A stretch of DNA of 64,000 nucleotides from Carallia brachiata (Eukaryota > Streptophyta > Magnoliopsida > Malpighiales > Rhizophoraceae). Shown one piece after another: positions 1-64,000 of the stretch. The notes under the pieces are model-generated. The model was given only the letters and a program-made list of their open reading frames with translations. It did not search any database and was not told the origin of the DNA. The stretch is taken from NCBI GenBank assembly GCA_021464245.1, contig JADCRB010000075.1, forward strand, positions 2,161,706 to 2,225,705. The letters are read 5' to 3'. A program made the position numbers and the translations under genes. The stretch's first letter is position 1, and each line of letters opens with the position of its first letter.

Positions 1-1285
1 CGTACTTAGGCACTTCACAACAAAGAGCAGAGGAACTTACAATATATTTTTTAAAATAAAAATTTTTAAAATCTATGATAATTATATAAATATATTTTTG
101 ATTATTCTCGAGTGAATAAAATTTATAAAATTGTTGAATATATGATATACAAAAACTTTATAACTCAATTTTATAAACTCGATATATATATATATATATA
201 TAAATCAAATTTGAATCATTACAATTATTGAAAGTTTAAGAAATCAATTATATTTTTCCCTTTTGACATGTGAGAAAAGTTAAATAAGATATGTCTATCT
301 ATCATTGCACCACAATAAATCCTCATAACAAAAATGTTAGTTTGAATACTTTTTTTTTATTTTTTCTTCATCTTATGAGAAAATAAACACATAGAACTGT
401 TAACCCCAACTATGGATATGAGACATAAATATTTTTCACTCTCTTAAAAATATGTAAATGAATCCAACCAGGTTTTCTTTTGTTGAGCACAATAATATGA
501 CCATCCGAGTTAAGTAAGAAGAAAGAGAATTAAGTCTAAAGTTATAAAGAAACAATCCCAATATACTGGAAAGGGATCCAATGAAGCCTATATATGTCTC
601 ATGTTATATCTAAACTTTGTTGATTTTTTTTTGGTCTCACATTAAGAGTTTTTATGATTCATGAAGAGTTGTTACTGGTGCTCTATATGTCCTATGCGAA
701 GTCCAAACCTTATTGACTATTTTTTGTCCTATAATTAAAGTCTGATTTATGAGGGGTTGTTGAGCGTCCAAACAAGTAGTACTCGTCCAAAATATCTCTT
801 ACCATTCTACCATTTGATTGAAATTTAGAACTTTGTCGACAAGTAGGATACCCATAAAGTTTAAAAAGGTTTTACCGTTGGATACTGTACTATTATGCAA
901 TTTAATAGTTGAGTTAAATAAAAAAATAATTCTCGTTGACATCTTCATTTAATTTTTTTCATATAACTTTCTTTATCAACCAAATATTGTTGAGCCCGAA
1001 TCGATTGCCCACATCTCCTAATGGTGTTGGCAAATTTAAAACTCAACCACGCGTTTTGTGAATTATTATTATTATAAGGGGCAAGAAGTTGAGTAGAAAC
1101 CCCTTTCTTATGTACATTTTTGTATGTTTGGGATTTGCTGACATTGTTTTTTTTATTCCAAATGATGTGTTGATGAGGTTCTAGCAAATCTTTTTGTACT
1201 GTGGCGGATACCAAATGTACTAGGAAATGAATTTTTAATTACACTTTAATTATGAGCCTAATAACTAATTAACAATTCTCTTAGG
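1..1285 (+). repeat. Large direct duplication, copy 1
   Basis: This segment is repeated almost base for base at 10466-11761, from the shared start CGTACTTAGGCACTTC to the shared end CAATTCTCTTAGG. The differences are scattered substitutions, small indels and a different length of the AT microsatellite near 185-203. It is AT-rich and I see no functional gene. Short minus-strand frames shared by both copies (945-1214 and 11421-11690) are alike only because the duplication is recent; the equivalent stretch in the next tandem unit is interrupted. Confidence 0.85.
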
Positions 1286-1321
1286 GCAGTATGGTAGCGT
1301 TAACATGTTCGTTGTATGCCA

Positions 1322-1356
<35 letters not shown>

Positions 1357-3240
1357 TAATCTAAGCTTTGAACCACTACAATTAAAATCAATTATATGTT
1401 TCCTTTTTTGACATGTGAGAAAAGTTAAAGAAGATATGTCTATCTATCATTACACTACAATAAATCCCCATAACAAAAATGTTAGTTAGAATACTTTTTT
1501 GATTTTTTTCTTCATCTTAGGAGACAATAAACACATATAACTGTTAACCCTAGCTATGTATACGAGACATAAATATTTTTCACTTTTTTAGAAAAGTGTA
1601 AATGAATTCAACCAGGCTTTCTTTTGTTGAGCACAATAATATGATAATCCGAGTTAAGTAGAGAGAGAGAATTAAGTCTAAAGTTATAAAGCAACAATCC
1701 CAAACATATTGGAAAGGGATCCAATGAAGCCTATATATGTCCCATGTTATATCTAAACTTTGTTGATTTGTTTTTTGGTCTCATATTAAGAGTTTTTATG
1801 ATTCATGAAGAGTTGTTACTAGTGTTCTATATATCCTATGTGAAGTCCAAACCTTATTGACTATTTTTTGTCCTATGATTAAAGTCTGATTTATGAGTAG
1901 TTGTTGAGCGTCCAAACAAGTAGCACTCATCCAAAATATCTCTTACAATTCTACCATTTGATTGAAATTTAGAACTTTGTCGACAAATAGGATGCCTAGA
2001 AAGCTTTAAAAAGGTTTTACCACTGAATATTGTACTATCATGCAATTTAACAGTTGAGTTAAATAAAAAAATAATTCTCGTTGACATCTTCATTTAATTT
2101 TTTTCATATAACTTTTTTGATCAACCAAATATTGTCAAGACCGAATTGATTGCCCACATCTCCTGATGGTGTTGATAAATTTAAAACTCAATCACGCGTT
2201 TTGTGAATTATTGTGATTATAAGAGGCAAGAAGTTGAGTCGAAAGCCCCTTCTTATGTACATTTTTGTATGTTTGGGATTTGCTGACATTGTTTTTTTTT
2301 ATTCCAAATGACGTGTTGAGGAGGTTCTAGCAAAACTTTTTGTATGATGACAGATACCAAATGCACTAGGAAATGAATTTTTAATTACACTTTAATTATG
2401 AACCTAATAACTAATCAACAATTCCCTTAGGGCAGTATGGTAGCATTAACATATTCGTTTTATGTCATGTAATATATATATTTGTTATAATCTAAGTTTT
2501 GAATCATTATAATTAATTGAAAGTATTTAAGAAATCAATTATTATTTTCCTTTTTGACATGTGAGAAAAGTTAAAGAAGATATGTCTATCTATCATTACA
2601 CCACCATAAATCCTCATAATAAAATTTTTAGTTTGAATACTTTTTTTATTTTTCTTCATCTTAGGAGACAATAAACACATAGAACTGTTAACCTCAGTTA
2701 TGGATACGAGACATAAATATTTTCCACTCTCTTAGAAAAGTGTAAATGAATTCAGCCAAGCTTTCTTTTGTTGAGCACAGTAATATGACAATCTGAGTTA
2801 AGTAAGGAGAAAGAGAATTAAGTCTAAGGTTATAAAGTAACAATCCTAAACATATAGGAAAGGGATCCAATGAAACCTATACATGTCCCGTGTTATATCT
2901 AAACTTTATTAATTTTTGTTTGAGTCCCATATTAAGAGTTTTTACGATTTATGAAGAATTGTTACTTGTGCTCTATATGTTTTATGTGAAGTCCAAACCT
3001 TATTGACTATTTTTTTGTCCTATGATTAAAGTCTGATTTATGAGCAGTTGTTGAGCGTCCAAACAAGTAGCACTCATCCAAAATATCCTTACCATTCTAC
3101 CATTTGATTGAAATTTAGAACTTTGTTGACAAGTAGGATGCCCATGAAGCTCTAAAAAGGTTTTACAGCTGAATACTGTACTATCATGTAATTTAACAGT
3201 TGAGTTAAATAATCACATGAATACTAAATTTTATATAATA
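202..3240 (+). repeat. Three-unit tandem array, period about 1.14 kb
   Basis: Three diverged head-to-tail units start after AT runs near 202, 1354 and 2485. Each has the same landmarks in order: GACATGTGAGAAAAGTTAAA (about 263, 1408, 2554), GAAAGGGATCCAATGAA, then a block around TTGTTGAGCGTCCAAACAAG. The third unit departs from the others after about 3210. Inverted relatives lie at 20755-21887 and 23760-25745, and the last block matches the terminal inverted repeats of the element at 28820-31380. The family therefore looks like decayed non-coding DNA transposons that were later tandemly amplified. Confidence 0.8.
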
Positions 3241-4125
3241 AAAAAAGGTTTTGCCATTGAATATGTTACAAGGGTGCAATTTAAGAGCATCATTCCTTAA
3301 GTGGATAGAGCCTTTCACAAATAGTAAATAGGTGGGGTTTAAGCGACAATATAGGGCATGGTAGGTGAGGAATATTTAATTAATTGTGAGTAAAACATCT
3401 GATCTAACAATTTTTTACTCTTAAAGTATATTTTCCTTATGGTTGTGGTTGACGCAAATTTTTTTTTTTTGAAAGATTCCGCAGTATTTTGTTATTTAGA
3501 AATCATTTGAAACAAGATTTGATTTTCATCCACTGTAAAATCTTTTAGCAGCATGTGAAATGGTTACAATTTATATTTGAATTTGATCCCACCATGGATT
3601 CAAAAAGTACTAGGATGTTTCGAAAAGTACTAGGATATTTTTCACTAAATGTACTGCTACTTTCCAAAATAAAAAATCATTTTAAATCAGAAAGCAACTC
3701 TAAAACCACCTTGCTAGCCCCTTGGGCTGGGAATGGTCCCAAAGTGAATGCCACATACAACAAAGATTGAATTCAAAACACAAATAATAATTTACCATCT
3801 AGTAGAAACATTACCTCTCTCTCTCTCTCTCTCTTTTTCTTTTTTATTCTCACGCTATTCGTCCATCTTGTACTATTTTTTGATCTTTTTTCTATTTTTT
3901 TGTTCACTTCATGAAGATTAAATAACTTAAAAGGAACATTTTGCCCGTGGCATTCATTTTGGGACCACCCCTAGAGGCTAGGTGATTTTATAGTTATATT
4001 ACTTAACATATATCCTAATACTTTTAGAATCCATGATGATGACCCCTCGGCCCCAAAAAAGGCCCCCATTTTTGAGTCTTGCTTCAAATAAATAAATTGA
4101 ACAATTTCACATGAGAATAAGGAAG
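3241..4125 (+). repeat. Dispersed module containing an imperfect long palindrome
   Basis: The stretch 3241-3760 has a relative at 8355-8870 and inverted relatives at about 20850-21350 and 23870-24290. Within it, 3545-3760 is mirrored by 3948-4125: GGTCCCAAAGTGAATGCC on the left against GGCATTCATTTTGGGACC on the right, and both outer ends carry a CATGTGAAAT motif. The roughly 190-bp centre has a CT run (3814-3834). No coding capacity is visible. It may be a foldback element or two abutting inverted copies. Confidence 0.6.
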
Positions 4126-4718
4126 ATGCTTTGAAGATGAATTCAGGATTTGAATTGAAATTTAGAGTTATCAGCAATCGAGAGCTAAAGAAAGGAATGC
4201 TCAGATGAAGGCATGTGTTAGAGTTAATTAGAAAACTCACATGTAAGAACTTGTGGAGTTTGAGAGTTAAAAGAAAGGGACTTGTCGAGTTGAGAGCTGA
4301 AATGCACTATTGAGTTGAAGAGCTAAAGTTAGTTCAATTTAGTTTTTCCAATTTAGTTTTTACAGTTGTCATGTTGCGTGTCGTAGAGAATGAAGTCTCA
4401 GACCTCATTGAAGGTCGTTTGTCACAAGTTCTTTTGAAGATTGAAGTAGCCAAGTAAGAGTTGGTCAAATAAAGTCAAAGGCCAAGTTGAGATTAGTTAG
4501 AGGAATTGCTAAGGAAACTCCTAATAATCGTGTTGATGATGATTTGAAAGTTTGTTGGCATACTGTGAAGCAATGAGAAGAAGAGTCAAGGTTCATAATA
4601 AAGTTACGAAGTTATTGCTAGAATGCAGATTTTAAAGACAAAATTGAAGTTCGAAGATTCTGTTAAATGAAGCAAATGTTGTGAATGACTGCAAGAACGA
4701 ATCAAAATTAAGGGGGGA
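4126..4718 (+). mobile_element. Copia-type retrotransposon, degraded 3' internal remnant
   Basis: This purine-rich stretch leads directly into a polypurine tract (AAGGGGGGA, 4710-4718) and then an LTR that begins TGTTGAGG. That is the usual layout of the 3' end of a Ty1/Copia element. No open frame survives and I could not align it to a named protein domain by eye, so the assignment rests on the tract and the LTR that follows. Confidence 0.5.
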
Positions 4719-4983
4719 TGTTGAGGTTAATTTAGATTTATTTAAGATTAGGATTTAGGGTTCTAGTAGAATCAGAATTAGTTGTTATATTTTTAGTATT
4801 AGAGTCGTAATAGGATTTGTTAGAGTTAAGTATATAAACAGTTAAATGTCTAAGTTTATTGTGTGACTGATGTGTTTAATGAAATTAATGTTTAAGAGAT
4901 TAGTTTAGAGTGTATTCTTCTCATTATTATTGTATGATGTTTTCAGTTTAATAAAGTATAGTTAAGTTAATTAAACTCTAATA
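4719..4983 (+). mobile_element. Copia LTR
   Basis: A polypurine tract ends immediately before TG at 4719, and a primer-binding-like site begins just after the LTR at 4985. The interior has a promoter-like AGTATATAAACAG (about 4830) and AATAAAG near the end. An LTR flanked by both a polypurine tract and a primer site is expected for the middle LTR of a tandem or recombined element, not for a simple solo LTR. Confidence 0.6.
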
Positions 4984-4984
4984 G

Positions 4985-4996
4985 TGGTATCAAAGC
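4985..4996 (+). promoter_or_regulatory. Primer-binding-like site
   Basis: TGGTATCAAAGC is the common plant Copia primer-binding sequence, complementary to the 3' end of initiator methionine tRNA. It lies two bases after the LTR. Confidence 0.65.
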
Positions 4997-5029
4997 TAAT
5001 TGAGCTTTAATTCCAACATATAATAGGGA

Positions 5030-5525
5030 TATTGATCAACTGGGTTCCAATTTGGGTATTATAACATCTGTTGAGCAATCAACTCGTTTTTAGACTTAAT
5101 AATTGGGTTAGTTAATGAATTTATTTTTGTTAAATGAGAAGAGAAAAAAAAATACATATTTGTTTTTACTCACTGGGATCCCACTTATTGCATTATAATA
5201 GGTACAAAATTTTCAATTGGATCCAAAATAGTATGGCTTTGATGCCCATCATATGAATGCAACATAGTTACACCACAACAACTCAATTGATTAAAAACCA
5301 CCCCACTTGATGGTCCCATAATTTTTGCATGCAGAGCTTCAATTCACAGAACATAACAGCAACATATGTCTAACTTGTTTAACTCAATAGACATCCACTT
5401 CCAATGAAGAAAAAAAAAATCATTTTTACCACAAATTTTATGGGTTTTTGGTTTTGTTTTTGTTTTTCACCCGATTATGAAATGAAAAGTTGTCAAATTG
5501 ATCTCCTTTTTTTTTCTTCAATATA
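5030..5525 (+). repeat. Inverted repeat arm, left (partner 8975-9410)
   Basis: The arm reads inverted at 8975-9410. Landmarks are ATTGATCAACTGGG against the reverse complement of TTGGGATCAATATC, and GGCTTTGATGCCCATCA against TGATGGGCATCAAAGCC. The arms have diverged and enclose about 3.5 kb. No gene is seen in either. Confidence 0.7.
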
Positions 5526-7129
5526 CTTTTGATTTCCTTCTGTTTCAAGAAAATAAATCTGACATAACTGAATGTAGGTTCTATTTCTATATTTCCATAT
5601 TATGAATCGTGTAGACAATATTGTTTTGTGCTTCTTCAGTGGTATAATCATGTTGATTCAAGTTTTTTTTATGTAGCAATAATTATTAATTTTAAGGGAT
5701 CACCAATGTCTTTATTAAGGTATTATATATGGTGCTTGTTGTTTCAAATCATCACTTGGAATTATACATAGGTTTAATACAAAGTCAATTTACAGAGACA
5801 TGCATATATATATCTGTATGGAAGACAGACACCACAATAAACCACCAAGTCTTCCTTGTCCCGAATAATTGACATTGGAAAGGAAAATTAACTGAATTTG
5901 AAAATTGATTACATGAAACCAACTATAATTGACCTTTGGTGCTCTTGCACTTGTTTTAGGCATGACATTTTACTTGATCAAGAAGTATATAATAGCGGCT
6001 GGCAAAGAGGACCTTTGTTTTTTTATATTGACAATTAAGTCTATCTAATTTTTTTATTAGGCATGGGTACTTGGACTAAGCCAAAAACTAAGGAAAGGTA
6101 CTCACTATGATAAAAAAAATTAATAATAATAGTCATGCCCTAATGTGTAATTGATGATTTATAATTGACAATATTCATTTATTAGGAAATCTAATAAACC
6201 ATCAATTATACATTAGGGATAACTCTCCTATTCTTATAAATATCACACTATTCATTTTTAAGATTAAAACCTAATGTACATTTTAGGATAAAGATTTAAA
6301 ATCTATCTTTTTTCTTTTTGTCGTTAAGAAGGTGCATTAAGGTGTCTACTTGTGAGGCAGATTCTTTGATGGGCATATTGGGTTTAAAAAATTGAAATGT
6401 TTGTTACTTTAACTGTAAAAGCCCATATATAGGTTTGGGTTGTAATTTGGGGTTTTGGTTTAACAAATTGTTAGATTTGCAGAATGGAACTAGGATAGCG
6501 TTCAAAATTAGGGCTTTAATTAGTATGGGCAGATTCATGATGATTAATTTGATTCTTTATGGTTGGTTGATAGAGTGCACTAGAGCTTGTTTTGATTAAT
6601 TGACAATATACCTTCTTCTATAGTCATTTTCTTTTATAATTACCAAGCTGATTACCATAATTTCCTAATTTTTTCATTATTGTAATTGGCAATACTTTAT
6701 TTTATTTATCTGATTCAAGTCTGTTGAAAAATATTAATTTTTATATTATTCATTAAAAAAATTGTTAATTTTTATATCTGGCAAACTAATCATGGAAAAT
6801 TTTTACTAAATGGCAGAAAAGATAAAATCTACGTATTAATTCTCTCTACCTGTTGAAAAAAATTTGTTAAATGCATAGTATTGAAATTGAGTTTATTAGT
6901 TTTCCCACTAAAAGTCAAGGAAATTTCTTTATATTATCCCTAAAAAAATTCTTCAAAAAGGAAATTAAATGATGGAATAATTAGTTAATAGTTATGAAAG
7001 TATTTTTATAATTATTATATATTACAAATTAATAACTTTATAATCACAGTGAAGGTCGACAAAGATGTACCAACTTCCCAACACCCATATAGCTGAACCC
7101 TAAACCTCCTCAAAATTGACCAAACTCGT
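5526..7129. other. AT-rich stretch with no recognised gene
   Basis: I see no open frame with recognisable domains on either strand. The only structured site is the hairpin at 6138-6218. Confidence 0.6.
6138..6218. repeat. Imperfect hairpin with 25-bp arms
   Basis: CCCTAATGTGTAATTGATG at the left is mirrored by CATCAATTATACATTAGGG at the right, with only a few mismatches over about 25 bp and a loop of about 30 nt. It could be a tiny MITE or a foldback transcript; nothing shows which. Confidence 0.55.
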
Positions 7130-7720
7130 TATTTAATTCTTCATGTAAGGACTAAGGTTATCTATCCTCTTTCTTTTCCACTTTTAATACCCTAGTTATC
7201 CTCTAAAATTTTCAAAATCCCAAAAATATTTTTAAAAATATTGGCATCTATTTCACCCTGATCTCGCATTGCATCGATCTGCTTGCAAAAATATACCCAA
7301 CAATTTTTGGGAGCGATTATTTGCAATGGTTGCCAATTTGTTGTATTAGTTGAAATATCAAGAAAAAAAAAATATTTTGCCGAATTGGAAGCCACCTTGC
7401 AAAAGAAAAAGAGCAAATCGCCAAGCACTCTCCATAATATAGATTATATTAAAATACAATTCCTAACACACACTTTATAACAATACTGGTAAAGAAATTC
7501 TAAAAAAACACTTTGTATATAAGACATTAAATTAAGCACACCACACTTTATAAAGAAAAACAACAAAATAGAGATTTTTTCATTCAAAGAAGTAGCGATA
7601 GAAGCAAAGAAGCAGCAACAAAGCCTTCCAAAAAAAAAAAAATCATAGTATGTAAACTAGGCAATTTATGAAATAGAAATGGGTAAACTTCATTCCGTTT
7701 TTTGTCTAAAAAAAACAATG
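7130..7720 (+). repeat. Repeat family 2, copy 1
   Basis: It shares ordered landmarks with copies at 11762, 12710, 13720 and 15430: a CCTCTTTCTTTTCC tract, AAAATTTTCAAAATCCCA, a TCGCATTGCATC block and ATATACCCAACAA. Minus-strand readings look like exon scraps, but stops interrupt every copy and I do not recognise a protein. A 60-bp piece at the end (about 7650-7711) recurs at 8154-8212 and 9749-9810. Confidence 0.7.
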
Positions 7721-8354
7721 AGGAAAAACATAACATGCTAGTTTATCATATAGTGCTCTTTCATATATTTATGTCTTTCCATTTTGCAAGGGTTAATTTT
7801 ACATTCTTTTATATAGTGTTCTTTCTCTTTTTTTTTCTTTTCAATTTTATTTTATGAGGTGTACCCCTAAAATGAATAAGAATCTAACTAGGTAATAACA
7901 TTGCCATGGTCTTGGATTTTTTTTTTTCATCTGTTTTTCTCGATCCAGGAGGATATCATTGGATTCCGCCCTAAAAAAGAAAGGGTAAAGAATCTGAACA
8001 GTGCAAATGGAGAAAAAATTCTTGTGATTTTAGGAAGTAGTAGCATGGCGATTGCCCCTGTAAAACCGACCAACATAAATATTTATGTCTTTCCATTTTG
8101 CCACATAGGCCATAGCATGTGATTGTTCCCGTACCAAAAAAAAAAATCATAGCATGTAAACTAGGCAATTTATGAAATAGAAATGGGTAAACTTCATTCC
8201 GTTTTTTGTCTATTCAAATTGGGACCAATTTCCCAATTTCTTTTCCTGTCACCTAAAAATTCATTAATTTCACTTGCAATAATCTCTGTGTGACAGTTTA
8301 TTGGCTATTTTTTTGAACATTTAAACTATTAAATAAACTAGTGGGGAGTCCATA
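7721..8354. other. Repeat debris, no gene
   Basis: This holds the second copy of the 60-bp GCAATTTATGAAATAGAAAT sequence (about 8154-8212) and a short repeat around TTTATGTCTTTCCATTTTGC (near 7768 and 8086). The frames here are short and conserved nowhere else in the window. Confidence 0.5.
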
Positions 8355-8870
8355 TCACTACTAGCATTGAGATTGGGGAAAAGTTTCAATTGTAAATCTA
8401 AAAATCGATAATATTTAATAATGAGTAGGACATATGAACTAACAATTTTCTTCTATTAAACTACATTTGGGGTTGATGCAAAGAGCTTTTTTTTTTTTTT
8501 TTTTAGAGAGGATGGAGAGTAGTTTATTCTTTTAAATCATTTGAAAAAAGATTGTTTTTTCATCTACTATAAAAGCTTTTATCAGCATATAAAACTGTTC
8601 AATTTATTAATTTGAAGTTGGTCTAATAAATAGGGTTTTTTTTTCGGGGGGGGAGGAAGGGTGGGTGGGAGAAGATCACCGTCATGACTGATTTAAGTAC
8701 TAGGATGTTTCCAAAAGTACTAAGATGTTTGTCAATGAATTCATTGCCACTTTCTAGAATCTTGATCTTTTTAAATTTTAAGTAAGAAATCAATCCTAAA
8801 ACCACCCAGCCCTCCCCCCACCCCAAAGTGAAACCAGCACCCAGAGTGGTCCCAAAGTGAATGCGATATC
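8355..8870 (+). repeat. Dispersed module, second copy
   Basis: It matches 3241-3760: a GTTGATGCAAA block followed by a T run, AAGTACTAGGATGTTT-type sequence, then TGGTCCCAAAGTGAATGC. A G-rich tract at 8645-8672 and a C-rich tract near 8810-8823 are local expansions. No gene. Confidence 0.65.
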
Positions 8871-8974
8871 CAAAATGTTCTTTTGATGTATATCTTATCT
8901 ACACAAAGTGATTGAAAAGAAAAGAAAAAAACACTACAAGATCAAATGGAGGAATCACGTGAGCATAATATTTT

Positions 8975-9410
8975 TGAACTTTTTTCCAAGGAGAAAAAGG
9001 GGATCAATTTGTTAACTTTGCATTTCATAATTGGGCAAAAAACGAAAAAAAAAAATCCCATAAAATTTATGGTAAAAATGACTTTTTATTTTTATTATTT
9101 AAGAAGTGGATCTCTATTGAGTAAAATGAGTTAGATATATGTCGTTGTCATGTTCTATGAATTGAAGCTATGCATGCACAAATTATGAAACCATCAAGTG
9201 GGGTGGTTTCTGATCAATTGAATGTTTTGGTGGCGTAACTATGCAGCCTGCATGTGATGGGCATCAAAGCCACACTATTTGGGTGCAATTGAAAATTTTA
9301 GACCTATTATAATAAGAAGTAAGATCTCAGTCACTCAATTATTGAGACCAAAAATGAGTTGATTGCTCCACACATGTTATATTGCCAGAATTGGGATCAA
9401 TATCATTAAA
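8975..9410 (-). repeat. Inverted repeat arm, right (partner 5030-5525)
   Basis: This is the reverse-oriented counterpart of 5030-5525. It contains TGATGGGCATCAAAGCC and a CCATCAAGTGGGGTGGTTT block. No coding sequence was recognised. Confidence 0.7.
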
Positions 9411-10465
9411 TGCACATATGATTTGAGATGTTTTATTTAGAATTAAAGAAATACTTGTTGGATTAACTTCTATTGGACTCACCAAATATAATTGAAAAAA
9501 GTAGTTATTTTATTGTCAAAATTTTATTTTCATACAATTATAATAAGCAAAATCACTTTTTAACGCTTTTCTTACTAAAAGTATGTAATAATAAGTGTCT
9601 GTAATATTCTCCTTAGATTTAATGGACGGATGCACTAGTTAGAAACATTTGAAGGACATTTTAGTCATCTAATATGTTTGCTATTAATGTGACTGTAAAT
9701 ATTAAGAAAAGGAGCAGTTAAAGAGTTTAAAGAGAGACCGTATAACTAGCATGCGAACAAGGCAATTTATGAAATAGAAACGGTAAACTTCATTTCCTTT
9801 GTTGTCTATTGAGATTGGTCAATACTTATCTTTTTCTTTTTTTTTCTAAAAGAAAAAAAATAGAGAGTTGATTGATCCTGAACTACCGCCATGGCTCTGT
9901 TTACATGTGTCGTAATTTTTTAGTAGCCTTCTGCCCTTAGCTAGAGGATGAAGAAGAGACGAAATTTCAAAGTAATGACTCGCCAAAAAAGAATAATTAA
10001 AATTTTTTCAATAAATTCTCTAACACTACTCACTGTCACTGATTAGTGGCATTGGTCCTATTGATCACAGAAAAAATGAGAAAAAGTACAAAAATAAAAA
10101 AATGAAAAAAAAACAAAACAAAAATAGATAGCGGTGAAGCATCCACACACCAAAATATAAGAGTGCTGCGTGTCGGATATATGACGGACACACGGCGGAC
10201 AGGTGTCCTATCTGGTTAGAAGTGTTCGTTAAAAGAATTCTTTTTATAAGAATTCGGGCACAGGTATCAAACACGGGAAGTACGAGTATCGGACACGCCA
10301 CAGACAAGTTTGAAAATTTTTATAATTAATTTTAACAAATAAAAAAAGAAAAATTTTTAAAATTATGATTTAATGTTGTCATTTGTTAATGACTCTGAAG
10401 ACTTTCGAAGTTTAACTTATTTTTAATTTTAACAAAAAAATTAAATTGATTATAAATTTTATGTC
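9411..10465. other. Unannotated stretch with a GC-richer patch
   Basis: No gene is recognised. A patch at about 10160-10310 is richer in GC than its surroundings and repeats GGACAC/GTGTCC-type motifs in both orientations, as seen in some plant MITEs. I could not define its ends. Confidence 0.45.
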
Positions 10466-10646
10466 CGTACTTAGGCACTTCGCAACAAAGAGTAGAGGAA
10501 CTTACAATATATTTTTTAAAATAAAAATTTTTAAAATCTATGATAATTATATAAATATATTTTTGATTATTCTCAAGTGAATAAAATTTATAAAATTGTT
10601 GAATATATAATATACAAAAACTTTATAACTCAATTTTATAAGCTCG

Positions 10647-10677
<31 letters not shown>

Positions 10678-11761
10678 CTAAAATTTGAATCATTACAATT
10701 AATTGAAAGTATTTAAGAAATCAATTATATTTTTTCCCTTTTGACATGTGAGAAAAGTTAAATAAGATATGTCTATGTATCATTGCACCACAATAAATCC
10801 TCATAACAAAAATGTTAGTTTGAATACTTTTTTTATTTTTTCTTCATCTTATGAGACAATAAACACATAGAAATGTTAACCCAACTATGGATACGAGACA
10901 TAAATATTTTCCACTCTCTTGAAAATATGTAAATGAATCCAACCAGGCTTTCTTTTGTTGAGCACAATAATATGACCATCCGAGTTAAGTAAGAAGAAAA
11001 AGAATTTAGTCTAAAGTTATAAAGCAACAATCCCAATATGTTGGAAAGGGATCCAATGAAGCCTATATATGTCTCATGTTATATGTAAACTTTGTTGATT
11101 TTTTTTTGGTCTCATATTAAGAGTTTTTATGATTCATGAAGAGTTGTTACTGGTGCTCTATATGTCCTATGTGAAGTCCAAACCTTATTGACAATTTTTT
11201 GTCCTATAATTAAAGTCTGATTTATGAGGAGTTGTTGAGCGTCCTAACAAGTAGCACTCGTCCAAAGTATCTCTTACCATTCTACCATTTGATTGAAATT
11301 TAGAACTTTTTCGACAAGTAAGATGCCCATAAAGCTTTAAAAAGGTTTTACCGCTGGATACTGTACTATCATGCAATTTAACAGTTGAGTTAAATAAAAA
11401 AATAATTCTCGTTGACATCTTTATTTAATTTTTTTCATATAACTTTCTTTATCAACCAAATATTGTCGAGCCCGAATCGATTGCCCATATCTCCTAATGG
11501 TGTTGGCAAATTTAAAACTCAACCACGCGTTTTGTGAATTATTATTATTATAAGGGGCAAGAAGTTGAGTAGAAACCCCTTTCTTATGTACATTTTTGTA
11601 TGTTTGGGATTTGCTGACATTGTTTTTTTTATTCCAAATGATGTGTTGATGAGGTTCTAGCAAATCTTTTTGTACTGTGGCGGATACCAAATGTACTAGG
11701 AAATAAATTTTTAATTACACTTTAATTATGAGCCTAATAACTAATCAACAATTCTCTTAGG
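10466..11761 (+). repeat. Large direct duplication, copy 2
   Basis: This is the near-identical counterpart of 1-1285. It joins repeat family 2 abruptly at 11762, whereas the first copy continues into the next tandem unit, so the duplicated block was cut at CTTAGG. Confidence 0.85.
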
Positions 11762-13905
11762 TAGTAAGGTTGTCTATCCTCTTTCTTTTCCACTTTCAAT
11801 ACCCTAGTTATCCTCTAAAATTTTCAAAATCCCAAAAAACATTTTGAAAAATAATGGCATCTATTTCACCTTGATCTCGCATTGCATCGGTCTACTTGCA
11901 AAAATATACCCAACAATTTTTGGGAGCGATTATTTGCAATGGTTGCCAATTTGTTGTATCGGTTGAAATATTAAGAAAAAAAATATTTTGCCGAATTGGA
12001 AGCCACCTTGCAAAAGAAAAAAGAGCAAATCGCCAAGCACTCTTCATAATATAGATTATATTAAAACACACTTCCTAACACACACTTTATAGCAATACTG
12101 GTAAAGAAATTTTAAAAAAAATACTTTATATATAGGACATTAAATTAAACACACCATACTTCATAAAGAAAACACCAAAGAAAAGATTTTTTCATTCAAA
12201 GAAGTAGCAATAGAAGCAAAGAAGCAGCAGCAAGGCCTTCCAAAATCTTTTTCCCCAGCATCTTCTTCACCTGGAAAATTAGAATAAATGAGAAAAAGAT
12301 TAAAGCAAATAGAAACACATTAGAAAAAAAGAAGAAGGAAAAGAGAATATTTAATGAAAGTATCATTTTTGGCATAGATAACATATATACACCCGCGGAG
12401 GGATTTAACGCTTGAAACATTATAAGTGTGCAGCAATCCCAAAAAACTTATTTAGATCAATGACACGAGGATTCCTCAGTTAGAGTTTGAGAAAGCAATC
12501 GTAGACAAAAATTGGATCATAAGTCTATGATTAGAATAGGGCGGCCATAACTGAGTAACACATTTTGGTTGGAACAAAACTACCCCCAATTCTTATGTAA
12601 CTTATGCAAGGGAATAGAATGTCATTGATATTTTTGCAAGAGAGACTAGCAAATTGCTTATCGACCAAAAAGAGAAGAGTGAAGATGAGGAATAGAAAGA
12701 CTAATTAACCTCTTCAAAATTGACTGAACTGGTTGTTTACTTCTTTATGTAAGGACTGATGTTGTCTGCCCTCTTTCCTTTTCCCTTTAAGTACCCTAAT
12801 TAATCTTTAAAATTTTCAAAATCCCAAAGATCGCTTTGAAAAAAAAAATGGCATCTTTTTTACCTTGATATCGCATTGCATCAATCTGCTTGCAAAAATA
12901 TACCCAACAAGTTTTTGGAGCGATTGTTTACAATGGTTGCCAATTATGTTGTATCGATCAAAATATTAAGGAGAAAAAAAAATATTTTGCCAAATTGGAA
13001 GCCACCTTTTAAAAGAAAAAAAAAGATGAAAACAGAGACTACAGGAGCAAATTGCCAAATAGACTCTATAACATAGATTATATTAATACACACCATAACA
13101 TACGCTCTATAATAGTACTGATAAAGAAATTCTAAAAACTCACTTTATATATAGAAGATTAAATTAAGCACACCATATTTCATAAAAAAACATACCAAAA
13201 TCAAATGTTTTTTTTCATTCAAAGAAGCAGCAGCATCAGAAGCAGAGAAACAATAGCAAGACCTTCCAAAATCTTCTTCCCCAGTGTCCTCTTTGCTTAG
13301 AAATTTAAAAAAAAAAAATGAAAAGATGATTAAAGCAAAGAAAAGACACTCAAAAAAAAAAAAAGAAAAAAGAAGATTTAATTAAAGTATATTTTTTGGT
13401 ATAGATAACATATATATACCCGTGAAGGCATTTGATGCTTATTGCAGGTGTAAGGTAGTTCTCAAAACTTTTTGAGATCAATGGCATGGGAGTGCCCATG
13501 TATAACTTGAGGAAGCAGTCGCAGACAAGAGTTGGGTCAAGAGGCTGTGATTGACTGGAATAGCTGAGCAGCACATTTTGGTTGGAACAAAACTGCCCTC
13601 AATTCTTATATAACTTATGCAAGGGAACAGAATGTAGCCAGTTTTGTTGCAAGACGGACCAGCAATTTGCTTATTAGCTGAAAGGATAAGAGTGTAGATG
13701 AGGAATTGAAGGACTAATTAACCTCTTTAAAATTGACTAAACTCATTGTTTACTTTTTTTATATAAGAAAGATTGTCTATCCTCTTTCTTTTCCTGTTCA
13801 ATACCCTAATTAACCTCTAAAATTTTCAAAATCCCAAGAAACGCTTTGAAAAAAAATTTGCATCTTTTATACCTTGATCTTGCATTGCATTGATTTGCTC
13901 CCAAA
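11762..13905 (+). repeat. Repeat family 2, three more copies in tandem
   Basis: Copies start at about 11762, 12710 and 13720, roughly 1 kb apart. Each begins with the CCTCTTTC tract and the AAAATTTTCAAAATCCCA block, and the first two continue to an AGAAGCAGCAG-type block near 12220 and 13220. On the minus strand 12196-12260 and 13200-13290 both read as a basic stretch ending in a leucine run, which suggests a decayed exon of an unrecognised gene. No copy is intact. Confidence 0.65.
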
Positions 13906-14260
13906 AAATTTTCTTACATTGCCTCGTAGAGAGCTCTAAAAGTAGTATGAGATATTTTAGTGACTCATATAATGATCCAGATGATGAAAGAATCAACATG
14001 GCTTTTATGGCAAAAGAAGATGAGGCAAATTCTGAACTTAACTCTTATAATGATTTTTACTTTGATAAATTGCATGACATAGTAAAACGCAAGAATAAGG
14101 AGCACTCAAACATAGTTGCTAAAAACAAGAGTCTCAAGGCTCAAGTTAAATCTTTGAAACATGCAAATTTTTCCTTGGAAGATAGAAATACTTTTTTTGG
14201 CAGATAAAAATGCTGCTTTGAAAACCCTTTTCGAGCATGAGAATGTTTGATTAAAGGAAG
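13905..14260 (+). pseudogene. Copia gag fragment, plus strand
   Basis: The frame contains an acidic segment followed by a lysine- and asparagine-rich coiled-coil-like segment (MAFMAKEDE, then KNKSLKAQVKSL). This is typical of the region just after the UBN2/zinc-knuckle part of plant Copia polyproteins. It stops at 14205-14207, and similar sequence continues in another frame to about 14260. It is an isolated scrap fused to repeat family 2. The family assignment is by remembered similarity. Confidence 0.6.
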
Positions 14261-14456
14261 AGGTCAAGTCACTTGTAAGAGTAATGATTTTTTTTCACTC
14301 TTTGAGAAGAATATGACCCCGATTAAAACTTACTAGTTTTTTTCTACTTAAAATTTTTTTTTTCTGATTTTGGTGGGAAAAATCTTTGGTTTTCTTCTCA
14401 CACTTTTTTACCTACTCTTCATAAGTTACTAAAGGATCTCAGTGCTTTGATACTTG

Positions 14457-14854
14457 TGTTGGAATCTAAAGCTTTAACTTTTATGGTATAGTCTAGAACT
14501 CTGGAAAACTTTCTAGTTTGAGAGTAAGAAAGAAAATAATAGATATTAAAAACTCTCTCTTATACTTTATTGATAAATAACTTCATTATATAAAAAGCTT
14601 TAATGATAAATAGATCACAAATTTAAAATTTAACCTAATGCATGAAAGTAGCTTACCTAGAGAAGGATATTCTAGTGCAACAAAACTTCACAATTCAAAT
14701 AAAATGACGTAATAAGATGACTAATTCCAAAATATCTTCAACTATCTTTAACCAAAACTCAAAAAAATGTGAGAGAAACTTGAACTAGAACTTTATGAAC
14801 GATGTAGCAGCATCAAATTCATTAGGAACAGTAAAGAAGCCATAATCTTCAACA
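14457..14854 (-). mobile_element. Copia LTR A of a gag-only array
   Basis: On the minus strand it runs from TGTTGAAGAT (14854) to CCAACA (14457), 398 bp. A purine tract (GCCAAGGAAGAG) precedes it and a degraded primer site (GTATCAAAGC) follows it. It aligns along its length with 16995-17397 and, with an internal deletion, with 18558-18838. Confidence 0.8.
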
Positions 14855-14953
14855 CTCTTCCTTGGCTTCTTTAATGTTTGCATTGCAAATCTTCATCTAC
14901 AATATCTTTGGTTAGTGATGTCATAAACAAATGCTCCTTTTGAATTTTATTGT

Positions 14954-15240
14954 CTATGAGATTTGCTTGTTGAACTTATTGTTTTGACTTATTTGGCTGC
15001 TCTTCTTGTTGCTTCTTCTTACAATATTCTTTGAAATGTCCAAACATCTTCTACTATTTTCATTGAGGTTTGCCCGTCCAATAACAATCACTTTCAACAT
15101 GATTAGTTCTTTGGCAAGTGCCAAAAGGAAGAAACTTACCTCTACCGATGCTTTGAACTTACTTCTGCTTCTTATTGGAGTTGTTCTCTCCAACTTCATT
15201 TTCTTTGTCTTTAAAAGCTGGACTGAAACAATTAGTTAGG
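14954..15240 (-). pseudogene. Copia gag, zinc-knuckle end (copy 2)
   Basis: The minus strand encodes a degraded C-terminal gag with a knuckle-like GTCQRTNHVESDC. The first cysteine is lost and stops are present. It ends about 100 bp before LTR A, the same gag-to-LTR junction seen in copy 1 (17430-17540). The rest of this gag is missing or replaced by other sequence up to LTR B. Confidence 0.65.
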
Positions 15241-15429
15241 AGTTATGAGAACATTCTCTTTTTTGAATTATTGCAATTTAGTTGGAAAAATTTCATCATG
15301 TAAAATAAGAGAAGCAATTTGGACCAGATCAACTCTAACCAATGTTTTTCATCTGATTGAGAATGATGTACCCAACTCGTTAAGATGAATAATGATTACA
15401 TATTTGTTTTGAAAAAAAAATTAATAATT

Positions 15430-15780
15430 GTTGTGAAGGTCGACAAAGAGTTTTGTTTACTTCTTCTTCTAACTTTGTTTGTCCCATTTCTTTCTCCCTT
15501 TCAAAACCCTAAAAAGACCCTTTAATAATAATTAAAAAATAAACCGATAAAATGACATCTATTTTTACCTTGATCTTGCATTGCATCAATCTATTAGTAA
15601 AAATATACTCAATATTTGTTTGGAGTAATTTTTTGTAATGGTTTCCAATAATTTGTTGTGTTTGCCAAAATACTGAGAAAAAAATTTGCCAAAGTTGGAA
15701 GTAACCTTTTAAAAGGAAAAAGGAATAGTTAAATAAAAAAGAAATATGAAATTGATAACTGGACATAGGTGGGTAAGACA
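15430..15780 (+). repeat. Repeat family 2, fifth and most diverged copy
   Basis: It shares the order of family 2: a pyrimidine tract, CAAAACCCTAAAAAGACC, TTGCATTGCATCAATCT and AATATACTCAATA. No coding frame is credible. Confidence 0.6.
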
Positions 15781-16494
15781 TGAAGTTGACACATTTAACT
15801 ATTGTGCAAAATGTTTATATATTTATTGCACATCAAGTTTAGTTGTAAGTTTCATAAAGTTTTGTAATTTTTTGACTTCATCAACTTATGATGTGTAATA
15901 GTGCTAATGTTGATGTATAACATAGATATGAAATATGTGTCAAAAAAAATGCGTCTTTTTTCGCGTCAATGAATTTTTATGTCGAGCTATTAAAACTCAA
16001 AGAAATATTAGAAGAAAAAAGATGAAACCGTAAACTACTGACAGGAGCAAATGACTAAGAACACTTTATAGATTATATTATATAAACATGAAATAGAAAT
16101 CCCAATAGGATACACAAAAGTAGTATGACAAAGAAACTAAAAACATACCAAAACACACCATAGCTACAATTTTCTGCTAATTTAAAAACACACCAAAGGT
16201 TAAATTTCACTCATAATTCAAAACAAACATATATTCCTATTATTTACAGAACAAACACACACACACACTTCAACTTCATCCTTCTACACTTCAACACCTT
16301 TTTCCTTGGCTTCATTAACCATATATGTGTGTGTGTGTGTGTGTGATGAAGTCAGAAAAATAATAATAATAATAATAAGAGAGAAAACTTTGAAAAAAAA
16401 TTAAATAAAATTTTCTACTTAGTTAATGACAAAATAGGGTAATAGTTTTTAAAAAGTTTACTCCAGAATTTGTAATAAGAGAAGGAAGATCAAA
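15781..16494. other. Microsatellite-bearing spacer
   Basis: It contains CA repeats (about 16255-16267), a TG run (about 16325-16344) and an AAT run (about 16360-16377). The segment near 16170-16270 recurs at 39670-39750, so it is part of another dispersed repeat. No gene. Confidence 0.55.
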
Positions 16495-16744
16495 TGACTT
16501 ATTCTAATTTTTATTGATAAAGTAGATTTTTGTATAAGAAACTTATAAGATAAGAATAATTCAAAAAAGAAACTAACAACATAAAAGTAGTTTATCTAAA
16601 AAACAAACTTTAAATGTAGAACATCAAAGCAAGATGACACTACAACAACAAACCTTGACTTTTTCAAAAAACTCAATCTAAAATTTGAGAGGAAAAAGTT
16701 GAAACTTGAAATCTTGGATCAATAAAATAGCACCAATTCTAACA
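16495..16744 (-). mobile_element. Second Copia LTR family, fragment
   Basis: On the minus strand a purine tract (CCAAAGAAGAG) is followed by TGTTAGAATTGGTGC at 16744. This resembles an LTR start of a different family from LTRs A-C. Its other end is unclear. Confidence 0.4.
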
Positions 16745-16994
16745 CTCTTCTTTGGTGATGATGCATTGAAACTCCTTTTGATGCTTAATCAATAAACTTG
16801 ATTTGAAATTGATTTTGATGAAAAGAGAATTACATGTGCAACTTAGAATTTTACAGTCCATAAACTAGATTTGAAATTGATTTGACTTCATTTCAAGGAC
16901 ATAGTTTTTTATTTTTGTGGAGAGAAACTTGAACATAGTTTTTTTTACTTCATTTTACAGTACCTTTAAGATATCAAAGATGCTATGATGCCAA

Positions 16995-17397
16995 TGTTAG
17001 AATTTAGTGCTCAAACTTTTATGATATAAACTAAAACTTTGGAAAACTTTCTGGCTTGAGTGTAAGAGAGAAAATAATAAATACTAAAAACTCTCTTCAA
17101 CACTTTATTGATAAAAAAGCTTCATTTTATAAGAAGCTTTTGTGATAAAAAGATCACAAATTCAAAATTTAACTTAATGCATCAAAGTAGCTTATCTAGA
17201 TTAGGATATTCTAATAGAGCTAAATTTCATACAATTCAAATAAAATAAATGATAAAGTAACTTGACTAAATCAAAAACATGTTCAACTATCTTAACCAAA
17301 GCTCAAAAAATATGAGAGAAACTTGAACTACGACTCTAGGAACAATGCATGAGCATCAAATTTATTAAGAACAGTGAAGAAGCCAAGATCTTCAACA
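16995..17397 (-). mobile_element. Copia LTR B, shared middle LTR
   Basis: On the minus strand it starts TGTTGAAGATC (17397) and ends CTAACA (16995), 403 bp. It is preceded by a purine tract (GAGGAGGAG) and followed by a degraded primer site (TGGCATCATAGC). Carrying both marks it as the LTR shared by two tandem units. Confidence 0.82.
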
Positions 17398-17429
17398 CTC
17401 CTCCTCGGGTTTTTTACTGTTCCCATTCC

Positions 17430-18430
17430 AATTTTCCATCTTCAACATTTTTGGTTAATGATGTCATAAACATATGTTCCTCTTGAATTTCATTCTCTAT
17501 GAGATTTTCTTGTTAAACTTACTACTTTGACTAATTTTATTGTTGTTCTTATTACTTGTTTTTACAATATTCTTCAAAATGTTCAAACATCATGCAGTAT
17601 TTGTATTGAGGTTTGCTCTTCCAATAGCAATCACTTTCAGCATGATTAGTTCTTTTGTAAGTTCCACAAGGAGGAAACTGACATCTATTGATGTTTTAAA
17701 CTTGCTTTTGCTTCTCTTTGGAGTCGTTCTCATTAACTTCATTCTCTATTTTTAAAAGCTAAATTGATCTTGTGCATAGCTTGGAAAGCACCTTCTATTC
17801 TTTTCTCTTACCTCATGAATCTTTTTTGCTATTGAGCTTGAAGAGCATTGATAAGTTCTGGTAAACCGATTGGAGGTTAAGTCCTTAGAGTCTTCTAAAG
17901 AGGAGGTTTTTGCCTCAAATTTCTCCTGAACACTCACTAACACCTTTTGTGTAATATTCTTATCAGTGAAATCTTTCCCCAATATCCTTATTTGCTTTAC
18001 AATCTTAAGGAGTCTATCATTGTACTCCTTGATTGTTTCTACTTTTTTCATCTTGAAGAGCTCGAATTCTCTCTTGATGTTGACTAATTGCATGGTCTTG
18101 GTCTTCTCACGACTAGAAAACTCTTCCTTTATCCTATCCTACGCTTGCTTGGTTGTTTTACAAACGATTATCTTGTTGAAAATGGTCTCTGACATTGGTA
18201 AATGTATACAAATCAAAGCCTTATACTGTTTTGCTACTTGATCAATATAGTTCTTTAGTTGAGCCACAATAAGATTTGCTAGAAGAGGCGTCGGTGCTGC
18301 ATTATTTTCAGTCACTTCCCATAAGTCAAAAGCTTTTAAATATGCTCTCATATGAACTGTCCGCTGAGAATAATTATCTCTAGTGAACTGAGGTGGTGGG
18401 ACAGGTGTAAACCTTGAAGAAGTTATGAGT
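17430..18430 (-). pseudogene. Copia gag (UBN2-type), copy 1
   Basis: Gag would form the particle core of a Ty1/Copia element. The minus strand has the UBN2-type start (MRAYLKAFDLWEV, near 18351), a central REFELFKMKK block, a KFEAKTSSLEDSKDL segment, and a knuckle-like CGTYKRTNHAESDC near 17660. There are at least three defects: an in-frame TAG at 18139-18141 where the family usually has tryptophan, a frameshift after about 17880, and Cys to Tyr in the knuckle. After the knuckle only a short acidic tail remains before the LTR. Protease, integrase and RT are absent. Confidence 0.8.
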
Positions 18431-18557
18431 CAATGCTGGTTTTTTCGATTTGTACCTTTTTGAGCCTGTTTTGTGAATTCCCTTACTAGTTTTCTCTCCT
18501 CTTTTGTATTTAAATTCACTCACAATCCCTCTTAAATCAATGATACTCTAATATTGG

Positions 18558-18838
18558 TGTTAGAGTCTAAAGCTCTAACTTTTATTGTATAATCTAAAAC
18601 TCTAGAAATCTTTTTGCTTTGGTAGTAAGAGAGAAAGTGATGGATACTGAAAACTTTCTTCTACACTTGACTAATTCAAATAAAACGACATGATAAGATA
18701 ATTTGATTAGTACCAAAACATCTTTAACTATCTTAGTTGAAACTCGAAAAATTGGAGGGGGACTTGAACTAGGACTCTAGGAACAATACAGGAGCATCAG
18801 ATTCATTAGGAAGAATAAAGTAGCCATGATCTTCAACA
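18558..18838 (-). mobile_element. Copia LTR C, internally deleted
   Basis: This is the outermost 5' LTR of the array on the minus strand. It starts TGTTGAAGATC (18838), ends CTCTAACA (18558) and lacks about 120 bp present in LTRs A and B. The primer site after it is badly degraded. The outer edge abuts the 3' side of the small secreted-protein frame. Confidence 0.75.
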
Positions 18839-18948
18839 TAGGCCCCTCGCTTTGCATATTTCGGCAAGACCAAGCAATCTTTCTAGGATAAAAATGCTTG
18901 GATCCATAAGAAAAACTTGCCTCCAACAAAAGTAGATGGACTGAGCTA

Positions 18949-19140
18949 TTACTTTGGTCCTGTAGAGAGTGGCCATGCCTGAGCTGTATAAGGGCATAAG
19001 TTTGGAGAGCCTCTTTTCCTAATGAAAGCATCACAAGAATTAAGGACCAGGCCTACCTCAGTAGAATCTTCTGCAATGATGGACTTTGTCTGCAAGAGAA
19101 TGGCAGTTGTTATGATGAATACTATTGGCAGGAACTTCAT
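18949..19140 (-). CDS. Possible small secreted protein, 63 aa
   Basis: The ATG at 19140 opens a 63-residue frame ending in TAA. Residues 1 to about 24 form a strong signal peptide (MKFLPIVFIITTAILLQTKS, then a small-residue cleavage site). The mature part would be about 40 residues, with two cysteines 11 apart, a basic FIRKRGSPNLC segment and a proline-rich tail. A canonical TATA box lies 83 bp upstream. I do not recognise the family, and a truncated gene is possible because a Copia LTR sits about 110 bp beyond the stop. The frame is short, so chance is not excluded. Confidence 0.4.
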   Translation of the reverse strand: MKFLPIVFIITTAILLQTKSIIAEDSTEVGLVLNSCDAFIRKRGSPNLCPYTAQAWPLSTGPK

Positions 19141-19222
19141 ATTGACTATTGAAAATAGAGACAGATGCAAACCGATAGTAGTAATAGAGAGATGGGGTGA
19201 TTATAGCGTTAATAATCTCCTT

Positions 19223-19232
19223 CTATTTATAA
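19223..19232 (-). promoter_or_regulatory. TATA box of the small secreted-protein frame
   Basis: The minus strand reads TTATAAATAG. With a usual 30-bp offset, transcription would start near 19195 and leave a leader of about 55 nt before the ATG at 19140. Confidence 0.45.
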
Positions 19233-20364
19233 TTGCTTTATTTACGACTCTTTTTTCTTTTTTTATTTCTTTTCCTTTTTTTTTTTTTGGTGCTTTGTTT
19301 TGTTTTGTTTTGATTTATTTTTTGGTGTGTGTTTTTGTATGCTAAAGGCCAAATGGGAATGCTTTGTAAGAGAGAGAATTTGTAAAATTGTCCACCAAAT
19401 TGAGTTTGTCTTTAAAATTAAATATTTCCTTTTGCCTTTTTAGAGTATAGATTGAGACTGTAAATTTTCCTAAAAGGTTTGACTCTTTTCATTTGATTTC
19501 AAGATAACTATTCATTTTTTCCTCATTCGTTTGGATTTTTTAAATTCATATTTATGATTGGGCTTATTTAATTTTTCCCATAATTTAATTATCTTATCTA
19601 ATTGGTTCATTAGTTTGAGACTCCATCAAATTAGACTTTTTGACTCAATTGTTGTATTACAACTCGATACTTCCAAAGCTTGACTAGTGGTATGTAACAA
19701 CTCAGTAGTTAATGTGGCCTATAAAACATAAAAAATATTCATTATTAATTATATATATACATTTTAGACAAATAGGTTAATTTCTTCTTTTTTTTTTTTA
19801 AGCAGGATCAAAATATATATTACAACTAGAGGAGTGGAGATATAGACGAGGTCGGGTACAAAACCCGACCTCTTTTCTAACAAAATGGCAAAGACCAAAC
19901 CAAAAAAAAAAAAAAAGCCATTGGTATTCTCTCTCTCTCTCTCTCCTCTCTCTATCTATCTTTCTATCTATATCCTTTTTACATGAGGTTACTATGAATA
20001 AAACTAACAATTGCTATTTAAAAAAAAATAAAATATTAACTCAGTGGAATCACTAGTTAATTGGAAAGAATCTTTGATTGTATCTTTTTCTATTTTGAGA
20101 GAGCATAAAACATTTAATGTCTCTATCTGCATTCATTTATTGAGAGCCTATAGAGTCTAAAATCTATCACATGTAGTTTTGGATGGCATTTTTTTTATGG
20201 CTTCATAAGATGTTAAAAAAAAACAAGTTCACGAATATTCAAATAATAATTAGCTGGGTAAGAATTTTTTTTTTTCACCATCGTAAAGAAATTACCAGGA
20301 AATTAGTAAGTCAAAACCAATATATCATAAAATGATGTTATTTGCACCAGAAAGAAAATCATCT
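19233..20364. other. Intergenic stretch with microsatellite and perfect hairpin
   Basis: No gene is seen. A CT/TCTA microsatellite lies at 19928-19973. The perfect hairpin at 19848-19872 has arms GAGGTCGGGT and ACCCGACCTC with a 5-nt loop. Confidence 0.55.
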
Positions 20365-20712
20365 TATGATAAGGATAACATCAATTTCGATCTTAAATCT
20401 TTATGAATTTTTATAATTGAGTTTTAAATCTTTTAACTTTTTAATTGAATTTTATACTGTTTAGATCTTTTACAATCGAGTTCTTCTATCAGTTTAACTG
20501 TTAAAAAGGTATTTGACTTAATGGATCTGAAAGGTATTTGACCTAATGGTCAAATACATTTTTGACGGCTAAACAAATGAAAGGACTTGATTGTAAAGGA
20601 CCTAAAAAGTATAAAACTCAACTAAGAAAATTAAAAAGTTTAGGACTTAATTTTAAAAATTCATAAAGGTTTAGAATTTAAATAATTGTTATCCTTGTTA
20701 TGATATTGTGAT
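20365..20712. mobile_element. Foldback MITE
   Basis: The two halves are imperfect inverted repeats of about 140 bp. TTTATGAATTTTTATAATTG at the left matches the reverse complement of the right end near 20650-20675, and the outermost ATAAGGATAAC matches GTTATCCTTGTTAT. The centre has a duplicated AAGGTATTTGAC. There is no coding capacity. I could not settle a target duplication. Confidence 0.65.
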
Positions 20713-20754
20713 GATTTATTTTGTTACAATCATAGATAGGCATAAAAATTTTTT

Positions 20755-21887
20755 TTCCCACATGTCAAAAGGCCAAAAAAAAGACTTCTTAACTACTCTT
20801 GAATTAGTTGTAATGTTTCAAAATTTAAGCATAACAGCAAAATTGAATTGAAAACACAAATAATAATTCACCATGTAATAGAAATGTCACCTCTCTCTCT
20901 GTCTCACTCGTTTTCTTTTCTTTGTTATGCTCATGTGATCCCTCCATCTTGATCTTGTAGTGTTTTTTTTTCTTTTTCTTTTTCTTTTTTTTGATCACTT
21001 TTTACAGATAAGATAATATCAAAAGAACATTTTGGATGTGGCATTAACTTTGGGACCACTCTGGGGGGCTGAGTGATTTTAGAGTTCGTTTCTAACTTAA
21101 AAAGATCAAGATTATGGAAAGTAGCAATGCATTTATTGACAAAAATCCTAGTACTTAAATAATTCATGATGATGACCATCCCGGCCCCCCCCTCCCCCTC
21201 CCCCCACAAAAAAAACATATATATTAGTCCCTGTTCAAATTAATAAATTGAATAGTTTTACATGCTGCTAAAAGCTTTTACAATAGATGCAAAAGGAAAA
21301 AAAAAATCTTGTTTCAAATGAATTTTAAACAATAAATTACTATGGTTCCTTCTAAAAAATTAAAAAAGTTCTCTTTTTCCACCCCAAATATAGTTAAGAG
21401 AAGAAAATTGTTAAGTCAGATCTCCTAGACAATATAAATCAATGCTCTCTCACTTGTCCTACCTATACTACTGCTTAATTAGATCTCTTAATTACCAACT
21501 AAGGAAGGATGCCAAGAAGAGTAGGAGTCACCTGCTCCCAATCTTGTAAGATAGTCAATGGCAAAACCATTTTTCATTAAGTAAAATTTAGTGTGTATGT
21601 GATTATATAAGGCAACTATTAAATTGCATTATTGTAATGTAGTCAATGGCAAAACCATTTTTTTCCCCCTTTAGACATTTATGGGCAACCAGTTGTTGAG
21701 AAAATTTTAAATTTCAAGCAATCACAAAGCAGAATGGTAAGATATGTGTGGGATGGTATGATCGGTGTGAGATAATTAGACACTTCATGGAGCATAATTT
21801 TAACATAGCCCAAAAAAATAGTCAATAAAGTTTGGACTTAACATAGGATCTACAAAGCACCATACATATTGTTGTTGTGATTTATTG
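20755..21887 (-). repeat. Inverted copy of repeat family 1, left part
   Basis: This is the reverse-oriented relative of 2485-3780. It contains CCACATGTCAAAAGG, a CTCTCTCTCT block, TTTGGGACCACTC, and a TTAGACATTTATGGGCAACC block equivalent to the TIR-like part. It is split from its continuation at 23760 by the Gypsy insertion, whose TATTG target duplication flanks the break. Confidence 0.7.
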
Positions 21888-22324
21888 TGACGAAGGATGA
21901 AACCACAGAATATAGGATAGACAAAGGCCAACACACGATTGAACCTTTAAGAGATTTCTGGAGAGATTTCTGGAATCCACCATAGAAGAATAATCAATCT
22001 TAACAGAGGACTTTTATATATGATAAAACTAATAACTATTCTAGAATTGATAATCTGTCTTGAATTGAAAACCTAGAACCCTATTTATAACAAAAACTAA
22101 ACTTATCGACCAAGCAAATCCTAAATAAACTAGAAATGAAGCTTAATTAAGCTATTACATAATTACCTAATAGAGAATACTAAATGACTAATTACTCTAG
22201 AATAATCTTAGCTAAAACTCCTAAATAGGCTATATTCTAAATAAACTGTAAAATTGTAATAATAAAAATTACAACGTTAATTGGAGAATAACAGAAAATA
22301 TCTTTCAAGAAGTGTTCAACGTCA
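21888..22324 (-). repeat. 3' LTR of the gag-only Gypsy element
   Basis: It is 437 bp and pairs with 23325-23759. Shared blocks include ACCTTTAAGAGATTTCT, GATAAACTATTCTG-like sequence and CTATTTATAAC, whose reverse complement supplies a TATA-like box. The visible divergence points to an old insertion. Confidence 0.88.
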
Positions 22325-22599
22325 GACTCCTCCATTTGAAAAAAAAACTCGCCTTCAAGTTGACAATAAGAAATTGATGTCTTTTATGCCATAAGAATAA
22401 AAACTTCGAGTACACTAAGCTCTTCCATTTTCGAGGCTTGCTTCTTTGCACACGAACCTCAAATAGAATAATAATATTGACCAATAAAGACATCGGAATA
22501 TGGTTGATTTTCTCCACCCCAATAAAATCAATGTAATGCAATAATATAAGCGGAGTATAATATAGGCGGAGAATTAATGAGATCCTAGGACTTGTGGGT

Positions 22600-23300
22600 T
22601 ATTGAATTCAGCTTATTAGTTAACAGAATCCACTGATAGATTAATCTCTTCAACACGACAACCTTCTTGCTTAGAAGTTAATAGTGTAATAATTTGTTGC
22701 TCATCAAAATCTCCACTAGCACACAAGACCCCTTCCTTTTGATTAACCTCTACTTGTTCAATTGATTGATTCACAACTTTACTATAGGATTCTTCAATTT
22801 TTGAATTTGGATTCGCAATTTCAATCGGAATAAACTAAGTTTTGAACAACCTTTCAGCACTTTCTAAAATCTCATCAAATTTGTTACCAATATAAAATTC
22901 AATCACTAATAAATTCCTCATATCTACCCATGATCAAATTTTAAGCGTACCGGATCTTAATCGATAACAGTGAGTATCATTCCACCAATCAGTTGGGCCA
23001 TCTTTAAGTTTCGAATATGCAAGCGTCATCTTCTTTTCTTCACAAATATCATTGTATTCGAAATAGGCATCCACTTTTGCTAACTATCTCATAAAATCTT
23101 TAACGAAGAAATCTCTATCGAAGACAGAAATACCTTCGAAATCATGAATGCATTTATGAACAAATTGACTTCGAGCAACATCTCCAGTACAAGATTTATT
23201 GTACTCATGATCCTGTAGAATTACTCTAGATAGAGTTTTCCCTTCATGATCATCGTTGTTGAAGAGGTTGCTTCGAACTCTATAAGATAACATCTTCATA
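22600..23300 (-). pseudogene. Gypsy gag fragment
   Basis: The minus strand reads FFVKDFMR, then a TAG (23084-23086), then a segment with VDAYFEYNDICEEKKM and LKDGPTDWWND. The tryptophan pair and the acidic/lysine block are characteristic of plant Ty3/Gypsy capsid domains. The TAG stands where the family usually has tryptophan. The frame continues with an acidic tail to about 22600 and then joins the 3' end of the element. No zinc knuckle is seen. Confidence 0.75.
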
Positions 23301-23324
23301 GGCCAAACTTGCTTTGATACTAAA

Positions 23325-23759
23325 TGACGTGGGATAAAAGCAGTGAATATAGGATAGACAAAAGCCAACACTCAATTGAACCTTTAAGAGATTTCTATAA
23401 TCCACCAGAGAAGAATAACCAATCTCAACAGAGAACTTCTATATATGATAAAATTGATAACTATTCTGGAATTGATAATCTATCTTGCACTAAAAACCTG
23501 GAGCCTTATTTATAACAAAAACTAAATTTATTGACCAAGCAAACCCTAAATAAACTAAAAAGGAAGTTTAATTAAACAATTACATAATTACCTAATGCCT
23601 AATAGAGAATACTTAATGACCAAGTACTTTAGAATAATTTTAGCTAAAACTCCTAAATAAGTTAAAACACTTTAAATAAACTGTAAAATTTTAATAATAA
23701 AAATTACAACATTAATTGGAGAATAATAGAAAATATATTTCAAGATGTGTCCTACGTCA
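23325..23759 (-). repeat. 5' LTR of the gag-only Gypsy element
   Basis: It is 435 bp and aligns with 21888-22324 throughout. The primer site lies directly inside it, on the lower-coordinate side. Confidence 0.88.
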
Positions 23760-25745
23760 TATTGGGTTACAATAATTGTTGGGCATGTGATTTATTGGGT
23801 TACTATAATTAATGGACAAAGCCCCAGTGATCGAGCTGGCCATTTGGCAATCACATTGGGACACTCCCACGAGCTGGGGCTAGCTGGGTGGTTTAAGAGT
23901 TACTTTCTAACTTAAAAGATTAAGATTTTGGAAAGTAGCAATATATTCATTGAAAAACATCTCAATACTTTTGAAATAGATGATAGTGACAACTGTCTCC
24001 TTCCCCCCAACCCTAAAAAAGACCCCATTTATTTGTCCATCTTCAAATAAATAAATTGTAACAGTTCCACATGCTGTTAAGAGCTCTTATAGCATATGAG
24101 AAAAAAAATCCTTTCGAAAAAAAAGAGCCTCTGCGTCCGCCCCAACTATAAGAAAAATGTAGTTTAAGAGGAAAAAACTTTTAGGTTAGATGTCCTACTT
24201 GATATTAATTAAGGGCTTCTCGCATGTCATGCCCTGCTCACATGTTGCTTAGACCCCCTAATTATCATTTTTTAAATAGGAGGGATGCTGCTAAATTGCT
24301 AACACAGTCAATGGCAAAACCTTTTTCCATTAAGTAAAATTTAGTATTCATGCGATTATTTAAAGTAACTATTAAATTGCATGATTCTACAGTATTCAAT
24401 GGTAAAACATTTTTAGACCTTTATGGGCATCCCAATTGTTGAGAAAGTTCTAACTTTCAATCAAATCAAATGGTAGAATGGTAGAAGATTTGTTGGATGA
24501 GTACTCCCTGTTTGGATGCTAACCAAAACTTCATAACATAGGACAAAAAATAGTCAAATAAGGTTTGGACAATCAACATAGGACATAAAGCACCACTAAC
24601 ACATCGTGTTGTGATTTATTAGGTTATAATGATCGATAGGCATATTTTCCCTTTCTTTCGCATGTCAAAAGCCTAGAGAGAGAGAAAGAGAGATTGGTAC
24701 ACTTGATGAATCAAAATACTCTTAAGATAAGACCAAAAAAAAAAAAAAAGTCAACAAGGTTTAGACATAACATGGGACGTTGGTGAAAGGCAATTCTAGA
24801 CTTATATGTTGTCTTCCATACTCAATTCTAGACTTACATGTTCATTAGAGATCCTTGGTGAAAGGGAACAAGAAAGTAAATGTTTGGACTGTTTTGTTTT
24901 TTGCTATTGCTTGGACGATTTGGATGGCGAGGAATAAGCTTGTGTTCTATGGTACTGTGCCAAACTGGGAAACTTTGATAGATGTTATTTTAGATCGGTG
25001 GAGATTTTGGATTAGTGCTGCTTTTACTAATCTTCCTAACATCGAACAAGAGCTTGTTGCTTAATGTTTAGGACTAGAAACTTAGATTTTATTACTTAAT
25101 GTGAGGTTTTGTTTTATTTTATTTTTCATAGGGAGTCTCTTATTTTACTCTCATTGTAATCTTTTCTTAATTCTATAATAAAATTACATAATGATTCATC
25201 AAAAAAAACATAACATGGGATGTATTATAAGATTCGTTGGATACCTTTCCAATAAGTTTGGAATTGTTGCTTTACAACCTTAAACTTAACTCTTTTCTCC
25301 CTATTTAGCTGGGGTTGTTATGTGCTTAACAAAAGGAAATCTGATTGAATTCATTTAGGGTAGGTGGTCCTCGCAATTAAAAGGATGCGTCAGATTATTT
25401 ATAATAGTAGTCCACTGAAATTATTGCTTTGGAGAGAATTATTCACATTTCTAAGAAAGTGGAAAATATTTATGTCTTATTGCTTGAGTTAGCGTTTCTC
25501 TGTCTCAAAAGATGAAGAAAAATTTTTGTTAAAAAAATTCAACAATCAACTTGGAGATGAAACCACTTGGAAGTTCGAGAGTCACCACTAACATTCATTT
25601 TACGGGGATTTGTTTTGGTATTATGATAGATAGATAGGCAAACATGACCAAAAAATGATAGATAGGCCTATCTTCTTAAATTTTTTTCTCACGGGAACAA
25701 TATAATAGAATTCTTAAATACTTTCAATTAGTTGTAATGCTTCAA
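23760..25745 (-). repeat. Inverted copies of repeat family 1, interrupted by a LINE
   Basis: From 23760 the interrupted left copy resumes. A second reverse copy runs from about 23860 to 25745, with landmarks TTGGACAATCAACATAGGAC and ATCTGATTGAATTC and the end TTCAATTAGTTGTAATGCTT. A LINE at 24781-25207 splits it. Confidence 0.7.
24781..25207 (+). mobile_element. 5'-truncated LINE with 16-bp target duplication
   Basis: ACATAACATGGGACGT (24765-24780) and ACATAACATGGGATGT (25208-25223) flank the insert, which ends in an A-rich tail. The frame 24855-25064 has WTIWMARNKLVF, typical of the C-terminal region of plant LINE reverse transcriptases. A 19-bp CAATTCTAGACTTA-type direct repeat sits at its 5' end. 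It is dead on arrival: only the tail of ORF2 was copied. Confidence 0.88.
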
Positions 25746-28472
25746 AGCTTCGATTATAACAACAAAAATTAATAAATGACATAAAACAAACATTTTGCAT
25801 GCAATCTGGCATTTTAACCTTAGGATCCTCATATGTAAATTCTTTTTTACTTGATGCCCATTTGCACATAGAACATTTTGTAAAAATAGTGTAAACCAAA
25901 GGTCCTTTGCTTGCCTAATATATTTTGAGTAAGCGGTAAGATTTCTTAAATAGCTTATATTTAAAAGTGAAGCAAAATTGTGTAATACACGATTTGAGGT
26001 AGCACGCACAATCAACTGAATTTTGAATCGTGACGGCTATGGATTTTTTTTCTTCAATTTATATACCCAATACGTTATTTCAGCTCGATACCCAAAATCG
26101 AATACAAAGATGAGATTATTCGTTTTACTTGTTGGAATAATATCTTTTAGTACCTAACAACTTTTGTTTTATATTGGGTGGCCAACATCAAAATTTATTG
26201 TTAACATCCAATAAAAAAAGTGTTCACTAAAAAACAAAAAATCCAATAATTTTGTATGTTCTACCAAACTGGTTTCTATAATTTATTGTCATTAATATTG
26301 TAAGTCCATCCAATGCAATCTAACCGATGGGGATAAATACCATAATGCTGCCGTAAGGGAATTGTAGATTAGTTCATAGATAGATGTCAATCGCTAGGTG
26401 GATGATTAAAATGTAATTTAAAAAATCATTTCCTTGCACATTTGAATATACGCTCAATGCAAAATGATCTACTAGAAACTCATAGTCATGTCATATGGAA
26501 TAAAAAAATATGTCAGCAAATTTCCAACATACAAAAAGCTACGTAAGAAATGTCGGTTTTGACTCAACCTTTTGCCATTTGTAATTCATATTTCTATATC
26601 TTCTTATCACGTTTAACCAAATGACAATGATTGTACACACATTCAGACGTGGGAAGGAGTATATACAGTCTAGGCCCTCACCCCAATTGCACCGCATTAT
26701 TAGTACTTCATCTATAACAAAATTATAGCTTATTTTAATAAGTAGTTAATCGGTTTAGACCTCTGTCAAATAAGATGGTTTTGGTCACTTTTTGGTTTTC
26801 AGTCCGGTATTTCATAAATTTTAATTGGGTCCTGTTACATGACCAAAAAATTTGGTCAGAAAAATTACCGGAATATAACTTGTTAGATTTATTGTGCGAC
26901 TATCTTAATTACAAGTACAAGTAAATTAAAAAAAAAAATTCATTATCTTTTTATTATACAATAAATCCAGTTGGTTGCAATTTCAGAAGATCCTCCGAAT
27001 AATTTTCTATCCAGCCATAGAACTTTTCCCATTTTAATTAGTGGCCATAATGATATTAAGGTTTTGGCTAATAAGTTAATAATTACTTTGTCGTCATATG
27101 GCTAAAAGTTCATGAACTTATATTTTGAACTGATTCGTCATATCATATGATCATTCTTTTATTTGTCGTCTCTGCCAGGTTCTCAAAGTGAATGCTACCG
27201 TGGCAAGCTAGCTCCTTTTGTTTGTTTTTTTGTTTTTTTGCCTTTTTTTCTCCTTTTTTTTTTTCTTTAATCAATCGGACCAATCCTCACATATCAATGA
27301 CAATGACCAGCGTTTAGATAATTTTTTTTAAAAGAATTTTAAATCTTCTCTTTTGGTGAGTCATCTCTTCGAAATTTTGTCTCTCCTTATTCTTCGTCTA
27401 GATAAGGCTACTAAGTAATTACAACACAAATGAGAAAGTGTTGTATTCCAAACCGATTAATCTTTAAATTATTTTGGAAGTCTTGAACTATTTTGGAAGT
27501 CTGTGCTTATCCAGGTCTTTCGAAAGTCTGTAGACTATTGTACTAATCTGTCGAGTATATATTGTGGAAAATATTAAAAAGACTACTGCTTTATATTTAA
27601 GAATTTACTGCTTTAAGATTTTTTTCAAGTCTCTATCAATAGAGGGTTCCGATGTAGAGAGAAATATATGACAACAGGGCGAGTTAGAGTGTGTGAGCTA
27701 AAGATAAAGGTGTATGTTCTTTGGTTTGTGTAAAGAGTTTACAAATGCTTTGAGCTTGGGCTTGGTGTTAAACATGAGTGATATATTTGTATAATTTTTC
27801 ACTTAAAATAAGTAAGTGTCTCTCCATTAACATATACTGTACTACAAAAATTCTCGTATATGCTGCCCATATACTCATTATATTATTTATTTAATTTTTT
27901 ATAGCGATCAACTAATTTGTGTATGCGTTCAAACTGAATGATTGATTCTCGTTGCTTTCCCAACCCGTTTCCCAAACACAGAGTACTCTTGACACAAATG
28001 ACAGGCTACTAAAACAGAAGGTTGTGGGCTTCATTTTGTTAATGTAAGAGTAGAAAACAGATTGCCGTAGGTTGTGCGAATCACCTCCCTCGCCGATCTA
28101 TGGTGGGTTATATTCTTTCTTTTGTATAAATTGACAAAGAAACATGGAGCGTACTATCGTATCATATGAGAAACAGAGATTGAGGTGTTTATTATTTTGT
28201 GATGAAAGAGGGTGTGGGGAGGTGAAAATTGTTAATTTTCCAGGAGCCCACTTCTTGTTTTTACTTAAAAATAATGGTTTTCCAAGTGTACATTACAGGT
28301 AATAGTTATATCTTCATTTTTTTTTTTTTTAATTTTTATGGGAAATGATAGAAGAGGGCACAAAACGACACAGATGCGACACTAAAGGCTAAAATCTGTC
28401 AAGGGCTGTTTCAGGTGGCATCTTTGTGTTTATGGTTTCACTTTGTGTTTTTGATTTGTTATGGCATCTTTC

Positions 28473-28476
<4 letters not shown>
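25746..28476. other. AT-rich stretch with no recognised gene
   Basis: No frame with recognisable motifs is visible. 27540-27960 has an LTR-like look (pyrimidine/AT mix with a short basic leader-like run), but I could not find matching termini or a partner. Confidence 0.5.

Positions 28477-28519
<43 letters not shown>
28477..28519. repeat. AT dinucleotide microsatellite
   Basis: An uninterrupted AT run of about 43 bases. Shorter ones lie at 185-203, 1323-1353, 10645-10672, 32313-32333 and 46927-46947. Confidence 0.95.
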
Positions 28520-28521
<2 letters not shown>

Positions 28522-28573
28522 AAAATATTCTAATAATAATTAACTTGGCAAATGAAATGACTTTTACCTCCGT

Positions 28574-28634
28574 GGGAATATTTGAATATATTAATCCTAT
28601 CAAGGGTTAAGGATTAATATACTAAAATATTCCC
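28574..28634. repeat. Hairpin with 25-bp arms
   Basis: GGGAATATTTGAATATATTA on the left and TAATATACTAAAATATTCCC on the right pair with two or three mismatches around an 11-nt loop. It lies about 190 bp outside the terminal repeat at 28820. Confidence 0.6.
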
Positions 28635-28819
28635 TCCTTTTACGGTTTATAACAAATCTATCCTGACCTTTAAAAATTAACAATTTTGCCCACATAATTT
28701 TTTTTTATCAAATCTATCCTATCGTTAAATGCTCCTAACATAAACTGTCTACCCTAATGACGTGGACTGCTGACTTGGCCTAGGAGTGCGGTGTTAGCAT
28801 CAGGGACTTGCTAATTTGT

Positions 28820-29099
28820 CTTTTATTCAAAAGTAAATTTTTTTCAAAGATAAAGTAAAAGTTCTCATTCATGTAATTATATAAGGAAATTTGTTGAATT
28901 ACACTCTTCAAACGTAATCATGGTAAAACCACCTTTTTTAAAGGCATCCCACTTATTAGAAATGTTTTAAATTAGAATCAACCACATGGTTGAACGGTAG
29001 GAAGATGTGGAACGTGTACTGACTTCTATAAATAACCTCCTAAACTTTTCTTCCACTAATCTTTTTATACCCTTTTCTCTGTAAATGTAAATCTATTCA
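28820..29099 (+). repeat. Left terminal inverted repeat
   Basis: It pairs with 31071-31380. Shared blocks include TAAAGTAAAAG, CATGTAATTATAT, TACACTCTTC, GGCATCCCACT, a TATAAATAA box that points inward (about 29031), and GTAAATGTAAATCTATTC at the inner end. Confidence 0.75.
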
Positions 29100-29310
29100 T
29101 TGTAAAATGTTTTATATATTTAGAACATTAATCTATGTTGCAACGATTAATGCGTCCAAATTGATTGATTGATTTTAGCTTTAAATTTTTTTTTTTTTTT
29201 TTTTATTTTCAATTTTCATTTTATTATTGAAGTTTAAATTTTATATTTGGATTTGGACTGGGTTTATTTAATACCCATTAGGTGCCTAGGTGGCTCCTAC
29301 ACAAGACAAG

Positions 29311-29701
29311 TGATGCAGGACGGATTACGAAATTGATGAAAATTTGGGAATCCACCTGAAAAATAGATAAACAACGAAAATTCACTTGTAACACACTCAA
29401 AAATTCACCCTCAAATAAATAAAAATCACATTCGTTTAAAAATTCAATATCAATTATCAATTGTTATAAGCAGACTGAATAATAAAATTGATACTAATTC
29501 CTATTTATAGAGGTAAACTGACCTAACTATCTAGGAATAGAATTATGAATGAAACAAACTAATTATAAAATAGAATTCTAAATAGTATCATATTCTAAAT
29601 AATATGATATTTAAAATATAATAATCTAAAATATAATTATAAATATAAAATACTAATAAATTCTTTAAATAATAAAAATTTTCTTTCTTTATTCCCCATC
29701 A
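29311..29701 (-). mobile_element. Solo LTR
   Basis: A 391-bp segment has terminal TGATG and CATCA and a TATA-like CTATTTATAGA (about 29502) that reads as a promoter on the minus strand. Flanking ACAAG and ATAAG are a one-mismatch 5-bp duplication. No internal region is present, so it likely formed by LTR-LTR recombination inside the TIR element. Confidence 0.6.
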
Positions 29702-29734
29702 ATAAGACAAATGAGACTAGCTTGAACTATGAAG

Positions 29735-30490
29735 TGGACAACTAATGCACACTATTTTAATGACCATGGTAAATTTGTTCTTGTTTTTGTTTTTGTTTTT
29801 TTTTTCTTTTTCATTTTTTTGCAACAAGAACACAAGATAACAATAAGCAACCATTGCTTGCTTTAGCGAACAATTGCAGGGCGACTCCCTGTGCTCGTAG
29901 TGCAGGATATGTATATCCAAGCAATGCAGCCGATCTTAGTTTGGTTTATGATTTAAGCGTGGATGACTATTTAAGCTATTATGTACCACTAGTTATAGCC
30001 AAAGTCAAATCCGATTAATTCATTCTGAACCATTCTTATGTCCCAAGTCATTAAGTTTGACAGACTTTAACTATCCTTCAATCACTGTTCCTAATCTCAA
30101 CACCTCAACAACATTTCACAGATTGTTGGCTCCCCTAGCACATACACCGTAAATGTTAGGGTGCCTAAAGGAGTTCTAGCTTCTATATAGCGTACAAGCT
30201 TGAAATTTACGAAAGTTGGGGAAACAAAAAAATTTCAAGTTACCCTGAAAATTGATATGGAGCAACGGCCAAACAGATATGTATTTGGAGAGTCGACATG
30301 GTTGGATAGCAAGCACCGAATGACAAGCCCTCTGGTTGTGAAGGTACATTGAGAAGTAATCCTCTATTTGGTCATCGCATGCTATGAGCTTGTGTTCGAC
30401 TTTCATTTGCCAATCAAGCTGTAGTTGGATTTTGTTTTGACGATTTGTGTTGCAAATTCATCAATAAAATCCTTACTACGCTTCTTTAAA
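29735..30490 (+). pseudogene. Captured subtilase fragment, last exons
   Basis: The start encodes the remnant of the exon just after the catalytic serine, ending at a GT donor near 29769. An intron-like pyrimidine-rich stretch follows, then the last exon (from about 29827) with motifs DNNKQPLLALANN and LSLVYDLSVDDYL, and later a fibronectin-like C-terminal part ending near 30352. Stops and frameshifts interrupt it. The sequence to about 30490 resembles the 3' flank of the subtilase at 40510-40640. The retained intron shows copying at DNA level, not from mRNA. Confidence 0.8.
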
Positions 30491-31070
30491 GAATATTTGG
30501 ACAAAAAAATGTCAAATTGTTAGAGCTTACAGTGATGCGAAGAAATTGATGTGCTCGATACACAAGCTTGGGCCATATAGGCCTTCGCAAGGTTAAGCCT
30601 AGTACCTTGGAGATTTTATCTAGCCCAATTGGAATGCTATTGATACCAATGTTCAATTTTTTAACCAATAAACTACTTTTTTAATTAGTACTAAATTCGT
30701 TTTCAATATTAAATGTCTGAGTTTAAATGTTAGTTGGAGCCAATACACAGAAGAAAATTCAATTTTTCATCAATTGAAACGCTAAGAAGTAGTATCAATT
30801 CACCAGTCATATTAATTCTGAATTCAATAATTGCTGTCAACAATACAACACGAGATTATAATATCTCACTTCTTAATGCTAACTTAATCAAGTGTCAAAG
30901 CACTAAAAAGAGTTTAACAATTATCTGGGGAATGGACATATGGAATCACTATCTCTAGTCAACCAAATGATCTTTCTCGTACTTTTGTGCGCAGCAAATT
31001 AGTGCCCCAAGGCCCTCAACCCTTACTAAAAGATGGAAATTAATGTACCTTAAAGTCACAGATTCAATAC

Positions 31071-31380
31071 GAATAGATTTACATTTACACAGAAAAGGGT
31101 ATAAAAATATTAGTAGAAGAAAAGGTTAAGCGAGATTATTTATACAAGTCAGTACTCGTTCCACATATCTCCCTACCGTTCAACCATGTAGTTTGATTCT
31201 AATATTTATAAAACGTTTCTAACGAGTGGGATGCCTTTAAAGGGCTACAAAATAACCCAAAGAAAAAAAAATGTTTTACTACTGATTACGTTAGAAGAGT
31301 GTAATTCAATAAATTTTCTTATATAATTACATGAATACGGACTTTTACTTTACCTTTGATTAATATGTTGGAATAAAAAC
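31071..31380 (-). repeat. Right terminal inverted repeat
   Basis: Inverted partner of 28820-29099. It carries a TGTATAAATAATC box that points toward the element interior on the minus strand, like the box in the left repeat. Confidence 0.75.
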
Positions 31381-32466
31381 TTGGCCCTAGCTCACTCAAT
31401 TTTGTACACACATATAAAAAAATTAATTGATAAAGAAGAAAGCAGTCTTTGTCAAATTGCCAGCACCAGTTACTGATCTTTGATAAAAATTAGATGCTGA
31501 ACTAAAAAGGGAGAAAAAAATAGAGGTTGCTAAAAAAAATTAATTAGAAGGGTATGAATGGTGAAATGGAATCCAACGATCCAAGGCTCGCTCCTACATA
31601 ACAAGTACGAATAATTAGCTGAAAGTGGGGGGGAAGGGGTGCGTAAGTCATGCTTTGGCGCAATATAGCAAAACACTAGCTGGTTGGTTGGCAAAGTTAA
31701 CAAGGGTTTAATGTGATGTACAACTCGTTTGTTTAACAGTTATTAATTAGAGAGAGGTCTACGTATGGGCAGTGTGATGACTGTCAGGCAATATACATAT
31801 GTTGAAAAAAGGTCCCTTTGGTTTGAATAAGATAAATTGAGATGATCTCTAGTAAGATAGAAGGCCGTGAGTTTGGTCAGGTGGTATATTATGATTGTTT
31901 TTGGTGAGTTTGTGATCATCAAAGTCATTGAATTGTTTTATGGTAAAATCTTTTGGGACTAGTGAATGATTTTAAAATGGTGGCTCAGATAAAAATTTCT
32001 TTGTCAGCTCGTAGTATTTTTAGAGCTAGCTAAGTTTTCTTTCTGGTTGTTGTTTTAGAAGTTTGGGTCATGCTTCAAGTTTTTTATTTAGGCCTTTGAT
32101 ATGGGTTTAGATGTGTAGGTGGGGGGGGCTGAATTTTGAAATTGTGAGGACTGCATTTTGGGCACATTTCGAGGATCTTTTGCTCAAAAACGAAGTATGA
32201 TTTAGTTTGAGTATTGGAAATAGTTTGAGTGGTGTTTGAGATAACTTGTACTGTTTAAAGTCCTCGTTGTTAAAGGATGCCTGTAATAAAAACTTTGATT
32301 GCCGTTTAAAAGAATATATATATATATATATATAATGAAAAAACATACACTGACAAAAAAAAAACAGAGAGAATAGTAACAATACAATCTACTAATTAAT
32401 TTATACAAACCACAATATTAATATTTATAATAAAAAACAAAACCTTAAAATTTGTAGAGTTGAGAC
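31381..32466. other. Intergenic stretch
   Basis: No gene is recognised. It contains an AT microsatellite (32313-32333) and G runs at about 31627 and 32122. Confidence 0.5.
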
Positions 32467-32615
32467 TTTTTTTTTTTTGTCCACTTGAAGACTTATTAGG
32501 TCATGAATTATATAATGGAAATAACTCTCCCCTCCCATAAATTTCACATCTCCCTTCTTAGAATTTAAACTCAAGGTCTCTAAAATAAAGGCTCCAATTC
32601 TTTCGTCAATCCAAA
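32467..32615 (-). mobile_element. Probable tRNA-derived SINE
   Basis: The minus strand ends in a 12-base A tail (T run at 32467-32478). Upstream it has GAGTTTAAATTCT (32560-32572), a decayed form of the pol III B box. A 45-bp sequence just beyond its head (about 32608-32655) recurs at 61429-61478. No target duplication was settled. Confidence 0.45.
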
Positions 32616-32827
32616 TCAAATCAGGCATTAGAGGTTTTCAGTACGGAGCCCAAACCCAACCATAGAACCACCAAATATAAAACGCATCCCAACATTTAAG
32701 TCCAGCTGGGTCAATAATTTGGACTCCAAATTAACAGACATGATGTGTAGGCTTACCCATAAGTTACAGTTTCATAAGTCCATGGAGGTGTGTGACTGTG
32801 TAAAATAACTACACCAAAGAGCACAGC

Positions 32828-33198
32828 AGAAGGGGATTGGATTGCTCTTAATATGGATAGGGCTGCTAAGGGTCGGTCTTATTTGGCTAGTGCTGGCTAG
32901 TGCAGGGGGGCTCTTAAGGGATTTGAATGGCAGGTGGAGTGGAGGGTTTGCTCACAATATTGGTAGTTGTTCGGCACTTAGAGCAGAGTTGTGGGGGATT
33001 ATTGGGGGTTTAGATTGTGCCTGGCAGTGTGGGTACAGGAAAATTTGCCTGTAGGTGGATTCTATGATTACATTACACTGTATTCAGAAAGGTTTAGCCC
33101 CATGCACCCACAAGCAAATCTTATTCAAAATTGCCAAGATCTTTTGAGGAGGGATTGGACAGTCAAGCTTGGACATATTCATCGCAAATGAAATATCG
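32828..33198 (+). pseudogene. LINE RNase H domain, 5' half, split by CACTA
   Basis: The plus strand encodes the RNase H-like domain at the end of plant LINE ORF2 (GGLLRDLNGRWSGGFA, then CSALRAELWGIIGGL). A 10-bp tandem duplication near 32888-32908 breaks the frame, and another shift lies near 33050. The domain is cut at TCG (33196-33198) by the CACTA element and resumes at 37304. Confidence 0.85.
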
Positions 33199-34431
33199 CA
33201 CTACAACATATAAGACTTATCGTGGCGGTAAGGAAACGCTGCATAAAACCCAAAAAGCGTTGCATAAGGTTTAATGCGACGGTTTTCTGGTCGCTACCTT
33301 CTCAGCCGTAGCAATAGATATTAGGCGGCGTTTCTATGGATTTTTTGTAACACATTCAAATCCGTTCCATAAAATCGTTTATGCAGCGGTTTTTCTCGTT
33401 TATTGCAGCGCTTTCAATATACCAATTGCAGCGGTTATGAAATGTATATGCGACGCTTTTTGTGTTTTCAAAACGATTTCCATGTGTTTTGAGGCGGCGT
33501 TTTTTGCATTGTGTGTAACGGTTATGCTCGTTTATTGCAGCACTTTTACTATATCATATGCAGCGTTTATAAAATGTATATGCGACGTTTTGTTGGTTTT
33601 CAAAACGATTTTCATGTGGTTTAGGCAGCGGTTGTTTTACATTATGCGGCATTTGGCTAACATTTTAGACAGCGTTTCTTGAATTAAGCTACGGTTTTTA
33701 TGTGCAGTATGCAGCGGTTTTAGGAAATAAGCGACGATTATTGGTATAATATGCAGCAGTTTTCCATATAATAGGCAACGTTTATGGTACTATGCAGCGG
33801 TTCCTCAAATAATAGGCAGCGGTTTATTTAAATATATGTGACCATTTTACGTCGATTAGGCAGCGGTTTTTGGTAGTTTATGCCTACTCTTTTTAATAGT
33901 CAATGATTTTTGAAGCACGCATAGTTGTTGCAGTTTTTATTATGAAAATTAGAATTGAAAGATGTCAAAAACCCATTTAAACACTAAATATTCAATAGAT
34001 ATTATAATATATCAAATGTAAATGCACAAAAATAGTAAATACTAAAAATAGTTCACAATCTATAGTTGACATGTCAAAAAAAAATGTAAAGTTCAACTAT
34101 TTTCTTAACAAAAGGGGTACTAAACTTGCTTTGATAGACTAATCCTCAGCTTTGTTCATCATGATCATCCTACAAGATCAACAAGGAAAGCATTAGAACA
34201 TATCGAATTAAAACAAGACTTAGAAGAAAATGCCCAAAAAAAAAAATGAATTGGAGCAATAAAATAAGAGCACAAACTAAATAGAACCAATTCACTATTT
34301 TATCTTCACTTTTTGCATCAAGCAGCTCCTCAAGCTCTTAACAAACCAATGAATCATCAATTCCTAATCCAAGTTTGAAAATACCTGAAGTTGTTGACTG
34401 CTTCCATCCGCTATGAACGATTATTTTTCAA

Positions 34432-35575
34432 CTAATTTTCTGCGCCCGGAGCATCGAAACCATCGTCTGTCGAAGGAACTTGTGGAAAAGACATATGAGG
34501 CATGTCAAAGTTTATATTCAGCCCAGGATTTTGTTGCTGCAATTTTTGAAACATCGAAAAGAAATGTTGGGCCATTGCAGACGTTTGCACTTCCATCTTC
34601 TTCTGCAAGTCTGTTGCATAATCATCAAACTTTTTTTGCCACTCCGCTTCCATATTTGCTCTCACTGATTGCATAAAATCACCAGAAACTTTTACAGAAC
34701 CATCAACAATTGACTTCCCTTTTAATTTGGTGCGAGTGACCCCTCTTCCATAAAGCCTAGCCCTGCCAGGACGCTCTTCCCCCAAAACCTCCGTCCATGC
34801 ATCAACAATATTTTGGCTAGTCATTTCTTCCTCCTGGGATAACAGCTCCTCTAATTGGGCCTACAACCACGATAGAAGCTGAGTTGTTTTTTTTTTCCCC
34901 CAATTCACACATAAACGAGCATTTTGTTTAATAACCTAGAACCATAAGTCTAGCATAGGAAATTACAGCATGCCAAAATAAAGGCGAGATCTACTGAAAG
35001 CTAACAGAAATATCATGGAACACAATAGGACTACAACCAAATTGCATTGTTTTTTTTTTTTTTTAAAGCACTGAACCAAGCGACCATTTAGCTTGCATCT
35101 CGTAGAAACCCCTCATTTCAAGCACATCAACTCCCAAATGAAACAAGCTAGTTTTTAAAACAATACAAGAAAATCTAAATAGTATGAAATGGAAAAAAGA
35201 ACATCAGGATATAATAGAAAACCCATTTTTGAAAAATCAAATTTTCAATCCAAATTCAATTAGCTTACAATTTGCTGACTTGTTTCCTCGTCTGGGAGCT
35301 TGTATTCCCGATCTGGTCTCCTTTTATGAGTAGCCTTGAAGACGTCAAGCTCGGAAGGAGGGTTGTATTAGGATCTTGAGTTTTCTAAATCACAAGCCAA
35401 CAATGATATTGAATGTTTAAAATACTAGAAAACATGTCAAATGTGAGAAAACGATAAGATATTTGCATTTAAATTTCCATACCAATTCTTCTCGGATCCT
35501 TGCAAAACTCTTCTTGCCAGCTGTGTGCATCCTCTTTTGCTTTGCCCGGCAAATGCTATTGGTTAGCGCCATTTT
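34432..35575 (-). CDS. TnpA-like CACTA protein, three coding exons, probably damaged
   Basis: Exons on the minus strand are about 35483-35575 (ATG 35572), 35269-35384 and 34432-34860 (stop TAG). Introns have GT/AG ends (GTATGG, GTAAGC donors; TTTAG, TTGTAG acceptors). Exon 1 has AKQKRMHTAGKKSFARIREE, exon 2 has FKATHKRRPDREYKLPDE, and exon 3 has EVLGEERPGRARLYGRGV followed by a coiled-coil. These are hallmarks of the plant Ptta/En/Spm protein family that binds subterminal repeats. Part of exon 2 reads in a second frame, so one base may be missing near 35360-35370 or the splice site differs. The usual long N-terminal region is absent. Confidence 0.7.
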
Positions 35576-36305
35576 CTACAAAAGATTTAAATCATTCCCC
35601 CACCAAAATTAATAGAGGAGTTAAATGTGTTGATTTTTGTTCATTTCTTATATAATTGAAGACTTGGCCTGCACCATATCAACCAATAAAATCATGAGAT
35701 GTCAAACTCTTGAATGCATCCAACAGAACATCCACAAACCCACTGCTGGAGCAAACCAAATAAATAATAAAAAAAAAATACTTGAATTGGGCGAATTTTC
35801 CTTAACCCATTTATTAGGATGTATCAAAATCCTTGCAGGATTCTAGTAACCTCCGTTGAAAACACCAACCAAACAAATGTTACCAGCTCAGATCGTTGCA
35901 ATCACCCAAACAATTTAATTTAATTTCCACAACCCACACCACAGCAAAAACTGTATCCATTGACTACAAGTGACTATCGGGTACAAAAAGGGAATTTAGC
36001 TGTCATAGAATTATAGATGAAAATTAAGCAAATAAAAAAACATCACAACACCAAAAAAAACTTCTGATTCTGACGGAAAGAACACAAAACATTGGGTTTT
36101 ATTTTTACTTGTGCTTTAAAATCATCAAGATTGAATAATTAGAACCCTCACGTGTTTCAAACGACAACATCGTGTGAATTTGCTAAATCAGAGAAGTACG
36201 CAACAAACAAGCAAAACAAACAAGGGAATCAAGAAAAAGAAAAAAATCTAGACTGAAAGGAAAAGGAAACCGACCTGTTGGCAATAGAAGAAGACAAGGG
36301 CTGAT

Positions 36306-36465
36306 ACTCACGAAGATTGAGAAGAAGAGGAGATAACTATCAGTTTAGGGATTGGAGATTGAGAAGAAGTGTGCCTAAGTAGGTTTTTTTCCTTAAGCAC
36401 GCTACAGCAAAAACGCGCGCGGGAAACCCTTTTTTAATGTTTCTGATAAGGAGAGTATTTTTATA
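36306..36465 (-). promoter_or_regulatory. Promoter and non-coding first exon of the TnpA-like gene
   Basis: The minus strand has TATAAAAATA (36456-36465), then TTTCCCGCGC (36417-36426), which matches the E2F consensus, near the predicted start. A consensus donor, GTGAGT (36306-36311), would splice the leader to the ATG exon at 35575, giving an intron of about 735 bp. Confidence 0.5.
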
Positions 36466-37303
36466 CGTGGCCTCTTAATTTTTGTACATTTTTTATTATT
36501 TTTTTATTTTGAAAACGCTGCTAAAATATTAAAAAGCGTTGCATAAAGAAACAAAGTGTTATTTATTGATTTCTATATATGTAGTGGCAGCGGTTATAAA
36601 CGCTGCTTATCATATGCAACATTTTTAAAACTACATAAATTCTATAAAAAACGTTATTTATATTTTTATGCAACGTTTATAACCGATATGTAAACACTAT
36701 ATGTGCAACATTTTTTAAACGTTGCATAAAGTCTGTACAAAACGTTATTTATATATTTATGCAACGTTCACAACCGCTACATAAACACTTGTATATGCAA
36801 TGTTTTTGAAACGTTACATAATGTCTACAAAAAACCTTTGAAATCGTCGCATTTAGGTATGACAACCGTTGCATAAACAAAAACATGAAAAAAAAAATAT
36901 CCAACGTCTTGTAACCGCTGCATAAAGTAACAAACCTTTGCCTATCAGCTTTATGTGGCGGTCGTTAAACGCTGCATGTAATTTAACTACACGTACCATG
37001 TGCAACGCTTCATAACCGCAGCTTATAATCGCAAAGGTTAAAAGCCGCCACTTACAATCGCTGCCTAAAACTATTTATAGCAACGTTTTTTAATCGTCGC
37101 ATATAAATCGATGCTTTAAACAAACATACGTCAGTCACGTTCTTGAAAACCGCTGCATGGGAAGCGTCACATAAAATTATTATTGTTACGTTATGCAATA
37201 AATTCTTTATGCAGTGGTTAAAAACGCTGCATCAGCTTTATAATGCGACGGTTCATAAACCGCCACTACATAAACGCTGCTATATCCACGTTTTGTGGTA
37301 GTG

Positions 37304-37521
37304 TCGTAGCGGATTGGTTAGCGAACTTTGCCTTGTCTATGGACTGGGGCTTTCACATATTCCAGGAGCCGCCCACTCAAATGTCCCAGTTGCTTTGGCA
37401 AGACGCTATTGGTGTCCATTGGCCTCCACATGGCCTTGTTTAGCATATGTTGTAGCAGCTTAGTGTTTGCTTAGTGGTGGGTGTACTGCCTTCCATATTG
37501 GTCCAAAAAAAAAAAAAAAAA
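37304..37521 (+). pseudogene. LINE RNase H domain, 3' half, with poly(A) tail
   Basis: It resumes the interrupted domain with VADWLANFALSMDWG and DAIGVHWPPHG, then 60 bp of 3' UTR and an 18-base A tail (37504-37521). Without the CACTA element and one TCG copy, the reading frame on the two sides is continuous, so the LINE was inserted first. Confidence 0.87.
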
Positions 37522-39754
37522 GAGTAGAGTCTCTTAAGGATCACCTTTTATTTTAAAGTTCAGACTTCTATCATTCGAAAGTAATAATAGTTAATTCATA
37601 TATTTTTATAATAAATAATTTTTATCTTTAACTAATTTAAAGTAATCTTATAAAACTGAATGGTGTGTATTTATATGTAAAAAATTATTAAATATATGAT
37701 TTGAAAATGAACTATAATTTACATTAAATATTATAATTCTTACAAATATTATTTTTATTATATAGATTATTGTGTTTGAGAACATATTATTATTTTTACC
37801 GTACAAATTTTTATTTACAAAATAAAAAATTAAAGAAATAAGAAAAAGAGAAAAATGTGAAATCATGTGTATTTATTATAGTAATATTATTTTTAGTATA
37901 TAAATTAATATTTATAAATAAAATAATATGATCTTATTATTTTCAAATGAAAAAAATTGAAAAAAAAAATGTTAACACCTGTCACATTGTCCCCTCGCAC
38001 CTACAAGTGTTCAAACTTCAAAGCGCCAATTCCCGTCGCTTTTCAAGCAATGCGGTTGTATTTTGTCATTTTGTGTCTTCAACTTGTAATTTTGATTTTT
38101 ATCAGATATTGATGAAAACAAAAACGAACTTGTTTTATGTTACACATTAGTTATGTTTGTAGATCTTGATCAAAAATCAGTTGTTTATTTTTTATTTATT
38201 CAAATACCTTAACTTTTTACTTTTGAAAACAGTAATAACAACAAATGCAAAACCAAACAAGTTGTGCAAGTATCACTCTGCTTTTTCATTTTAAATACAT
38301 AAAAAAAACTAAAAAATTTTCTATTGAGCGAAAATAAAATAAATTTTAATAAATAGTTGATATGCAATAGCGCAATGCTTTCTAATATGATTGTAGGTAA
38401 AATTCCTCCTTCTCATTGTAAAAAAAAAATTGAAAAAAAAATAAATTGTGGTATGTGACTTCAATTAATATACCAGATAAAAAGCATTCTAAAATGAAAA
38501 TCATATCGAATTGATCGTGACAAATGACTAAATAATTATAAAATTACTTAAGTAGAAAAATATATATTATTATATGAAAAATGAAATGATATTTTAAGAC
38601 ATTGAAACTCATATGAAATAAATATAATGATTATTATTTAAAATAAACAATATATGTTCTTTGGATCCAAAAAAAATAATATAAATAAGAGCATAGAAGG
38701 GATGTTTGTGGAGTAAGATCATGAACCTTACCCCTTTTTTTTATTCGTTATAAGGAGGTCAAAAAGCTAACAAATAAGAAAAGAGTCGTTAAGAGTTGAA
38801 TACACAAAAAAGAAGTCTCAATAAAGTATCCTAATAGATTTTTTTTTCAAAACAAGAATGTTACGAGAAATAAAGAAATGCATCATAGAAAAAAAAATTT
38901 TATTACATCCAAATGATTCATTGACAAATTCACTCTTCTTACAATGGAAGATATGATCATATTTCTTAATAAACTTGATTCACAATAATTATGATTTAAA
39001 GGATAATAGGGTATGGACATCCTAAAAACCACAACTTTATCATGATAGATTCAACAAAGGAAATAAAATGAGGATCATATTGAGATTTTTCTCCTAACAA
39101 CGAAATAGGTTTTTTTTATTGATTCAAAATTTCTATTTTATCTTGATTTGGTGGTTATAATATACAAATAAGATCAGGCATGCCTCATTTTTGTCAATTT
39201 GGTGATTGTAATCCTTTTTTTTTTTTTGTGGTAATTGTAATCCCCCAAAAAAATAAAAAAGATCAGGAATGCTCCGTTTAATGTTGATTTGGCCGAACAT
39301 GTTTAGAGAAAATGCCACATCCTTTGATATAAATGAACACAATCTTTGCTTACGTATACATGCCAAAAAAGAGCGTATCAAAACAGGGAAGAAACAGAGT
39401 TCTTTTGTCCTAAAAGCATAACAGAAGCAGAGCCCATTCGTGCTCTTCTTCTTTGGAGGATTATTATACGTGAAAAGCACACCATAAATGCATTTTATTG
39501 CAAATTTAAAAGGACAATACTACGTAATAAAATTTAAGTGGCAACATATTAGCATGTGCCATTTCATAATTGAATTTAAAAAAAAAAACAGATAAACTGT
39601 TAAATATTTATTGAATGAACTGTGTATCTATTTTATTACTATATCATATTAAACTATTAGGTAAAACTTAATTTAAAAACACATCAAAGGCTGAATTTTG
39701 CTCCTAATTTAAAACAAACAAACATTCCCATTATTTACAGAACAGACACTTCAA
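37522..39754. other. AT-rich stretch with no recognised gene
   Basis: No frame carries a recognisable domain. The end (39670-39750) repeats the sequence at 16170-16270. Confidence 0.55.
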
Positions 39755-39762
39755 CCATCTTC

Positions 39763-40048
39763 ACCCAAGTAAACGGGTGGAGAATTCAATGCCTGAACTT
39801 ATTGTAGCGGACATCCTCACACTTGGAACTTCCTTTGACAGTTGTTCTTTTCAGTTCATCCCACGAAAGCTTAACGTTGTTGCCCATTTATTAGCTCAAA
39901 AGGCACTATCATCTAGAAGAGAGCAGGAGTGGGATAGTGGTTCTTTTGGCCTATTATTTGACCTTGCAGACAATGATGTACGACTATTCTTCCATCAGTA
40001 ATGAATGAATTGACATGTTTCTTCTCCAAAAAAAAAAAAAAAAAAGGT
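39763..40048 (+). mobile_element. Short 5'-truncated LINE
   Basis: The frame 39777-40001 reads as the end of a LINE RNase H domain (FQFIPRKLNVVAHLLAQKAL). It is followed by an 18-base A tail (40028-40045). CCATCTTC occurs on both sides (39755-39762 and 40049-40056) as a target duplication. It inserted into a dispersed repeat related to 16170-16270. Confidence 0.8.
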
Positions 40049-40056
40049 CCATCTTC

Positions 40057-40650
40057 CAAAAGATCCTTAAGCCCCTTGTTCATCAGCTTCATCATCCATC
40101 AGCTAGAAAAAATTTAGGATGAAGTCAGAAAGAGATGCAAGAAAATAAGTAAACAAAAAGGCACATAAAAAATAGAAAATTCTACGTATTTACCGGCAAA
40201 GGATTATGGTTGGCGGTTATCTGTGTGTTGTGTCCTGAACCCGAGTGATTCTGATTAAGCGTGAGTTTTTCGTTTCAATACTTGGAACACTGAACATTTT
40301 TGTTGGAAAATTGAACATTTATATCAATAGTATTGCAATTGGGCTAAAACAGTCATTAATGGAACATGGCCTAACCTAGCCAAGGCGGCCTGAGCTTCTA
40401 CTGTGACTACAACAACCTCTTCTTTGACTACAAGTTTAAACCACTAGACGTTATAGTTTAGAAGTGAGCACTCAATCGAAGTCAAACCAAATGTTTTAAT
40501 ATTTCCTTGTGTAATATTTTGACATCCTTTATCTAAATAACCTTCAATAGGCGTAGTAAGGATTATTAATGAATTTGCAAATCCCACCATACCCTTATTA
40601 CAAATGAAAGGCAAACGCAACCTCAAAGTACATGATGCCTGAATTGATAG
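40057..40650. other. 3' flank of the subtilase gene
   Basis: No coding frame. The part 40510-40640 has an inverted relative in the 3' flank of the captured fragment at 30352-30490, so it is probably the subtilase 3' UTR. Confidence 0.55.
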
Positions 40651-43600
40651 TTACAGCCCAACATCATTCTGGTGCTTCACTATCAGAGGGCTTCTCACTT
40701 TGTGCTTGCCATCAGACCATGTCAATCTTCCAAATACATATCCTTTTGGCCGTTGCTTCCTATCAACTCTTAGGGTAACTTGGAATGTTTTTTCTTCCCC
40801 AATTTTCGTAAACGTTAACCTTTTAGGCTTCACAGAAACTCGAACTCCTTTGGTGCTTTAACATGGACAGTGTATTTGCTGGGAGAGCCAACATTTTTAA
40901 CAATTCGATTAATTGTTATTGGGCTGTTGAAATTAGGAACAGTGATTGAAGGATAGTTGAAGTTCAACAAACTTAATGACTTGGGGCACGAGTATGGTTT
41001 AGAAGAAATTAATCTTGTTTGGCTCTCGCTGTAGCCAAGAGCACATAAATAGTTTAAGTAGTCATCTCCGACCGAGTCATAAACCAAGCCAGGATTCACT
41101 GCATTATTTGGATTTACAAATCCTGCCCCGCGAGCGAAGGGAGTCGCCTTGCGATTACTGGCTAAATCAACTAACGGTTTTCTGTTGTTATCAAGTGTTC
41201 TTGCTGCCAAGAAAATAAAAACAAAAAATTACCATGGCCAGTAGAAAATAACATTTTTAGCTACCCACTTCGCAGTTCGTAAGTCTTTTTGATGTTGTAA
41301 AAAAAAGCATGCATAAACAATCATTTATACCAGTGGTTATGATTGCAGAATGAATGGCGGCAGGACTCCAGTCTGGGTGGACTGCTCTGAGAAGGCCAAC
41401 AACTCCAGCAACATGAGGAGCTGCCATGGATGTGCCAGTCATAACTGCAAAAGAATTTTGAGGCTCTCCTCCTAATTCTGAACAGTTTGCAGCAATTATA
41501 TTAACCCCAGGAGCAACTACGTCAGGCTGCAAGATATAAGTCACGTATTTTTTTTTTGAACCGAAATATGAGTCAAATATTAAATGTATTAATGCACAAC
41601 ATTTTAAATTCTTATACTTATTATGTAACATAAGAAATAACGAATGATTAATAAGCTGACCTTGAGAATCGATTCATCTACAGGATTAGGACCCCTGCAT
41701 GAGAAGCCTGCAACAGCTGGAGCAGGTTTTGTATTCAAATACATCCTTGAGCCTCTGATACGCGCAATAGGATTCCTGTCATGAGCATGCATGTTTGCAA
41801 TCTATATTCAGTGGCCAAGATCAAAAAGATTTTGATGCAGAGACATAGAGTTTGTGGGGGATGTACTTAGAAGAGTTGATATAAGCAGAAGTTAATTCGC
41901 TATCAATGAAATTTAGGTCTGCCGCCGGAAGCATGTAATGGTATGCCTGAATTTTGTTTTGATTTTTATTATCATATGTTACGATCATCCCAACAGCACC
42001 AGTACGGAGAGCCTCAATTTCTAGCTCATTTCTGTCAACAAAGTCATAAGGGCACACCAATTTTTTCCTTTGACCAACTCCGGATCAAGGGTCCCTCCTG
42101 AACATATCCTGCAGCAATAGTTTTTGCATTTACAAACCAATAATAAGACAACATTGCTTATAATAGATAATTATTCGAGAAACGAAATTGATAGATTAGA
42201 TAGTTACCCAAAATTCTCAGCTGACTTGTTGGTCGCTTTCATGGCGCTGATCAATGTATAAAATTTCCCTTCTGCGGATCCATTAGTTGAAAGGCTTACT
42301 CCCTAGAGATGAGAAAACAAGACAAGTAGTCACCTAAATAACTTAGTTTTATTCGGGAAGATAACTACTATAAAATTGATTATGCGCACATGTAAACAAA
42401 AATTATTCACATGTAAACGAAAATTATTCATTACATTAAATCGCTTCCCATTTCCAAGCGTCACAAAAGATGTAAATTGACGATCAATTGTGGCAGCACC
42501 AACAGTTAATATCCAAGGAGCAGCATGGTTTACATCCCCTAGTGTTCCATTATTACCAGCAGAACCAACCACAACAATGCTTCTCTGAACAGCATGAAAG
42601 GCAGCAATGGCCGTGGCATCGCTATAGAATTCCCCCTTGCTACCAAGAGAAACCGAGATCACATCGACCCCATCATATATTGCAGCATCCATAGCAGCCA
42701 TAACGTCTGCTGTCATACATGTAACCCCCAAGATTTCTAAATCCCAGCATGCCTTGTAGGCTGCTACTCTAGCATTTGGTGATCCGCCTTTGGCAGTTCC
42801 ATTGCTAAGGCCATACACATTTGCTCCTGAAACAAAATTTCCTGCTTCCAGTGTAGGTAATGTAACGTCAGGATTTGAACCTGTGACCAACATAGACTAC
42901 TTACCAACCAAAAAAAAAAAGGTTTACTTACCTGCTGCAGTTGACAATGTGTGAGTTCCATGACCATAGAAGTCACGTGAAGTGTAAAAGGAAGAACCGG
43001 CTTCATGGCTTAAGTTCAAAGCCATAGCAGCTTTGTTAAAGTACCTTGCCGAAATTAGCTTCCTGGGCGTTTATAATATAACAATTATTGCATGGTGGCA
43101 ATCATTTAATGAAAAAAAAAAACAAAACAGTGGAATATTCCAATTTACAGCAAATTCTTTAAGGAGGAAAAATTTTGGTTCTACATAATCAGCTAGAGAG
43201 TTATCTGATAATAACAACGGATGGTTACTCAAATTTACAAGAATTTTTTATATTGGCATAATGATATAATGAGGAATCTTAATAAACAAAAAAAAAACCA
43301 GCTAGATGGGATGGTATTATCATAATGACATTTTATCATTAGTAGAAATTAAAAGGATATTTAAACTGCATATAACCTGACAAGACATTAACTCCTAACC
43401 AAGTTGCATGGGAAAATTAAGTTACTAGAAACATTTTGCAGCCAAATTGGGTCTTGAGAAAAAAAAAAAAGCTAATTCAGACTCTTTTTACTCAACATTA
43501 ATTTGGTTTTGAGTGCATTATACTGCTCAAGAAAAAGAATACAGAGGACCTGTTGCAACGAACTCCATTGTCATCATTTTGACAAAAACCTCGCCATCTT

Positions 43601-45653
43601 GATGGAATTGGACCAATTCCTTCATCACTGAAGCTCTTCGATTCTGGCCAAACACCTATATATCATAGCAATTTTCCTTCTCAGTTAAGACTTGCATCAA
43701 AACTTCATTAATCAAAACTCGGTACATTCAAGCATCAAACCATATCTAAAAAATAAACTGCAGATTTCTAAGAATTTCCTGAATACAACTTTTAGATAAT
43801 CCTGGTGGACTAGGTAATCATGAGCTGAATCAATAAAATCATGGGTTGCCATTTTTAGTTTCTTAACTAATTACACAATTTGGCAACTAATCGTATGGCC
43901 ATTGTGTTCTGGAAGATTTGCTTAATAACTTTTTCTTAGATTGCAACATAAAAATTTTATTCAATTGAACTTTCACATTCCAAAACAGATATTCCGTATT
44001 GCTGGAATTGTTAGTTCTTATCAAAATATGTTAGAATTGGATAGAAATCAATTCATTTTTTTAAAGATAGTATGAACGGTAATTTCGCTGGCCTCACCAC
44101 ACCAAGAAGTTTGGCTTCTCCGGTTCTCTATAAATCATATTTGTAGAGAAGTTAATTCAGTAACTAATTATATGGCCATGATGCTCAAATAGCGTCGTCT
44201 AGCTCTGGTAAAGTAGTATGGTCTAAGATCTTCTTTACATGATATTTTTATTCTCATGGACAAGGATGTACAAAGTACAAACATTTTATTGATTAATAAA
44301 AGATGCATCTTTGCTCAAAAAAAAAAAAAACCATTTTTTACCACTTTTAGTGCCTTTATCAAGAAAAATACTATAAAATTATTTTTTTCAAAAGAATCTA
44401 TACCAAACAAGAGATTAATTATAAAATGTAATTACTAATCAATTATAATTGAGTTTTGCCAAAACTAATAGCAGACAAGGTTACAAAAAAAAAAAAAAAG
44501 GTAAGCTTACAACAATATTGCTTACCGCTATCAATATTGGCAATGATAACATCTTGTCCAAATTTTGCCTTTCTCCAAAGAGAAGACTTAGGTATGAATT
44601 CTTCTCCTTCTAACCCAAGAAAATTCCACGAGTGTGTTGTTTGCAAGTCCACTCTCTTGTCTAGGAAAACCGATACCACATTTGGGTGTTCTACATTTAT
44701 TAAAATGACAAAAAGACATTAAAATATTGATTATTTTGGATTAGTAAGCAAATTAAAGATTAGGCTTACTAGCTAGTTCTTGTGCTTCTACTTCTTCAAG
44801 GACTGCAGCCAAGCCGTTGATGCTTTTAGTATACGAGTACAATATTTTCTCCCGAGCCTTCTCCATGCTATGAAGAAAAAAGTTGTATTGCATATGTAGC
44901 GAAGAAAAGTTTAGTATTGAACGATGGAGAATCCAAAACTAAGCAAAATGTGATATATACACACTTATTGACCTTTTGCAAACTGATGCCACCAATTCAT
45001 AATGAGAAGTTGAAGCGTACTCAATGTCGGACAGCTTAGGATCAGGACCATGTTTATGTGATCCCATGTACACTATGTAAGTCTGCATTTGAAAAAAAAA
45101 AAATGTTGACGTTAAATTCATTTGCAAAACTGTACGGTGGTCTCAACTCTTGCGTTGGATTGATATAGCACTAAAACGAGTCTTTAAATTGAAAGGAAAA
45201 AAAAAAAAAAAAAGCGAGTCTATACAAAGATATAGAAAATGACGTGATGGGTAGATTGCCTCAAGTTTAAACCTGTAATGTAAAGTCCAATGGAATTTTT
45301 AATTGAAAATGATGTGATGAGTTTAGGAATCATCATTAGAAAATAAAAATAAATAAAAATAGGCGAAATAAATTTGGGCTTCTTGTTATTTCAATGCTGC
45401 CTTTCTCATTGATTGATTGAACTTTCAAAACCTTGGCAATCAAAGAGATTATTTTGAAGAAGTGACTCAAAGCTATATTGAGATATACACACAAGCATTT
45501 GGAGCCAAAAATAATATAATAATAATAATATAATAATAATAGTAAAGCATAAAATATAATCGTTACCTTTTCTAAAGCAGAAGTTGATACTTGGAAATGA
45601 CAGAAAAGAAGGTATAATAGCATTAGAAGTGAGAAAATTGAAAGCCTCCTCAT
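40651..45653 (-). pseudogene. Subtilisin-like serine protease, SBT5-like, two frameshifts
   Basis: Twelve minus-strand exons with GT/AG introns: 45567-45653, 44973-45082, 44770-44867, 44526-44690, 43550-43655, 42932-43062, 42435-42841, 42208-42302, 41867-42108, 41661-41775, 41331-41526 and 40651-41203 (2305 nt, about 768 residues, normal for the family). Exon 1 is a signal peptide; exons 2-3 are the I9 propeptide (TYIVYMGSHKHGPDP). The catalytic Asp is in ANIDSG (exon 4), His in GHGTH (exon 6), oxyanion Asn in SAGNNG (exon 7) and Ser in GTSMAAP (exon 11). Exons 8-10 hold the PA region and exon 12 the fibronectin-like end. Exons 9 and 12 each appear one base short: at the A6 run 42061-42066 and at about 40848-40856. 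The reading resembles Arabidopsis SBT5.3/5.4 apoplastic proteases. It is either a recent pseudogene or carries two sequence errors. Confidence 0.85.
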
Positions 45654-45743
45654 TGTTTTTTCTTTGATTGATTTTTCTTCTTATCGCTTATAAAAGTCTA
45701 TCTTTTAGGACTCTGCTTTTGATATGCTTTTAGGACAAACGTG

Positions 45744-45754
45744 CTATATATATA
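45744..45754 (-). promoter_or_regulatory. TATA box of the subtilase gene
   Basis: The minus strand reads TATATATATAG about 90 bp upstream of the ATG at 45653, a normal distance for a plant gene. Confidence 0.55.
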
Positions 45755-46055
45755 GGGGGAATGGGGACTATTGGAGGCAAGTTTCCAACTTCTGCTAACT
45801 AGGTGAGCAGCAGCAGCTGGTTAAAACAAGTTATGCTTCTACCATGTTTTAATTGATGCACTTTAATTTTTTGGCACATTCACTTTAGGTGAGCAAGGAT
45901 TGTTTCCATTGATCTCCAATATCTGGCACCCATAGTAAGGAAGAAAGAATAATGTCAAAGGATTTGACCTTCTTTTTTCCAAGAATGAGCCACTAAATTA
46001 AATCGACGTTAAATGAGATATTCCTTGTCTTAGTTGTTGAGATCATAATCACCAA

Positions 46056-46125
46056 TTTTTTGGGTTGGCTTCTTGTTTTCGGAAGCTACCTATAAATAAT
46101 ATGTTTCAGCAGCTAAAAAAAAGAA
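46056..46125 (+). mobile_element. 70-bp LINE 3'-end insertion
   Basis: AGATCATAATCACCAA occurs at 46040-46055 and 46126-46141, a perfect 16-bp target duplication. The insert ends in an A-rich tail and matches the 3' end of the minus-strand LINE at 60131-60490 (GGGTTGGCTTCTT, then AATAATATG). It is the extreme case of 5' truncation. Confidence 0.85.
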
Positions 46126-46388
46126 AGATCATAATCACCAAATCAACAGTAAATAGGGCATTCCTTATCTTTTTTGTTGGTCAATTATGATCACCGAATG
46201 AACATAAAAGAACATTTGAATCACTGAACAAACTTATTTCTTCTTTTAGAAGACAAAAAAAAGGCTAGATTTCATCCTCAAGTTTATTTCCTATGTTGAA
46301 TACATCGTAGTAAAGTTGTGGTTTTTACCGATAATGTAAATGGCGGCCAAGTGGGTGGTTTTTACTTTTTTAGGATACTCGTGCATGT

Positions 46389-46413
46389 ACACACACACAC
46401 ACACACACACACA
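46389..46413. repeat. CA dinucleotide microsatellite
   Basis: A run of about twelve CA units upstream of the subtilase gene. Confidence 0.9.
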
Positions 46414-46629
46414 TACCCTCACACAAAAATGCAGTGAATGAAACTAAATTTTTGTAACTTGTCCTGAAGGGGCATAGATGGATCCAATAGCTCCCCCGAA
46501 AGTCAGGTTCGTTTTGTGAGAAGCATATAAGAGGAATAACACATTTATATAGAAGAATTCCAACGTGTCAACGAAATTCTTTGCACGTGTGAATCAGTTC
46601 AATTGTCATTTGGCTGACCGTGTGATAAG

Positions 46630-47020
46630 CATGGTTGTAAAAATCAGACCGGACCGGCCAGTCTGACCGGTTGAACCGGTGACCGGCCGGTGCTCGAGTC
46701 CGGTTCAAAGGAAAAATTAAATAAACTCGGACCGGTCAGAACCAGTCAAAATCGGACAATTCAACCAGTCCAAGCAAAATATAAAAATTCAAAAATTTTA
46801 ATTTGATCTCAAATTTAGTTTAAATTATAATTTGAGTTCTAAGTTTATTTAAAATTTTCAATTTAGTCCTAAATTTATCAAAACTTTCAATTTAATTCTT
46901 AAAACTAAAAAAATTAATATTTAATCAATATATATATATATATATATATTATTAAATACCGGTTTGACCTTGACCCACTATGTTTCCGGTTCGATATCCA
47001 GTCTATTTCTGACAACTTTG
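46630..47020. mobile_element. hAT-type MITE, 391 bp
   Basis: GTGATAAG at 46622-46629 and 47021-47028 is a perfect 8-bp duplication, the length made by hAT transposons. The 23-bp ends CATGGTTGTAAAAATCAG... and CAAAGTTGTCAGAAATAG... match at 17 positions and start with CA. The left side has nested ACCGG/CCGGT palindromes (46650-46735) and the right side an AT run and an ACCGGTTTGACC-type block. There is no coding capacity. Confidence 0.82.
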
Positions 47021-47028
47021 GTGATAAG

Positions 47029-48516
47029 AATCCATTTTCCGACAGATCACGGCTTTGGTGCTGTAAATTAACTGGTGCAAAAACCCAACAATTTTTTTTT
47101 TTATCAACTCTTGTTATGAATCATGAGTAATCAATAGGCAAAGAGGAAAAATAAAGGAAAAAATTTATATAAAGGAAAAAATTTACAACGCTATTTTGAT
47201 TAAGTGACATTGGCAGTACATTTTTGTGGATCTATTAGAGCTACCACCACATCAAGTAGATGCCAATTATTATCTAATAATCTAAATAATTTAAAAACAT
47301 AATCAAGAAGTATTTTTATAGGGCGTTTGAGTATACCATTTTTTTTTCTTCCTCAAAAAAAAAAAAAAAAGCATACCATTTGTAATTTCTCAAAAACAAA
47401 AAGAATATAACATTTTTGCTTAACCGCGACCAAAGTTGTCTTTCCCATGAACCACTATTTTTTTCTTCTTTATTGGGTTATAAATGAAAGTTGTGCACAA
47501 TGCCCCTATGCATCTGCCACTCTTATTCTTTCTACTCCCTCTGTCTGTTATGCCAACATGTATTAATATGCACATTACCATGAACATTTGTTTTCCTTTA
47601 TTAATTTCTCAAACAATAAATTAGACCCTCTTTTATATTCAAATATAATTTCTTAGGATTGGCGCGATTAGCAATAGATAAATGGATAATTGTACACTTT
47701 AGATAAGAGAACAAACACTGAAAAACTGGTAAAAAAAAAAAACACTGAAAAATGCAAAATTATTAAATGACATTACTTAGCTTCGTTTAAATAATTTTAC
47801 TAAATTAAATTAAATCCTCTCTAACAATTATGCAGTGTTTATGCAAATCTATAATTTTGGGGAAGAGGGACGGCAACCCCAACCAGCCACCCCACCTTCG
47901 TCGTTAGCCGTCCACCCCAAAATGGGTGGATGTCATTTCCACAGCTCTAACTGAGTCAAAAAAAAAAAAAAGTGACGAAGTAAGAAGGAAACAACGAGAA
48001 GGATACAGAAGCAAACCCAAGTGATTTTCAAGCCCAAATCCTCTTCTTCTTTCAATTAATTTTTCTTTTCAGTTGATTTTTCAACCCCCAAATCATATCA
48101 GGTTTACCAAGTTCCAGACCCTAGCCTAATTCCTGTTCTTCCTCTCCTTGTTGTTTTTTTTTCGTTCCTCTAGATTTCTGCTTTCGTAACACATTTGTTG
48201 GGGTTTTTTTGTTTGATTTGGTGTTGATTGTTTGTAGACTTCAAGAACTCCCTTTTTTTGGTCTGTTTCAAGCTGCCAACATCTGTTTTGGTATGGGTTT
48301 AATTTTCTTCACTTGTTCTGGTCTTCCATAATTATGGATCTTCTTGGACATGTGTTCTGCATATTCATTATTTAATTTTAACTGCCTCTTTTGATTACAT
48401 GAATTCACAGCCATAATTTTGTTTTCACTTAAATTAAGCTGATATGAAAATTAGTCTGCATTAATAATGTCTCAATAATGGACTGGTTTTATATAATTTT
48501 TTAATCTTTTGGATAG
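47029..48516. other. Stretch with a leader-like segment and no open gene
   Basis: 47850-47945 is locally GC-rich. 48000-48300 resembles a plant 5' UTR and first intron (CTTCTTCTTTC tracts, GT-rich sequence), placed as if it led to the phloem-protein-2 relic downstream. Confidence 0.4.
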
Positions 48517-49127
48517 ATATTCTCGTTGGAGTTATCAACAAGCGAGAAAAGTTACATTTTTAGTGCGAAGGACCTGTCAATTACTTGGGCAAGCAATCCT
48601 CTCCGCTGGTCTTGAAATTCCAAACTGGATCCAACGTTTGCATAATCTATATTTCAACTATCTATAGTGTTCTTGGTCAGTTTTTTTGTTTTGGGGGGGG
48701 GGGGTGGTGGGGAGGGATCATTGAATGAACTTTGTAAGTAATTTTTCTTTTTCAGATCTGAAAACATTGTTGAACTTAGAACAATTTGGTGCAAATCGAA
48801 GGTTGGTTCACTACAGGGATGCTATCTCCAAAAACAAACTATGAGGCATATCTCATTATTTAATTTTCTGAGCGTGCTTATGGACTAGACACCTTACAAT
48901 TAGAAGTATCACTTGAAATTGGCCACTTTAATTCACAAGGCAAAGTTTGTTTAAGGGGCAAAAAAAGCAAACATGCATTAGAATGGAGGGATGGTGACGG
49001 TAAGGAAGCACAAAATTTGCTTGTGAGCACGAAGATGGATGAACTCATATTGAATTGGGAAGCTTCTACAATGATGCAGTGGATAGAGAGGATAGATCAT
49101 GCTAGATGCCTATTGATAAGTGGATAG
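48517..49127 (+). pseudogene. Phloem protein 2 (PP2) lectin pseudogene
   Basis: Exon-like block 1 (48517-48612, after a GATAG acceptor) contains SYIFSAKDLSITWASNP, the start of the PP2 domain, and meets TGA at 48613 where the family has a tryptophan-rich segment. Block 2 (from 48756, after TTCAG) contains NYEAYLII, a TAA, then FSERAYGLDTLQLEVSLEIG and a tail ending at 49127. Block 2 also needs a frameshift before the NYEAY motif. PP2 proteins are phloem-type chitin-binding lectins, often joined to F-box or TIR domains; no such partner is visible here. The 14-bp GGATAGATCATGCT is duplicated at the end. Confidence 0.75.
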
Positions 49128-49992
49128 ATCATGCTCACTATCTCAGGCCCGAGTGAAACAAAGGCAGCTTTGGTTGACAGTTATGGCAACTTGAACATTA
49201 TGAATAGATTCTATTAGTACTCTTTGCACCAGTTGCAATGTTGTTGATTCAACTTTTATGTTTAAATTTAATTTTATTTCCATACGTTAGATTGAGACTA
49301 TAAATTTGGAACTGTCTTGAAACCTATTAGAGTTTTGTTATTAGTGGTTTTGTCCGAGAAGCAACTTTTATTATTAGTCAGATTTATTTTTTCAATTTCC
49401 ATGAGCAATAATTTGATAACAATTAGCTTATTGAGGCTACATAGTTCTTCGAACGAACACTGATCCATTTTTTTTTAATTTCAATTGATGACAGATTAAA
49501 ACCTCCTAATTTACCATACTTACAGGTATCACAATAGTATTCTAGGTGAACATTTTGAAATTTAACGAATGAGAAGATGCATAATCTTTGCTCAACCTAA
49601 TAAATGGAGAGAGGGATTAAGAGAGAGGGAGAGACACACAGGAGAGAGGAAATTACGTGAGAGAGAGAAAATGATGAGAGAGAGAGAGAGAGTTATCAGA
49701 CAAGAAAGAGAGAGACAAAAAGAGGGTAGAGAGAAACTTCACGAAAATTAAATTTTTAGTATCTCATTTTATAAAATTTTATCAAATACAGAAATATATT
49801 TTTAATACCACAACTAAATACCGAAATAGAAAATATTATTTTAGAATTTTATTGTTCTCAACAAATAATTTCTACAATTTCATTTTTCTCAACAAACAAA
49901 CACATACGAAGACCCTAGAAACGAAACAAAAAAGGTTTATTTGTAGCCTCTTATTTTGGTTTTGTTTTTAATAGTAAAGAAAAAGTTTATTG
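49128..49992. other. Spacer with GA-rich tract
   Basis: A GAGA-rich low-complexity tract lies at about 49605-49735 and yields a meaningless arginine/glutamate frame. No gene is seen. Confidence 0.6.
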
Positions 49993-49997
49993 GTAAT

Positions 49998-50806
49998 TGT
50001 AAACATCATTTTCAAAGAAAAAAAAAAAAGTCAAAATTGGCGTTGCCGATTTCAAAGTCGGCAACGCCAACTTTGAAAAATATTTTCAATTAAAAAGATT
50101 CCTTTCCCATGTGATGTTCACATGGGAAAGGAACCCTATAAATAGGCCCCTACCCCCCAGTTCAAAACATATTCAGCAAATCTGTAAACAGAAAAATCCA
50201 GAAAATTTGAGAGAAAAAGAAAATTTTGAAAATCTTTTAAGAAAATTTCTCCTTTTCTTACGTGCTTTTACTCTGCAGTATACTCTCCTAACTCCTTTTT
50301 TACAGATATTTCAGGGGTAAAGCCCAAAAAATTTGCTGTTTCCATTTCTAAAGTTATTTTTAAATTTATATTCTCGGATCGCTCTAGATCTGAATTTCTG
50401 AGAATATAGATATAAAAATATCAAATTACTACAAATCCGGCTGGGATTAAGCCTCATACGGCTCTCAGCAAAATTCAGACAGCTCATCCGAGAACAAGTC
50501 CATTTGACTCTCGGTGAAATTAAGTCAGATCGGCTCAGATCAGCTCTCTGCGGTTCTTAACCGTAGTCAAAACGTCCAAATCAGATCCAATTTCAGTCTA
50601 CCCAGTTCAAGAAAAAGCTGTGGAAATTATTTCTGTCAAGATCAAGCTCGTGCAGCCGTTGACGGAGTCAAAAAAAGGAACACTAATCGGAGGATTTACG
50701 GAGATCGACCCCACGTAAATTTTCTTTTATTTTTACAATTTTTATTTGTAATTTATTTCTGTATTTTCGAGTTTAATTGTTTTAGGCTCGAAATTTACGC
50801 TTTACA
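49998..50806 (+). repeat. 5' LTR, Tat element 1
   Basis: It starts TGTAAACATC and ends TTTACA. Two perfect inverted repeats sit upstream of the TATA box: TTGGCGTTGCCGA with an 8-nt loop (50037-50070) and CCTTTCCCATGTGA with a 3-nt loop (50101-50131). The TATA box TATAAATA is at 50137-50144. Confidence 0.92.
50037..50144 (+). promoter_or_regulatory. U3 hairpin pair and TATA box of LTR 1
   Basis: The hairpins have 13-bp and 14-bp perfect arms; the second ends 5 bp before TATAAATA. In the 3' LTR the first has one mismatch (58407-58440) and the second keeps 12-bp arms. Both could bind a dimeric factor or form a stem in DNA or RNA. Confidence 0.7.
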
Positions 50807-50812
50807 AATTTT

Positions 50813-50830
50813 TGGCATGCTCGGTGGGAC
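50813..50830 (+). promoter_or_regulatory. Primer-binding-like site, Tat element 1
   Basis: TGGCATGCTCGGTGGGAC lies 6 bp inside the LTR. It closely matches the site at 62568-62585 in the second element. I cannot name the tRNA with certainty. Confidence 0.6.
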
Positions 50831-50861
50831 TTCTTCACCTCCCATCTCTTGTTCCTTTTAG

Positions 50862-51027
50862 AAAAAAAAAAAAATAAAAGAGGTAAAAGGGGAGCCGAGA
50901 GAGAAAAAAAAAACAAAAAAGTAAAAAAAAAAGTTAAAAAAAAAGTAAAAAGTAAAAAAAAAATAAAAAGTTAAAAGTTAAAAAGTTAAAAAGTAAAAAC
51001 AAAAAAAAGTAAAAAAAAAAAAAAAAT
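50862..51027 (+). repeat. A-rich tract 1
   Basis: Runs of A broken by GTAAAA and GTTAAAA motifs, directly before the gag-like ORF. Confidence 0.9.
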
Positions 51028-51050
51028 TTTACAGGTGTTCTGCACATCAA

Positions 51051-51837
51051 ATGGCACCAAAAAGAAGTACAGCTGCCGGTACCAACAAAAAAGCAACGGC
51101 TCCACTGCCTGCATCAACTACCCTACCTGGGTACGCAGGACCACAAACCCGCGGACGGACACAGTTCCTTGCCACTCAATTGAGTCCACAGACTCTCGCA
51201 AGAACAAAGTTCCTCGCCACCAACAAAGTTAAAATTGAGGACTTGCAGCTCACACAGCAGTTAGATTTCTCACGTGACTCTGTCACTAAACAGAGGAGTC
51301 GATCACCTACCCCTACCGAAGTTAGGGGTAGAGCATCAAATCCCTGCCCAACAGCAAAATCCGACCTATTCTGCACAAACAAACACAGAGGAAGAAGAAG
51401 ATCCCTCTACTCCAGTCTTCTATAGAGCATCAAATTCTGCTGAACAGTAAAATCTAACGCGTTGTGCTGAAACAAGTCAGGAAAGATCCGACGGGCCCTC
51501 TACAACAGTCTTCCGTGGAGAACCATCTACCGCTGCTGATGTCAGGCTGACCAACACCACCAGAATAGAAAAAATGTTTGCAGATTTAAACCGCGGATAT
51601 TCGCAGCTGATTAGCGGATATGCACAGTTGATTGAAAATATGAAGGAATTAAGACAGCAAATAGATGACGTTAACAAAGGGCTTCACCAAGCCCAACCCG
51701 CTGATGCAGTCAACCGCGAAGATCGTCCTCAATCATCTCGATTTGGGGGCACAGTTTTTAGCCAATCGGACCAACAGAAGGACGAAAGTACCGACTCAGC
51801 CACAAGCTCATTTCCAAGTGGGAGGGGTCATGTCTAG
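51051..51837 (+). pseudogene. Truncated gag-like region
   Basis: The ATG at 51051 (GCACATCAAATGGC) opens a 124-residue basic, Ser/Thr-rich frame ending at 51425. A second frame, 51574-51837, contains a coiled-coil-like part (SGYAQLIENMKELRQQIDDV). No capsid domain or zinc knuckle appears before 52943. In the second Tat element a similar coiled coil leads into a full capsid domain, so here only the gag N-terminus seems left. Confidence 0.55.
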
Positions 51838-51934
51838 TTCAAAAAAAAATGCTTCCATGTTATCAGGTCAGAAATGCATTTCGACCTGACCCAATAAAGC
51901 AGGTAAATTTCGAACTACTGTTATGTCAAAAAGA

Positions 51935-52068
51935 ATAAAAAAAAAATTCTCAAAAAAAAAAAAGAAAAAAAAATTCAAAAAAAATTCAAAAAAAAAATTC
52001 AAAAAAAAATAAAAAAAGCAAAAAAAAAATTCAAAAAAGATTAAAAAAAAGCAAAAAAAAAAAAAAAG
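51935..52068 (+). repeat. A-rich tract 2
   Basis: A runs with TTCAAAAA interruptions. It is followed at 52125-52260 by CAAATCC/CAAATTC-type repeats. The same order recurs after integrase (56269-56680). Confidence 0.88.
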
Positions 52069-52259
52069 ACGTCTGAAGCTCTTGTGCATTTTCAGAACCC
52101 TTCATCAAAATTCAAATTTAGATTCGGGGGCAAATCTCAAATCCCGACTCAAATTCAAAGCCAAACATAAACTCGGTTAAACTCGGGCTCAAACCCAAAT
52201 CTAACTCCAATCCAAATCCAGATTCGAGGGTAAAACTTAAACCCTGAATCAAAGTCCAG

Positions 52260-52395
52260 CTCAGCAGCTCAATAGCTCACCAAACAGTTCAGTAGCTCAA
52301 CAGCTCAGCAGCTTACCAAACAGCTCAGCAGCTCAACAGCTCAACAACTCAGCAGCTCAACAGCTCAGCAGCTCACCAACTCTCCGGCTCCACAG
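52260..52395 (+). repeat. CAGCTCA minisatellite
   Basis: Many copies of CAGCTCA, CAGCTCAAC and CAGCTCACC run up to the TATA-module array. Confidence 0.85.
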
Positions 52396-52413
52396 CTCAC
52401 CAGTTCACAAAAT

Positions 52414-52631
52414 ACTCCTGTCTCGCACGAGTATAAAAGGCGAACACTCCACAATTCAACACTCCTGCCTCGCACGAGTATAAAAGGCGATAATCAATCC
52501 ATCACAGTTCAACACTCCTGTCTCGCACGAGTATAAAAGGCGACATCACAGTTCAACGCTCCTGCCTCGCACGAGCATAAAAGGCGACACCACAATTCAA
52601 CACTCCTGCCTCGCACGAGTATAAAAGGCGA
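52414..52631 (+). repeat. Five-copy TATA-bearing tandem module
   Basis: Copies at 52414-52443, 52461-52490, 52514-52543, 52557-52587 and 52602-52631, spaced 43-53 bp apart. Each carries CTCCTG then CGCACGAGTATAAAAGG (CGAGCATAAAAGG in copy 4). The TATAAAA core fits a plant TATA box, and the array lies about 300 bp before the pol frame. A single related copy precedes the homeodomain ORF (56684-56714). Confidence 0.85.
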
Positions 52632-52819
52632 CAATACAACAATGCAGACCTAACAGGTGAGAAGCAGCCACAGCCTGCCGAACTTTGCCTGTAGGAGGCT
52701 CCATCTGCAAGCACCATCCATTCCTACACTATGTGTCGAAGTCACGACGTCTAGAAGGTTAGCCCCCTTTCCCTTTTTTTATTATTGTACTAATCTTAAA
52801 TAGGAGGAAGGACATACCC

Positions 52820-55800
52820 AACCCGAGTCAGAAGTGCTTCGAAGACAGGCTTATCCAGTCAAACAAAGAAGGTGAAGTCAGAGGTTCTACATTTCATGTC
52901 ACAATTAGCGAGGAGGCTGAGTCTGACTCATCAGACGGTGAAGTGAAGGAGGCTCCCCCGGAACTTGAAGATGGTGGCCAAGCAACTGTTGATGAACTCA
53001 AGGAGGTCAATCTTGGCTCTCCGGAAGATCCTCGACCTACATTTGTAAGTGCTTTACTTACTGCAGAAGAAGAGCAAGAATATGTTCAGGTATTAAGTCA
53101 ATACAGGGACGTGTTCGCATGGAGTTACAAAGAAATGCCTGGACTTGACCCAAAAATTGCGGTGCATCGTCTAGCAGTAAAGAAGGGTGTTCGTTCTGTC
53201 AAGCAGCCACAACGACGGTTCCGCCCGGAACTCATTCCACAAATCGAGGAGGAGGTAACAAGCTGATCAATGCGGCTTCATCCGAGAGGTCACCTACCCA
53301 ACGTGGATTGCCAACATTGTCCCGGTAAGAAAGAAGAATGGACAGTTGAGGGTATGTGTTGATTTTCGAGATCTTAACAAGGCCTGCCCGAAAGATGACT
53401 TTCCGTTGCCCATAACGGAGATCACAGTCGATGCAACAACGGGTCACGAAGCATTGTCCTTCATGGATGGTTCTTCAGGCTATAACCAAATCAGAATGGC
53501 ACCAGAAGACGAGGAGTTGACAGCATTCCGCACCCCAAAAGGTATATACTGCTACAAAGTTATGCCGTTTGGATTAAAAAATGCTGGCGCCACTTATCAA
53601 CGTGCTATGCAAAAAATTTTTGATGACATGCTGCACAAGATTGTAGAATGTTATGTTGATGACTTAGTTGTAAAGACTAAGAAGCGCAAAGACCACCTCG
53701 AGGATCTCAAGACAGTGTTCGAAAGACTTCGGAGGCATCAGCTCAAAATGAACCCTCTCAAGTGCGCATTCGGTGTCACATCAGGAAAGTTTCTTGGGTT
53801 CGTGGTGCGCCATCGTGGAATCGAAGTTGATCAGTCAAAGGTTGAGGCAATTCAAAAGATGCCTGAACCTAAAAACCTGCACGAGCTGCGAAGTCTACAA
53901 GGAAAGCTGGCTACATTCGCCGTTTCATCTCCAATTTAGCTGGGAGATGTCAACCTTTCCATCGGTTGATGAAGAAGGATGTCAACTTCGAGTGGGACGA
54001 AGCTTGCAGCAAAGCCTTTGAGCATAAAGAAGTACCTTTCCAATCCACCGGTCCTAGGTGCTCCAATTCAAGGAAAGTCGTTGATTCTCTACATTGCAGC
54101 GCAGGAAAGATCTTTGGGAGCCTTGCTTGCACAGGAAAACGAGCAGGGAAAGGAAGTTGCCCTGTACTACTTGAGCAGAACACTAAACGGTCCGGAGCTG
54201 AGTTATTCGCCCATTGAAAAGACATGTCTAGCACTGTTCTTTGCCATTGACAAGCTGAGGCACTACATGCAAGCTCACACGGTACGTCTCATTGCCAGAG
54301 CTGATCCTGTCAAATATATCTTATCTAGACCAATCTTGTCAGGACGACTTGCCAAGTGGGCAGTAATCCTACAAAGCTACGACATTGTCTACGTGCCTCA
54401 AAAAGCAGTCAAAGGACAAGCTCTAGCAGACTTCCTTGCAGATCACCCTGTTCCGTCAGATTGGGAGTTCACAGATGATCTTCCAGATGAAGAGGTCTTT
54501 TACATTGAGACACTGCCACCATGGACGATGTTCTTTGATGGTGCAGCAAGGCGTGATGGTGCTGGTGCCGGTATAGTGTTTGTCACTCCTCAACGACAAA
54601 TACTACCATATGCTATCATTCTCGGTGAGTTATGTTCAAATAATGTTGCTGAATACCAGGCTTTGATCATTGGTCTTCAAATGGCTGTCGATATGAAGAT
54701 TCCAACTATAGAAGTCCATGGAGATTCCCAGCTCGTCATCAACCAACTTACAGGATTGTATGATGTTAAGAAAGAGGATCTTGCGCCTTACCATCAACGT
54801 GCTCGACAGCTAATGGATGAATTTGAAAGCATCACCTTGGAGCATGTGCCTCGACGAGAAAACACTCAGGCAGACGCGTTGGCTAACCTGGCCACTTCTC
54901 TTGCAAAGTCAGAAATCCAGGCTACAGTTGTTGCCGTATGCCAGAAATGGATAGTGCCACAAAGGATGATGAAGAAACTACAGCAGCCAACGCTGTATCT
55001 GTACGTCTCGCGGAGGACGAGGATTGGCGCCAACCAATCATTGACTACCTACAGCACGGGAAGCTGCCCGAAGATCGTCGTCATAAGACAGAAATTCAAC
55101 GACGAGCTCCCCGCTTCATATATCTCAAGGATGCTCTGTATCGAAGGTCTTTTGATGGAGTTTTACTTCGCTGCCTAGCAATGAAGAGGCAAAACAGGCT
55201 CTCACTGAAGCACATTCTGGTGTTTGTGGCGGACATCAATGGGCCTAAGTTGCACTTCCAACTCAGAAGGATGGGATACTACTGGCCAACCATGGTACGT
55301 GATTCATTGAGTTTGCTAAAACTGTCAAGCTTGTCAATTTCATGCGAATTACATACATCAACCACCGGAGCCACTGCATCCAACTGTCTCATCCTGGCCC
55401 TTTGAAGCTTGGGGTCTCGACTTAGTGGGGCCCTTGCCAAAGTCATCCCTGGGTCACCTGTACATCCTCGCAGCAACCGACTACTTCTCAAAATGGGCTG
55501 AAGCCATTCCACTTAGAGAGGTAAAGAAGGAGCATGTTGCCAATTTCATCCGGACTCAGCTGATCTATCGCTATGGAGTCCCTCGATTCATCATCACTGA
55601 TAATGGTAAGCAGTTCTACAACAGCTTAATCGACAAGCTCTGCGAGAAGTTCAAGTTCAAGCAGTACAAGTCATCCATGTACAATGCCCCAGCAAATGGC
55701 TTGGCCGAAGCATTCAACAAGACCTTATGCAACCTGTTGCGAAGGTAGTCTCTAAATCCAAAAGAGATTGGCATGACAGAATTCCGGAGGCATTATGGGC

Positions 55801-56157
55801 GTATCGTACAACTTACCGGACTCCAACACAGGCGACGCCATACTCACTTGTCTACGGTGTCGAAGCAATACTGCCGTTGGAAACACAGATTCCATCCTGC
55901 GCATGGCTGTTCTGGAAGGACTCACACAGGAGGAGAATGCTCGCCTACGTCTGGATGAGTTAGAAGCCCTTGATGAAAGGAGGCTCGAAGCACAACAGCA
56001 ACTTGAGTGCTACCAAGCCCGGCTCACCAACACGTTCAACCGCAGGGTCCGCCCTCGATCTTTTCAAGTTGGAGACCTTGTTCTTGCAGTGCGACGGCCC
56101 ATCAACATGAAGCATCGGCCTGGTGACAAGCTTACTTCCAAATGGGACGGGCCATAC
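52820..56157 (+). pseudogene. Tat-type pol: RT, two RNase H domains, integrase, frameshifted
   Basis: The polyprotein would copy the element RNA and insert the cDNA. RT starts at 52943 and has the YVDD active site at 53652-53663. The usual Gypsy RNase H follows (about 53980-54430), then the second, archaeal-type RNase H (54531-54910; FFDGAARRDGAGAG, then QADALANLA). Integrase has a degraded zinc finger near 55195-55290 and a core at about 55400-55745 with the Asp, Asp and Glu positions in ATDYFSKW, TDNGKQF and AEAFNK. Frame breaks occur near 53260, 53925, 54020, 54945, 55185, 55390 and 55740. No protease was identified. Confidence 0.88.
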
Positions 56158-56268
56158 TAGTGCAGGAGGCCTACACTCACAACGCTTACATGCTGTCAGA
56201 CCAAGAAGGCGTCCGAATCGGCCCAATCAATGGTAAATTTCTGAAACAATATTATGTGTAAATATGTT

Positions 56269-56270
56269 TG

Positions 56271-56307
<37 letters not shown>

Positions 56308-56342
56308 AAAAAATCAAAAAAAAAAAAAAAAAAAAAAAAAAT

Positions 56343-56379
<37 letters not shown>

Positions 56380-56680
56380 CGGAAGTCCCGATCTGAAAGT
56401 CCAAGCGAAAATCCAAACCCAAAATCCAAACCCAAACACTTGAGCCCAATTCAGAAAACACAAAACCTAAGTCCAAAACCAAACACTCAACCAAATCAAA
56501 AGTCCAAACCCAAACACTCGACCCAAATCCAAAAAGTCCAAATCCAAACCCAAACACTCGACCCAAATCCAAAAATTCAAGTCTAGAAACCCAAACACTC
56601 AACCCAAATCCAATCCAAAGCCCAAAACCCAAAAATTCCAAGTTCCAAACACAGTCCAAAACCCAAGTTCAAAATCCAAT
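56269..56680 (+). repeat. A-rich tract 3 and CCAAACCC-type repeats
   Basis: An almost pure A tract (56269-56376) is followed by repeats of CCAAACCCAAACACT and CCAAATCCAAAA-type units to about 56680. This matches the order found before the pol region. Confidence 0.9.
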
Positions 56681-56683
56681 CCA

Positions 56684-56733
56684 ACTCCTGGCCCGCATGA
56701 GTATAAACTGTGAACGGCCCAAAAATATAAAAG
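56684..56733 (+). promoter_or_regulatory. TATA module and TATA box before the homeodomain ORF
   Basis: CTCCTGGCCCGCATGAGTAT (56685-56704) is a diverged single copy of the module at 52414-52631. A second box, TATAAAAG (56726-56733), lies 87 bp before the ATG at 56820. Initiation 30 bp after it would leave a leader of about 60 nt without an earlier ATG. Confidence 0.5.
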
Positions 56734-56819
56734 CAACGGAGGGTTTGAGTCTGAAACTCAGCATCAGTCTCAACCGATCTTCACCAACACCAGACCTTTG
56801 CTCCTCTGCCACAAGAAAG

Positions 56820-57176
56820 ATGGAACCAGTTGCAGAACCTCAAGACAAGGGAGAAGAAAGGTCGCCCCGCACAAGGTGGCAACCAACCATGGCACAACTG
56901 CAAATTTTGGAGGAAGTCTTCCACAACAATGGAGGTATTATGCCTAATGCATCTCAGATTTACCAACTTGTCTCACGATTGCGCCCACTCGGGGCAATCG
57001 AAGGAAAAAATGTGTTTTATTGGTTCCAGAATCGGAGAAGCAGGAAGAAACCAGCACTGAGAGCTGATTTTTTCAAAGAACAGTCTGCCGTTCCGATGGT
57101 AGATCCCACCGGTACAACTTCGCGTCAAATGAAGCAGGTCCGAGTTCTACCACTACAATGTCTCTTCAGGCTATAA
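56820..57176 (+). CDS. WUSCHEL-related (WOX-type) homeodomain protein inside a retrotransposon
   Basis: This is a 118-residue frame without defects. Residues 17-77 form a homeodomain: TRWQPTMAQLQILEEVF (helix 1), a long loop with NNGGIMPNASQIYQL (helix 2), and EGKNVFYWFQNRRSRKK (recognition helix with Trp, Phe, Asn and Arg at the usual positions). The first Trp and the WFQN Trp are 47 residues apart, as in WUSCHEL by my recollection. WOX proteins bind DNA and control stem-cell identity. No WUS box or EAR motif is visible in the 41 residues after the domain. An in-frame upstream ATG at 56697 would give 159 residues; I prefer 56820 because it follows the TATA box. The ORF is intact in an element whose pol is broken. 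Confidence 0.85.
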   Translation: MEPVAEPQDKGEERSPRTRWQPTMAQLQILEEVFHNNGGIMPNASQIYQLVSRLRPLGAIEGKNVFYWFQNRRSRKKPALRADFFKEQSAVPMVDPTGTTSRQMKQVRVLPLQCLFRL

Positions 57177-58367
57177 CATCAAAGTCGTAGCCCATGGGAG
57201 CATGCTGGTCCTGGTGGTCTTACGGAGTCAGCCAAGGGTTCATCCCTCTAGGTACTTAAGTTAGGAGGAATTTTTCTAGCAGAAAGGAGTCATTCCGGCG
57301 AAACTTTGCCTCTCTTTCCAGAATATTCCGGCAGCATCAACCAGCTGGAAAGCGACGTCAACATCATCGGCCCACCAGACGAGGCCAAGCTTGACTTGGA
57401 GCTGCACCCTGGGCCCCTCTAGGACGACCGACAAGATAAGGTGCAACGACTTTGGCAGCACACGGTAATGACTTCTGCAGCACACGGCAACGACTTCTGC
57501 AACACACGGTAACGACTTTCGTGACACGCGTCAGCCGCTGCCTCTTTTGTCTCTTATAGGAAAGGGACGTGGATGCCCTACTATTCTGCGTACCTTCTTT
57601 TTGACTTTTCAAAAAAAAAAAAAAAAAACTTTATCGTATGTGTATATATATCTTGCATTCCCGATTGTAATACTCACCCTCACTCTTCTTTCTCAAAAGA
57701 AATGGCTAGTCTCTGCACTTGTCTCAGGAAGTTCTTCGATCAAGAAGTTGGAGGCGCACGACGAACTAAAAAAAGAAGGAGTAGTCTTTCTCGAGGGGTC
57801 CCTAGAAACCCTCGAAACTCATTCTCCAACGCCATCGGTGTCATGGAGTTCCAACTACTCTCCTTAGTTCACATCTATCCAGCGAGCGAGAAGTTCTGAT
57901 CATCCTCCTGGATCTACAAATGCAGCGACGTGCAGGGAAGTTCCAACTACTCTCCTTACGTCGAAGCAGATTCGGGAATCATCACCATAACCCGTCTCTC
58001 TGTGCGCAGGTCTTAAAGTTCTGTAGTTCTAGACCTTCCTCTTGGGGAGGTTCAAGTTCTTTGCCTACCGGATCATCCTCACCAGAGCTCTGGAACTTTA
58101 AGACATATAAAAAATCCTTTGCGGGCTATGGAAGCTCGAATGCACCTGGAGCCAGAAGGTCAATTTTTATATTGGCTGGGCTGCTAACTTTCTCAAGATC
58201 GTATCGGATTCCTATTGCGATCCAACAACAGCAGGCATAGTCAAAGATAGAAGACTCCAAGATTCAATGTTCATCAGGACGTTTCCAAGTTTCAAACTGG
58301 ACTTCAATACTCAGTGCGGATCACGTCTGTAAAGTTTTTCCTTCCCGACCCTTGAAGTGGGGGCATT
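57177..58367 (+). other. 3' internal region of Tat element 1
   Basis: It contains four degenerate copies of a 22-bp CGACTTCTGCAACACACGG-type repeat (57447-57533), a poly(A) tract at 57610-57627, a short basic ORF (57702-57899), a duplicated AGTTCCAACTACTCTCCTTA (about 57846 and 57940), and a purine tract (GAAGTGGGGGCA, near 58354-58365) that should prime plus-strand synthesis. Confidence 0.6.
57702..57899 (+). CDS. Unrecognised small basic ORF, 65 aa
   Basis: The ATG (AAAGAAATGGC) follows a TATATATAT stretch at 57640-57650 by about 50 bp. The product has a basic cluster (GARRTKKRRSSLSRG) that could be a nuclear localisation signal. I do not recognise it, and it may be chance. Confidence 0.25.
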   Translation: MASLCTCLRKFFDQEVGGARRTKKRRSSLSRGVPRNPRNSFSNAIGVMEFQLLSLVHIYPASEKF

Positions 58368-59174
58368 TGTAAACATCATTTTCAAAGAAAAAAAAAAAGT
58401 CAAAATTGGCGTTGCCAATTTCAAAGTCGGCAACGCCAACTTTGAAAAATATTTTCAATTAAAAAGATTCATTTCCCATGTGATGTTCACATGGGAAAGG
58501 AATCCTATAAATAGGCCCCTGCCCCCCAGTTCAAAATATATTCAGCAAATCTGTAAACAGAAAAATCCAGAGAATTTGAGAGAAAAAGAAAATTTTGAAA
58601 ATCTCTTAAGAAAATTTCTCATTTTCTTACGTGCTTTTACTTTGCAGTATACTCTCCTAACTCCTTTTTGAGAGATATTTCAGGGGTAAAGCCCAAAAAA
58701 TTTGTTGTTTCCATTTCTAAAGTTATTTTTAAATTTATATTCTCGGATCGCTCTAGATCTGAATTTCTGAGAATATAGATATAAAAATATCAAATTACTA
58801 CAAATCCGACTGGGATTAAGCCTCATACGGCCCTCAGCAAAATTCAGACAGCTCATCCGAGAACAAGTCCATTCGACCCTCGGTGAAATTAAGTCAGATC
58901 GGCTCAGATCAGCTCTCTGCGGTTCTTAACCGTAGTCAAAACGTCCAAATCAGATCCAGTTTCAGTCTACCCAGTTCAAGAAAAAGCTGTGGAAATTATT
59001 TCTGTCAAGATCAAGCTCGTGCAGCCCTTGACGGAGTCAAAAAAGGAACACTTATCGGAGGATCTACGGAGATCGACCCCACGTAAATTTTCTTTTATTT
59101 TTACAATTTTTATTTGTAATTTATTTCTGTATTTTCGAGTTTAATTGTTTTAGACTCGAAATTTACGCTTTACA
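58368..59174 (+). repeat. 3' LTR, Tat element 1
   Basis: It is 807 bp, from TGTAAACATC to TTTACA, and keeps the TATA box and both hairpins in slightly eroded form. It is followed at once by the GTAAT target duplication. Confidence 0.92.
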
Positions 59175-59179
59175 GTAAT

Positions 59180-60130
59180 ACATCAGTCATCATATTTATG
59201 TACTAAGATTAAAGTAATTTGTGTCTATTTATCCTTTTTTTTAATTTTTTATATTATATTTTTTTTAATAAAATAATAAATAAATACGCATAAGTTAAAA
59301 TACAGTAAACACGCAAAGAAACGCCGTGGGTGCTCAAAGAATTATGTTTTCTGTCAGTGGCATAATAGTTGTGGAAGACAAGCACAACAATTCCTTGTTG
59401 GCTCCTCACCTTGTCGGCAACATTTTCAATTTCCACGAAAAGCATGCCAGGCTCGGATTTGCCAATTGCCCTTAGGCACACGTGAACTAAAAGAAAATTC
59501 TCCACTGTATTACTTGTTTGACCGTGTATATTTACACGTGTGCTTGAATGTTTAAATCGTTACAACAATCACAAAATCGGCTCAACCCGGATTCAACTTC
59601 AGTCCATACCGAAGTCCCCTGAGACCCACTTGGACAGAACCCGTCCCAGATTCTTTGGTTTTAAATTGGGTAAAGAGAGGTGGTACCCTTACAGACTCGT
59701 TAAGGAGGATTGTCTGAATTGGTACAAATTGAACTTGCATGAGGATAATCATTCAGGCTTAGTCTAAACTCAGACCGTTCAAGACCTCAGGAGTCGGACC
59801 GCGTGCGTTTAGCAGTACCACACGCTCTGGCAACAATCGAACCCAATACCTTTCAATTGGTACATTCTACGCTTACTATTAGAACACAATGCGCAGTGAT
59901 AATCCGTCGCTAATTCTAATCCATTGCTTACATTGATTAGTCACTCAGATATGAATTTGATGAGCAGAAGAGATTTGACCTTTTTTCTTTTTATTCAAAA
60001 CAAATCCATCGTGGATATATTAGCCATCAATATGTGGCCAAGACCAGAGAAACTCTTATTTGTTTACCTCATTCAACTCAACCTATAGGAAGAAAACCTA
60101 TCATCTGAATATTGTTGGATTTGAACAAAC
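59180..60130. other. Spacer between the two Tat elements
   Basis: Two short frames lie here, 59254-59505 on the minus strand and 59540-59767 on the plus strand. Neither has a domain I recognise. 59540-59900 is less AT-rich and could be an exon remnant. Confidence 0.4.
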
Positions 60131-60490
60131 CTTTTTTTTTGGAACTACTGGAGACATATTATTCATAACTAGCTTCCTAAAATAAGAAGCCAACCCAAAT
60201 AATGATCTGTATAAGGCAAAACTCTCCTAGCAGAATAGATACAATAAAAGTCAATAAAACAAACTTAAAAGGAATCACCCCCCAAAATTTCCAGCTCAGT
60301 AAAATAACAAAAGAGCCCATCATATCCAAGCCATAAGAGTATTTTCCCTGCCAATGCCCATTTTTGCTAAAGAGTTTGCAAAATTATTTGTCTCTCTCGG
60401 TTTCTAGACTAATTGCATCTTTTCATTCCGCAAATTTTCCATGTCGTTTAAAATTGATGCATATTGCCAGGGCGAGGGCACTTTTGAGAA
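60131..60490 (-). mobile_element. LINE 3' end, minus strand
   Basis: On the minus strand the end of a LINE RNase H domain (PRETNNFANSLAKMG, near 60360-60410, after a stop) is followed by a 3' UTR with GGGTTGGCTTCTTATTTTAG and an A tail (T run 60131-60140). The tail is the same family as the 70-bp insertion at 46056-46125. Confidence 0.7.
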
Positions 60491-61693
60491 TTTGTCGACC
60501 ACCTAATGGCCAACTACTCTAAGTCAACTACAGTGATTGCTCAATTTAAATTGAGTACTATGTGCGTACAATAAAATTGACAGTTAAAGGAAAACATTAC
60601 CTCCAAAGTATAGCAATTGAGACTCAAACTTGTTCATGAGTGAGAAAGTACACCGAATTACCTTACTAAATATTTCTTTGTAATTGAAATGATATGGTCT
60701 AAATTTAGGGTGTGCATTATGCTACCGTAATTATGTTATACTTGGTCCATCACAAATACTAATACTTTCTCAAGCTAGCTTCCCATCATAAACTAGCATG
60801 TTATGTTTTCCTATCTTCTTTGTTTTATTTTTATTTTTATTTGAGCAGCAAATCTGCACTTTTACTCAATATCAGGTTTATGAACAAGTGAAAGCTTGGT
60901 AAGATGCATCCTTGAACAATCTAACCATGAACCCATTAAAATTCACCTATTATCAGTTCCAAAATATAATTAGTACCCCTAGACTAGGGCAAGAAAAAGC
61001 AGCATCCCCTGCGCTGCAATTTTTGCCCCTAATGCACTTTCACAAATTACAAACCAAAGCAGCCCCTGCTATACACTAACAAAACCCACCAGTACAACAA
61101 GCAACGCACATCAAAATTACGAGCAGCACCACCATCATTAGAGAATGAAAAAAATCAAAAGACACAAATCGAAGCATGGAGGGAAAGCGCAAAAGAATAG
61201 AATGGCAGCGAGACTTTTTTTTTTTTTTTTTCTTTCTTTAACAGATTTACTTCTTATTACATATATCACATACATTTAGATCGTTCAAAAAAAAAAAAGC
61301 ATTACATACATTTAGTAAGAAAAGACACATAGACCAAATAAAAAAAAAAGTTAAAAAAGTAATTTTCGTATTATAATTATAATTGTAAAAAAATAAAATT
61401 TTAACAATAAAAAATTATTTTATTAGGCAAAATCAAATCAAATCAGGCCTTAGTGGTTTCAGTCACGGAGCCCAAACTATAATTATATACATAATAAATT
61501 TTATACTCGAAATTGTGTTTGAATTTAATGACACTTAAATTTTTGTAACTATTGCGATACTTTTTGTAATAAAAAAAATACATATAATTATTTTTTTTAT
61601 TTTAAAAAATATCACAATAATTAAAAGAATTTAAGCATCATTGCATTTTGACACATTTTCAGACATAAAAATTTCTAGTGTTCGTAGTAATAC
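60491..61693. other. Spacer with no recognised gene
   Basis: It contains a long T run (61216-61231) and the 45-bp sequence at 61429-61478 shared with the SINE flank at 32608-32655. No coding frame is credible. Confidence 0.5.
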
Positions 61694-62561
61694 TGTAAAC
61701 AAGTAAATTAAAAAAAAAAAAAAAAGTGTTGGCAGCCGCCAACCTTGAAGTCAAGGTTAGCAGTTGTCAACCTAAATTGAATGCCGCCAACCAAATGGTT
61801 GGTGACAGACAGGCGGGAGAGGTCTATAAATTGGCCTCCCCCCAAATTGAATCAGGGCAGCAAGCGAAAAAAAAAAAAAAAGCAAACAAGAGAGAGAGAA
61901 GAAAAAAAAATTAAAAGTTTATCAAGAAAATTTTCTTTTGCGTACTCTGTGATATATTTCTTAGCTCTTTTGAAGAAGATATCTCAGGTACAAAGTCAAA
62001 AAAACTTTGTTGTGTCCGTTTTGAAAGTTATTTTTAGATTTATATTCTCCGATCGTATCAGATCTGGATCTGTGAGAGTATAGATCTAAAAATATCAAAA
62101 TATTATAAGTTCGAGTGGGATCAAGCTTCCTACGGCCCTCACCGGAGTCCAATCAATTCGAGTGGGATCAAACCTCTTACGGCCCTCACCGAAGTCCATC
62201 CAGTCCTAGTGGGATCAAGCCTCCTACGGCTCTCACCGGAGTCCATCCAATTCGAGTAGGAATCCATTTTCCGAGTGGGATCAAGCCTCCTACGGCCCTC
62301 ACCGGAGTTCAACTAATCCACTTGAGATGAAGCCTTGGCTCTCAGTGGAATCCATTTCCTACAGTTCAAGATCACGCTGTGGAAAATCAACATCTCTCGG
62401 TCAAGATTAAGCCTCCACGACCCTTGACTAAATTACACAGGAGCATTAATCGGAGAATCTACCCAGAGATCGAACCCGCATAAATTTTAAATTTTTATCT
62501 GTAATTTGTGTTTGTATTTTTCACAGCCTAATTGTTACAGGCTCCAAATTTACCCGTTACA
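61694..62561 (+). repeat. 5' LTR, Tat element 2
   Basis: 868 bp from TGTAAACAAG to CGTTACA, with the same end motifs as element 1 but a diverged body. Three short perfect inverted repeats (61728-61743, 61741-61758, 61787-61802) precede the TATA box TATAAA (61825-61830). The middle part has at least four GTGGGATCAAGC/CTACGGCCCTCACC-type tandem repeats (about 62117-62310). Confidence 0.8.
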
Positions 62562-62567
62562 AATTTT

Positions 62568-62585
62568 TGGCACGCTCGGCGGGAT
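62568..62585 (+). promoter_or_regulatory. Primer-binding-like site, Tat element 2
   Basis: TGGCACGCTCGGCGGGAT, 6 bp inside the LTR, matches the site of element 1 at 15 of 18 positions. Confidence 0.6.
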
Positions 62586-62660
62586 ATCTCTGCCTCCCAT
62601 CTTTTGCTCCTCTAAAAAAAAAAAAACCACAAATCCAGCATCGACGTTGTCACAATCACA

Positions 62661-64000
62661 ATGTCAAGTGCAACGAACATTGAAGACAGGATTGCAGAAT
62701 TGGAAAGCTGAATTTTCCAACTGCTCAAAGTTGTGGAAGAAAAAGATCAACAGATCGCTGCCCTCAAAGGAAAGGCTCTGATCCAAGTTGATCCCGAGAC
62801 CCGCGAAGAGCAAGCATATCCACTCGGTTTCACTCCAGAAGCCACACCAGCCAATGTCTTCACTGCTAAAAAACCACCAGGTAGTTTTACACAGCTGCCA
62901 CCCTCAAATTCTGTAGTTTCGCTATCTGTTCAACAATTGCAGGATATGATAGCAAATACGATCCGTATACAACAAGCTACATCCTTCCAAGGATCACAGA
63001 TGTACGTCAAACCGTACACCAGACGGATCGAAAGTCTGAACATGCCTTTGGGCTACCAACCGCCCAAATTTCAACAATTTGACGGAAGAGGCGATCCCAA
63101 ACAGTACGTCGCCTACTTCGTTGAAACCTGCAACAATGCAGGGACTTACGGTGATCTCTTGGTGAAACAGTTTGTTCGTTCGCTTAGAGAGACCGCTTTC
63201 AAGTGTTTCATAAACCTTGAACCAGAATCAATCGACAGTTGGGAACAACTACAACGAGAGTTTCTCAACAGATTTTTCAGCACTCGGAGAACGGTGAGCA
63301 TGATGGAGCTTTCTAGTATCAAACAAAGGAAAGGAGAGCCCGTTGTCGAATACATCAACAGATGGCGTGCTCTCAATCTAGACTACAAAGATAAACTTAC
63401 GGAGACTTATGGTGTGAAGATGTGCATCCAGGGGATGCACTGGGAGCTATTATACATTCTGCAGGGCATCAAACCTCGAACTTTTGAGGAATTAGCAACT
63501 CGCGTGCATGACATGGAAATAAGTATCAAGACCTCTGGGGGCACGATTCCCATCCAACTGAGCCAACATGGGGGCAAGGAAGTGATGGCCATTGATGCTT
63601 CACCGATAAAAGTTGGAGCTAAAGCAAAAATGAGTCCTCCAGCGCTGGCAAATCAACCGAAACAACAAGAAAAGGGAAGGACGACCTTGCGAGAGTTGGA
63701 ACAGAAGAAGTATCCATTCCCCGACTCCGACGTTCCAGACATTCTCGATCAACTTTTAGAAGCTAAGTTGATCAAACTTCCGGAATGTAAGCAACCCAAT
63801 CACAAGGATCGGGTCAATGATCCGAAATTCTGCAGGTATCAACGCACAATCAACCATCCAACCGAGAAGTGCTTCGTCTTAAAGGATCTGATCTTAAAGC
63901 TCATAGACCAAAATAAAATCATTTTGGACCAAGGAGACATAGTCTCAGTCAACCAGACTGTCGTCCCTTCAAATCCGTCAGAAGAAAGTCAACATGAATT
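62661..64000 (+). pseudogene. Gag of Tat element 2, one stop, cut by the window end
   Basis: The ATG at 62661 starts a coiled-coil segment; TGA at 62709-62711 interrupts it at codon 17, after which the frame is open to 64000. It contains the retrotransposon gag (capsid) domain, with FQQFDGRGDPKQYVAYFVET, TVSMMELSSIKQRKGEPVV and MCIQGMHWELLYILQGIKPR in order (about 63070-63480), then a Cys/His segment (CRYQRTINHPTEKC) near the end. The stop looks like CGA to TGA. Gag would form the particle core. Translation could restart downstream, but the stop probably kills this copy. Confidence 0.85.

What the first reader, a model, noticed from the sequence alone, without database searches (positions are those of the whole stretch)
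56684..57176. WOX-type homeodomain carried by a Tat-lineage LTR retrotransposon
An undamaged frame with a complete WUSCHEL-type homeodomain sits between integrase and the 3' LTR of an element whose TSD and LTRs are clear. The pol of the same copy has several frame breaks while the homeodomain frame has none. If other family members carry it, this would be a retrotransposon with its own DNA-binding regulator or a vehicle that spreads a stem-cell regulator. I know of no such standard Tat component, but cannot exclude a published case.
Basis: partly seen in the sequence, partly recalled or inferred. Interest (0 to 1): 0.92.

Follow-up and report, generated by a model that had tools for sequence, protein, structure and literature searches.

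The report
Jumping element carrying a stem-cell gene
A family of plant retrotransposons carries its own WUSCHEL-type stem-cell regulator gene, and in the copies examined its DNA-binding part has changed far less than the rest of that gene, which suggests that the mobile element uses a captured plant developmental switch.

Summary
The window element (LTRs 49998-50806, 58368-59174, TSD GTAAT) is a Tat-type Ty3/gypsy copy. Between integrase and 3' LTR lies a WUSCHEL-derived gene; here only its first 118 codons are open (ATG 56820).
A protein search of the host genome listed 150 copies at 87-100% identity (capped list, lower bound). All 20 fetched neighbourhoods have the INT region upstream and a related LTR downstream. 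In 19 of these 20, chosen for open frames, the gene is one 203-207 aa frame: homeodomain, linker, C-terminal LxLxL, with the WUS-box intact in 17. Anchored on INT instead, 24 of 24 resolved copies (of 40) carry it. A second LTR subfamily carries it too.
pN/pS is 0.07 in the homeodomain against 0.73 and 0.63 in the rest (46 copies, biased sample). The homeodomain is only 46-50% identical to the host's two WUS genes: no recent capture. I read it as a family-wide accessory gene for a DNA-binding regulator, target unknown. Against this: frames are often broken, a form without its C-terminus has multiplied, and expression could not be tested. My own intron idea was refuted.

The parts
49993..49997 (.). 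target-site duplication GTAAT, left copy
49998..50806 (+). 5' LTR, 809 bp
   Evidence: pairs with 58368-59174, 21 substitutions in 807 aligned sites
51051..51837 (+). ORF pieces where gag is expected; no Pfam match, so 'gag' is a guess from position
   Evidence: 0 families for 51051-51425 and 51574-51837. Stretch 51051-51790 is 96-97% in 5 of 20 neighbourhoods over full length, partial in 1, no match in 14, of which 2 were too short upstream to show it
51678..51931 (+). decayed second copy of the integrase tail, before pol
   Evidence: local score 57 against 56006-56262; best of 2000 shuffles 22
52400..52640 (+). repeats with CTCCTG..CGCACGAGTATAAAAGG; GAGTATAAA at 52429, 52476, 52529, 52617
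53346..53939 (+). reverse transcriptase piece
   Evidence: RVT_1 2.8e-33
53979..55178 (+). RNase H and additional RNase H (aRH)
   Evidence: RT_RNaseH 1.6e-23 then RVT_3 6.7e-25
55425..55748 (+). integrase core
   Evidence: rve 1.9e-10
55795..56262 (+). integrase C-terminal part and end of pol
   Evidence: by position; 55795-56157 has no Pfam match of its own; INT region 98-99% in 20 of 20 neighbourhoods, in one of them only over part
56271..56376 (+). A-rich tract
56684..56732 (+). promoter-like stretch: CTCCTG..GAGTATAAA (56699-56707) and TATAAAA (56726-56732)
   Evidence: GAGTATAAA in 41 of 41 and TATAAAA in 40 of 41 copies; resembles the repeats before pol, a score reached by 3 of 2000 shuffles; promoter activity inferred
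56820..57176 (+). WUSCHEL-type accessory gene, frame open in this copy (118 aa and stop)
56871..57053 (+). WUSCHEL-type homeodomain (residues 18-78)
57303..57320 (+). WUS-box TLPLFP, cut off from the homeodomain by stops in this copy
   Evidence: part of the open frame in 17 of 20 neighbourhood copies
57390..57404 (+). LDLEL, EAR-type LxLxL motif
58368..59174 (+). 3' LTR
59175..59179 (.). target-site duplication GTAAT, right copy

Best explanation
A Tat-type (Ogre/Retand group) LTR retrotransposon captured a WUSCHEL gene long ago and has kept it as an accessory gene between integrase and the 3' LTR in at least 150 copies. Where the frame is whole (26 of 46 copies examined) it encodes one protein of about 207 aa: a short arm, a WUS-type homeodomain with the base-reading residues kept, a drifting linker, a WUS-box and a C-terminal LxLxL. 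Shown: recurrence, position, the domains, and a slower rate of amino-acid change in the homeodomain than in the rest. Inferred: that it is transcribed from the TATA-containing stretch just upstream or from the LTR; that the protein enters the nucleus and binds TGAA- or TAAT-type sites; that copies which keep the WUS-box and LxLxL recruit TOPLESS-type co-repressors; and that this helps the element, most likely by changing gene expression in meristem cells from which the germ line comes. My separate estimates: identity and family-wide presence 0.97, homeodomain kept for a function 0.8, acting as a trans regulator of host or element transcription 0.45, co-repression through the C-terminus 0.3.
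For: Copies: 150 of 150 listed rows at 87-100% identity, the window's own included (capped list). 20 of 20 neighbourhoods have INT before and LTR after. INT-anchored: 19 of 40 rows (window included) have a listed copy at the right place, and 5 of 5 fetched from the other 21 also carry the gene. A second LTR subfamily carries a 78% identical, decayed copy. Age: 46-50% aa and 58% nt identity to the two host WUS genes, longest shared DNA word 11. Constraint: pN/pS 0.07 in the homeodomain against 0.73 and 0.63; HD against rest N/S, Fisher 5e-5; 21 of 23 near-invariant WOX columns kept, 0 of 5000 neutral simulations as good. Structure: AF2 homeodomain pLDDT about 95; the 10 Foldseek hits at E <= 0.001 are WUS or STENOFOLIA. 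DNA-contact residues named in PMC7203112 are kept (passages; mapping mine).
Against: WUS-type sites are not enriched in the LTRs or 3' region. Linker and C-terminus evolve almost freely and only 26 of 46 copies have a full frame. Twelve of 150 rows have an open frame of 170 aa; the three of them fetched (L045-L047, three contigs) end alike after 148 codons without a WUS-box, so a form lacking the C-terminus seems to have multiplied. Five of 5 INT-anchored copies fetched from the unlisted group have frameshifts, four inside the homeodomain, and two share the same one-base deletion. Shared and single-copy changes do not differ in N/S for codons 1-102 (14/15 against 10/7, p 0.55), although they do for RNase H (4/16 against 30/10). 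The 46 copies were picked through homeodomain searches, which favours conserved homeodomains; in the 5 picked through INT the contrast points the same way but is not significant (2/5 against 17/7, p 0.078). No expression data.
Confidence: 0.55

Rival explanations
1. Passenger: the gene was captured once and is copied along with a successful family without helping it; the homeodomain looks conserved because the copies are young and were picked by homeodomain similarity.
For: The 40 best INT rows are 99-100% identical; many copies have broken frames and a C-terminally truncated form has multiplied; linker and C-terminus are near neutral; shared against single-copy N/S is not different for codons 1-102.
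Against: Synonymous sites in the homeodomain differ by 7% on average and 15% between two groups while amino acids hardly change; the gene is present in a subfamily whose LTRs are only 68-78% identical in aligned parts; neutral drift from WUS does not keep 21 of 23 near-invariant columns.
Confidence: 0.2
2. Integration guide: the homeodomain acts like the chromodomain of chromoviruses and tethers the integration complex to certain DNA.
For: DNA-contact residues kept; coded right after integrase; the homeodomain, not the C-terminus, is the conserved part.
Against: It is not fused to integrase. In 15 loci with a 3' flank, TGAA is 1.60 per 100 bp next to the LTR against 1.20 further away and TAAT 1.80 against 2.10: no clear preference, though the test is small.
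Confidence: 0.13
3. Interference with the host's own WUS: the protein competes at WUS sites as a decoy, for example against WUS-dependent exclusion of viruses and elements from stem cells (that role of WUS is recalled, not looked up).
For: WUS-proper extra residue kept, WUS-box kept in 19 of 26 full-length frames; S36 replaced by R, a change reported to alter binding at a TAAT probe in WUS (PMC7203112 passages); truncated copies would still be decoys.
Against: No binding or expression data; nothing here separates this from a general regulator.
Confidence: 0.15
4. Camouflage: carrying a piece of an essential host gene shelters the element from small-RNA silencing.
For: Discussed for captured genes in a 2026 review (PMC13317346 passages).
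Against: The longest exact match of the two copies tested to either host WUS locus is 11 nt and homeodomain DNA identity is 58%, too little for shared 21-24 nt RNAs.
Confidence: 0.02
5. Host WOX gene next to or inside a retrotransposon by chance.
For: None beyond the single window.
Against: At least 150 copies, the same neighbours in 20 of 20; host WUS and other WOX exons lie elsewhere.
Confidence: 0.01

Closest known systems
Orchid Ty3/gypsy (Tat, Ogre-like) elements with an AlkB m6A demethylase ORF, PMC9289625 (passages seen, some from the abstract)
   Same: Tat-type plant elements that acquired a host-type functional domain as an additional ORF and kept it over several subfamilies
   Different: Enzyme on RNA, not a developmental transcription factor; 25-kb elements
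Maize Grande gene23 and other aORFs, PMC7264820 (two of three parts of the text read)
   Same: Extra gene between pol and 3' LTR; gene23 encodes a nuclear protein and has its own promoter
   Different: Antisense; the review reports no clear similarity of such proteins to others
Retand elements with Transposase_28 ORFs, PMC11963269 (passages seen, some from the abstract)
   Same: Suspected DNA-binding accessory protein between pol and 3' LTR
   Different: That paper reports antisense ORFs and that no sense ORF there encoded a known domain; no such domain found in three antisense ORFs of the window element
B3 DNA-binding domain in Aegilops tauschii LTR-RT consensus sequences, PMC9289625 (passage)
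   Same: Plant transcription-factor DNA-binding domain inside an LTR retrotransposon
   Different: Only mentioned in the passage seen; other domain family
WUSCHEL (WUS and orthologues)
   Same: Homeodomain with the extra residue, WUS-box TLPLFP, C-terminal LxLxL
   Different: 46-50% identity to the host's WUS genes, NRRSRKK in helix 3, no intron within the frame, mobile and multicopy

Membership tests
Tat clade of Ty3/gypsy | additional RNase H (aRH) besides RH | tested here: met
   RT_RNaseH and RVT_3 in one frame of the window and of one other copy; definition from PMC6317226 passages
Ogre/Retand group within Tat | aRH between RH and INT | tested here: met
   order RVT_1, RNase H, RVT_3, H2C2, rve in one open frame of one other copy
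[quoted passage not shown] 23% of Retand elements in PMC6317226) | tested here: not met
   [quoted passage not shown] other copies not tested
Ogre or Retand by RT tree and PBS | position in a lineage RT tree; primer-binding site type | not tested
   no reference RT set was built; PBS not identified
WUSCHEL (WUS proper within WOX) | WUS-type homeodomain with the extra residue after helix 1 | tested here: met
   aligns without gap to WUS; 28 of 82 compared homeodomains lack the gap
WUSCHEL (WUS proper within WOX) | WUS-box TL.LFP and C-terminal EAR-type LxLxL | tested here: met
   in copies with a whole frame: ETLPLFP in 19 of 26, C-termini such as VELDLELHLGPR in 17 of 26; not within the open frame of the window copy
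WUSCHEL (WUS proper within WOX) | groups with WUS in a tree | tested here: inconclusive
   end branch 2.81, placement unresolved among 85 rows (that row used the later refuted spliced model)
WUSCHEL (WUS proper within WOX) | expressed in meristem, binds DNA, recruits TOPLESS | not testable with these tools
   no RNA or binding data

The most novel reading that the evidence does not exclude
A retrotransposon family uses a captured and re-tuned WUSCHEL protein as its own tropism factor: it acts on gene control in the shoot stem-cell niche so that the element is active where new insertions reach the germ line. The copies may in turn have spread WUS-like control through the host genome.
Probability: 0.25. 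Interest if true: 0.97.

Novelty: new variant of a known kind. Interest (0 to 1): 0.87.

Why it matters
Extra genes in plant retrotransposons mostly lack known relatives (stated in PMC9289625, passage), so their use is a standing question. Here the extra gene derives from a very well studied stem-cell regulator of plants, with a solved DNA complex, known motifs and clear predictions. That makes 'what is the accessory gene for' directly testable, and asks whether mobile elements act on the plant stem-cell niche through a stolen regulator. In the listings of my ten paper searches I saw no report of a homeodomain or WUSCHEL gene as a retrotransposon component. Searches were aimed at WUS itself, one search listed 20 of 514 papers, I looked into only eight papers, and the library is open-access only. 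So this is no proof of absence.

Tried and rejected
Intron model. From the window alone I proposed an intron at 57112-57279 joining homeodomain and WUS-box. The donor was weak. In 19 of 20 neighbourhood copies the frame is continuous, so the model is wrong; the window copy is simply broken there. The protein search, the alignment and the tree used that 144-aa model. Their homeodomain part stands; their junction does not.

Self-regulation through the LTR: TGAA and TAAT are not enriched. Insertion preference: no clear signal in 15 loci. Camouflage: longest shared word with host WUS 11 nt.

Viral and prokaryote collections gave no confirmed relatives. Two protein searches found WOX proteins of plants but no close copy of the element gene. 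The pol search listed 120 of 1308 plant-type relatives, 54-73% identical apart from one short unnamed record at 84% over 56% of the query, without genomic context. Rfam: no match at the gathering score.

Dropped from counts: P0046 and P0084 from the homeodomain columns; L033 (early frameshift). L013 was fetched with the flank on the wrong side, so its 5' half is missing; L025 ends at a contig end. An exact copy count by DNA pattern did not complete. An earlier count said 20 of 40 INT rows; the recount gives 19.

Full report
What is in the window. An LTR retrotransposon lies at 49998-59174 on the + strand: LTRs of 809 and 807 bp, 21 substitutions and 2 gap columns between them, K2P 0.027, and a 5-bp TSD GTAAT on both sides. 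At recalled plant rates of 1.3e-8 or 6.5e-9 per site and year this is about 1 or 2 million years. Pol pieces match RVT_1, RT_RNaseH, RVT_3 and rve. The ORF named in the finding is real and carries a homeodomain (Pfam 1.1e-12) whose solved relatives by sequence are WUSCHEL and STENOFOLIA. An AlphaFold2 model of the 118-aa frame has pLDDT about 95 over the homeodomain, 72 over all. Ten Foldseek hits reach E <= 0.001, all of them WUS-HD or STENOFOLIA chains.

What the gene is. The in-frame ATG at 56820 gives MEP.., as in the WUS protein P0007. The homeodomain has the extra residue typical of WUS proper: it aligns to WUS without a gap, while other WOX proteins show a one-residue gap. Residues that read bases in the WUS-DNA structures (R38, Q89, N90, R94) and the backbone contacts K82, N83, Y86 are identical; K92 and R96 are R and K. 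Residue numbers and roles are from passages of PMC7203112; the mapping is mine on the alignment. Residue 36 is R instead of S. Beyond the window copy's stop lie TLPLFP and LDLEL in the same frame. A TL.LFP motif in any of three frames of this stretch arises in 44 of 20000 random sequences.

The copies. The host genome (337.5 Mb, 164 contigs, unnamed) answered from then on. A search with the 118-aa frame scored 150 of 1821 candidates; all 150 rows are 87-100% identical, the window's own row included, and 10 of 150 have a stop inside the match (my count from the table). The rows are the best-scoring ones, so the number is a lower bound and the state of the frames is biased upward. I fetched 20 neighbourhoods chosen, 18 of them rows with an open frame of 229 aa, so also biased. 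All 20 have the INT region at 98-99% before the gene (in one only part of it) and a match to the LTR after it, in several only over its second half. Three of the 20 show no RT-RNase H match. From the ATG, 19 of 20 are open for 203-207 codons without an intron, and 17 of 20 contain TL.LFP. This refuted my earlier intron model. A further 20 copies, taken in order from the top and so biased towards the window's own broken form, mostly end early. In 6 of the 20 neighbourhoods parts of both LTRs were held; they are 89.8-100% identical over 207-701 bp.

Independence from homeodomain similarity. A DNA search with the end of INT scored 40 of 968 candidates. For 19 of 40, window included, a gene copy listed or 97 lies at the right distance and strand (on coordinates typed from the tables). 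I fetched 5 of the other 21: all 5 contain the gene, all 5 with small deletions that break the frame, four of them inside the homeodomain, two with the same one-base deletion. So 24 of 24 resolved copies carry the gene and 16 of 40 were not resolved. One-base deletions dominate the indels (27 against 1 one-base insertion in 45 copies, relative to one reference copy). They could be assembly error as much as decay; a shared one could also be a broken gene that was copied. Twelve of 150 rows have an open frame of 170 aa, and the three of them fetched (L045-L047) end alike after 148 codons. So a form without WUS-box and LxLxL seems to have multiplied, which weakens the co-repressor step but not the DNA-binding step.

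Age. A related LTR at 61894-62626 of the window is 72-75% identical to the element's LTRs in aligned parts. The stretch downstream on the contig holds an LTR 94.9% identical to it and 68-78% to ours, with a complete but decayed gene copy upstream, 78% identical over 207 residues with two stops in the homeodomain region. A search with a WUS protein lists nine host WOX-like exons first; two of these, L050 and L051, have a WUS homeodomain and TLPLFP downstream. The other 141 rows (38-49% identical to WUS) look like element copies and were not checked one by one. The element protein is 46-50% identical to L050 and L051 over the homeodomain and its edges and 58% in homeodomain DNA, with no shared word longer than 11. 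The capture is therefore old, older than the split of the two LTR subfamilies unless recombination moved the gene between them.

Selection. Against the WUS consensus the window homeodomain keeps 21 of 23 near-invariant columns and 30% of the other 37. In 5000 neutral simulations to the same overall identity none kept as many (mean 12), and 740 were free of stops. Part of that divergence may have happened in the host before capture. Among 46 copies, uncorrected pN/pS is 0.07 for the homeodomain, 0.73 for the linker and 0.63 for the C-terminal part; between two groups of copies the homeodomain has 0.11. Distinct variants in 45 copies: homeodomain 6 N and 17 S, linker 58 and 21, C-terminus 32 and 12 (Fisher 5e-5; 0.02 for variants in two or more copies, 0.04 in three or more). 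Shared changes in codons 1-102 are 14 N and 15 S against a neutral expectation of 2.4 to 1 (p 0.0096), but they do not differ from single-copy changes (10 and 7, p 0.55), whereas RNase H does (4/16 against 30/10); shared changes in pol are 11 N and 39 S in all. The 46 were selected through protein searches with homeodomains. In the 5 INT-anchored copies the contrast is 2/5 against 17/7, p 0.078, with two of the N in a copy that has a four-base deletion nearby. I take constraint on the homeodomain as likely, not proven, and see little sign of constraint on linker and C-terminus apart from the motifs (ETLPLFP in 19 of 26 full-length frames).

Anatomy and a possible promoter. Before the gene stands an A-rich tract, C-rich repeats and CTCCTG..GAGTATAAA, followed by TATAAAA; these TATA elements are in 41 of 41 and 40 of 41 copies, which is modest evidence because the copies are alike throughout. 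A related motif with GAGTATAAAAGG occurs four times before pol (the similarity is reached by 3 of 2000 shuffles), together with a decayed second copy of the integrase tail at 51678-51931 (score 57, best of 2000 shuffles 22). So the stretch before the accessory gene probably belongs to the element itself. This suggests, but does not show, own promoters for pol and for the accessory gene. In the ORFs scanned, the window copy shows no capsid or protease domain, while another copy has a Retrotrans_gag domain and a weak protease match below the cut-off and also carries the gene. The 5' part thus varies between copies.

Mechanism. Most likely the protein is a nuclear DNA-binding regulator; copies with WUS-box and LxLxL may recruit co-repressors (those roles are recalled knowledge on WUS). 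Its targets are unknown: the LTRs are not enriched in WUS-type sites, which speaks against simple feedback on the LTR. Effects on host genes in meristems, interference with host WUS, or guidance of integration all remain open, the last with a weak negative.

Relation to the known. The domain order RT, RH, aRH, INT fits the Ogre/Retand group as defined in PMC6317226 (passages). The Transposase_28 mark of Retand was not found in the window. Capture of a functional domain by Tat-type elements is known from orchids (PMC9289625, passages), where a B3 domain in Aegilops elements is mentioned too. A WUSCHEL gene as a fixed component did not appear in the listings of my searches (see why it matters for their limits). 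I therefore call it a new variant of a known kind.

Noticed in passing
window 61894-62640: A second, related LTR (72-75% identical in aligned parts); probably the 5' LTR of an element that runs off the window and also carries a decayed copy of the accessory gene.
   Followed up: partly
window 51678-51931 and 52400-52640: A decayed integrase tail plus A-tract plus TATA-containing repeats sits before pol, a partial duplication of the region after pol; possible template-switch product.
   Followed up: partly
L058-L062 and other copies: Many one-base deletions and hardly any insertions relative to one reference copy, in otherwise very similar copies: possible long-read assembly error in this genome.
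   Followed up: partly
L045-L047: Three copies on three contigs share the same early end of the accessory gene, after the homeodomain.
   Followed up: no
window 40830-42893 (-): Subtilase gene pieces (Peptidase_S8 5.3e-11 and fn3_6 2.3e-8).
   Followed up: no
window 1-14000; 17752-18135 (-): Direct repeats of about 0.5-2 kb at 77-96% identity, and a copia-type gag piece further on (Retrotran_gag_2 1.5e-11).
   Followed up: no
P0011, P0022, P0024, P0040: Ipomoea has short WUSCHEL-like proteins of 145-159 aa with altered helix 3 (P0022, 161 aa, unnamed, is very similar by eye); whether any of them is element-borne could not be tested.
   Followed up: no
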